In this document: piece after piece, positions 1 to 35,479 of the stretch
How the letters are laid out: every line of letters begins with the position of its first letter
Numbering within the stretch: the first letter of the stretch is position 1
DNA from: a virus
Direction: 5' to 3' (one strand)
DNA length: 35,479 nucleotides
Virus record (IMG/VR): IMGVR_UViG_3300037193_001674
Location: 1 to 35,479 of that record
Position numbers and translations under genes: made by a program
Notes under the pieces: model-generated
Seen by the model: only the letters and a program-made list of their open reading frames with translations
What the model was told of the DNA's origin: nothing
The model's database searches: none

Positions 1-1
1 C

Positions 2-451
2 CAGAAAATCGACAAGCCTTCGAAGCCTAGGCGACCACTACCCGAGCCTTCGTCGAATGGTAGCGGACCACTCGACGAGAACTCTCCTAGCACTCGCTCT
101 GGAAGGGAAGGGAAAGGAAAGGAAGGGAAGGGAGTAGAGGCGGCGCGAGGAATCGCCGAAGCCACACCAGGCGTCGACGTGAAGGCGTTCATGCGCTGGC
201 ACGGATACCGGATCGAAATCCGAAAGCCGCTCAAGCCGCAGAGCCTGCAAGCCGCAGCCGAAGAGTTCGCGAAGCTCGGCGACCACCAAGCGGCTGTCGT
301 GCAGCAGTCCATCTCGAACGGCTGGCAAGGACTCTTCCCGCTGAAGACGAACGGCTCGCACCACCACACGCCAGCGCTCAAGAAGCTGCGCACCGCCGAC
401 GAAATCGAAGCCGAAGAACGCGCACGAGGTGACTACGATGCTCAGCACTGA
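2..451 (+). CDS. C-terminal part of phage replication protein (5' cut by window edge)
   Basis: The reading frame is open from base 2 to the TGA at 449-451, so the gene begins before the window; the first internal start (GTG 179) is not needed. The visible part has a Pro/Ser-rich segment, a low-complexity Gly-Lys-Glu linker coded by a polypurine tract, then a conserved-looking tail with an SISNGWQGLFPLK motif. Phage replisome-organiser proteins (helix-turn-helix N-terminus, flexible linker) commonly end with a NGWxGLF motif of this kind, so I infer a lambda O/DnaD-like initiation role. The DNA-binding N-terminus is not visible. It overlaps the next gene by 14 bases, which fits an origin-binding protein followed by a helicase loader. 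Family call is by motif memory only. Confidence 0.7.
   Translation, partial: QKIDKPSKPRRPLPEPSSNGSGPLDENSPSTRSGREGKGKEGKGVEAARGIAEATPGVDVKAFMRWHGYRIEIRKPLKPQSLQAAAEEFAKLGDHQAAVVQQSISNGWQGLFPLKTNGSHHHTPALKKLRTADEIEAEERARGDYDAQH
101..133. repeat. 33-base polypurine tract inside replication gene
   Basis: The + strand is entirely A and G here, built from GGGAA and GGAAA units, with four GGG runs at 105-107, 110-112, 125-127 and 130-132. It codes for the Gly/Lys/Glu linker of the replication protein. Lambdoid phages carry their origin as repeats inside the initiator gene, so this is a candidate origin element, or simply a flexible linker. Triplex or G-quadruplex folding is possible but not shown. 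Confidence 0.5.
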
Positions 452-944
452 CCGCAGCGACTTCGAGTCTCAGCTGGCTATCCTGTTCGGTGGATACCCG
501 ACGTTCCTGACGCCACCGCGCACGGAAGCCTACTGGCGCGGACTGCAGAAAATGCCGCTGTCCACGTTCGTCCGCTGTGTCGACTACGCACTCGGCGAAA
601 GCGGCACGGACAAGCTGCCGACGGTGAACTCGTTGTGGCAAATCAGCCGCCATCTGCGCTCCGTAGCAGCCGCACCGCCGAAGGCAGTCGAAGCCATTCA
701 CCCGCTGCAGCGCGTCGCCAACGGCGCAATGCTCAAGCTGCTACACGACAAAGGCGCCGCAAGCGATGAGTCGCTGCGAGAAATCGTCGCGGTGAAAAAC
801 AAGATTTGCAGCCAAGTGCCGCCGGACGTTGACCCGGCCGAGCTGCGCGACGTGCTCATCGCCGCGTTCGAGAAGCTGTGGCAGCCGATGTCGGCAGAGC
901 GAGTGCAAGCGCACACAGAGCGCATGTTCGGGACGTCGCCGTGA
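438..944 (+). CDS. probable replication accessory protein (helicase-loader-like)
   Basis: 168 residues from ATG 438, chosen over GTG 429 because GAGG at 426-429 sits 8 bases before it. The N-terminal half reads like the helical domain of phage helicase loader/inhibitor proteins of the G39P type: L-x-x-x-F-G-G-Y-P near residue 17-20, a YW-x-x-L-x-x-M pattern, then a helix leading to LPTVNSLWQI. The C-terminal half is helical and charged with no motif I recognise. Position directly after the replication protein supports a role in loading the replicative helicase. Low sequence conservation in this family makes the call tentative. Confidence 0.5.
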   Translation: MLSTDRSDFESQLAILFGGYPTFLTPPRTEAYWRGLQKMPLSTFVRCVDYALGESGTDKLPTVNSLWQISRHLRSVAAAPPKAVEAIHPLQRVANGAMLKLLHDKGAASDESLREIVAVKNKICSQVPPDVDPAELRDVLIAAFEKLWQPMSAERVQAHTERMFGTSP

Positions 945-1102
945 GCCCTCAGATCACGCCGCCATCAGCCGCGGACACCAATACGCGCGCTGCACAAAAT
1001 ATTCGCGGGTCCTTCCTGGGTCGAAAACCGGACGGGCGCCTTGACCGCGGGATTCCACCAGTTCCAGCGGGGCGCTTGCTTCCTTCTTGGGAGCAGACAT
1101 GA
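941..1102 (+). CDS. small hypothetical protein
   Basis: 53 residues from GTG 941, overlapping the preceding stop (GTGA) and itself overlapped by the next start (ATGA at 1099-1102). The exact double overlap suggests a translationally coupled gene filling an otherwise empty 155-base gap. The protein is Pro/Arg-rich, lacks a membrane segment, and I recognise no family. The reading frame continues upstream to a possible ATG at 878 inside the previous gene. Confidence 0.4.
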   Translation: MSPQITPPSAADTNTRAAQNIRGSFLGRKPDGRLDRGIPPVPAGRLLPSWEQT

Positions 1103-1401
1103 ACCGCATGCCGCGCTACGCCGCCCGCCGCGACGCCAACGAGCCCGAGCTGATTCGCCTGGCGCAGTCGCTCGGCTGGCGATTCTGGAAGCTGCACGAG
1201 CCCGCCGACTGGCTGGCCCTGCGTCGCGGTGTTTGGCACGTCGTCGAGATCAAAAATCCCGACTGCGAAGGGCACGCCAACGAGTACACGTACGACCAGC
1301 GCAAGTTTCGCGCCGAGGTGTTCGCGTGCAATGGCCGGCTGATCGTGTGGCGAACGAAAGACGACGTGTTTCGAGATTCCAACGCGAAGGTGACTGCATG
1401 A
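1099..1401 (+). CDS. small PD-(D/E)XK nuclease (VRR-NUC/phage endonuclease-like)
   Basis: 100 residues from ATG 1099. Residues 10-20 (RRDANEPELIR) resemble the opening Glu-bearing helix of phage VRR-NUC/RecB-like nucleases. Asp37, followed about a strand later by Glu50-Ile-Lys52, gives the D-x(n)-E-x-K metal-binding core, and the later TYDQRKF matches the usual 'DQ-x-x-F' helix. Such enzymes process branched or replicating DNA and are frequent at the end of phage replication modules. GGGAGC at about 1089-1094 can act as ribosome binding site. Substrate is unknown. Confidence 0.72.
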   Translation: MNRMPRYAARRDANEPELIRLAQSLGWRFWKLHEPADWLALRRGVWHVVEIKNPDCEGHANEYTYDQRKFRAEVFACNGRLIVWRTKDDVFRDSNAKVTA

Positions 1402-2915
1402 GCATGCGAAATTACATCCGCGACGCCGACTACGACTGTCCCGAGCCGACGCCGGACGAGCAACTGCGCGACAGCGGCCGGCGATCGCTGTTCGGCCTGC
1501 TCGCGATCAACGCGCTGGCGATCATAGGCATCGTGTGCGCGCTGGTGGGCAGTGCGCATGGACAGACGCTGCAGGCCCCGACGCGCGTCTCGACGTACGA
1601 CTGGCAGTGTCAGGACGCGAACGGCGTGAAGCTGAGCGACCACCAGCGCGTCGAGCTCGCGGCCTTCGCCTGCTTGAACAATCCCGCTGGCGCATTCGTG
1701 CAGGGCGGTCGCTATCGGATCAACCGACCGACAACGCCGACTGAGCCACCGCCGCCCACCTGTCCCGCGCCGCCGGCATCCACTACGCGCTCGCAGGATT
1801 GCCCCGCCGGCACGACGGGCACATGGACGCAGACTTCGGCGTCGACCGTCAGCGCGCCGCCTGCGTGCACGGTGACGACGACCTGGTCGCCGCCTACGCC
1901 GCCAGAAGGTGCATGCGCGCCTGTGCCGCCGCCGCTGACAGCGCCAACGCTCACCGGCCAGCGCACAGTGGGCACGACAGCAAGCAATGCGCTGAGCTGG
2001 ACGGCAGTCACCGGCGCAACCAGCTACGTCGTCGAGCGCTGTCCCGCCGCCGGTGTCGCTTGTCCGACGATGAGCCCGATCGCTACGGTGACGGCGCTCA
2101 CGTACGCGAACACGGGCTTACCCACGACCATCACGTACAGCTACCGCGTGCAGCCCAAGGACGCGACGCGCGCCGGGCCGTACTCGAACACCTGGACGGC
2201 AACCGTCGAGCCGCCACCGACCGGGGCGAACACCGTGCGTATCAACGTCGGCGGGCCTGCGCTGGCCGACTACGGCGCCGACCAGTACTTCACTGGCGGG
2301 TCGGTCTCCAGCAGCTGCAATCGCACCGTGTCTGGTGTGTACGCGACGCGGCGCTTTTCCAGCTCAGGCTTCGAGTACCGCATCCCGCTGCCGAATGCGC
2401 GCTACCTCGTGCGCCTGCTGTGGCAGGAGTGTTGGCACACGGGCGCGGGTCAGCGCGTGCTGAATGCGAGCGTAGAGGGTCTGGCGATTGCTGCGGTCGA
2501 TCCCTGGCGCAGCGACGGCGCACCGACTTCGCACGAGCGCATTGTCGACCTGATCGACGGCACGCTGAACATTGCTCTGACCGCTGAGACCGGCGATGCG
2601 ATGCTGAACGCGATCGAGGTCACGCCGACGACCGACCAGCCGACGCCGCAGCCAACGTTCTCGACGACGCTGAGCTGGACGCCGCCCACAGAGAACACGG
2701 ACGGCACGACGCTCACGAACCTTGCGGGCTACCGCTTGCTGTACGGGACGTCCGCCGGCGCCCTGACGCGTGCGCTCACAATATCGAATCCCTCAACGCT
2801 CAGCACGGTCGTGGACGGACTCACGCAGGGGACGTGGTACTTCGCCATCGTGGCCCGGAGTAGCGCGGGCACGGAGAGCGCACCGACGAACGCTGCATCG
2901 AGGGTTATCCCGTGA
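1398..2915 (+). CDS. membrane-anchored or secreted FN3-malectin-FN3 protein
   Basis: 505 residues from ATG 1398 (ATGA overlap with the nuclease stop). The frame is open back to 1041, but that part is a shadow of the nuclease. An acidic cytoplasmic-type N-terminus is followed by a hydrophobic segment at about 31-52 ending in AHGQ, a possible signal-peptidase site. Then come a Cys/Pro/Thr-rich segment (about 100-180), a fibronectin type III domain (about 185-271, YSYRVQP), a malectin-like domain (about 280-408, opening VRINVGGPALADYGADQYF), and a second FN3 domain (about 422-505). Malectin-type folds bind carbohydrate. Such a protein in an early region may decorate the infected cell surface or interfere with superinfection; a virion role is also possible. 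Confidence 0.65.
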   Translation: MSMRNYIRDADYDCPEPTPDEQLRDSGRRSLFGLLAINALAIIGIVCALVGSAHGQTLQAPTRVSTYDWQCQDANGVKLSDHQRVELAAFACLNNPAGAFVQGGRYRINRPTTPTEPPPPTCPAPPASTTRSQDCPAGTTGTWTQTSASTVSAPPACTVTTTWSPPTPPEGACAPVPPPLTAPTLTGQRTVGTTASNALSWTAVTGATSYVVERCPAAGVACPTMSPIATVTALTYANTGLPTTITYSYRVQPKDATRAGPYSNTWTATVEPPPTGANTVRINVGGPALADYGADQYFTGGSVSSSCNRTVSGVYATRRFSSSGFEYRIPLPNARYLVRLLWQECWHTGAGQRVLNASVEGLAIAAVDPWRSDGAPTSHERIVDLIDGTLNIALTAETGDAMLNAIEVTPTTDQPTPQPTFSTTLSWTPPTENTDGTTLTNLAGYRLLYGTSAGALTRALTISNPSTLSTVVDGLTQGTWYFAIVARSSAGTESAPTNAASRVIP

Positions 2916-3079
2916 GGGGCCGTCACTCCGAGGCGACGCGCGCGAAGATCAGCGCATCACGCGCGCCGTATACGCAAGCCCAGCGCGCAGAGAGGCTGCA
3001 GCGTGATAAGGCCGTAGCGATGCTGTTCGCGCCTGTCTTGAAGCGGCTGTGCGTGCCGGCCATGGCGGGGCGGAAATGA
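2912..3079 (+). CDS. NUMOD3-like small protein or homing-endonuclease remnant
   Basis: 55 residues from GTG 2912 (GTGA overlap with the preceding stop). The N-terminus RGRHSEATRAKISASR matches the NUMOD3 DNA-binding motif of GIY-YIG/HNH homing endonucleases, where HSEETRxKIS is typical. No nuclease domain follows, so this is either a free-standing DNA-binding peptide or the remains of a degraded homing endonuclease. GC at third positions is a little lower than in neighbours. Confidence 0.45.
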   Translation: MRGRHSEATRAKISASRAPYTQAQRAERLQRDKAVAMLFAPVLKRLCVPAMAGRK

Positions 3080-3235
3080 TTTCGGCAATGGTTCGCAGCG
3101 ATGTTGCCGGGCGGGTTCCGTTGATCCCTGAAGCCCGGATATCTCGGCCTGCGGGCCAGGCGCGCGGCGTGGATGCAAAGGCTGGCGAAACCAACCCGCC
3201 GGCCGCTATCAGGACCACGCCGCGCGCTGCCGAAT
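3080..3235. other. unassigned stretch between small genes
   Basis: A + frame (ATG 3076 to TGA 3252) and a - frame (from 3218) are open here, but both have poor third-position GC preference and no recognisable motif. I see no clear promoter, terminator or RNA. It may hold regulatory sequence for the flanking small genes, or decayed coding sequence linked to the NUMOD3 remnant. Confidence 0.3.
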
Positions 3236-3382
3236 CTACTTCTTCGGCTTGAGGGGCGAGACCGTGCCTGACTTCGGCTTCGGGATGAGCACCGAAAAGA
3301 TGCCGCTGCGCCAGCGCTCAATCGGCTTGCCGATGCGCTCGCGGAAGGCGGCGAGGGACGTGACGACCTGGCGGCGGGTCAT
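3236..3382 (-). CDS. possible small basic minus-strand protein
   Basis: 48 residues, ATG at 3382-3380 and TAG at 3238-3236. Nearly every codon ends in G or C and rare codons are almost absent. This is better coding quality than the opposing + frame (GTG 3264 to TAG 3401), which uses CGG, AGG, GGA and CGA. The product is very basic with a Pro/Lys tail (LIPKPKSGT, PLKPKK). No good Shine-Dalgarno is seen upstream, so it remains uncertain. No family recognised. Confidence 0.4.
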   Translation of the reverse strand: MTRRQVVTSLAAFRERIGKPIERWRSGIFSVLIPKPKSGTVSPLKPKK

Positions 3383-3394
3383 GGGAGTACGTCG

Positions 3395-3673
3395 ATGGTA
3401 GCGCAGGTCAAAGTGGTTTCGGTGCGCGTCTTTGAAGTGTTTTCCAGCGAAGGTTCGTCGCTTGGTCTGTTCAGGGTCGATGCTGAATGGCAGGGCATGC
3501 AGAAGCTCGTGCAGATCGACAATCCATCACTCTGCCTCATCGTGGACGTGGATGGAGCAGGCATAGGCGGCATCTTCAATGCGATGTTCGGCGAGCACAG
3601 GGCCGAAGTAGGGCTCGTCAAAGCTTCGCCTGATTTGCTGCTCAAGCTCGCGAAATCGGAGGACAGCTTGTGA
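3395..3673 (+). CDS. hypothetical protein
   Basis: 92 residues from ATG 3395. It reads as a compact alpha/beta protein (VKVVSVRVFEVF, then LCLIVDVDGAG) without membrane segments or catalytic motifs I recognise. Its stop overlaps the start of the next mini-gene by one base (TGATG). Function unknown. Confidence 0.6.
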   Translation: MVAQVKVVSVRVFEVFSSEGSSLGLFRVDAEWQGMQKLVQIDNPSLCLIVDVDGAGIGGIFNAMFGEHRAEVGLVKASPDLLLKLAKSEDSL

Positions 3674-3801
3674 TGTACCTCGCCCGCTTTCTCGACCGCC
3701 TCATCTGCCGGTTCAAAGGACACGACAAGCACTGGAACGACGACTTAACCATGGTTTGCAGCAGGTGCGGCCACACCACGCAATACGAGGTGCGCGGATG
3801 A
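3673..3801 (+). CDS. 42-residue zinc-knuckle protein (DUF1660-like)
   Basis: ATG 3673 overlaps the preceding TGA. The product begins MYLARFLDRLICRFKGHDKHW and ends CSRCGHTTQYEVRG. Cys12, His17, Cys29 and Cys32 could bind one zinc; the pattern C-x(4)-H-x-x-x-W ... C-x-x-C-G matches the small phage DUF1660 family (CKLxGHKW ... CxRCG). The role of that family is not established. Followed without gap by the next gene. Confidence 0.6.
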   Translation: MYLARFLDRLICRFKGHDKHWNDDLTMVCSRCGHTTQYEVRG

Positions 3802-4019
3802 TGTACCTAGCAAGGTTTCTCGCCGGCCAACCGCCGCAGGTGTACCCACTCGACGGCACGCTGATCGCGCAGCCGCGCGTGTGGATGTTCACGCACTACC
3901 GCGGGCGCGGCGCCTGTGCGATCGGCTACACGCAGAGCGAGGCGGTGCAGGCGGCGAAGCGGCGGATGGAGATGCCGAGGGCGGCGTTGCGGGTGATGGT
4001 GGAGAGGGGTGCGAGATGA
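3798..4019 (+). CDS. hypothetical protein
   Basis: 73 residues from ATG 3798 (tandem ATGATG, overlapping the previous stop). The N-terminus MMYLARFL copies that of the preceding mini-gene almost exactly, but the rest differs: a beta-rich middle and a basic helix (EAVQAAKRRMEM). No family recognised. The shared N-terminus suggests a partial duplication of the start region. Confidence 0.6.
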   Translation: MMYLARFLAGQPPQVYPLDGTLIAQPRVWMFTHYRGRGACAIGYTQSEAVQAAKRRMEMPRAALRVMVERGAR

Positions 4020-4213
4020 ATGCCAAATGGCTGTCGGTGGGCAACAGGGCAAAGCAGGCAGAGTGCCTGCGGCAACTTGCCGGCCTTGTCGAGTCTGGTG
4101 ATGTGCTAATCCAAAGCGCGAGTGTCGGTGCTGACTACCGCGGCTGGACGCTTGAAGTGCAAGCAGTAGCGCCGCCATCATCGAAGATACTGACGGACGA
4201 GGACGAGTCATGA
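4016..4213 (+). CDS. small hypothetical protein
   Basis: 65 residues from ATG 4016 with a good ribosome site (GAGAGGGG) and ATGA overlaps at both ends. The first half is a Leu-rich helix (LRQLAGLVESGDVLIQ), followed by a strand-like segment containing GWTLEV. It resembles small phage proteins of unknown role that precede terminase genes. No motif allows a function. Confidence 0.6.
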   Translation: MNAKWLSVGNRAKQAECLRQLAGLVESGDVLIQSASVGADYRGWTLEVQAVAPPSSKILTDEDES

Positions 4214-4533
4214 CCGAGAAGGCGCCGAACAACGGCGGCAAATGGAAGAAAGGGCAGAGCGGCAACCCCGGCGGCCGAGCGAAACAGGATTACCAGATCA
4301 AGGAGCTGGCGCGGAAGAAGTGTCCGAAGGCGCTGCGCATCCTTGAGCAGATTGCCGAGGGCGATGATCCGCGCGCCGCGGTCTCGGCCTGCATGGGCAT
4401 TCTCGCGTACGGCATCGGCAAGCCGGTGCAGCAGGTCGACCTGACGAACAGCGACGGCAGCATGTCGCAGGCGTGGCTCGCGGCGATGCGGTCGGTGGAC
4501 ACGGAAGCGACGGAGCAGCACGTTGAGCACTGA
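4210..4533 (+). CDS. small terminase subunit-like protein (DUF5681)
   Basis: 107 residues from ATG 4210. The N-terminal motif GKWKKGQSGNPGGRAKQ is the signature of the DUF5681 family, found immediately before large terminase genes in many phages. A helical body (LRILEQIAEGDDPRAAVSACMGIL) follows. By position and family it probably recognises the packaging site and feeds DNA to the large subunit. Confidence 0.72.
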   Translation: MTEKAPNNGGKWKKGQSGNPGGRAKQDYQIKELARKKCPKALRILEQIAEGDDPRAAVSACMGILAYGIGKPVQQVDLTNSDGSMSQAWLAAMRSVDTEATEQHVEH

Positions 4534-4560
4534 CACGCACTGCGAATACGAGGGCGCGAC

Positions 4561-4779
4561 TTGGCCGCTTGTTGCAAGTCGCGACCAGCGATTGCAATTC
4601 TTGAGCAAGAGGGTATCGATTGCCCGCCGGGTGGCTCTGGGGACTATCGAGCCACTATCGCTGTGGCGCTGCTGCGCGCGACGGCTGATGACTCGCTGAA
4701 CAATCGCGACATGCGATTAGCGTGCTTCTCGGCGATGGTCGAAGTTGAGCAAGTGTTGGAGGCTGCGGTGCTCGATTAG
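4561..4779 (+). CDS. small hypothetical protein, start uncertain
   Basis: 72 residues if started at TTG 4561; the frame is open from 4534 with no ATG or GTG nearby. The C-terminal half (MRLACFSAMVEVEQVLEAAVLD) looks like a real amphipathic helix, but the N-terminal half is weak. A second frame begins TTG 4523, overlapping the terminase small-subunit stop, reads plausibly to about 4620 and then degrades. The two together could be one gene broken by a frameshift near 4600. GC at third positions is lower than in neighbours. Confidence 0.35.
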   Translation: MAACCKSRPAIAILEQEGIDCPPGGSGDYRATIAVALLRATADDSLNNRDMRLACFSAMVEVEQVLEAAVLD

Positions 4780-6370
4780 TGCCGCCATCCAGCTCCACGA
4801 CTTCGGACTGACGCCGGCCGACCTTCGCCGGCTCGTGCTGCTCGCCCGTCGCGAGCCGGTCCAGTTCGCCAAGACCATCCTGCGCCTGGACATCCTGCCG
4901 GGCGAGCCACAGCCGGGGACGCTGCGCTACCGCCGCTCGAACGACTGGTCGATGGACGAGTGGCAGTGCGAGCTCGTTGAGTCGATCGCCGACGTGGAAC
5001 GCAAGCGCCTCGGCATCCCAACCCGCTACAACCACGAAGGCAAGCCGCAGATCAGCGTGCGCGCGTGCCAAGGCCCGGGTAAGACGTTCGGCATTGCCGT
5101 GGCCGCCCACATCTGGGGCTTCGCCTACGACCCGCTGGTGATCCCGGTGATCGCGCCGAAAAAGGAGCACGTCAAAACGCGCTTCTTCGGTGAGTTCCGC
5201 CGCATCGCCGGTCGCGCCATTCCCGGCTACCTGCAGCTGCTCAACATGCAGATCGGCGCGGAGCGGGTCGCCTGGGGCGATGATCCGGTCAACCACTTCC
5301 TCATCGCCGAGACCGGTGTTCAGCCCGAGAACATCCAGGGCCTGCGCCGGCCAAACATGCTCACCCTGGTCGACGAGTCATCCGGCGTCGCCGAGCGGCT
5401 GTTCCCGGTCATTGAGGGCAACACCTTCGGCGCCGAGAACTTCGTCACCGTGCTGATCGGCAACCCGACGCGCAACACCGGCACGTTCGCCGACAGCCAC
5501 CTGAAGGAGCGCTTGGCCGGCGACTACTACCGCATGCACGTCGGGCCGGACAAATCCAAGCGCATACCGCCAGAGTCGATCGAGCGCATGATCCGCAAGT
5601 ACGGGCGCACCTCGCCGGTCGTGCTGGTGCGCTGCTTCGGTGAGTTCGCCGCGGATGACGCCAACCAGATCATCGCGCTGGCGTGGATCGCCGATGCGTT
5701 ACAGCGCGACTTCGACACCGACGGTTCGTTACCGCGCCTGCGCGTGACGATCGACGCTGCCGACGGCGGCGATGACGAAACAGTCGTGACCGTCGCGCGG
5801 CACTTCGACAGCCACACGCGCATCCTCAAGCAGAAGTCCTTCAGCTTCGGCCTGGAGAAGGCGCAGATAGAGGGCGCCGACGCCGGTGAGCAGATGTTCA
5901 AGGCGTTCGGCGGTCGCAAGGACATCGACGATTTCGTGGTCGACGCCTCGGGCGTCGGCACTGGCATGGCGGGCGAGCTCTACGACCGCGGCTACCGCGT
6001 CATCCGCTACAAGGGCGGCGAGGGGAGCGACAATGCCGAAAAGTGGAAGAACAGGCGCACTCAGTCGTATCTTGTGGCGCGCGATGCCTTTCGCGACGGC
6101 CTGATCTCCTTCGAGCCGGATGCGGTCGATGACGTCGAAGAACTGGAGGCCCAGCTCTGCTCAGTGAAGCGCAAAATTTCAGGCGATGACCGCATCGAAG
6201 AACTCGTGACCCGCGAAGAGATGCGGCGCGAGGGCATCAAGTCACCTGACCGAGCCGATTCGCTGGTCATGCAGTTCGCGACGCAGGCGCCCGTGTACTC
6301 GCCGGCGAGTCACGGCAAGAGCGAGCCGGTGGTGGCGGGCGTCTCGACGGTGCTGGACGGGCTGCTATGA
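4775..6370 (+). CDS. terL: large terminase subunit (packaging ATPase-nuclease)
   Basis: About 531 residues. It cuts concatemeric phage DNA and pumps it into the prohead through the portal. ATPase part: Walker A-like CQGPGKT near residue 98 and Walker B LTLVDES near 198. Nuclease part (RNase H-like): VTIDAADGGDDE near 324, VVDASGVGTGMAGEL, and a late acidic site in SPDRADSL. There is no ATG at the expected N-terminus (SAAIQLHDFGLTPADLRR): I prefer a rare ATT at 4775, 12 bases after GGAGG, like other genes here; TTG 4745 is the conventional alternative but has no ribosome site. It ends overlapping the portal start. Confidence 0.88.
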   Translation: MSAAIQLHDFGLTPADLRRLVLLARREPVQFAKTILRLDILPGEPQPGTLRYRRSNDWSMDEWQCELVESIADVERKRLGIPTRYNHEGKPQISVRACQGPGKTFGIAVAAHIWGFAYDPLVIPVIAPKKEHVKTRFFGEFRRIAGRAIPGYLQLLNMQIGAERVAWGDDPVNHFLIAETGVQPENIQGLRRPNMLTLVDESSGVAERLFPVIEGNTFGAENFVTVLIGNPTRNTGTFADSHLKERLAGDYYRMHVGPDKSKRIPPESIERMIRKYGRTSPVVLVRCFGEFAADDANQIIALAWIADALQRDFDTDGSLPRLRVTIDAADGGDDETVVTVARHFDSHTRILKQKSFSFGLEKAQIEGADAGEQMFKAFGGRKDIDDFVVDASGVGTGMAGELYDRGYRVIRYKGGEGSDNAEKWKNRRTQSYLVARDAFRDGLISFEPDAVDDVEELEAQLCSVKRKISGDDRIEELVTREEMRREGIKSPDRADSLVMQFATQAPVYSPASHGKSEPVVAGVSTVLDGLL

Positions 6371-8823
6371 GCATCGCTAGCACCGTCCGCGAGTTCTTCC
6401 GCGGCAAAGCTCCGCCGCTCGATAAGCCGTATCCGTCGCAGGCTGACAATGCGATCGTCTCCTACGAGCGCAACGGCCTGTACTCGTCGCTGATCAACGG
6501 CGAGAAGTACAACCAGGACGACCTCGTCGGGACCAAGGGTCTCGCCATCTACGCGCGCATGCTGGTGGATGAGCAGGTGAAGAGCGTCACGGAGTTCAAG
6601 CTCAACGCCATCCTCGGTCGCGGCTGGACGTTCAAGTTCCAGGGGCGCACCAAGCTGTCACCCGAGGAGCAGAAGCAGCGCATCGGCGTATTCGACGCCG
6701 TGTGCTCGCGCATCCGCGGCTCGTTCCTGGATGCGATCGAGGGCGTCGCCACCGGCCGCGAGTTCGGCTTCTCGGTCAGCGAAAAAGTCTACGGGCAGAT
6801 CCAGTACGACGGGCGCCAATGGACTGGCTTGAACATGCTGTTGACGCGCGATCCGAGCAGCTTTCGGTTCTACACCGACGACTACGGTCTGCTGACGAAG
6901 ATCACGCAGCGCACGAGCGGCAAGGAAGACGTGAACATCGACCCGAAAAAGGTCGTGCACTACGTCCACAAACCGAAATGGGACATGGTCTTCGGCCGCT
7001 CGGAGCTTCGTGCCGCGTATCGCGCGTGGTACCTGAAAGACATCACGCTCAAGATGTGGGCGCTGCACTTGGAGCGCTTCGGCAGCGGCATTCCGGTCGC
7101 GACGCGCACGGGCGACGCAGGTGGACTGAGCGGCCCGGACTTCGAGGCGTTCAAGCGGGTGATGGCCGACTTCAAGGCGCACACCAGCATCATCCTGCCG
7201 GTGGGCTACACGGCCGATGTGGTGTTTCCGACCTCCACCGACCAGTTCCAGAAGGCGCTGGAGTACCACGACCTTGCGATTGCGAAGTCGCAGCTCGTGC
7301 CGAACCTGCTCGGTCTGTCGCACACCGGCAGCACGGGCGCCTACGCGCAGTCACAGACGCAGTTTGAGGCGTTCTTCTGGACGACTTCGACCGACGGTAA
7401 GCGCATTGCCGAATGCCTGAACGAGCAGCTGTTCCGCGACTTGGGCGACCAGAACTGGGGCGACGGCGACTATCCGTATTTCTGCTTCAAGCCGATGACG
7501 CTGGAGAACGCCATCAAGCTCCTGACGGCGTTCAAGGACATGATCGGCGCGGGCGCGGCAACCGCCACCGAGGACGACGAGCGCTTCCTGCGCGAACTCC
7601 TGGAGCTGCCCGAGCGCACGGAAGAGTCGGAGCCGCTGATCGACCCGATGGCAGAGCGGCAGCAGACGCAGAGCGAGGAGCAGGCGCAGATCGACAACGA
7701 CCTGCGGCAGCAGGAACTCGACCAGAAGGCGAAGGCGGCGAACGCCGATCGCTACAGCGCGCCGCCGATCACCGTGACCGTACACAACCCGGCGCCATCC
7801 CCAGCAGCGGTTCATCAATCAACTGAGCCTGGCAACTCTCCGCAAGCTGGTGGCGCCGCGGTTGTCCCTCACGGGGCACTGCGTGCCAGCACCGTCGAGC
7901 AATTCACTCGGGCAGCCCAGCGCGTGGCGTTCTCGGTCATCGAAAAGCGCACCGACGACGTCGCCGAGAGCGCGGTCCCGCAGCTGGCGCGCATCGTCGC
8001 CAAGGCCGTCAAGCGCACGCTGGGCGATGACGCCAACATGGCGCAGTTGACCGACGAGGACCCGTCGGACGTGGCCGCCATCGACATCAACGGCGCCGAC
8101 CGCGGCAAGCTCAAGGGCGAGTTCCGCGAGATGCTGTCGACGGCGTGGACGCTCGGCAGCCAGCTTGCCGCCAACGAACTCGACCGCGCGCGCGGGGAGC
8201 GCACTAGCCTGGCTGCCCGTCGCGAGCGGTTCGCCAGCCTGCGCGACAACGCGGTGGCCTACTTCGACTCGCAGAGTTTCCGCATGGCCGGCGACACCTC
8301 GGACGCCACGCGCAAGATCATCCAGCAGGAGCTGCAGAACGGCATCAAGTACGGCCGCACGGTGCAGGAGATCCGCATAGCCATCTGGGAACGGCTGATC
8401 GAGCGCGGCTTGACCACGATGAGCGCGGTGTCGGGCGTCGAGACCGAGGAGGCGATCGTCAGCGCGCTGCAGGCGCTCGGTCTTGACGCCGCCGATGACG
8501 TGCCGGCGTACCTGAACACGCTCGTGCGCACCAACACGTTCGAGGCGCTGAATGAGGCGCGCTATGCCGAGTTCACCGATCCGGCCGTGGGCGACTTCGT
8601 CATGGCGCTCGAATACGCAGCGGTTCTCGACAGCAGCACAACGGAAATTTGCCGAGAACTGAACGGCAAGGTATATCGAAGCGACTCGCCGGAATGGGAT
8701 CAAATTCGCCCGCCGAATCACTTCAACTGCCGAAGTGTTCTGGTACCGGTGACGACGATTGACGGCTGGGATGGGCAGGAGAGTGAGCGGCCGGACGTGA
8801 CGCCGGCGGAGGGGTTCGGGTGA
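6367..8823 (+). CDS. portal protein (DUF935, Mu gp29-like) fused to MuF head-morphogenesis domain
   Basis: 818 residues from ATG 6367. Residues about 1-460 match the DUF935 portal family (VKSVTEFKLNAILGRGW, WALHLERFG, LSHTGSTGAYAQSQTQ). A Gln/Glu-rich helical linker leads to a second part, about 610-796, ending with the MuF signature: NEARYAEF, then EICRELNGKVY, and PPNHFNCRS. Portal (gp29) and minor head protein (gp30/MuF) are separate in Mu; here they are one chain, which forces equal copy number. It forms the DNA entry ring, and the MuF part likely sits inside the prohead. The fusion reads through without any internal stop. Confidence 0.9.
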   Translation: MSIASTVREFFRGKAPPLDKPYPSQADNAIVSYERNGLYSSLINGEKYNQDDLVGTKGLAIYARMLVDEQVKSVTEFKLNAILGRGWTFKFQGRTKLSPEEQKQRIGVFDAVCSRIRGSFLDAIEGVATGREFGFSVSEKVYGQIQYDGRQWTGLNMLLTRDPSSFRFYTDDYGLLTKITQRTSGKEDVNIDPKKVVHYVHKPKWDMVFGRSELRAAYRAWYLKDITLKMWALHLERFGSGIPVATRTGDAGGLSGPDFEAFKRVMADFKAHTSIILPVGYTADVVFPTSTDQFQKALEYHDLAIAKSQLVPNLLGLSHTGSTGAYAQSQTQFEAFFWTTSTDGKRIAECLNEQLFRDLGDQNWGDGDYPYFCFKPMTLENAIKLLTAFKDMIGAGAATATEDDERFLRELLELPERTEESEPLIDPMAERQQTQSEEQAQIDNDLRQQELDQKAKAANADRYSAPPITVTVHNPAPSPAAVHQSTEPGNSPQAGGAAVVPHGALRASTVEQFTRAAQRVAFSVIEKRTDDVAESAVPQLARIVAKAVKRTLGDDANMAQLTDEDPSDVAAIDINGADRGKLKGEFREMLSTAWTLGSQLAANELDRARGERTSLAARRERFASLRDNAVAYFDSQSFRMAGDTSDATRKIIQQELQNGIKYGRTVQEIRIAIWERLIERGLTTMSAVSGVETEEAIVSALQALGLDAADDVPAYLNTLVRTNTFEALNEARYAEFTDPAVGDFVMALEYAAVLDSSTTEICRELNGKVYRSDSPEWDQIRPPNHFNCRSVLVPVTTIDGWDGQESERPDVTPAEGFG

Positions 8824-9086
8824 GCGTGCTTGACCGGCTGAAGGCATGGCGACTGCACCGGCGCGAGGAAGGCTACAGAGCCGCGCATCGTCGCGGCCAT
8901 GACTGCAGATTCTGTGGGATACACGTCAGCTCGCGCGGCGCTGTATCTCGGCCGCTGTGGTCATACATGCGCTATTGCCCGTTCGATGTTCCTGAACTGC
9001 GCGGGAGAAAGAGGCCGCTGTTGCGTGAACTAGAGACAATCGGCGAGCACATCAGAACGCACGGATCGTACGTCGTGCCGCTATGA
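8820..9086 (+). CDS. small basic hypothetical protein with a CxxC pair
   Basis: 88 residues from GTG 8820 (GTGA overlap with the portal stop). Arg-rich N-terminus (LKAWRLHRREEGYRAAHRRG) followed by CRFCG, a possible half zinc site. No family recognised. Located in the head operon, but with no sign of a structural fold. Confidence 0.6.
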   Translation: MSVLDRLKAWRLHRREEGYRAAHRRGHDCRFCGIHVSSRGAVSRPLWSYMRYCPFDVPELRGRKRPLLRELETIGEHIRTHGSYVVPL

Positions 9087-9364
9087 GCCTTCCCTTCGCC
9101 GTCCTCTGCGCCCAACGCTCGACGCAGCTCACCGACGCCGAGCTGACGGAGCGCGCGTTCAAGACGTTCAACCGCTGGTCGATGCAGTCGTCCGGCAAGC
9201 TCGTGTCGCTGGATGAGGTCGCCTGGTGTGGCGCGCTGCTGCTCAAGGCGCTCAAGCAGTCGGGCATAGACGTCTTCAAGAACGAGACGGTCGACGAGAA
9301 CGGGGCGCGCGTGCTGGGCGTGGTGGCGAGCGATGGCGTGCGCGTGCAGGACGGTGCAGCGTGA
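9083..9364 (+). CDS. hypothetical protein of head operon
   Basis: 93 residues from ATG 9083 (ATGA overlap). Mostly helical (LTDAELTERAFKTFNRW, ALLLKALKQSGIDVF) with a short beta C-terminus. No signal peptide or catalytic motif. Likely a phage-specific head or accessory protein; function unknown. Confidence 0.6.
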   Translation: MSLPFAVLCAQRSTQLTDAELTERAFKTFNRWSMQSSGKLVSLDEVAWCGALLLKALKQSGIDVFKNETVDENGARVLGVVASDGVRVQDGAA

Positions 9365-9591
9365 TCATGATCTCGAACGCGCCAGTTAGCGGTGCGATTG
9401 ATTTCTCGAAACCATCTGGACCAGTTGTGGTCGGCAAGGTCACTTCTGTGCTGACCATTCAGTACGGCGATGCCTTCCTGTCTAGGGAGGTCGTCGCCGA
9501 CGAGTATGAGGATTTTCTGAGCGCCATCCAGCGCGTGGCGAATGACCTGTTTCAGGAGATTCGACAGGAGGCCCAAGTGACCGCTGGGTAA
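9361..9591 (+). CDS. small hypothetical protein
   Basis: 76 residues from GTG 9361 (GTGA overlap) or 74 from ATG 9367. A beta-rich N-terminal part precedes an acidic helix (EYEDFLSAIQRVANDLFQEI). Its last codons contain the AGGAGG that I assign to the following protease gene, and its TAA lies inside that gene. Unknown function. Confidence 0.5.
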   Translation: MIMISNAPVSGAIDFSKPSGPVVVGKVTSVLTIQYGDAFLSREVVADEYEDFLSAIQRVANDLFQEIRQEAQVTAG

Positions 9592-10657
9592 GACCCTCTA
9601 CGGCATCGAACTCATGTCCGTTGGCACGGCCAACGGCATCACGTTCACGCTGCGCGATCTCGAAGGCATAGTCACGGCCTTCGACGCCCTCGGCCTTTCC
9701 GGCCGTGTCCCCATCAAGTTCGGCCACAACGACGAGCAGCCGCTGACTGACGGTCAGCCTGCGCTCGGTTGGATTGGCCGCTTGTTCATGCAAGGTGACA
9801 TCCTGAAAGCGGATGCCACCGACATGCCGACCTCCGTCTACGAGATGGTCAAGGCCGGCCTCTACAAATTCGTTTCCGTGGAGCTGCTGAAAAACGTTCT
9901 GGCCGGTACGCGGACTATTCCGTGGGTGCTAGACGCAGTGGCTCTGCTGGGCGCCGATCAGCCCGCTTTCGGCAACCTTAAAGACCTTCAGTCGCTCACG
10001 CTCAAGCGAAAGCCTGCTTTGCAGGCTCGTGCTCGCGTCGCGTTCAAGCGGGACAAATTCACTTTCACAGGAGCCACCAAGGCTATGGACGAGAAAGAGG
10101 TTCAGGCAGCTATCACGGCTGCAGTTGCGAAGTCGACGGAGGAGCTGACTGCGAAGTTCACCAAGCAGCTCACCGACGAAGTCGCCAAGGTGCAGGCAAC
10201 GGCGAAAGCCGAAGCCGATGCGCGCGTCGCCAAGGCGCAGGCCGAATCGCACCGTGCGCAGATCAAGGCGAAGTTCGAGCACGCCGTCAAGGCGGAAGCG
10301 CTGCAGCCGGCGAAGCGCGAGTCGTTCTACAAGTACAACCGCGTGGACGACGACGCTGCCGTGACGCAGATCAAGCTCGAAGACGTGGACGCGTACATCG
10401 AAGAGTTCGGCGACAAGGCCAAGCTGTCGCGCGACCCGGCGACGAAGAAGGGGCAGGAGCCGAACGAGGACGAGAAGGGCCTGCGCGCCGATCAGATCCT
10501 GGCGTTGCGCGCCGACAAGCTCTGCTACTCGCGTCAGCAGGACCCGCGCAAGGGCGATCACTACTCGCGCGCGGTCGTCGAAGTCCTTCGCAGCGATCCG
10601 AAGCTGGCCGAAGCCTACAAGTACATGCCCGATACCGAGTATCGGCAGGCGTCGTAA
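9584..10657 (+). CDS. Mu I-like prohead protease/scaffold protein
   Basis: The protease-like part (GITFTLRDLEGIVTAFDAL, PIKFGHNDEQPLTDGQPALGWI, GLYKFVSVEL) matches the Mu I-protein family, which trims the head scaffold. From about residue 165 a long Lys/Glu/Ala coiled coil (VAKVQATAKAEADARVAKAQ) looks like internal scaffold, as expected when protease and scaffold share a gene. The start is unclear: homologous-looking sequence (KTLYGIELMSVG) begins before the first ATG (9614). CTG 9584 lies 12 bases after AGGAGG. A GTG at 9577 has ideal spacing but is out of frame. Directly upstream of decoration and capsid genes, as in Mu. Confidence 0.8.
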   Translation: MGKTLYGIELMSVGTANGITFTLRDLEGIVTAFDALGLSGRVPIKFGHNDEQPLTDGQPALGWIGRLFMQGDILKADATDMPTSVYEMVKAGLYKFVSVELLKNVLAGTRTIPWVLDAVALLGADQPAFGNLKDLQSLTLKRKPALQARARVAFKRDKFTFTGATKAMDEKEVQAAITAAVAKSTEELTAKFTKQLTDEVAKVQATAKAEADARVAKAQAESHRAQIKAKFEHAVKAEALQPAKRESFYKYNRVDDDAAVTQIKLEDVDAYIEEFGDKAKLSRDPATKKGQEPNEDEKGLRADQILALRADKLCYSRQQDPRKGDHYSRAVVEVLRSDPKLAEAYKYMPDTEYRQAS

Positions 10658-10674
10658 GGAGGCACCTGTAAACG

Positions 10675-11049
10675 ATGGCAACTGATCTGGAAATGAAACT
10701 GCTTCAAGTCGTCGCGGGTGCGGACTTGGACGGTGAGGGCGTGAAGTTCAAGGCGATCACGCTCAACGGCACAGTCGCAGCGACTCCGCTGCAAGCGGCT
10801 GGCGTCCTGCGCTACGGCGCGAAGAACGGCGAGACGGTCTCGGTCGCACACCGCGGCGAGTTCAAGGCGCTGTTCGGCGCGGCGGTCAACACCGTGGGCT
10901 ATCCGCTCACCGTGACGACTTCCGGCTGGATCATCGCGGCGTCGTCCGGTGGCGCATCAATCGGCCGCTCGCGCTCAACCTGCGCGTCGGGCGACTTGGC
11001 GCTGGCGTTCTTCGACTTCTCACAACTCGGTTACTCGACCGTAGCCTAA
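10675..11049 (+). CDS. head decoration protein (DUF2190-like)
   Basis: 124 residues from ATG 10675, with AAGGAGG ending 12 bases upstream; an in-frame TAA at 10669 excludes an earlier start. Beta-rich, with the typical DUF2190 flow: VAATPLQAAGVLRYGAKNGETVSVAHRGEFK, i.e. low-complexity small residues around a 'G-V-x-x-x-G' core. These proteins stabilise the mature capsid. Its place between scaffold/protease and capsid genes fits that role. Confidence 0.72.
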   Translation: MATDLEMKLLQVVAGADLDGEGVKFKAITLNGTVAATPLQAAGVLRYGAKNGETVSVAHRGEFKALFGAAVNTVGYPLTVTTSGWIIAASSGGASIGRSRSTCASGDLALAFFDFSQLGYSTVA

Positions 11050-11068
11050 TCAGGAGGGCTAGCCAAAG

Positions 11069-12040
11069 ATGGGTATTTCAAGCGGTCGAGACCTTCACAT
11101 CGACCAAAATCTGACCAACGTTGCGATCAACTACCGCCCGGTAGGAATGATCGCCGACATGATCGCGCCGATCGTGAACGTGTCGAAGGAAACGGACCTC
11201 TATCCAGTGTTCTCGCAGCGCGAGGCACTGGCGATCGAGGAAACGCGACGCTCGCGCGGCACGCTCGCGCATCGCATCACCCGCTCGGTCAGCTCCGAAG
11301 GCTACCGCGCGGAAAACTACGCGCTGGCGTACGACCTGCCGATCGAAGATCGGGCCAACATGGACGCGGCCTACGCGTTCGAGCTCGAAGGTGGCGCCAC
11401 ACGCTATCTGCTCGACAAGCTGATGCTGGACTGGGATCGGCGCGTGCTGGCGACCGTCGGTTCTGCCTCCAACGTGTCGACGGGCTTTCTGCCGTCGAGC
11501 GCGTGGGCGACCGGTGGCGATCCGGTGTCGCAGCTGTACCAGGTGATCGAACAGGTGCAGGCCACGACGGCGTACCGTCCGAACAGTCTCCTGTTCGGCT
11601 GGCGCGCCTACAACTGGTTCCGGCGCAACTCCAACGTCCGCAACTTCGTGCTCGGCTCGAACAACGGCGGCGGTGTGCTTCGGCGCCAGTCCATCGCGGA
11701 CATCTTCGAGGTCGAGCGCGTGCTCGTCTCGGAGGCGTTCTACAACAGCGCGAACGAAGCGCAGCCGATGGCGTTGGCGAACACGTTCCCGTCCGATGCG
11801 GTGCTGGCGTACTACGCGCCGGCGGCGCCGTCTCGCGAGACGCCGTCCTTCATGTACTCGTTCCGGTGGACCGCTCCGGGTCTGCCGACGCCGCTCGCCG
11901 TCGAACGTCATCCGTACGACAGCAAGCGGAAGATCGAGAGCATCGAGGCCGGCTACTACCAGGACGAGAAGATCACGGCATCGGGCCTCGGCGCCCTGAT
12001 CCGTGGCGTCAACTCGGCCCAGTCGAACGGCCTGACGTAA
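11069..12040 (+). CDS. major capsid protein
   Basis: 323 residues from ATG 11069, with AGGAGG 11 bases upstream. It begins without a clear delta domain (NLTNVAINYRPVGMIADMIAP), then shows SSEGYRAENYALAYDLP, a long helix (LLDKLMLDWDRRVLATVG) like the HK97-fold spine helix, and a C-terminal A-domain-like part (FMYSFRWTAPG). Composition and position after protease and decoration genes make it the main shell protein. It is the last gene before a hairpin terminator, consistent with high expression. Confidence 0.85.
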   Translation: MGISSGRDLHIDQNLTNVAINYRPVGMIADMIAPIVNVSKETDLYPVFSQREALAIEETRRSRGTLAHRITRSVSSEGYRAENYALAYDLPIEDRANMDAAYAFELEGGATRYLLDKLMLDWDRRVLATVGSASNVSTGFLPSSAWATGGDPVSQLYQVIEQVQATTAYRPNSLLFGWRAYNWFRRNSNVRNFVLGSNNGGGVLRRQSIADIFEVERVLVSEAFYNSANEAQPMALANTFPSDAVLAYYAPAAPSRETPSFMYSFRWTAPGLPTPLAVERHPYDSKRKIESIEAGYYQDEKITASGLGALIRGVNSAQSNGLT

Positions 12041-12055
12041 ATCCATGTCGAGTGT

Positions 12056-12082
12056 GGGCGGCGCCTGTGGCCGCCCTTCTTT
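12056..12082 (+). terminator. rho-independent-type terminator after capsid gene
   Basis: Perfect 7-bp stem GGGCGGC (12056-12062) with GCCGCCC (12070-12076), a 7-base loop and a following TTCTTTC. It lies 15 bases after the capsid stop and before the glycosyltransferase gene, separating the head operon from the island. The T tract is imperfect, so read-through is likely. Confidence 0.7.
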
Positions 12083-12106
12083 CAAGAGTCAACGCGGAGG
12101 AAATTG

Positions 12107-15100
12107 ATGGACGTCGTACTGCACAGCCACGGGATGCCTTTCAACGGCGAGACCGTCACCAAGAAGTCACTGGGCGGAAGCGAAAGCGCAGCGTACTACC
12201 AGGCGCGCGAACTGGCGCGACGTGGTCACCGCGTCACCGTTTTCACTTCCTGCCCAGATGAAGGCGTCTGGGACGGCGTCGCGTACTGTTACGCGGGCCA
12301 GCCGACTGAGGCGACGCCGCTCGGCGAGCGCTTCGAGTTCTACGCGCGCAACACGCCGCACGACGTACTGATCATTCAGCGGCAGCCGCATGGCTTCCAC
12401 CATCAGTTTGCGAGCAAGGTGAACATCTGGCAGCTGCACGACCTCGCGCTACACCGCACGGCCGCGCTCGCCAACCACGGCATGTGGCAGATCGACGCCG
12501 TGACGTGCGTGTCGGACTGGCACAAGAAGCAGGTGTGCGAGGTGTACGGCTTCGATCCGGCGTTCGTGAAGGTCGTGCCGAATGGGGTGGATGAGTCGCT
12601 TTATACCGGATGGAACACGCCTGACTTGCAGATGTTCATTAGCGAGGTTTTGAACAAGCACTCTGGCAAGTTCCTGCTCCTCTACCAATCGCGCCCCGAA
12701 CGCGGCCTCGAACACCTCGTGCGGCCCGGCGGCATCATGGACCGCCTGCGCGACACCAACGCGCACCTACTCGTGTGCAGCTACGACAACACGATGCCGG
12801 GCATGGTGAACTACTACGGCATGCTGCACCGCTGGGCCGATGCGCTGCCGAACGTCACGATGCTCGGCGCACTGACGAAGCCGCAGCTGGCGGCGCTGCA
12901 GAAGTCCTGCGACCTGATGGTGTACCCGACGGAGTTCGAGGAAGTCAGCTGCATCTCGGCCATGGAGGCAATGCATGCGGGCCTGCCGATGCTCACCTCA
13001 GTCGTCGGCGCGCTGCCCGAGACGTGTCAGCTTGTGGATGCGGGCGTGGAATTCATTCAGCTGAAGGATGGACGCGCGGACGAGGATGAGTTCGTCACGT
13101 GGATCACCAACTACGCGCACCTCGCGCCTTCGATGCTGCCGCAACGAGAGAAGCAGCTTGCCGCCGCCAAGTACCGCACCTGGTCAAAGGCTGTCGACCA
13201 TCTGGAGGCGGTTATCGGCGCGTGCATGGAGAAGCGCAGCGGTAGCGAATCGGCGGCCATTCGCCACTGCGTTGAGCATAGCGATATCGTCGCAGCGCTC
13301 GACGACGCCTTTCTGGACAAGGCATTCGGCGATCGGATCATGGCGCACAGCCACGGAGAGTTCGCCGAGCTCTACGCCTTCACCGAGTCTCCCGCCGCCT
13401 ACGCTGCCCACTACGCCAAGCACCAAGGCGTCTACTACGACGACCACGAAGACAAGGTGATCGGCGAGGACGTGACGCGCACGAACCGCTTTCTGGCGGT
13501 CGCGATGTCGGTCGAACGGGAGATGAAGATCGCCGGCGAGGAATTGCGCGTGCTCGACTACGGCTGCGCGCACGGCCACTACATGATGCCGCTGGCGAAG
13601 GCGTTCCCGGCGGCGCGCTTCGTCGGCGTGGACGTGTCGGAGCGCGCGATCGGCGCCGCGCTCAAGTGGGTGCAGCGGGACAACCTCACGAACGTCGAGC
13701 TGCGCCTCGGCAATCAGGAAGCGCTCAAGGACGTGAGCACACTCTGCCCGCTGGTGTACGACGAGGACTCGCTGCACTACGAGGGCAACACCGTCGTCGC
13801 CAAGCAGTCACACCGCGACCTGTTCGACATCATCATCGCGGGCGAAGTTGTCGAGCATGTGCCGGACTGGCGCGAGCTGCTGGAAGATTTCCGCAACGTC
13901 CTCAAACCTGGCGGGCTTCTCATTGTGACGACGCCGTACGGCCGCTGGGAATGGTCCGGCACCGAGGCGTTTCGGGAGGCCCGCGAGCACCTGCATCACT
14001 TCGAGCGTCCCGACATCGTCGATATCTGCGGCCGCAACGAGGTCCAGATCGGCTACGCGCCGGCGGGCCACGACAAGACCGGCAAGCCGCTGGGTTCGTG
14101 GATCTGGAGTGTGCGCCCGCGCGAGCCGTTCGCGGGTATCGACTACGAGCGCAAGCGCGAACAGCTGTGCCCGCGCGAGACCCTGTCGGCGTGCCTCATC
14201 GTCAAGGACGGCGAGAAGACGCTGCGCAAGTGCATCGAGTCGTTCATCGACTGGGTCGATGAGGTCGTGATCGCCATCGACCCGAAGACCAAGGACCGCA
14301 CGCGCCAGGTAATCGAGGCGCTGGAACGCGACTACCGCTGGAAGCCGTTCACGGTGTTCGAGGGTCTGGTGGCGCTGGAAGAAGGCTTCGACGCCGCGCG
14401 CAACCTCACCGTCGAGCGCGCCTGCGGTGACTGGATTCTCTGGGTCGACGCCGATGAGGAAGTGCGCAATCCGCAGAACCTGTGGAAGTACCTGCGCCCC
14501 TCGCACCACAACGCGTTCGGCTTCCCGCAGGTGCACTACTCATCGGACCCCGATCAGGTGCTGACGACCGACTACCCGTGCCGGCTGTTCCGCAACGGCA
14601 TGGGCATCAAGTTCTATGGCGTCGTCCATGAGCACCCCGAAGTCGAGTGCGGCAAGGCGATTCCACGCGCGGCGCTGCGTCACGACGTCAAGTTCCTGCA
14701 CGCGGGCTACGTCGATGAGGACGTGCGGCGCGCGCGGTACATGCGCAATCTGCCGCTCCTGCATCGCGACCGTGAGAAGTACCCGGACCGCGGCCTGAAC
14801 CGATTCCTGGTCCTGCGCGACATCGCGCAGGGGCTCATGTTCGAACACGAGCAGACGCGTGGGGCGGTGCTCGAAGGACATCGCGAGCGAGCGCTGCAGG
14901 GCATCGAGCTGTTCGAGCAGATTCTCGACAAGGACCCGACGCGCATGGCGGTGGACTCGCTGCAGTTCTATTCGCACTGCGTGCAGACGACCGGCGGCGG
15001 CTTCGAGGCCGAGATCGACTACACGGTGGCGACACCGCAGGCGCCCGATCTCGGCTGCAAGATGCACTTCAAGGGCCGATTTGTTTCACGCGACCACTAC

Positions 15101-15163
15101 ACCAAGCTCATGCGCAAGATCGAAGAGGAGGCTACTCGCCACTATGAGTCGAAGTATCTTTAA
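12107..15163 (+). CDS. three-domain glycosyltransferase (GT4)-SAM methyltransferase-glycosyltransferase (GT2)
   Basis: 1018 residues from ATG 12107 (GGAGG 6 bases upstream). Residues about 1-400: GT-B fold GT4-type transferase with GGSES near 24, VPNGVD near 157 and EVSCISAMEAMHAGLP near 280. Residues about 450-680: class I methyltransferase with SAM motif VLDYGCAHGHYM near 482, VGVDVSE, and DIIIAGEVVEHVPDW then LKPGGLLIVTTP. Residues about 690-1000: GT-A transferase of GT2 type with SACLIVKDGEKTLRKCIES and WILWVDADEE near 778 (nucleotide-sugar/metal-binding DAD). It should build and methylate a glycan, probably cytoplasmic since no membrane segment is seen. Sitting right after the capsid gene, a virion protein is a likely acceptor; a host-surface glycan is the alternative. 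Confidence 0.88.
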   Translation: MDVVLHSHGMPFNGETVTKKSLGGSESAAYYQARELARRGHRVTVFTSCPDEGVWDGVAYCYAGQPTEATPLGERFEFYARNTPHDVLIIQRQPHGFHHQFASKVNIWQLHDLALHRTAALANHGMWQIDAVTCVSDWHKKQVCEVYGFDPAFVKVVPNGVDESLYTGWNTPDLQMFISEVLNKHSGKFLLLYQSRPERGLEHLVRPGGIMDRLRDTNAHLLVCSYDNTMPGMVNYYGMLHRWADALPNVTMLGALTKPQLAALQKSCDLMVYPTEFEEVSCISAMEAMHAGLPMLTSVVGALPETCQLVDAGVEFIQLKDGRADEDEFVTWITNYAHLAPSMLPQREKQLAAAKYRTWSKAVDHLEAVIGACMEKRSGSESAAIRHCVEHSDIVAALDDAFLDKAFGDRIMAHSHGEFAELYAFTESPAAYAAHYAKHQGVYYDDHEDKVIGEDVTRTNRFLAVAMSVEREMKIAGEELRVLDYGCAHGHYMMPLAKAFPAARFVGVDVSERAIGAALKWVQRDNLTNVELRLGNQEALKDVSTLCPLVYDEDSLHYEGNTVVAKQSHRDLFDIIIAGEVVEHVPDWRELLEDFRNVLKPGGLLIVTTPYGRWEWSGTEAFREAREHLHHFERPDIVDICGRNEVQIGYAPAGHDKTGKPLGSWIWSVRPREPFAGIDYERKREQLCPRETLSACLIVKDGEKTLRKCIESFIDWVDEVVIAIDPKTKDRTRQVIEALERDYRWKPFTVFEGLVALEEGFDAARNLTVERACGDWILWVDADEEVRNPQNLWKYLRPSHHNAFGFPQVHYSSDPDQVLTTDYPCRLFRNGMGIKFYGVVHEHPEVECGKAIPRAALRHDVKFLHAGYVDEDVRRARYMRNLPLLHRDREKYPDRGLNRFLVLRDIAQGLMFEHEQTRGAVLEGHRERALQGIELFEQILDKDPTRMAVDSLQFYSHCVQTTGGGFEAEIDYTVATPQAPDLGCKMHFKGRFVSRDHYTKLMRKIEEEATRHYESKYL

Positions 15164-15686
15164 CCGGCTGCTCGGGGCGGTTCGCGTCCTGAACGGGACG
15201 GTGGACCTGCAGTCGTTCGTACCGGTCGAAGGTTACTTCGACGTGAAGGTCGTGCGCGCCGACGGCAAGATCGAAGCCAAGACGCTGCGCAACACCGTGA
15301 CGGTCACCGGCCTGAATCGCTTGGCCGCCGCGGCGGTGAACTCGGCGGCCGGCGTGGTCAACGCGCTGGTGGTCGGCAGTGCGACGGCGTCGCCGGCGCT
15401 CACTGACTCGCAGTCGAGCTTCGGTGAGATTTCCAGAAAGTCGATGATCTCGCAGGCGCAATCGCGCGAGTGGTTCTTCGGCGTCGCAACCTGGGGCGGC
15501 GCCGCCGACAGCATCACGTCGGTAACGCTGAACTCGGCGGGGCTCACGATCGGCACATCGTCACTCGCAACGTCGTTCGTCATGAACCGCGTGAACGGTT
15601 TGGGCGTGACGCTCGGCAATTCGGACTTCCTGAACCTCACGGTGCGCGTGCGGGTCGGCTCGCACGACGTAGCTCACTCGTCGTAG
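15144..15686 (+). CDS. putative small structural protein of the decoration island
   Basis: 180 residues from ATG 15144 (AGGAGG 12 bases upstream), overlapping the glycosyltransferase gene by 20 bases. Beta-rich and Ser/Thr/Ala/Val-rich. The middle, NTVTVTGLNRLAAAA followed by VVNALVVGSATASPALTDSQ, is like phage surface/tail-fibre-type proteins in which 'G-x-N-x-L-A' precedes 'VGSG...P...'. No enzyme motif. Lying between glycosyltransferase and radical SAM genes and rich in Ser/Thr, it is a candidate acceptor for modification, but this is inference only. Confidence 0.6.
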   Translation: MSRSIFNRLLGAVRVLNGTVDLQSFVPVEGYFDVKVVRADGKIEAKTLRNTVTVTGLNRLAAAAVNSAAGVVNALVVGSATASPALTDSQSSFGEISRKSMISQAQSREWFFGVATWGGAADSITSVTLNSAGLTIGTSSLATSFVMNRVNGLGVTLGNSDFLNLTVRVRVGSHDVAHSS

Positions 15687-15710
15687 CGGAGGCAGTGTGG
15701 AGCGCGTTGG

Positions 15711-16403
15711 ATGAAGGCCGTACCCGTTCGCGAAATCCACGAGATCGAGCTGAGTTCGAAATGTACTCTCGCTTGCCCGTATTGCTGTCATCCAACGCTG
15801 CAGCGTCCCAAGGACCACATGCCATGGGACGTGTTCGAACGGACCATCGAACACATAGCCTATCTCTGCCGCGCCGGAACTCAGGGTGAGGTTTCACTAA
15901 CCGGTATCGGCGAAGCAATTCTTCATCCGAGATTCGCGGAAGCTTTGGAGATTACCCGCAGGACGATCGGTAGTCGTCCGTTGATCCTCGCGACGAATGG
16001 CACTGACGTTACGTCTGAGTTGGCAAGGCTGCTGGCTGCGAATGACGTTGGGGTATACGTCTCATTGCATCGGCCAGAGGTTGCAGCGCCTGCCATGCGC
16101 GTGCTTGAGGAAGCCGGATGCCGTATTGGCCACAATACCGCCTTCGTTGATTCATCAATGAACTGGGCCGGACAAGTCGATTGGCATGTCTCAATGCAAA
16201 AGGGATTCACCTGCGGATACCTGTCTCGAGGGTGGGCAGTGGTCCGCCAAGATGGAGGCGTCAATGCTTGCTGTATGGACGCTCACGGCAAGCACAAGTT
16301 GGCAACGGTTTGGGATGAACCGGGCTCACTGAATACTTACGTGATCCCTCTGTGTGCATCCTGTAACTTCATGGTTCCTGCAGAGCTGCAGGAGGCGGCG
16401 TGA
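15711..16403 (+). CDS. radical SAM protein with SPASM/twitch-like C-terminus (copy 1)
   Basis: 230 residues from ATG 15711. Cys18-x3-Cys22-x2-Cys25 binds the radical SAM 4Fe-4S cluster; GIGE (65-68) is the SAM amino-group motif; LATNG (93-97) is also typical. The C-terminal Cys168-x13-Gly182-x4-Cys187, with Cys188 and Cys215-x2-Cys218, matches the opening CX(9-15)GX4C plus CX2C pattern of SPASM/twitch domains that bind auxiliary clusters. Such enzymes oxidise or epimerise peptides or sugars; the substrate here is unknown. Its 3' end overlaps the opposing HNH gene by 35 bases. Paralogous to the gene at 16951. Confidence 0.82.
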   Translation: MKAVPVREIHEIELSSKCTLACPYCCHPTLQRPKDHMPWDVFERTIEHIAYLCRAGTQGEVSLTGIGEAILHPRFAEALEITRRTIGSRPLILATNGTDVTSELARLLAANDVGVYVSLHRPEVAAPAMRVLEEAGCRIGHNTAFVDSSMNWAGQVDWHVSMQKGFTCGYLSRGWAVVRQDGGVNACCMDAHGKHKLATVWDEPGSLNTYVIPLCASCNFMVPAELQEAA

Positions 16404-16935
16404 TGAGCGCGCGCACCCATATCTTGCCGGAGATGATGCGATCGATGGTGCGCCTGGAAACTCCGATTCGCTTGGCGATTCGCATATTCGGCTCACCGCT
16501 CGCGCTGGCTGCGCGAATGATTCCAACGGTCTCTGCCGTAAGCTTCTTGGCCCGGCGTGGACTGACGGTCGCGTCGAGGCGGCCGGCGAGTACAGAATGC
16601 CTGATGTTCTGCCTGCTGCTGCACCATTCCAAGTTGGTCGCAGCGTTGTTGTCGACTTTGAAATCCCTATGGTTGACGTGTGAGTCGGCTTGCGGCGGTT
16701 CGCCGATGAAAGCAGTCGCGACGAGTCGATGCACTTTCTTCGTCTCAACTTTCTTGCCGCTGGAGAGGTGGACCTGTAAGTATCCGCGTCGGTCAGGTGC
16801 TTGCCTGAGAACTTTGCCGATGGTCGTGTACTTGCTAGATCGATTCGGCACGATGTGCGGCAGACTGCGAACACGACCGAGAGAGCTGACTTCGTACAGA
16901 CCTTCGTACCCGACTACCGCTTTCCATATTTCCAT
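16369..16935 (-). CDS. HNH homing-type endonuclease (NUMOD4-HNH-HTH)
   Basis: 188 residues from ATG at 16935 (an earlier in-frame ATG at 16971 would overlap the divergent gene). Residues 2-25 carry the NUMOD4 motif (IWKAVVGYEGLYEVSSLGRV). His69 and HVNHRDFKVDNNAATNLEW (86-104) form the HNH nuclease core. Residues 132-172 form a helix-turn-helix (MRIAKRIGVSRRTIDRIISG). It is a free-standing selfish nuclease inserted between the two radical SAM paralogues, opposite to all neighbours, overlapping copy 1 tail-to-tail and starting 16 bases from the start of copy 2. Confidence 0.88.
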   Translation of the reverse strand: MEIWKAVVGYEGLYEVSSLGRVRSLPHIVPNRSSKYTTIGKVLRQAPDRRGYLQVHLSSGKKVETKKVHRLVATAFIGEPPQADSHVNHRDFKVDNNAATNLEWCSSRQNIRHSVLAGRLDATVSPRRAKKLTAETVGIIRAASASGEPNMRIAKRIGVSRRTIDRIISGKIWVRALITPPPAALQEP

Positions 16936-16950
16936 GCGGGAAATTATCTC

Positions 16951-17637
16951 ATGCTGATCCGAGCGATTCATCAAATTGAGATGACTTCCCGATGCAATCT
17001 TTCCTGCAAATATTGTGTCCACAAGAAAATGCCGCGTCCGAAAATGGACATGGACGAGGCGACGTATGCGAAGGCGCTCAAGTGGGTGCAGTTCTTCCAA
17101 GCGCGCAAGCCGCACCCGGAGCTGAATCTCGCCGGCATCGGTGAGTCGACGATGCATCCTGATTTTGTGCGCAATGTGTTTCTCGCGCGCGAGGCCGTCG
17201 GTGTGAACGTCAATCTCGTCCTCGCGACGAATGGTTTGCTGATGACCGACGAACTCGCACGCGCCATAGCGCCGGCTAAGCCGTCGGTGTGGGTATCGCT
17301 GCATCGCCCGGAGCGCGCCGGCCCGGCGGTTGAAGCACTGAAGCGCGCCGGCATCTTCTCTGGCGTGTCAGCCGATCCGTCGCTCGCCGCGGTGAACTGG
17401 GCGGGGCAGGTTAACTGGCATGTGTCAGCGCCGCGCGGCGAGGTCTGCGGCTGGATTCAGGCCAGCATGGTGATGGTCATGTCGGACGGTCGCGTCACGC
17501 GCTGCTGCTTCGATGCGACCGGCGACGGCGTGATCGCGACCGTCGATGACGACCTCAGCAAGCACGCAACTTCTCCGTGGCATCTCTGCGCCGGCTGCCA
17601 TCTCAGTGTGCCGCAGGAGGCTGCTAGTGCGGCGTGA
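16951..17637 (+). CDS. radical SAM protein with SPASM/twitch-like C-terminus (copy 2)
   Basis: 228 residues from ATG 16951; the frame extends upstream to 16801 but that part lies under the HNH gene. Cys15-x3-Cys19-x2-Cys22 cluster site, GIGE at 62-65, LATNG at 91-95, and Cys166-x13-Gly180-x4-Cys185 with Cys186 and Cys213-x2-Cys216. It keeps NWAGQVNWHVS and VSLHRPE, also found in copy 1, so the two are tandem paralogues with conserved active-site spacing but diverged sequence. The ribosome site is weak, possibly because the HNH insertion removed the original leader. Likely works with the upstream transferase protein. Confidence 0.82.
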   Translation: MLIRAIHQIEMTSRCNLSCKYCVHKKMPRPKMDMDEATYAKALKWVQFFQARKPHPELNLAGIGESTMHPDFVRNVFLAREAVGVNVNLVLATNGLLMTDELARAIAPAKPSVWVSLHRPERAGPAVEALKRAGIFSGVSADPSLAAVNWAGQVNWHVSAPRGEVCGWIQASMVMVMSDGRVTRCCFDATGDGVIATVDDDLSKHATSPWHLCAGCHLSVPQEAASAA

Positions 17638-18731
17638 CGATTGCGCGCGTCATACGGAACGTCAGGCCGAGTGCTTCGGCTTCTCTTGAGTCTGACTGGC
17701 AGGCGCGGATCGCCAACTCCGTCTGGTATCACGACTTTCGGACCAGTCGCGAGGTCGATAATTTCCGTTGGACGCTGAATTTCGGCAACAACCCTAACGC
17801 AGCGACTTTCCCCTCTGCGCCTTTGTGCCGTCGCATCACGAGTGATGGCATTACCGGCGCCTGCTTGGAAATCGTTCGTGACGCGACAGTGGGCGACGGC
17901 AACTTCACTTATTGGCAGCGTCCATTCGTACCTATGTCGGGCGGTACGACGACTGGCAATGGACGCGGCGTTGGCGAAGACGACCCGGCCGCCAACGGCA
18001 CTGTGCCGCTATACACGGATTGGGACCCATCGAATCCAGGAGAGGAAGAGCAATTCTCTGGCGGCGGCTGGTACGGCACCGACACATCTGGCCCCGGCGG
18101 CGCTGCCGAGTTCACCGGCGAGGAGTACTTCATGCAGGCTCGCGTGAAGATGGACCCACGGCGCCGGCAGGGCATCAATGCGGATGAGCAGAGCGGGAAA
18201 CTCTTTTACTTCACGCGCAGCGATCGATCTGGAACAGACCAAGAGATCGTTGTCGAGAGCTACCGCGCCGGTGGCGGCAACAACAATTTCTACATGTATC
18301 GGTCATTCAGCCCGGCGCTCGCCGAAGATTCTCCAGGCATAGCCGTGCATGGCAATCAACCTGGCACGGAGTTCGGATCGGTCGGCGACGGCGCATGTCG
18401 CTTCGACAACAACGGCGGTCGCTATGCCAATTGTTGGTTCTGGCCTGACGATGAGTGGGTGACGATGCAATGGGCGGTCAGGCCAGGCGACAATGGCAGC
18501 GGCGGCACTCACGTCAGAGTGTGGGCGGCTCGTTATGGCGAGACGGCTTTCACGAAGATTTGGGACCAGCCAGACGTGGACTTGCCCTTCGACGCCAGCT
18601 TCCCATTTGGACACAACGCGCTCATCTGCTCTGTGTACCACAACGGGGCGACGATGACTGAGTTCTGGCATCGCTACTGCCAGATCATATTCGCCCACCA
18701 GTTCATCGCCTGCCCGCAGGTGTACGCATGA
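17634..18731 (+). CDS. lectin/polysaccharide-lyase-like beta-rich protein, putative virion surface protein
   Basis: 365 residues from GTG 17634 (GTGA overlap; AGGAGG 13 bases upstream). Rich in Gly, Asn, Asp, Trp and Tyr, without signal peptide, as in secreted beta-sandwich proteins. The order VWYHDFRTSREVDNF ... ITGACLEIVRDA ... GEEYFMQARVKMDP ... KLFYFTRS ... WPDDEWVTMQWAVRPGDNG ... GHNALICSVYHNGA resembles concanavalin A-like glucanase/lyase folds. No catalytic pair can be named safely. The N-terminal MTIARVIRN is shared with the next protein and may be a docking peptide. Likely a capsid or tail surface decoration. Confidence 0.55.
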   Translation: MTIARVIRNVRPSASASLESDWQARIANSVWYHDFRTSREVDNFRWTLNFGNNPNAATFPSAPLCRRITSDGITGACLEIVRDATVGDGNFTYWQRPFVPMSGGTTTGNGRGVGEDDPAANGTVPLYTDWDPSNPGEEEQFSGGGWYGTDTSGPGGAAEFTGEEYFMQARVKMDPRRRQGINADEQSGKLFYFTRSDRSGTDQEIVVESYRAGGGNNNFYMYRSFSPALAEDSPGIAVHGNQPGTEFGSVGDGACRFDNNGGRYANCWFWPDDEWVTMQWAVRPGDNGSGGTHVRVWAARYGETAFTKIWDQPDVDLPFDASFPFGHNALICSVYHNGATMTEFWHRYCQIIFAHQFIACPQVYA

Positions 18732-19771
18732 CCATCGTGCGCATCATTCGCGGCGCAGGTGTTGCTCCGGGAGGCGGCAGCTCGGCCCTCGCGCTCGCGT
18801 GCGCAGCGCTATCGTCGGGCCAGTCTGCGACTTTCGCATCTGGCGCGCAGTCGGAGTTCAGTGAAGACGACGTCGCTTGGCAGACGGCGTTTTATCACGA
18901 CGATCTGCACGGCCTGCTGCATCTGATGGCAAAGCCGCAGAACGCCGCGTCGGCGTGGGGCCATCAGATATACGACATCGCTGCCGGCACATGGGGCAAC
19001 TTGTCGGACGGGATGTGGAACAACGACGGCCACATCTACGGCAACACCGCGATCGATTTCGATACTGGCGACATTTACCAATCGCGCAATAACGCCGGCA
19101 CGGGAACCCCAGATTTCGGCCGTCGCGCACGTTGGTGGAAGTACAGCGAGCAGGACTGGGATTCTGTGGCGCCTGTATCGCAGGACATCTACAGCGGTGC
19201 AATGAACGCTACGCCCAACGGCTTGGCATGGCACCCGAACTTGTTCGGCACTGGAGACGGCGGTCTCATCTGGGGCGATCAGGTGAGCTTCCTCTACTGG
19301 CGCAAAAGCAATGATGCCGTATCGCGCCGCGCCATCGGCACCGACGAGTACGGCGCGCGAGAATCAGGTGCGGTCTACTGGCCTGCGCAGGATGCGGTCC
19401 TGATTGGTGGATCGCGTGTGCCGGACATATCCAATCTGGCGATGATCACGCCGAACCCGACGCCGGGCGGCGACCCGGTTCTGACTGATTTGAGCGCACC
19501 TCCCATGTCAGTTCGCGGCGGCTCTCACAGTAGTAGTGGCGTCTTTGGTTCGATCCATGTTCATCCTGGCAACCCGAACAAGGTGCTCATTCTTGAGAGT
19601 GCTGGATCTGACGCATACGAGAGCACGGACGGCGAGAACTGGACACAGATCGGCGACCACCCCTTCACATTGGAGCCCCGTGTGGTCTGTTCTCTGCGCG
19701 GAAACCTAGGCTGCATGCTCGCGGTTGGCGCCGTCAGCACAACGCCACGACTCTGGAGGCCACCGACCTAA
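18728..19771 (+). CDS. beta-propeller-like protein, putative virion surface protein
   Basis: 347 residues from ATG 18728 (ATGA overlap). After MTIVRIIRGAGV and an Ala/Ser-rich segment, repeated blade-like units appear (YGNTAIDFDTGDIYQ, GLAWHPNLFGTG, GAVYWPAQDAVLIGG, GSIHVHPGNPNKVLILES, AYESTDGENWTQIG), the last like a BNR/sialidase-type Asp-box. No catalytic residues can be assigned. Probably a virion-exposed binding or glycan-acting protein working with its neighbours. Confidence 0.5.
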   Translation: MTIVRIIRGAGVAPGGGSSALALACAALSSGQSATFASGAQSEFSEDDVAWQTAFYHDDLHGLLHLMAKPQNAASAWGHQIYDIAAGTWGNLSDGMWNNDGHIYGNTAIDFDTGDIYQSRNNAGTGTPDFGRRARWWKYSEQDWDSVAPVSQDIYSGAMNATPNGLAWHPNLFGTGDGGLIWGDQVSFLYWRKSNDAVSRRAIGTDEYGARESGAVYWPAQDAVLIGGSRVPDISNLAMITPNPTPGGDPVLTDLSAPPMSVRGGSHSSSGVFGSIHVHPGNPNKVLILESAGSDAYESTDGENWTQIGDHPFTLEPRVVCSLRGNLGCMLAVGAVSTTPRLWRPPT

Positions 19772-19773
19772 CC

Positions 19774-21168
19774 ATGCCTCTCGTCAATACAGGGCTGGTC
19801 TGCCGCTACTACTTCGACGAGGCCGCGTCAGGCTCTACGCCGACGCAGGTCGATGACACCAGCGGTAACGCTTACCACCTGACCGAGATCAACTACGGCG
19901 GCGGTAATCTCGCGTGGAATGAGATCAGCGGCAATCGTGGACTTGAGTCCACCAGCACCAGCGGCACGCAGCGCGCACGCCGCAGCGTCAACAATACTAG
20001 CGACGCTCTGCGCGACGCGCTCGCGGGGACGGCGGTCGTTACCTTCGAGCTGGTGTTGGATGTGCACACCGGCAATGCGAGCACTGCGCGGGTTTGCGCG
20101 ATCAATGATCGCATTGGTGGCAGCCCTGTCGTCGGCGTAGCCGCAACCAATACGAGCTACCGCTTCTATTGGAACGGCTCGGCGCTCACCGACATCGCGC
20201 TGAGTGCTGGCCGCCATGTCCTGCACTTCGTGATCGATACCGGACTGGGCAGCAACCAGTACAAGCTGTACATCGACGGCACAAACACCAACAACAACAG
20301 CGCCACGGGAACGTTGACGATCGGCAGCAATGTCGACCTGATCTGTTTCAACCGCGAGACAGGGGGTCCTGGCTTCGAACGTTCGTTCGACGGCGTTCTG
20401 TACTATGCCGCGATCTATGACGCTGCGCTTTCAGACGCGGATGTCACGACCAACTACGACATCCTGACCCTCGACGACGACGAGCCTGCCGGCGGCGGTG
20501 GCGGCACGATCAACGAGGAAGTGCTGGAGGACACCATCTCGGTCACCGACCAGCCGCTCGACTATGTGTTCTTCAATCGTCGCCCGGAATCGTTCATCGC
20601 GCTGAGCGACGAGATGATCGCAACGCTTGTAGGCACGATCGCGAAGATCATGACCGACACGCTGGACGTTACCGACGGCTCAGTGTTCTCGGTCTACCGC
20701 AACCGCCTGCTGCAGGACACGATCATCCTCAGCGAGGGTCCGACCGAGCAGTACATCACGACCAACATCGTTGCCGATGACGTCATCGACATCGTCGACT
20801 CGGTCATCCGCTACGTGAATTACACGCGCCTCGGCTCTGACTCGCTGGTGATCAGCGACAGCCTCATCTCGGCGGTCATCAATTACGTGGTCAATACCGC
20901 TGTGCTGTCGAGCACGCTAACGGTCACTGATCAGGCCAGCTGGTTCGTCTATTACACCCGGCTGGTGGAAAGCGCGATTGCGCTCACCGATCAGTCGCTC
21001 AGTCAGCTGCAACGCTTTATTTTGCTGACCGACCTGCTTTCGGTGGATGATTCAGCCACGGCGACGTACGTACCTGATCCAGGCACGCCGGGGACGGTCT
21101 ATAACCCGGTCATCAGGATCGGCTTCGACCAGCCGCGTATCGACATCGGAGGCTATAGCTTGCATTGA
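19774..21168 (+). CDS. LamG/concanavalin A-like domain protein with C-terminal tandem repeats
   Basis: 464 residues from ATG 19774 (GGAGG 14 bases upstream). Residues 1-235 form a LamG-type jelly roll: GLVCRYYFDEAASGS at the start, QYKLYIDGTNTN, and FDGVLYYAAIYDAALSDADV, the classic closing strand of LamG_3. After a Gly-rich hinge comes a run of about nine 20-22-residue repeats (see separate entry), then a short tail. Probably a sugar-binding fibre or spike on the head or the head-tail joint. Its stop overlaps the next gene. Confidence 0.72.
   Translation: MPLVNTGLVCRYYFDEAASGSTPTQVDDTSGNAYHLTEINYGGGNLAWNEISGNRGLESTSTSGTQRARRSVNNTSDALRDALAGTAVVTFELVLDVHTGNASTARVCAINDRIGGSPVVGVAATNTSYRFYWNGSALTDIALSAGRHVLHFVIDTGLGSNQYKLYIDGTNTNNNSATGTLTIGSNVDLICFNRETGGPGFERSFDGVLYYAAIYDAALSDADVTTNYDILTLDDDEPAGGGGGTINEEVLEDTISVTDQPLDYVFFNRRPESFIALSDEMIATLVGTIAKIMTDTLDVTDGSVFSVYRNRLLQDTIILSEGPTEQYITTNIVADDVIDIVDSVIRYVNYTRLGSDSLVISDSLISAVINYVVNTAVLSSTLTVTDQASWFVYYTRLVESAIALTDQSLSQLQRFILLTDLLSVDDSATATYVPDPGTPGTVYNPVIRIGFDQPRIDIGGYSLH
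20518..21069 (+). repeat. about nine tandem 20-22-residue protein repeats
   Basis: Degenerate coding repeat with core [LS]-x-D-[TS]-[IL]-x-[VIL]-[TS]-[DE]-x(6-8)-Y-x(3-5)-R-[LR]. Examples: LEDTISVTDQPLDYVFFN, MTDTLDVTDGSVFSVYRN, GSDSLVISDSLISAVINY, VESAIALTDQSLSQLQRF. Even spacing suggests a beta-solenoid or stacked hairpin stalk. Divergence at DNA level argues for an old, selected repeat. Confidence 0.75.
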
Positions 21169-21452
21169 GCCAACCGCCCATCGTGACCGAGTTCATAGGC
21201 TCGACGCTCCGGGCAACGTTCGTCAGCTCGGGGGCCACGATCGGCGCCGGCGCGTACTCCGCGCTGCGCGACGCCTCAAACGCTGTCGTCACCTCCCGCG
21301 CCGCCGTCGATTCCGGCAACGGCCACCTGTACGCCGACCTGCCGCTGCCGAACAGCGGACAGTGGATGGTCAACGAGTGGGTGGCGTCGATCAACGCCAA
21401 CACCTACCGCCGCTTCGCTCTGGTCGAGGTCAAGGCAGTGGAGGTCGACTAG
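21165..21452 (+). CDS. small hypothetical protein at head-tail boundary
   Basis: 95 residues from TTG 21165, overlapping the preceding TGA; GGAGG lies 12 bases upstream. Beta-rich, with SALRDASNAVVTSRAAVDSG followed by a SGQWMVNEWVASINANTYRRFALVEV stretch, similar in feel to small phage Ig-like or connector-associated proteins. Position before the gp36-like connector suggests a head or joining role. Confidence 0.55.
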   Translation: MSQPPIVTEFIGSTLRATFVSSGATIGAGAYSALRDASNAVVTSRAAVDSGNGHLYADLPLPNSGQWMVNEWVASINANTYRRFALVEVKAVEVD

Positions 21453-21453
21453 C

Positions 21454-21897
21454 ATGGGGCGCTACATCAGTTGGGCGGACGTGACCGCGCGCTACGTCGA
21501 CTTCGCGAAGGGGCCTGACGCACTCGCCGCCGAGGTCGCCTTTGTGCCGCATGCGGAAGCCGAGGTCGACGGGCGGTTGGGGGCCATCTACACCGTGCCG
21601 TTCTCGCCGGCGCCGTACCTGATCAAAGACCTCTGCATCGACATGGCCTACTACAAGGCCACGATCAAGCAGGAATCCTCGAAAGCCATCTGGGACTCAC
21701 TGGAGCGCCGCTTCAAGGCGATCATCGACGGAACGCTGGTGCTGACCAACAGCGCCGGACTCGTCGCTGGCAGCAGCGCAGGCGGCGCGTGGGCGTCGAA
21801 CAGCTACCACTCAGCGTTCGGCTTCGACAACGAAGTCTTGTGGCATGTCGACTCAGGCTTGATTGAGTCCCAGCAGTCGGCGCGAGGACAGCTCTGA
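21454..21897 (+). CDS. head-tail connector, Mu gp36-like (DUF1320)
   Basis: 147 residues from ATG 21454 (GGAGG 9 bases upstream). It begins YISWADVTARYVDFAKG, followed by AEAEVDGRLGAIYTVPF and LIKDLCIDMAYYKA, the standard order of DUF1320 adaptor proteins that extend the portal. In Mu, gp36 follows soon after the capsid gene T; here the 9-kb island separates them. Confidence 0.8.
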   Translation: MGRYISWADVTARYVDFAKGPDALAAEVAFVPHAEAEVDGRLGAIYTVPFSPAPYLIKDLCIDMAYYKATIKQESSKAIWDSLERRFKAIIDGTLVLTNSAGLVAGSSAGGAWASNSYHSAFGFDNEVLWHVDSGLIESQQSARGQL

Positions 21898-22355
21898 TGG
21901 CCGACCCGCTGGTATCGGCCAAGCTGAACCAGGCGCAACTGGCTGCGGCCGAGCGGCGGCTGGAAGGCTTCGCGCGCGCTATGAGCGACCTGACGCCCGC
22001 CAACCGTGAGGCGTCGATTGCGCTATACGGCTTCACCATCCGCAACTTCGACCGCCAGGGTGCGATGCAGGGCGGCTGGGCGCCGCTCGCCGAATCGACG
22101 GTCAGACAGAAACAGCGCATCGGCAAGGAAGTGCCGCTGGTGCGTAGCGGCGCTCTGCGTTCGGGGTTCACCTCGTTCTATTCGCGCGACAACGCCGGCG
22201 TCGGAAACGAGCTGTCGTACTCACGCTTCCACCACGAGGGCACCAGCCGCATGCCGCAGCGGACGCTCCTGCCCGATCGCGACAACACTCTGCGCATCGG
22301 CCTCGCCGTCTACGGCCAATACGTCGCTCGGGAGGCTCGCAAGGCCAACGGATGA
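21897..22355 (+). CDS. phage virion morphogenesis/tail completion protein (Mu G-like)
   Basis: 152 residues from ATG 21897, overlapping the preceding stop. NFDRQGAMQGGWAPLAESTVRQK matches the 'F-x-x-x-G-x-x-W-x-P-L-x-x-x-T' signature of PF05069, and LVRSGALRSGFTSF and YSRFHHEGTSRMPQRTLLP are its other two landmarks. It joins head and tail or completes the tail. Normal length for the family. Confidence 0.88.
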   Translation: MADPLVSAKLNQAQLAAAERRLEGFARAMSDLTPANREASIALYGFTIRNFDRQGAMQGGWAPLAESTVRQKQRIGKEVPLVRSGALRSGFTSFYSRDNAGVGNELSYSRFHHEGTSRMPQRTLLPDRDNTLRIGLAVYGQYVAREARKANG

Positions 22356-22810
22356 CCATCGTCCCAGCCGACGTTTCGGATGTCACGCGCGCTTTAGAGC
22401 GCCTGTTGAGCGACGACATCGCTATCGGACAGGCCGGCGTGCGCATTGAGCGCTCAGAAGAGATCTGCCGAACTGCTACGGCGCACGGATGGGTTGGAAT
22501 CTACCCGGACGAGCAGAGCTTTCCAGAGCGCGCGATCGGCATGGGAGCAGGGTTCCGCTATCAAATAATTCGCCCGTTCATGATCGTGCAGGAGTCAGAC
22601 CCAACGAGCGGCGCCGAGTGCGAGGACCGCTTGAGCAGACTTGTGCAAAAAGTTGTCGGCAGAGTCCTTTCCGACTCATCATTGGGCGGAACAGTGGCGA
22701 AGCTCAATGAGGTCACTGTCCGTCGGGTGTCGTTCGATAAAGAAGACGGCGTCTACATGCAGTTCGCGCGAATCGATCTTACCGGCGAGATGCCGGTTTC
22801 GGCTCAGTAG
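22352..22810 (+). CDS. tail terminator-like protein (Mu gp37-like)
   Basis: 152 residues from ATG 22352 (ATGA overlap). Mixed alpha/beta with HGWVGIYPDEQSFPERAIG and RYQIIRPFMIVQESDPTSGAECEDRLSRLVQKVV, consistent with phage proteins of the gp37/terminator class that cap tube polymerisation. Function is inferred mostly from position between tail completion and tail tube genes. Confidence 0.65.
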   Translation: MTIVPADVSDVTRALERLLSDDIAIGQAGVRIERSEEICRTATAHGWVGIYPDEQSFPERAIGMGAGFRYQIIRPFMIVQESDPTSGAECEDRLSRLVQKVVGRVLSDSSLGGTVAKLNEVTVRRVSFDKEDGVYMQFARIDLTGEMPVSAQ

Positions 22811-22827
22811 GAGGCTCCAAGGTCTAG

Positions 22828-23823
22828 TTGTCATACGGCGCACAGATCAAGTTCGGCCTTGCCCGGCAAGCCTCCGCAGGCACCGCGGCGACCGACCCCG
22901 GCTCGTTCCACGGCTTCGCCTTCGTCTCCGAGGGCGTCGGTTACGAAGCCGAGGAACTGATCTCCCAGAACCTGACCGGTCGATTCTCGCAAGGCGCGGC
23001 GTACTCTGGCCCGCGCAATGTCGCCGGCGCCATCGAGTTCGAGGTGACGCCTCGCAACCTCGGCGCAGCGCTGGCCTCGGCGGTGACTCACTCGCCGACC
23101 TCGGTCACCTCCGCGAGCATCCGCACGCTGACGTTCCTGCCGGGCGCGACGGACTTCTCTTCGTTCCTCGTGAAAGCGCCGTGGACGGTCTACAAGCAGT
23201 TCACGGACGCCAACTCGGCCGAACACTTCTACGACTGCCAGTTCGGCCAGATCGCCTTCCAGTTCGGCGCTGGTGCGTTCCTGCGAGGGACCCTGACCTG
23301 CGTCGGCGGCACGCGCACCGCAACCGGCATCGGCTCGGCAGACATCCTGCCAGCGGCCTCTGACGTCGGGCGGCTGTTCCCGTGGAATGTGTCGAGCGTC
23401 AGCTACGGCGGCTCGGGCATCTCGAACTTCTCCGAGATCACCGTCACGGTCAACGAATCGATCGAGCCGCTGACGGCTCTGAACGCATCGCTGGCGCCGT
23501 TCAAGTTCACGCGTTCGGGCTTCCGCGAAGTCACGGTCAACGGCACGTTCTACATGACCGACCGCGCCATGCTGAACAACTTCGTCAACGAGACGCAGGC
23601 GCGCCTTCTGCTCACAGCGACGAACACTCAAGCCGCGATTCAGTCGGGCTACTTCAACACGTTCACCATCGACGTGCCGCAGCTCAAGATCACCGAATTC
23701 AAGCCGGCGGCGAGCGGCCCCGGCGAGGTCGCGGTGAGCTTCACGGGCCGCGGCGTCATCGATCCCACCAGCGCCTACGACGTGCAGTTCACGATGGTAA
23801 CCACATGGCAGGCTGGCTTCTGA
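22828..23823 (+). CDS. tail tube protein
   Basis: 331 residues from TTG 22828; there is no ATG or GTG near and AGGAGG lies 13 bases upstream. Sequence is that of a phage tail tube: YGAQIKFGLARQASAGTAAT, then FVSEGVGYEAEELISQNLTG, RNVAGAIEFEVTPRNLGAAL, with later GTLTCVGGTRTATG. Polymerises into the tail tube. An added Ig-like C-terminal part (NESIEPLTALNASLAPFKF onward) may project from the tail. Followed directly by chaperones and tape measure, the usual siphovirus order. Confidence 0.82.
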   Translation: MSYGAQIKFGLARQASAGTAATDPGSFHGFAFVSEGVGYEAEELISQNLTGRFSQGAAYSGPRNVAGAIEFEVTPRNLGAALASAVTHSPTSVTSASIRTLTFLPGATDFSSFLVKAPWTVYKQFTDANSAEHFYDCQFGQIAFQFGAGAFLRGTLTCVGGTRTATGIGSADILPAASDVGRLFPWNVSSVSYGGSGISNFSEITVTVNESIEPLTALNASLAPFKFTRSGFREVTVNGTFYMTDRAMLNNFVNETQARLLLTATNTQAAIQSGYFNTFTIDVPQLKITEFKPAASGPGEVAVSFTGRGVIDPTSAYDVQFTMVTTWQAGF

Positions 23824-23833
23824 CGGAGGAATC

Positions 23834-24163
23834 ATGTCCGGGTATGTGCGCGCGACGAAACTCGAAGAGGACTTCCAGGGCGACAAGGTGACGGGATGGC
23901 TGCAGCAGCTATCAATCCCGGACCTGCTGCGGCTTCAAAGTGCACAGGTGTCGACCGACGAGGAAGCCGCGCAGGTGCTCGCCGAGATCGTGCCGAAGTA
24001 CGTCACCGAGTTCGCGGGTCTGTCGGACGCGAGCGGCGGCGAGGTCAGCATCCAGGAAGTCTGCCGCACTGCCTATTTCATCGAGCTCGCCATGAACATC
24101 GGCCGCAAGCTCGTGAGCGCAGCGCGCCCCCCTCGGCAGCCCAGCGAGACTTCCGCTTCCTGA
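23834..24163 (+). CDS. tail assembly chaperone (gpG-like)
   Basis: 109 residues from ATG 23834 (GGAGG 4 bases upstream). Helical and acidic: VTGWLQQLSIPDLLRLQSAQ, then EEAAQVLAEIVPKYVTEFAG and VCRTAYFIELAMNIGRKLV. The position between tail tube and tape measure is that of lambda gpG. It coats the tape measure before tube assembly. It ends shortly after a slippery CCCCCCT that should give a longer G-T fusion by -1 frameshifting. Confidence 0.82.
   Translation: MSGYVRATKLEEDFQGDKVTGWLQQLSIPDLLRLQSAQVSTDEEAAQVLAEIVPKYVTEFAGLSDASGGEVSIQEVCRTAYFIELAMNIGRKLVSAARPPRQPSETSAS
24127..24133 (+). promoter_or_regulatory. -1 ribosomal frameshift site C_CCC_CCT
   Basis: In the frame of the chaperone gene the codons are CGC CCC CCT, giving an X_XXY_YYZ heptamer. 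A -1 slip leaves CCC pairing in both sites and leads into the open frame ending at TAG 24388-24390. The site is ten codons before the zero-frame stop, as in lambda G/GT. Confidence 0.8.
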
Positions 24164-24390
24164 TCGAGGGCAAGTCCTTTGAACTGGAATGCAGGTCCAT
24201 CGCTGGGCTCAGTCTGCAGGTATGGCTCGCGCTCTGGCAGGGCTGCCACTGCGCAGGCTTCGGCGGCCCGACACGCATCGCATGGCCCGACGGCAAGTCG
24301 TTTCTGGAGCAGCCGGCCATCGCCGTGGCAGTCTTCGACATGATCACTGACCAGCAGATGAAGGCCAGCAAGGCTGGAGGCACAAGCTAG
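24133..24390 (+). CDS. frameshift extension of tail assembly chaperone (gpGT-like)
   Basis: 85 residues made only as the second part of a fusion of about 185 residues. It has no start codon of its own near 24133. The product (FLIEGKSFELECRSIAGLSLQVWLALWQG, then WPDGKSFLEQPAIAVAVFDM) is compact and globular, unlike a random frame. In lambda the GT product is made at a few percent and recruits tube protein to the tape measure; the same role is inferred. Its stop is three bases before the proposed tape-measure start. Confidence 0.8.
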   Translation, partial: SAAQRDFRFLIEGKSFELECRSIAGLSLQVWLALWQGCHCAGFGGPTRIAWPDGKSFLEQPAIAVAVFDMITDQQMKASKAGGTS

Positions 24391-24392
24391 CG

Positions 24393-26249
24393 CTGGCGAA
24401 CGTCATCGAAGTCCTGCTGCGCGCCAAGGATCAGAGCAAGGGCGCACTCGGCTCCTTCCGCTCGAACATCATCGGCATCAAGACCGCCGTGGCTGGTCTG
24501 GCTGGTATTGGAGCGGGCGTCGGCCTCGGTGCGCTCATCCGCAACATGCAGGAAGCGGAAGCCGCGACTGCGCAGCTCGATGCGGCCTTCAAAAGCACCG
24601 GCGACACACTCGGCATCACGCGCTCGCGCCTGGACGATCTCGCTGGCGAGATCCAGCGCACCACGACTGTCAGCGATGATCTCGTCAAGGAAGGCCAAGC
24701 GATCCTGCTGACGTTCGATCGCGTCCGCGGCCAAGCCTTCGAGCGCACCCTGCGCGTCGCCACTGACCTCTCGGCGCGGCTGGGCACGGACCTTACGCAA
24801 TCCATAAAGCAGGTGGGTCTGGCGCTGCAGGACCCGATCGCCGGCTTGACGGCGCTGCGTCGCTCGGGTGTCGCTCCGCTCTCTGAAGAACAGACGAACC
24901 TGATAAAGCGACTGCTAGAAACCAATCAGGCAGCGAAGGCACAGACTCTGATCCTGTCGGAGCTTGAGCGCAGGTATGGCGGTTCCGCGGCCGCTGCGCG
25001 CAACACCCTCGGCGGCGCCCTTGCTGGTCTGAAGAATTCATTCAGCGATCTATTCGAGGGCACGCGCGCGTCCACAGCCGGCACGGCGAAAGCCATCAAT
25101 GGACTGAGCGACGCACTCAGTGATCCGCGCATCAAGTCTGGCATCGACGCGCTGATACTCAGTTTCGCGAAATTGGCAGAGCTTATGGTCCGCGTCGTCT
25201 CGCTCCTCGGCAGGACTCAATCGAAGCTGCTAGATCTAGCCAAGACCGCTGGGCCGACGGCGACTGCTATCCGCACGATGCTCGGCCAGTTGCCTTTCCT
25301 GGGGCCGCTTGCGTTCGCGGCAGAAGCGGCAGCCAACGCACCGGACATCAGGACACGCGGGCCGACTGGGGTTGCGCGCGGTCGCGGCAATCGGCCGGGC
25401 ATCGATGCTGGCGGCGCGGTCGCCGAGCTCGAAGAGATCCGCGTCACCGTCCGCAAGCTCGTGGACGAGAACGGCGATCTCATGCGGGAGCTGAATGAGC
25501 AGACTCGTACCGCAGTCCAGAAGCAAGCCGCCGAGTACACGAAGCTGAAGGAGACGCTGGTCTTCCTGCGCGACCAGCAGCTCATCACGTCGCGCGAGTT
25601 CAACGAGCGCTTGGGCGACGCCCTGGACGAACTGCTGCCCGAGTTCGATCTCAACGAGATCCGCGCCAAATACATCACGCTCAAGCGTGAGACCGATGAA
25701 CTCGGCGAGTTCATGAAGGGTGTCTGGCAAGGCGTCGGGCAGAGCATCCAGGCGACGCTGTCGGATGCGATCTACGAGTGGAAACTGTCGTGGAAGTCGC
25801 TCGTGGACATCGCCCGCCGTGCGCTCGCTGACATTGCCTCAGCCATCATCACGAGCGGCATACAGAAGCTGCTCAAGCAACAGCTCGGCGCAGGCGGCGG
25901 GAGTGGCGACCAATCGATACTCGCGGACTCGTTCTTTGCCTTCCTCGGGAGCGGCACGACGAAAGGCGCCGCGGGCGGCGGGCGCATCTCGGGCGTCACG
26001 AAGGTCGGCGAGGAAGGCCCGGAGCTGCTGTTCGGCAATGGCTTCGTGATGAATCAACGGCAGATGGCGTTCGCCGGCATGGGCGGAGCCAAGGTCAACT
26101 ACGCGCCCACCTTCAACCTCGTGATCCAGTCGAACGGCGACAAGGAATCCGAGCGGCGCATGGCCGAGTACGTCGAGACACGTATCGCGCAGTCGCAGGG
26201 TGAGTTCGCGCGGATCATGCAGCGTAGCGGCGTGGAGGTTAGGGGCTGA
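24393..26249 (+). CDS. tail tape measure protein
   Basis: About 618 residues, sets tail length and is ejected with DNA. The true N-terminus appears to be CTG 24393 (ANVIEVLLRAKDQSKGALG follows, typical of tape measures), 12 bases after GGAGG; GTG 24489 is the first conventional start but would remove this region. Features: Gly/Ala transmembrane-like segment near 33-50, the conserved block LTQSIKQVGLALQDPIAGL and LSELERRYGGSAAAARNTL, coiled coil near 340-420, and GGRISGVTKVGEEGPELLF near the end. At about 0.15 nm per residue the tail would be roughly 90 nm, an estimate only. Confidence 0.88.
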   Translation: MANVIEVLLRAKDQSKGALGSFRSNIIGIKTAVAGLAGIGAGVGLGALIRNMQEAEAATAQLDAAFKSTGDTLGITRSRLDDLAGEIQRTTTVSDDLVKEGQAILLTFDRVRGQAFERTLRVATDLSARLGTDLTQSIKQVGLALQDPIAGLTALRRSGVAPLSEEQTNLIKRLLETNQAAKAQTLILSELERRYGGSAAAARNTLGGALAGLKNSFSDLFEGTRASTAGTAKAINGLSDALSDPRIKSGIDALILSFAKLAELMVRVVSLLGRTQSKLLDLAKTAGPTATAIRTMLGQLPFLGPLAFAAEAAANAPDIRTRGPTGVARGRGNRPGIDAGGAVAELEEIRVTVRKLVDENGDLMRELNEQTRTAVQKQAAEYTKLKETLVFLRDQQLITSREFNERLGDALDELLPEFDLNEIRAKYITLKRETDELGEFMKGVWQGVGQSIQATLSDAIYEWKLSWKSLVDIARRALADIASAIITSGIQKLLKQQLGAGGGSGDQSILADSFFAFLGSGTTKGAAGGGRISGVTKVGEEGPELLFGNGFVMNQRQMAFAGMGGAKVNYAPTFNLVIQSNGDKESERRMAEYVETRIAQSQGEFARIMQRSGVEVRG

Positions 26250-27856
26250 TGGCCGAAGTACTGCTGCCGCCGTGGATCGTGCCGGAAGAGGAAACGCAGG
26301 AATGGCTGGACGAGGGCTCCAGCGTATTCGGTGCGGCATTCGCGCCTGGCATCGCGCAGAGGCAGAGCTACGGCGGGCTGCGCCTCAAGCTCTCTCGACG
26401 GCATACGGTGCGCGGTGAGGAAAAGGCGCAGCTGCTCGCGATCCTCAATCAAACGCGCGGGCGCTACAACGTGCTGCGGACGAAGGTGCATTTCGCGCTG
26501 CGTGGTGCGATGCCGACTACGCAACACTCACCGAACAACGTGATGGACGGCACTACGTCGTGGACCTCTGGCTCTGCTGCGCACATGACCGTATCGGCCA
26601 CGGATCGCCTGCTGCGCGCATCACGTCTAAGCACAGCGTCATCGACAACGCTGCGCAACGGCTCGTTTACTGCCAGCGCTTACATGCCGTATGCCTACCG
26701 TGTGAATTTCACCGGCGGCAAGGGCATCAATACCGCGCATGGCCCGCGATTCGGTAGCACAGCAGGCGCCGGCGATCTTGTGTCAACAGTAAACCTTGGT
26801 GGAGTCGTCGGACTTTCAAACACTACTGCAACCGGACTTGTCACTGCCTCCGGTGTCCTTCCGGCCGGCACGACGTTCCCCAATGTGCTGATCTCTGCCA
26901 GCGGCGCTGTGGCTGGCGATTATGCAGAGTTCAACTACGCATCGACAACGCAGGTCATGCAAGTCGACAACGGGCTGAACTCGCTGCTGCAGTCCGACGA
27001 GTTCGACACGACGTGGGCGGTCACACGCTCAAGCATTGACGACCAGACGGCGGGAACTACAGCGCCCGACGGCACAAGCACCGCCGACGCGCTTCACGAA
27101 GACGCTACAGCCGCGAGCACGCATTACGTCGAGCAAACCGGCGTCGTTGTCGCATCCGCGGCCGGTGACTACGCCTTCGCCTGTGCCCTGAAGGCTGCGA
27201 ATCGCGACTGGGGCTCGCTTTCTATCTTGGAAGGAATCGGCAGCACGGAACTCGGCGCAGACTTCGATCTGGCAAACGGGGTTGTCGGCACAACACGGGC
27301 TGGCGCCAACTGGACCAACGTCAGATCCTTCATCGAGCCAATGGGCGATGGCTGGTTCTACTGCCGCGTCGTTGGCCGCAAAACAAACGCTTCGACGGTG
27401 CTCACTGCGCGCGTCTGGGTAGGCGAGGCGGACAATGATCGCACCTTCACGGGACTCAATCAGGACAGCATCTATCTGTGGCGTGGAACGCTTGTGCAGT
27501 CCGGCGTACCGACGCGCCTGATTCAAACCACGACGACGGTGAGCACCGGCACATCTCAGACCGGCAACGCCCTGCACGTCAAGGGACTGCCAGCCAGCAC
27601 CAACGGCCTGCTGCTCCCCGGCGATTACTTCGAGATCAACGGCGAGATCAAGCAGTGCACGGCGCCGCTCAATTCAGACGCCGCCGGCCTCGGCTACCTG
27701 CAGTTCGAGCCGGCGCTCGTTCGTTCACCGGCGAACGACGACCCCGTCATCGTCACCGATCCGATGGGCAAGTTCCTGGTGTCGAATATCAAGATCGAGA
27801 ATGAGTTTGGGACTCAAGCCGTCGTGACCTACGACCTTGAGCACATCTACGAATGA
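26249..27856 (+). CDS. distal tail-type protein with inserted carbohydrate-binding-like domains
   Basis: 535 residues from ATG 26249 (overlaps the preceding TGA). Residues 1-85 (AEVLLPPWIVPEEETQEWL, RRHTVRGEEKAQLLAILNQTRGRYN) and about 425-535 (GLPASTNGLLLPGDYFEING, NIKIENEFGTQAVVTYDLEHIYE) look like the two halves of one small tail protein. Between them is a Ser/Thr/Gly-rich insertion that includes a jelly-roll-like block (SLLQSDEFDTTWAVTRSS ... DWGSLSILEGIGS ... GDGWFYCRVVGRK) as in carbohydrate-binding modules. This resembles 'evolved' distal tail proteins that help adsorb to host glycans. Confidence 0.7.
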   Translation: MAEVLLPPWIVPEEETQEWLDEGSSVFGAAFAPGIAQRQSYGGLRLKLSRRHTVRGEEKAQLLAILNQTRGRYNVLRTKVHFALRGAMPTTQHSPNNVMDGTTSWTSGSAAHMTVSATDRLLRASRLSTASSTTLRNGSFTASAYMPYAYRVNFTGGKGINTAHGPRFGSTAGAGDLVSTVNLGGVVGLSNTTATGLVTASGVLPAGTTFPNVLISASGAVAGDYAEFNYASTTQVMQVDNGLNSLLQSDEFDTTWAVTRSSIDDQTAGTTAPDGTSTADALHEDATAASTHYVEQTGVVVASAAGDYAFACALKAANRDWGSLSILEGIGSTELGADFDLANGVVGTTRAGANWTNVRSFIEPMGDGWFYCRVVGRKTNASTVLTARVWVGEADNDRTFTGLNQDSIYLWRGTLVQSGVPTRLIQTTTTVSTGTSQTGNALHVKGLPASTNGLLLPGDYFEINGEIKQCTAPLNSDAAGLGYLQFEPALVRSPANDDPVIVTDPMGKFLVSNIKIENEFGTQAVVTYDLEHIYE

Positions 27857-28497
27857 GCCGCGATCTCAGCGCCGCTGTCACTTCAGTCGCTCAACTGCCG
27901 ACGGTCCAGTACCGCTGGCTGGTTGAGGTCGATTCGCTGTCGACTGGCATGACGCGCGCGTGCACTGGCTACCAGTTCATCGTCTTCAACGGCAACACGT
28001 ACGCCCCGGTCGGTAACCTGGGCGGCGCTGAGAAGGTTCAGGAGGACGCCGACGTGTTTCCGCGCGCGGTGCGCCTGTGGTTCGCAGCCGTCAGCACGAC
28101 GCAGATTCAGGACATCTTGAACGAGAACATGTTCAACAGGCCGGTACGCATCCTGCGGACGTTTCTCACCGACTCGTACACCAACGTCGCAACGCCCGAG
28201 CAGCTGTTCCAGGGCTACATCAACACGGCCGAGATGAAGCTCAAGGACCCCGAGCGCGGCGACTTCTTCGAGATCGAAGTCGAGTCACGCCTGCGTCGTC
28301 CGCCGCGCGCTCAGTTCTTCGATCGCGAGACGCTGTGGACCTTCTACAACCAGAGCGGCGACACGTTCTTCGACTTCCTCTCGCAGATCCCGCTCGCTAA
28401 AGCCCAGTGGGGCACTAACCAGGCGATCGTCAATGCGCAGCACGCCCGGCCTGCAGGGCCGCCGGCGCCGGGACGGCCGAAGAGGCAGCCGGTATGA
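27853..28497 (+). CDS. tail tip/hub protein (DUF1833/DUF2163-like)
   Basis: 214 residues from ATG 27853 (ATGA overlap). Begins with a tail-type beta domain (YRWLVEVDSLSTGM, TYAPVGNLGGAEKVQ), then VRILRTFLTDSYTNVATPEQLFQGYINTAEM and EIEVESRLRRPPRAQF. The order of genes (distal tail, this, NlpC-like, gpJ-like) corresponds to lambda M-L-K-I-J, so it probably forms part of the tip ring like gpL. The C-terminus is Pro/Arg-rich. Family assignment is uncertain. Confidence 0.62.
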   Translation: MSRDLSAAVTSVAQLPTVQYRWLVEVDSLSTGMTRACTGYQFIVFNGNTYAPVGNLGGAEKVQEDADVFPRAVRLWFAAVSTTQIQDILNENMFNRPVRILRTFLTDSYTNVATPEQLFQGYINTAEMKLKDPERGDFFEIEVESRLRRPPRAQFFDRETLWTFYNQSGDTFFDFLSQIPLAKAQWGTNQAIVNAQHARPAGPPAPGRPKRQPV

Positions 28498-28901
28498 GGT
28501 ACGACGATTGGCAGGCGCGCTTCTGGCTGTGGATGCAGCATCAGCGAACGCAGCGCTTCGTCTGGGGCGAGCGCGACTGCATCCTGTTTGCGGCCAGCGG
28601 TGGCGATGCGGTTTCAGATTCACGTTACGTCGAGCGCGCCAAGGCGGCATTCGGCTGGACCAATGCGCGGGAGGCTGCGGCGCTGCTCGCCGATACCTCA
28701 TTGCAGGCATTGATCGAGCGCGTTCTCGGGCCAATGCAGAAAGCTTCATCTCTCGGCATGGCTGACTTCGTGCTGGTGTTCGATGACGAGGGTCGCGAAT
28801 CGCTCGCGATCCATGACGGCTCCATCATCATTGGGCCTGACGAGTACGGCGTTAAGCGCATCCCGTTTCGCTGCGTGAAGGGAGGCTGGCGCGTGACGTA
28901 A
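28494..28901 (+). CDS. tail tip protein, DUF6950/NlpC-P60-like
   Basis: 135 residues from ATG 28494 (ATGA overlap). RFVWGERDCILFAAS (21-35), with Cys29, matches the 'F-x-W-G-x-x-D-C-x-x-F' start shared by DUF6950 proteins and NlpC/P60 peptidases. A catalytic His later in the chain is not obvious (one His in LAIHDGS), so it may be a non-catalytic relative. It sits between gpL-like and gpJ-like genes, the place of lambda gpK. Confidence 0.75.
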   Translation: MRYDDWQARFWLWMQHQRTQRFVWGERDCILFAASGGDAVSDSRYVERAKAAFGWTNAREAAALLADTSLQALIERVLGPMQKASSLGMADFVLVFDDEGRESLAIHDGSIIIGPDEYGVKRIPFRCVKGGWRVT

Positions 28902-31267
28902 TGCCGCAGGCAGCCATCGCGGCCATCTCGACTTACCTCGTGAGCATCGGTGCATCCGCTGCTGCCGCTGCGTTCTTCGCGAAGGCGTTCGTCTACATCG
29001 CCACGGCGTACCTGTTGAACCGCGCGTCGCAGGCTCTGGCGCCGAATCCGCGGTCATCTGGCCTCGGTTCCGGCGCCGAGGTCAACTACTTCGACACGGG
29101 CGCGTCAGTGCGCATCGTGTACGGCCAGGTCAAGACGGGCGGCATGGAGACGATTCCGCCGCAGACCACCAGTGCGCCAGGCAGCGTCTCGTTAGAGATG
29201 CTGCACAAGGTGCTGACGCTCGCCGGCCACGAAGTCGATTCGTACAACTTCACGCATTTCGACGTCACAACGATCGCCAACGCGGCAATCGGCCCGATGG
29301 CGTACACGACCTCAGACGGCATGGTCACGACCGGCGTCTACAGCGGCCACGCGTTCATCCGTCGTTATCGCGGGACCTCAACCGACAGCGCCGACCGCTT
29401 GCTAACTCAGATCAGCTCGACGCGCTTCGGCAATGCGCGCGCGCGCGGCATCGCCAAAGCCGCGATCACGTTTCGCTACAACGCGGAGATCTTCCCAGAC
29501 GTCCCGACGATCACGTTCACGTACCAGGGCAAGCGCTGCTATGACCCGCGTCTCGATGCATCGCCCGGCGCCGCGCCGACCAATCCCAGCTTCATCGTGT
29601 GGGGGAACAACCCGGCGCTGTGCCTCGCCGACTATCTGATGAGCGATCTGGGCGGCTCCTATGTCGCGAGCGATATCGACTGGGATACGGTCGTCACCGC
29701 GGCGAACTACTGCGATGCGCTGGTCAACATTCCTGGCGCGACGACGCAGAAGCGCTACACCTGCAACGGCGTCCTGTTCGCCACCGAAGAGTTTACGGAC
29801 AACGTCAAGGCGCTGGTCGACGCGATGCTCGGTCGCGTCATCTTCCGCGACGGCAAGTGGCGCATCTACGCGGGGAGCTGGCAGACGCCGACCTTCACGG
29901 TCCTGAAATCGGACTGGATCAGCGGCCTGTCGATACGCTTCGAGCAGGGCAAGAAACGCCGCTTCAACCAGATGCGCGTGTGGTACATCGACCCCGCGCG
30001 CGAGTGGCAGCGCTGTCAATGTATCCCGCGCACGAACACGACCTACCGCACGGCCGATGGCGGCGAGACCATCTCGCCCGAAGTCGAGCAGCTGATGTGC
30101 ACGAACGAGTTCGAGGCGCAGCGCAAGGGCGAGTTCCTGCTGCGTCAGTCGCGCAATCAGATCACCGTCGTCGGCCGCCTGCCGCCGCGCTTCCAGAACA
30201 TTGCGCTGTGGGATACCGGAACCATCGTATTCGATCATCTCGGCTGGGCCGCGAAAACCTTCCGCGCTGTCGGGCTCGACATGAATCCTGATGGGTCCAT
30301 GGACTGCGTGTTCGCGGAGGAACAGTCGACCGACTGGACCGACATGGATGCGGCGGACTACAACAGCTTGAGCGATGCGCTGCTTCCGCCAGCCAATGCC
30401 ACATCGCCGAGTGAGCCAACCTTTCTGTCCGCCATACAGCATGTCAACGGAACGCTGATGTTTTCATGGGGTCGGTCGATCGTTCAGCCGGCCCGTACTG
30501 AATTTCAGATCATCAGGAGCACGAACTCGGCGAACGCTGCAGTCGGAACGGTCGTATGGCAAGGCAACGCTCTGCAGGTTCAGCTGGTGATGCCGACATC
30601 GACGCATGCGTACTACGTGCGCGCGATCGCCAATAGCACCTTCAGTCCTTACCAGCCGAACACGTTCGGTTTGCTCGCAGCGGCTCGTGATGAGTCAGAA
30701 AGCGCGCGCGGCTCTGGCCCATTCAAGGACTGGGACTTCCGTCTGTCGCCGCACTTCGGTAGCTATTGGAATACGAACAACACAAACGTCTTTTCAATTT
30801 CTCCAAGCGGTGGTGTAGACGGTGGCAGGCTCATCGTCGTGCCGCGGTCAGCGCAGCTGTATGCAGTGCCGTTGCGGCCGTTCGAGCTCGTGAAGGCGCG
30901 TGTGGCTCGAACATCGATGCGTATCCGCTGCACCAGCCTAGGCGTCGGCGTGAATACCGGGAACGGCTGCGTTTTCGCAGTGTTCGGATGGGACGGCGTC
31001 TCTACGCCATCGCAGAATAACTCTAACTTTTTGGGCGGCGCCAGCACTGCCCTAGCGCTCGGCCCGGAGATCACTGCCAATGTCGGGAAGTGGTTCGAGT
31101 ACACGAACGTCGGGACCATCCTCACCGATCAGTTCGGCAGCTCATTCGCAGACGTCAGCTCGCATCCCTACATCATGGGCGTTCTGAACACCGGGAACAT
31201 GGGGACTACGCCGAATAGTGCGTCCGGTGTGTTCGAGATCGACTTCCTAGACTTCCACTACCTGTGA
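28901..31267 (+). CDS. central tail tip/host specificity protein (gpJ-like)
   Basis: 788 residues from ATG 28901 (GGAGG 15 bases upstream). A hydrophobic N-terminal segment (about 5-40, AISTYLVSIGASAAAAAFF) is followed by the phage tail-3 region (ASVRIVYGQVKTGGMETIP, VLTLAGHEVDSYNF, DNVKALVDAMLGRVIFRDGKW), then an FN3-like domain near 495-590 and a beta-rich end near 610-788 (FKDWDFRLSPHFGSYW, GVFEIDFLDFHYL) that probably contacts the receptor. Last gene of the tail operon. Confidence 0.85.
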   Translation: MPQAAIAAISTYLVSIGASAAAAAFFAKAFVYIATAYLLNRASQALAPNPRSSGLGSGAEVNYFDTGASVRIVYGQVKTGGMETIPPQTTSAPGSVSLEMLHKVLTLAGHEVDSYNFTHFDVTTIANAAIGPMAYTTSDGMVTTGVYSGHAFIRRYRGTSTDSADRLLTQISSTRFGNARARGIAKAAITFRYNAEIFPDVPTITFTYQGKRCYDPRLDASPGAAPTNPSFIVWGNNPALCLADYLMSDLGGSYVASDIDWDTVVTAANYCDALVNIPGATTQKRYTCNGVLFATEEFTDNVKALVDAMLGRVIFRDGKWRIYAGSWQTPTFTVLKSDWISGLSIRFEQGKKRRFNQMRVWYIDPAREWQRCQCIPRTNTTYRTADGGETISPEVEQLMCTNEFEAQRKGEFLLRQSRNQITVVGRLPPRFQNIALWDTGTIVFDHLGWAAKTFRAVGLDMNPDGSMDCVFAEEQSTDWTDMDAADYNSLSDALLPPANATSPSEPTFLSAIQHVNGTLMFSWGRSIVQPARTEFQIIRSTNSANAAVGTVVWQGNALQVQLVMPTSTHAYYVRAIANSTFSPYQPNTFGLLAAARDESESARGSGPFKDWDFRLSPHFGSYWNTNNTNVFSISPSGGVDGGRLIVVPRSAQLYAVPLRPFELVKARVARTSMRIRCTSLGVGVNTGNGCVFAVFGWDGVSTPSQNNSNFLGGASTALALGPEITANVGKWFEYTNVGTILTDQFGSSFADVSSHPYIMGVLNTGNMGTTPNSASGVFEIDFLDFHYL

Positions 31268-31273
31268 GATCGC

Positions 31274-31492
31274 CTACTGACACATCTCAGGAGCTTGGAC
31301 GCAGTTGACGCCTGGAGTCGGCGTGTTTGGAGCAACAACCTTGCCGCTGTCCTGCTCGTGTGCAATGACCGCACCTGCGGCCAGCACGCCGACGGCGATC
31401 CCGGCCCACTTCTTCTGCGTCGGTGTCAGGCCACATCCGCTCAGGAGCAGCAGCGCTGATGCCAGCAGAGCCAACGTCCGTGTGTATCGCAT
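31274..31492 (-). CDS. small lipoprotein
   Basis: 72 residues from ATG at 31492, with GAGGG upstream. Signal peptide RYTRTLALLASALLLLSGC gives lipidation at Cys20. A second hydrophobic stretch (about 30-44, IAVGVLAAGAVIA) and a polar tail with two Cys follow. Second gene of a minus-strand pair inserted between tail and lysis genes. Phage lipoproteins of this size often alter the host envelope (for example superinfection exclusion), but no specific function can be read. Confidence 0.72.
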   Translation of the reverse strand: MRYTRTLALLASALLLLSGCGLTPTQKKWAGIAVGVLAAGAVIAHEQDSGKVVAPNTPTPGVNCVQAPEMCQ

Positions 31493-31493
31493 G

Positions 31494-31691
31494 CTATTCC
31501 CTCTTGCTGTCTCGTATCTGTTCCAGTCGCACAAGCACGCCAATGAGCCCTACCGCCAGCACGAACGCCGTCAGAAAAACGCCGCTGCCGATGAAGTGGA
31601 AGTCAGAGCCGGTTGGCGTAAATGCGGCGATCAACAGCAGGAGCGCTGCGCCGCCCGATGGGATCGCCAGTATCGCTAGAAGCCAGCGCAT
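31494..31691 (-). CDS. two-TM small membrane protein
   Basis: 65 residues from ATG at 31691 with GGAG 5 bases before it. Two hydrophobic segments (about 2-21 and 30-53) and a charged end (VRLEQIRDSKRE). Transcribed with the lipoprotein gene, whose ribosome site lies in its last codons. Could be a holin-like or envelope-exclusion protein; the antisense orientation relative to the lysis operon favours the latter or an independent moron. Confidence 0.65.
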   Translation of the reverse strand: MRWLLAILAIPSGGAALLLLIAAFTPTGSDFHFIGSGVFLTAFVLAVGLIGVLVRLEQIRDSKRE

Positions 31692-31713
31692 GTTCACTCC
31701 GTCGAAAATTGGA

Positions 31714-31747
31714 CACCCTGCGCCTGGGTGGTTACTTTTTGCGCAGG
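31714..31747 (+). promoter_or_regulatory. two mutually exclusive hairpins before DUF5675 gene
   Basis: Hairpin A: CACCC (31714-31718) with GGGTG (31726-31730), followed by GTTACTTTTT, looks like a weak rho-independent terminator. Hairpin B: CCTGCGC (31717-31723) with GCGCAGG (31741-31747), a perfect 7-bp stem that covers part of the AGGAGG of the next gene. They share 31717-31718, so only one can form. This may gate entry into the lysis genes; coincidence is possible. Confidence 0.35.
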
Positions 31748-31763
31748 AGGCCACAGCACCCGT

Positions 31764-32222
31764 TTGCAGCTTACTCTGACACGCGATACGCCGCACCAGG
31801 AACTGTGGCTAGGCATCCTTGAGGTCGCCGGCCGCAAGTTCCATACCCTGGAGCCGGCCGACTGCCTGCCTGCCGGGACGTATCGCCTGCGCCAGCACCA
31901 GCGCCCGAACGGCGAGCAGTGCTTCGCCATGGTGGCGCCGCAGCTCGGCGTCTTCCATCAGCCCTACGATATCCCGCCCTCGCGCCAGAAATCCGGGCGC
32001 TACCTCGCACTTGTGCATGCCGGAACCTACTGGTGGGACGCCAACGCCATTGCATTAGGTAAAGACCGAGTGCTCGACACCATCCGCGGCCCGAACACCT
32101 TCCGCACCTGGAAGATGGCCGAGACCAAGTCTGCGATGAACGAGCTGCGCACCCTGATCGGCACGAAGTTCGACGTCGAGGTCACGATCGTCGGTTCGAT
32201 GGAGGCGGTAGCGATAGGGTGA
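31764..32222 (+). CDS. DUF5675 family protein
   Basis: 152 residues from TTG 31764 (MQLTLTRDTPHQELWLG), with AGGAGG 13 bases upstream; the conventional start GTG 31728 lies before the ribosome site. The pattern FHTLEPADCLPAGTYRLRQH then GVFHQPYDIP and RYLALVHAGTYWWDANA matches phage DUF5675 proteins, which commonly neighbour lysis genes and may relate to cell-wall enzymes. Catalytic role unproven. First gene of the lysis/membrane operon. Confidence 0.75.
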   Translation: MQLTLTRDTPHQELWLGILEVAGRKFHTLEPADCLPAGTYRLRQHQRPNGEQCFAMVAPQLGVFHQPYDIPPSRQKSGRYLALVHAGTYWWDANAIALGKDRVLDTIRGPNTFRTWKMAETKSAMNELRTLIGTKFDVEVTIVGSMEAVAIG

Positions 32223-32237
32223 CCGGGAAGGCACGCC

Positions 32238-32516
32238 ATGCCAGAGCGTGACGACTTCGCAACGGAGCTACGCGGGGACGGGATGAGGATTTCCAACGAT
32301 GCGGCCGGCTTTACCCTGTTCTTCCAGTGGCTCATGGGAATCGCCTCGGTCATCGCCGCAGCAGCGCTGCTGTGGGTTGCGTCCAGTCTGACGCAGCTGC
32401 GTGAAGACGTAGCCGTCATCAAGGCTCGCCCCGAACCCGTCACCAAGGAGGAATTCCGCGTGCGCATGGAGTCGGTCGAGGGACGGCTTTCTGCTCTGGA
32501 GGGCAAGCGCAGGTGA
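32238..32516 (+). CDS. one-TM coiled-coil protein (lysis accessory)
   Basis: 92 residues from ATG 32238. Polar N-terminus, membrane segment about 27-51 (FFQWLMGIASVIAAAALLWVA), then a charged coiled coil (TKEEFRVRMESVEGRLSALEG). Layout resembles small holin-associated proteins of phage lysis modules. No specific family assigned. Confidence 0.62.
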   Translation: MPERDDFATELRGDGMRISNDAAGFTLFFQWLMGIASVIAAAALLWVASSLTQLREDVAVIKARPEPVTKEEFRVRMESVEGRLSALEGKRR

Positions 32517-32770
32517 CCACGCAGACGCGAACGGACGAGCGGCGCCACTACAGCCCGAGCGCCGCCATCCATGTCGTGCACGCCATGCATCCGGTCGTGC
32601 AGGCCATCGTAGTCACCGTGTCGATCGCTGCGTTGGGCTTTGGCGTCTATGGTGCTGTGCTCGGCCGCATCGCAGAGAGAGAATCGCGTCTGCAGCGCCT
32701 CGAAGTCGACGAGATGAAAGTCGCGCTGCAGGTTCAGGGCATCAAAATCCACGAAGGGAGCACACCGTAA
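32513..32770 (+). CDS. one-TM coiled-coil protein (lysis accessory)
   Basis: 85 residues from GTG 32513 (GTGA overlap). His-rich N-terminus, membrane segment about 30-51 (QAIVVTVSIAALGFGVYGAVL), then a coiled coil (RIAERESRLQRLEVDEMKVALQ). Same layout as its upstream neighbour, so the two may form a hetero-oligomer in the inner membrane. Confidence 0.6.
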   Translation: MTTQTRTDERRHYSPSAAIHVVHAMHPVVQAIVVTVSIAALGFGVYGAVLGRIAERESRLQRLEVDEMKVALQVQGIKIHEGSTP

Positions 32771-32943
32771 TGTCACACAAGGCAGGCCACATTATCGTTC
32801 TGAAACTGCTTGAAGTCCCCACGCTGACACCTGAACAGCGCTCGACGCTGGAAGAGATCGACCAGCGCGATGCATACACGCTGCAGGATCGTCTCGCTAT
32901 CGGAATGATCGTGTTCCAGGTAGCGGATGACGACATCGACTGA
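32770..32943 (+). CDS. small acidic hypothetical protein
   Basis: 57 residues from ATG 32770 (overlaps the preceding TAA). LTPEQRSTLEEIDQRDAYTL and an acidic end (VADDDID); no membrane segment, unlike its neighbours. Well-preserved coding bias. Function unknown. Confidence 0.6.
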   Translation: MSHKAGHIIVLKLLEVPTLTPEQRSTLEEIDQRDAYTLQDRLAIGMIVFQVADDDID

Positions 32944-32949
32944 GGACTG

Positions 32950-33258
32950 ATGGACCTGTGGCAAATCCTCGCTGTTGCCGTGGGCATCGTGTGCGGCCTC
33001 GTTGGCGTCATCCACTACGATGGCAAGAGACGCGACGACAAGCAGGATGAGCGCGCCACAGACAACGAGCGGGCGTTCGATGAGCACGTACGCGATGACG
33101 TGGCGGCTCACGAGCGCCTGCGCGCCGTCGAGACGGAGGTTGCGAACTTGAAAGCCGAGGTGTCGGGCCTGCGCCAGCGCTGGCATGACTTGCGCGGCGA
33201 GATAACGCACACCTTGGCGAGCTGGTACGCGGACATCATGGGGAAGATCAAGAAGTGA
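32950..33258 (+). CDS. one-TM coiled-coil protein (lysis accessory)
   Basis: 102 residues from ATG 32950. Membrane segment at about 4-22 at the very N-terminus, then KRRDDK and a long coiled coil (LRAVETEVANLKAEVSGLRQ). It has the size and layout of an inner-membrane spanin, but positive residues after the membrane segment predict a cytoplasmic coiled coil, against a spanin role. Overlaps the endolysin start. Confidence 0.6.
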   Translation: MDLWQILAVAVGIVCGLVGVIHYDGKRRDDKQDERATDNERAFDEHVRDDVAAHERLRAVETEVANLKAEVSGLRQRWHDLRGEITHTLASWYADIMGKIKK

Positions 33259-33623
33259 GGCACTTCGAGTTGAAGGAATTCGATTGCTCGCACTGCGGGG
33301 CTAACAAGATGGACGCCGTATTTCTGGAGCAGTTGGACGAGCTACGCCACATGTACGGCAAGCCGCTGATCATCACATCTGGGTATCGCTGCCCAGACCA
33401 CAATGCGGCGGTCTCGGCCACTGGCCGCACTGGGCCGCATACCACGGGACGTGCTGCAGATTTGCGGGTGGACCGTCGTGACGCCCTGCAGCTGCTCAAG
33501 CTCGCGCTCGCCCTCAACTTCACTGGCATCGGCGTAAATCAGAAGGGCAATGGCAGATTTCTGCACGTCGACAACCTGCCGAATGCGCATGGGCAGCCAC
33601 GCCCCACGATCTGGAGCTACTGA
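33255..33623 (+). CDS. endolysin, peptidase M15A family
   Basis: 122 residues from GTG 33255. LKEFDCSHCG at the N-terminus, SGYRCPDHNAAV (42-53), then GPHTTGRAADLRV with His62 and Asp69, and RFLHVDN with His104, giving the three zinc ligands of the M15A peptidases. Cleaves a peptide bond in peptidoglycan cross-links for host lysis. No signal peptide, so it needs a holin to leave the cytoplasm; candidates lie on both sides. Confidence 0.9.
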   Translation: MRHFELKEFDCSHCGANKMDAVFLEQLDELRHMYGKPLIITSGYRCPDHNAAVSATGRTGPHTTGRAADLRVDRRDALQLLKLALALNFTGIGVNQKGNGRFLHVDNLPNAHGQPRPTIWSY

Positions 33624-33970
33624 TGAGTAACGAACCGCAACCGCTTCTGCCCGCCGCGCCGTGGTACGAGTCCGAGGTGCAACTGCGGGCCGTGCTCGCG
33701 CTGGCTGCGCAGCTAGTATCCATCGCGCTGCGAATTGCCAATCATCTTGGGCTGGAACTCGAAATCTCGGGCGCAGACATCGACGCCATATTCGCCGACC
33801 TCACGCAGGGCGCAGCGATCTGGCTCGGCGTGCTCGCCATCATCAAGCGACAGAAATCCGCGGTCGCGCCGCTGACGCTGACCGCCGAGGCCGCCGCGCT
33901 TCGTACGGTGCAGAACCCGCCGCTGCTCGATTCCGATCCGACGAAGATCCCAAAGGAGCCCAAGCCATGA
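33623..33970 (+). CDS. putative holin-like membrane protein
   Basis: 115 residues from ATG 33623. Two hydrophobic helices, about 22-45 (LRAVLALAAQLVSIALRIANHLG) and about 62-75 (LTQGAAIWLGVLAIIKRQ), with a Pro-rich charged tail. Similar in layout to phage holin-type proteins encoded next to M15 endolysins. Weakly hydrophobic helices make the assignment uncertain. Confidence 0.6.
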   Translation: MSNEPQPLLPAAPWYESEVQLRAVLALAAQLVSIALRIANHLGLELEISGADIDAIFADLTQGAAIWLGVLAIIKRQKSAVAPLTLTAEAAALRTVQNPPLLDSDPTKIPKEPKP

Positions 33971-34152
33971 TCACTGCTCTGCTCACCGCGCTGATTCTGA
34001 TCGCGATCCTGTGCCTCATCGTATCGGTCGTGCTCAAACTCGTACCGATGCCGGCGCCGGTCCCGACGATCATCTGGGCGATCGTCGCCATCATTTGCTT
34101 GCTTATCCTGCTGCGCGTCATCACCGGCGGCAGTCTCGGCATTTCACTGTAG
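33967..34152 (+). CDS. 61-residue two-TM protein, holin candidate
   Basis: ATG 33967 overlaps the preceding stop. Two strongly hydrophobic segments (about 3-24 and 33-53) joined by a short PMPAPVP turn: a hairpin topology typical of small class II holins or pinholins. With the neighbouring gene it could form a holin/antiholin pair. Confidence 0.62.
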   Translation: MITALLTALILIAILCLIVSVVLKLVPMPAPVPTIIWAIVAIICLLILLRVITGGSLGISL

Positions 34153-34163
34153 GAGTAAGGCCC

Positions 34164-34499
34164 ATGCGAAGACTCGCCGCTGTCTATCTCGCCTTCATCA
34201 TGCTCTACGGCTGCGCGCTCACGCAGTCGAAGGAGATCGCGGCGTACTCCGCGGTGGCCGCCACCAACGACACGGCGCTCGTGCTCGTCAACGCCGGCGA
34301 GATCAGCAAGGAAGACGGTCGCAAGGTCTACGAGAAGACCCGCGCTGTACGCCTCGCCATCGATGCAGCCATCGCGGCCGGTGACGGTACGGCGATCGAT
34401 GCGGCGCTCGCGATCTTGCGTGAGGCGCAAAAGGAGCTGTGCAAGGGGAAGGAGTCCGAACCGAACTGCGCGCTACTGCTGCAAGGAGCTACGCCATGA
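34164..34499 (+). CDS. phage lipoprotein
   Basis: 111 residues from ATG 34164 (TAGGAG upstream). Signal peptide RRLAAVYLAFIMLYGC with likely lipidation at Cys17 (Tyr at -2 is atypical). The mature part is helical (SKEIAAYSAVAATNDTALV), with a late Cys pair (ELCKGKESEPNC). Position after endolysin and holins suggests an envelope role, possibly outer-membrane spanin, but it is longer and less Pro-rich than usual. Confidence 0.62.
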   Translation: MRRLAAVYLAFIMLYGCALTQSKEIAAYSAVAATNDTALVLVNAGEISKEDGRKVYEKTRAVRLAIDAAIAAGDGTAIDAALAILREAQKELCKGKESEPNCALLLQGATP

Positions 34500-34675
34500 C
34501 CCTCATCGATCTGCTTGCGCTGCTCAACCAAGCCGGCGCCCTGTTCAACACCGTAGCGCCGATCATGCAGGACATGATCAAGGAAGGCCGCACGCAGGCG
34601 ACGCCGGAAGAGATCGCGAAGGTGCGGGCGCTGGCGATCGCATCCGAGGAACGACTCGACGCCGCGACGCGCTAA
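34496..34675 (+). CDS. small helical protein
   Basis: 59 residues from ATG 34496 (ATGA overlap). N-terminal amphipathic or membrane-associated helix (LIDLLALLNQAGALFNTV), then a charged helix (EEIAKVRALAIASEERLDAA). Last + strand gene; its stop overlaps the converging gene by 4 bases, so there is no space for a separate terminator. Confidence 0.55.
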   Translation: MTLIDLLALLNQAGALFNTVAPIMQDMIKEGRTQATPEEIAKVRALAIASEERLDAATR

Positions 34676-34926
34676 CGCTGCGGCAGGTAACTAGGCGACT
34701 GCGGCGTCTCCGACGGTCCTGCGCACTGCGTGAATGCGATGACCGCGAGGGCGAGCAGTGCGGCAGCGATCACCAGCGGCTTTATGAACCGCGGCGGATC
34801 AGGCTCGATAGGCGCGGGCTCGCAGACGGCGCACTTCACCCAGCGCGAGTGCAAGCTGCCGTCGCTGACTCTGAAGTCCTCGTAGCGCCCGCCGGCGCCG
34901 CCACAGCAGGGCTTTGCAGCGTCCAC
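34672..34926 (-). CDS. zinc-ribbon (Lar-like) protein with C-terminal membrane segment
   Basis: 84 residues from GTG at 34926, directly after the stop of the upstream minus gene. Cys7-Cys8-Gly-Gly and Cys32-x-x-Cys35 form a likely zinc ribbon similar to small phage restriction-alleviation (Lar-type) proteins. A membrane segment (about 49-67, FIKPLVIAAALLALAVIAF) follows, which ordinary Lar proteins lack. Function unknown. Confidence 0.5.
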   Translation of the reverse strand: MDAAKPCCGGAGGRYEDFRVSDGSLHSRWVKCAVCEPAPIEPDPPRFIKPLVIAAALLALAVIAFTQCAGPSETPQSPSYLPQR

Positions 34927-35073
34927 CTAAATCGCCTGGCTGTCCGGCCTGGACGCCTCGGCGCGCTCGATCGCTCGTTGCTTGCGCGCCTTGTAGCCGA
35001 CGCTGCCGACGAACCATAACAAGACCAATCCCGCGATCAGCAGCGTGACCGCAATCCCCAGTGCAATCCACAT
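34927..35073 (-). CDS. 48-residue one-TM protein
   Basis: ATG at 35073 with GGAAGG about 9 bases upstream; TAG at 34929-34927. Membrane segment about 2-23 (WIALGIAVTLLIAGLVLLWF), then a basic helix (YKARKQRAIERAEA). Coding bias matches the neighbours. Very probably a real small phage membrane protein; role unknown. Confidence 0.6.
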   Translation of the reverse strand: MWIALGIAVTLLIAGLVLLWFVGSVGYKARKQRAIERAEASRPDSQAI

Positions 35074-35106
35074 TTTCTAGACCTTCCGTGTTGCTGTTGT
35101 TGGTAT

Positions 35107-35123
35107 GACCGGTTCCGCCGGTC
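35107..35123. repeat. short inverted repeat in 85-base gap
   Basis: GACCGG (35107-35112) and CCGGTC (35118-35123) with a 5-base loop, between two minus-strand genes. No T tract on either strand, so an operator or mRNA hairpin is as likely as a terminator. The rest of the gap (35074-35158) shows no clear promoter. Confidence 0.35.
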
Positions 35124-35158
35124 GTGAAAATCAGGCGTTTTCGATTGTGTGATGGCCG

Positions 35159-35329
35159 TCACGCTTTCTCAGTCTGAGCTGACTCAGCCTTCCAGGCGTT
35201 CAGCGCGTCCTCAAGCTCGTCAAGATCTCCGATCTCACCCCGGTGAAACTCCCGCCGCTGCTCAAGCAGCGTGAACTCAGCACGCAAGGCAACTTCGCGG
35301 AGGAGTTCAATCTCACGTTCAAGCGTCAC
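35159..35329 (-). CDS. 56-residue coiled-coil protein
   Basis: GTG at 35329 overlapping the end of the upstream minus gene, TGA at 35161-35159. Almost wholly charged heptads (MTLEREIELLREVALRAEF, LDELEDALNAWKAE). No family recognised. Overlap and coding bias support a real gene in a minus-strand operon. Confidence 0.55.
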   Translation of the reverse strand: MTLEREIELLREVALRAEFTLLEQRREFHRGEIGDLDELEDALNAWKAESAQTEKA

Positions 35330-35479
35330 GGCCGACTTCTGCGCTGTGCGCGGCTCTCTCGCGCTGTTCCACTATGCATCCACCTGGTTTCGAGTGATCG
35401 CAATCCCAGTGGATGTACGGCTCTAGGGCCGCTACAAGCTTCGCTCTCTCTTTCGCGAGCTCGGCCAGATGCGCGTCTA
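35319..35479 (-). CDS. C-terminal part of small protein cut by right window edge
   Basis: Open from the edge to TGA at 35321-35319; at least 52 residues visible. Helical (LAELAKERAKLVAALEPYIHW) with a possible metal-site cluster (WDCDH, GGC), then a charged tail. It overlaps the next gene by 11 bases. Function unknown. Confidence 0.5.
   Translation of the reverse strand, partial: DAHLAELAKERAKLVAALEPYIHWDCDHSKPGGCIVEQRERAAHSAEVGRDA

Follow-up and report, generated by a model that had tools for sequence, protein, structure and literature searches.

A candidate virion-glycan cassette with paired radical SAM genes in the head module of uncultivated phages

The window analysed here, a viral DNA stretch of 35,479 nucleotides (IMG/VR record IMGVR_UViG_3300037193_001674), carries a cassette of enzyme genes among its virion genes. 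With moderate confidence, based on sequences and structural models, we propose that this cassette builds a glycan on a virion protein and that a pair of radical SAM (rSAM) enzymes then oxidises or epimerises this glycan. The sequences establish the domains, the conserved catalytic residues, the fixed synteny and the inheritance of a glycosyltransferase fusion together with the capsid gene; they also show that the rSAM genes are paired and depend on this fusion in one direction.

The glycosyltransferase fusion in the head module

The four genes that the initial annotation had assigned to 12107-17637 were all found there, and they follow immediately on the major capsid gene. The major capsid gene (11069..12040, plus strand) was recognised by phrog_1005 (8.1e-58) and synteny, and it is the constant upstream neighbour of the fusion. 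The connectors (head-tail adaptor, neck) begin at 21454, which places the cassette between capsid and connectors as had been claimed; three genes with LamG matches or without an assigned function (17634-21168) lie between the last cassette gene and the connectors. Upstream of the capsid gene there is a cement/decoration-type protein (10675..11049, plus strand), which matches phrog_673 (3e-6) and, weakly and below the Pfam cut-offs, Phage_cement (0.0017) and Phage_cement_2 (0.0023). The portal gene is 6367-8823, with Portal_Mu and Mu_F domains; 4745-6370 was rejected as portal, its sole match being a PHROG without a known function, and 1041-2915 was rejected as TerL due to its malectin and fn3 domains. 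A terminator-like hairpin of seven G-C pairs followed by a T-rich stretch (12056..12076, plus strand) stands 3' of the capsid gene; it carries little weight because such sites are not more common in the region than in shuffled sequence.

The first cassette gene (12107-15163, plus strand) encodes 1018 aa and is, as previously described, a single protein with GT4, methyltransferase and GT2 domains, since Glyco_transf_4, Methyltransf_23 and Glycos_transf_2 all exceed the Pfam curated cut-offs. All three domains are encoded on the plus strand. The GT4-type domain (about residues 1-390; 12107..13276) matches Glyco_transf_4 (3e-14) and Glyco_trans_1_4 (2e-8) and has an EX7E motif at E279/E287. The SAM-dependent methyltransferase domain (about residues 440-665; 13424..14101) matches Methyltransf_23 (5e-19) and carries LDYGCAHG at 483-490. 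The GT2-type domain with its C-terminal extension (about residues 690-1018; 14174..15163) matches Glycos_transf_2 (2.5e-11) and shows DAD at 781-783 and HEHPE at 841-845. Among 87 fusion sequences the residues of these four motifs are near-invariant (mostly at least 0.93), and D781 and D783, the DxD of the GT2 domain, are kept in 99%. No membrane segment was seen in the fusion by sequence analysis.

Concerning the relatives of this protein, the best PDB matches of the GT2 domain are GmaR (2e-18) and SunS (4e-8), which are protein/peptide glycosyltransferases, alignable over about 200 residues and sharing the DxD-type motif. GmaR glycosylates flagellin (PMC9638930). Unlike both enzymes, the GT2 domain of the window shares one chain with a GT4 and a methyltransferase domain, and the TPR repeats of the GmaR type were undetected in the fusion with Pfam. 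The relatives of the methyltransferase domain use substrates of many kinds, and the nearest PHROGs glycosyltransferase families of the fusion are filed as moron or host-takeover genes. The whole fusion has no match among isolated phages, where only its separate domains are matched, at 26-31% identity.

Synteny was analysed in 34 metagenomic contigs covering the region from portal to connector. The fusion gene is located 3' of the capsid gene, between capsid and connectors, in 34/34; it is the sole ORF of at least 110 aa between them in a dozen contigs, and in one contig its end overlaps the connector start (L190). Furthermore, the distances between fusion proteins follow those between capsid proteins (r=0.795, n=76; 0/2000 permutations). 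A search for relatives with the same cassette genes had been suggested as a check, and these genes recur in the same module across dozens of divergent contigs, which is far beyond chance.

The second gene (15144..15686, plus strand) shares 20 bp with the 3' end of the fusion gene and encodes a small virion-type beta protein of 180 aa, 21% of which are Ser and Thr. It matches weakly phrog_4176 'tail fiber' (2e-7), as found in 23 of the 46 members of its family, and its AlphaFold model (pLDDT 78.6) retrieved phage fibre and archaeal-virus proteins with Foldseek. There was no match among isolated phages. The protein was undetected in 14 of the 34 contigs fully covering the region, and it is therefore a poor candidate for sole substrate.

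The radical SAM pair

The two remaining genes, rSAM1 (15711..16403, plus strand) and rSAM2 (16951..17637, plus strand), had been read as paralogous radical SAM proteins. Both match Radical_SAM of Pfam (4e-10 and 1.3e-11, respectively), and alignments and tree place them in separate clades, 1 and 2. The list of genes proved incomplete: a NUMOD4/HNH homing endonuclease in antisense orientation (16369..16935, minus strand; NUMOD4 1.2e-14, HNH_3 1e-6 in Pfam) had been overlooked at the rSAM1/rSAM2 junction. It is missing from the nearest relative (L008), in which the rSAM1 and rSAM2 genes overlap, and it is an intruder outside the pathway. Many antisense 'HNH' matches from an iterative profile search were rejected because they are ORFs lying opposite rSAM genes; in a clean search with a single sequence, this endonuclease remained only in the window, L015, L019 and L107.

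The rSAM proteins are 228-230 aa long. In 71 rSAM sequences the cysteines of the CX3CX2C motif (C15, C19, C22), the motif of the [4Fe-4S] cluster that binds SAM, are invariant, as are C166, C185, C213 and C216, which could ligate one predicted auxiliary cluster. The SPASM domain is defined by seven Cys that serve two auxiliary clusters (PMC6231123). Its CX2CX5CX3C segment is absent from the rSAM alignments, and with only four invariant C-terminal cysteines the seven are not reached. Thus, of the SPASM/twitch-like C-termini proposed at first, the Twitch-like part with one auxiliary-cluster site stands and the SPASM part does not.

The model of rSAM2 (pLDDT 96.9) presents a partial barrel plus Twitch, and its closest match is BtrN, the Twitch-domain dehydrogenase of butirosin biosynthesis (Z 20.2, 2.6 A, 210 residues; next family Z 16.3), which is also the closest match by sequence. 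BtrN oxidises an aminocyclitol and holds its auxiliary cluster with four Cys (PMC9012708). It shares with the rSAM proteins of the window the CX3CX2C motif, the single auxiliary site with four Cys and a similar size, whereas identity is only 17%, and the window enzymes are nearly virus-restricted and belong to two clades encoded together. Moreover, in a profile alignment, an invariant Trp150 stands opposite Arg152 of BtrN, an active-site residue and the proposed base; therefore, the chemistry of these enzymes may differ from that of BtrN. The radical SAM enzymes SpeY and DesII alter carbohydrates, and both are among the fold matches of rSAM2 (Z about 12-13); however, they are longer, less similar than BtrN and part of antibiotic pathways. 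Ranking below BtrN there are also ChlB, anSME, SkfB, CteB and SuiB, which modify peptides. The ChlB, anSME and viperin-like matches were set aside as general superfamily resemblance.

Outside one deep branch, all the contigs with two copies (25/25) have one rSAM of each clade in the tree, and the two clades co-evolve (r=0.855). By these phylogenies the rSAM genes are an old pair. Neither protein has a match among isolated phages, and when about 85,000 species of bacteria and archaea were scanned, the one close match lay on a contig of phage type within a Zixibacteria MAG, the others being distant; judging from these searches, the pair is nearly virus-restricted.

The fusion often occurs without rSAM genes, which are missing from 15 of the 34 covered head modules. 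Their presence changes at least nine times on the GT tree, and the pair occupies three alternative places, which at almost every locus inspected are inside the head module (the record of L112 is an exception). The rSAM genes are therefore accessory. On the other hand, no contig covering the site showed them without the fusion. In other phages rSAM genes have GT2 and methyltransferase genes as neighbours, in one phage an SDR gene follows the fusion, and L058 has a split relative of the fusion with GT2-TPR.

Proposed pathway and alternative explanations

The soluble fusion would act in the host cytoplasm, where its GmaR/SunS-like GT2 domain could join a sugar to an acceptor protein, the GT4 domain could extend the glycan and the middle domain could methylate it. 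Since the only constant neighbours of the fusion are the major capsid protein and other core head proteins, one of these would probably be the acceptor; nevertheless, adjacency to the capsid gene alone is no proof that the capsid is the substrate. In lineages with rSAM genes, the Twitch pair may then abstract a hydrogen from the sugar in a BtrN-like oxidation or an epimerisation, and two enzymes could mean two sequential or cooperating activities. The fuller version is more tentative: it places a fusion-built methylated glycan on the capsid or cement protein and has the obligately paired Twitch enzymes convert that sugar, on the protein, into an unusual one. The likely benefit would be a changed particle surface, which may affect receptor or mucus binding, stability or escape from recognition. 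The multi-step virion decoration proposed in the initial annotation is retained in part, as a phage glycan pathway tied to virion genes, considering the fixed place, the conserved motifs, the likeness of the GT2 domain to protein glycosyltransferases and the rSAM genes found with glycan enzymes.

The rSAM pair could instead alter an amino acid of a virion protein at its side chain, by epimerisation, cross-linking or formylglycine-like oxidation, in the style of anSME or RiPP maturases, and the fusion would glycosylate that or another residue. The peptide-modifying matches that follow BtrN and the Trp at the Arg152 position speak for this explanation, and sequence clustering of Twitch/SPASM proteins is no predictor of function (PMC6231123). 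We consider it rather unlikely, given that BtrN is closest by both sequence and fold, that sugar-type enzymes are found alongside rSAM, that 228-230 aa leave no space for a leader-binding RRE domain and that, beyond small lineage-specific groups, no precursor-like neighbour family of at least 80 aa tracks the presence of rSAM. Less probable still is that fusion and rSAM pair modify host surface glycans for receptor masking or superinfection exclusion, the place in the head operon reflecting late timing only. Phage glycosyltransferases that alter host O-antigen are well known, and the PHROGs labels of the nearest families agree with this function; against it stand the apparent lack of a membrane segment, the similarity of the GT2 domain to protein glycosyltransferases and a fixed position and capsid co-inheritance unlike those of typical morons.

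DNA glucosyltransferases are known from phages, and some pathways of thymidine hypermodification employ radical SAM enzymes; glycosyltransferase and rSAM activity on modified bases in the phage's own DNA was also weighed. It is very unlikely: a gene of the thymidylate-synthase/dCMP-hydroxymethylase family exceeds the cut-off in only three of 29 related records, proteins are the substrates of the closest GT2 relatives and the fusion gene sits in the head operon. TET/JBP was found in 0/29 related records, a weak negative as the control gave no signal. The least credible explanation is a random cargo (moron) region without a link to the virion. The patchy presence of rSAM, its three places and the invasion of the region by homing endonucleases would fit with it, and shifting of position relative to the capsid had been named at the outset as the mark of such cargo. 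This shifting was seen in part for the rSAM pair, which stays within the head module at nearly all loci and always accompanies the fusion in contigs that reach the site, and not for the fusion. The cassette is not random cargo because the place of the fusion is fixed, its divergence tracks the capsid and the rSAM genes are paired in related phages.

Comparison with known systems and significance

As in known systems of phage virion glycosylation, the glycosyltransferase is here inherited with virion genes, judging by the synteny and the capsid correlation. Mycobacteriophages Che8 and Rita encode their own virion glycosylation, with a glycan on the major capsid protein that is thought to shield the particle, according to the account of Freeman et al. 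2023 given in PMC11256854; phage glycosyltransferases are the shared feature, while the glycan proposed here is a prediction. Maravista, a related phage of cluster F1, has its glycosyltransferase genes close to the genome's 3' end (PMC11256854). The present phages differ from these three in having one GT4-methyltransferase-GT2 fusion adjoining the capsid gene, plus rSAM enzymes. Roseobacter phage RDJL Phi 1 and Microbacterium phage ValentiniPuff have capsids 27-28% identical and the same order of capsid and then neck, but at the place of the fusion they carry only short hypothetical genes, with no annotated glycan enzymes or rSAM.

No cassette combining rSAM, glycosyltransferase and capsid or virion genes was described in the literature searched (mostly titles and abstracts), nor was a Twitch radical SAM pair as part of a virion-glycan pathway reported there. 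Few cases of phage virion glycosylation are known, and here the glycan enzymes look like an integral part of the core head module in a large group of uncultivated phages, for which the moron/host-takeover label of the nearest PHROGs families would mislead. If the proposed pathway is true, it would be radical-chemistry tailoring of the virion surface, for which neither isolated phages nor the literature searched gave a precedent, and it would provide new enzymes for tailoring sugars, a clear system in which to test why phages coat their capsids and a marker of the group.

Organization of the cassette

The window, an IMG/VR virus record 35,479 bases long, carries four genes in the same direction 3' of the one for the major capsid protein (11069-12040; phrog_1005, 8e-58). 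These encode the fusion protein of 1018 residues with GT4, methyltransferase and GT2 domains (12107-15163), a small protein of 180 residues (15144-15686) and two radical SAM paralogues, rSAM1 (15711-16403) and rSAM2 (16951-17637). Domain matches confirmed this set, which the initial annotation had placed at 12107-17637, but its gene list overlooked a NUMOD4/HNH homing endonuclease encoded antisense (minus strand, 16369-16935) between rSAM1 and rSAM2. The end of the fusion gene overlaps the start of the small-protein gene by 20 bp and rSAM2 likewise overlaps the next gene, which fits a single operon.

In L008, the nearest relative, the two rSAM genes overlap at the rSAM1 stop and rSAM2 start, and the endonuclease was therefore most likely inserted at this junction in the window's own lineage. 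Its relatives are found beside rSAM1 in L015 and L019 and 5' of the fusion in L107, which indicates that the cassette region attracts homing endonucleases. The stretch with rSAM1 and the endonuclease (15711-16950) has a G+C of 0.56-0.57, versus 0.62-0.64 in the fusion, rSAM2 and capsid genes.

The small protein was modeled as a beta-rich domain with moderate confidence and resembles phage fiber-type and archaeal-virus proteins; it is likely a virion component. The cassette is also found without it in other contigs. Elsewhere in the window, the 624-residue product of 1041-2915, which combines malectin and fibronectin type III domains, is possibly another carbohydrate-binding virion protein. A Laminin_G_3 (ConA-like lectin) protein (19774-21168) lies between the cassette and the head-tail connector genes; it has homologues in many related contigs, and elsewhere CBM, beta-helix and fn3 proteins fill the same slot. 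The tail region encodes a DUF6950 protein (28494-28901; 3.5e-18).

Position and spread of the fusion

In IMG/VR scans, the rSAM alignment gave 76 loci, and of 156 loci for the fusion the best 80 were kept; homologues of the window genes were mapped on all of them. The fusion lies 3' of the capsid gene in 34/34 contigs spanning portal to connector, a count that is partly by construction because contigs were collected with GT or rSAM as bait. The rSAM-baited contigs are more independent support for co-occurrence: around 40 have the fusion, or a split form (L058, L065), in the same locus, a further three (L055, L036, L042) carry it at another site in the record, and it is present in every one that continues beyond the capsid gene for over 4.5 kb, bearing in mind that bait-based sampling may overstate co-occurrence and that the contigs compared are mostly fragments. 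Fusion and capsid distances are correlated (r=0.795, n=76 contigs, 0/2000 permutations), although Mantel tests on related sequences reflect shared descent as well as coupling.

A dozen contigs have no other ORF of at least 110 aa between capsid and connectors. L190, where the fusion and connector genes overlap, is a 45.8 kb phage-type contig binned in a Zixibacteria MAG, which could be a host hint or mis-binning; no rSAM was present in the part read (1-19901). In contrast, isolates sharing the capsid family (26-30% identity) have only short hypothetical genes at the place of the fusion. L058 and L065 (5-12 kb in both) encode separate GT2-TPR and MT-GT4 proteins and one rSAM, apparently an alternative layout of this pathway.

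Across 87 sequences, each of the three fusion domains keeps near-invariant catalytic residues, and no membrane segment was found in this set. The best solved relatives of the GT2 domain, with which the profile search agrees, are GmaR (2e-18) and SunS (4e-8). Both act on proteins or peptides; GmaR transfers GlcNAc to flagellin (PMC9638930).

The radical SAM pair and its putative substrate

The rSAM2 model (pLDDT 96.9) matched BtrN, a Twitch-domain dehydrogenase, with Z 20.2 over 210 residues, followed by ChlB (Z 16.3) and anSME (Z 15.6). BtrN was also recovered by Foldseek and by profile search. Four auxiliary Cys are invariant in the family alignment, as expected for a fully ligated Twitch domain (PMC6231123; PMC9012708). 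By alignment, the position of BtrN Arg152 is Trp in this family, so the same chemistry is not claimed.

The rSAM tree showed two old clades, one with 39 rows (SH-aLRT 97). Outside one deep branch, two-copy contigs carry one rSAM per clade in 25/25 cases, with the order varying; the clades also co-evolve (r=0.855, n=23). The pair occupies three alternative places: the portal/protease gap, the capsid/fusion gap, or 3' of the small gene. It is absent from 15/34 head modules, and its presence has changed at least 9 times along the fusion tree. Whole-record search of records without a head-module rSAM found one copy elsewhere in that of L112 and none in the remaining ones, which may be fragments.

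Regarding the substrate, a sugar or a peptide could be considered. In contigs that cover the site, rSAM genes are found only with the fusion, and this one-way dependence fits enzymes working on its product. Extra GT2 genes adjoin rSAM in L043, L054 and L055, as do stand-alone methyltransferases in L055, L066, L126 and L129. In L134, a short-chain dehydrogenase gene directly 3' of the fusion (12838-13512; 9.6e-60) suggests that the sugar is oxidized or reduced in another lineage. Among the contigs compared, no neighboring gene family of 80 aa or more that might serve as a peptide substrate follows the rSAM distribution, small lineage-specific groups aside. From gene content, we infer that the substrate would be a sugar rather than a peptide.

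Relation to known phage glycosylation

At tblastn sensitivity, a search of 50,697 isolate records gave no match to the rSAM pair; the whole fusion had none in isolates either, its domains being matched only separately. A GT-MT-GT fusion with paired rSAM in a head module is not described in the open literature searched, most subscription papers and preprints being outside it. Among mycobacteriophages, there are known cases of capsids glycosylated by phage-encoded enzymes (PMC11256854, citing Freeman et al. 2023).
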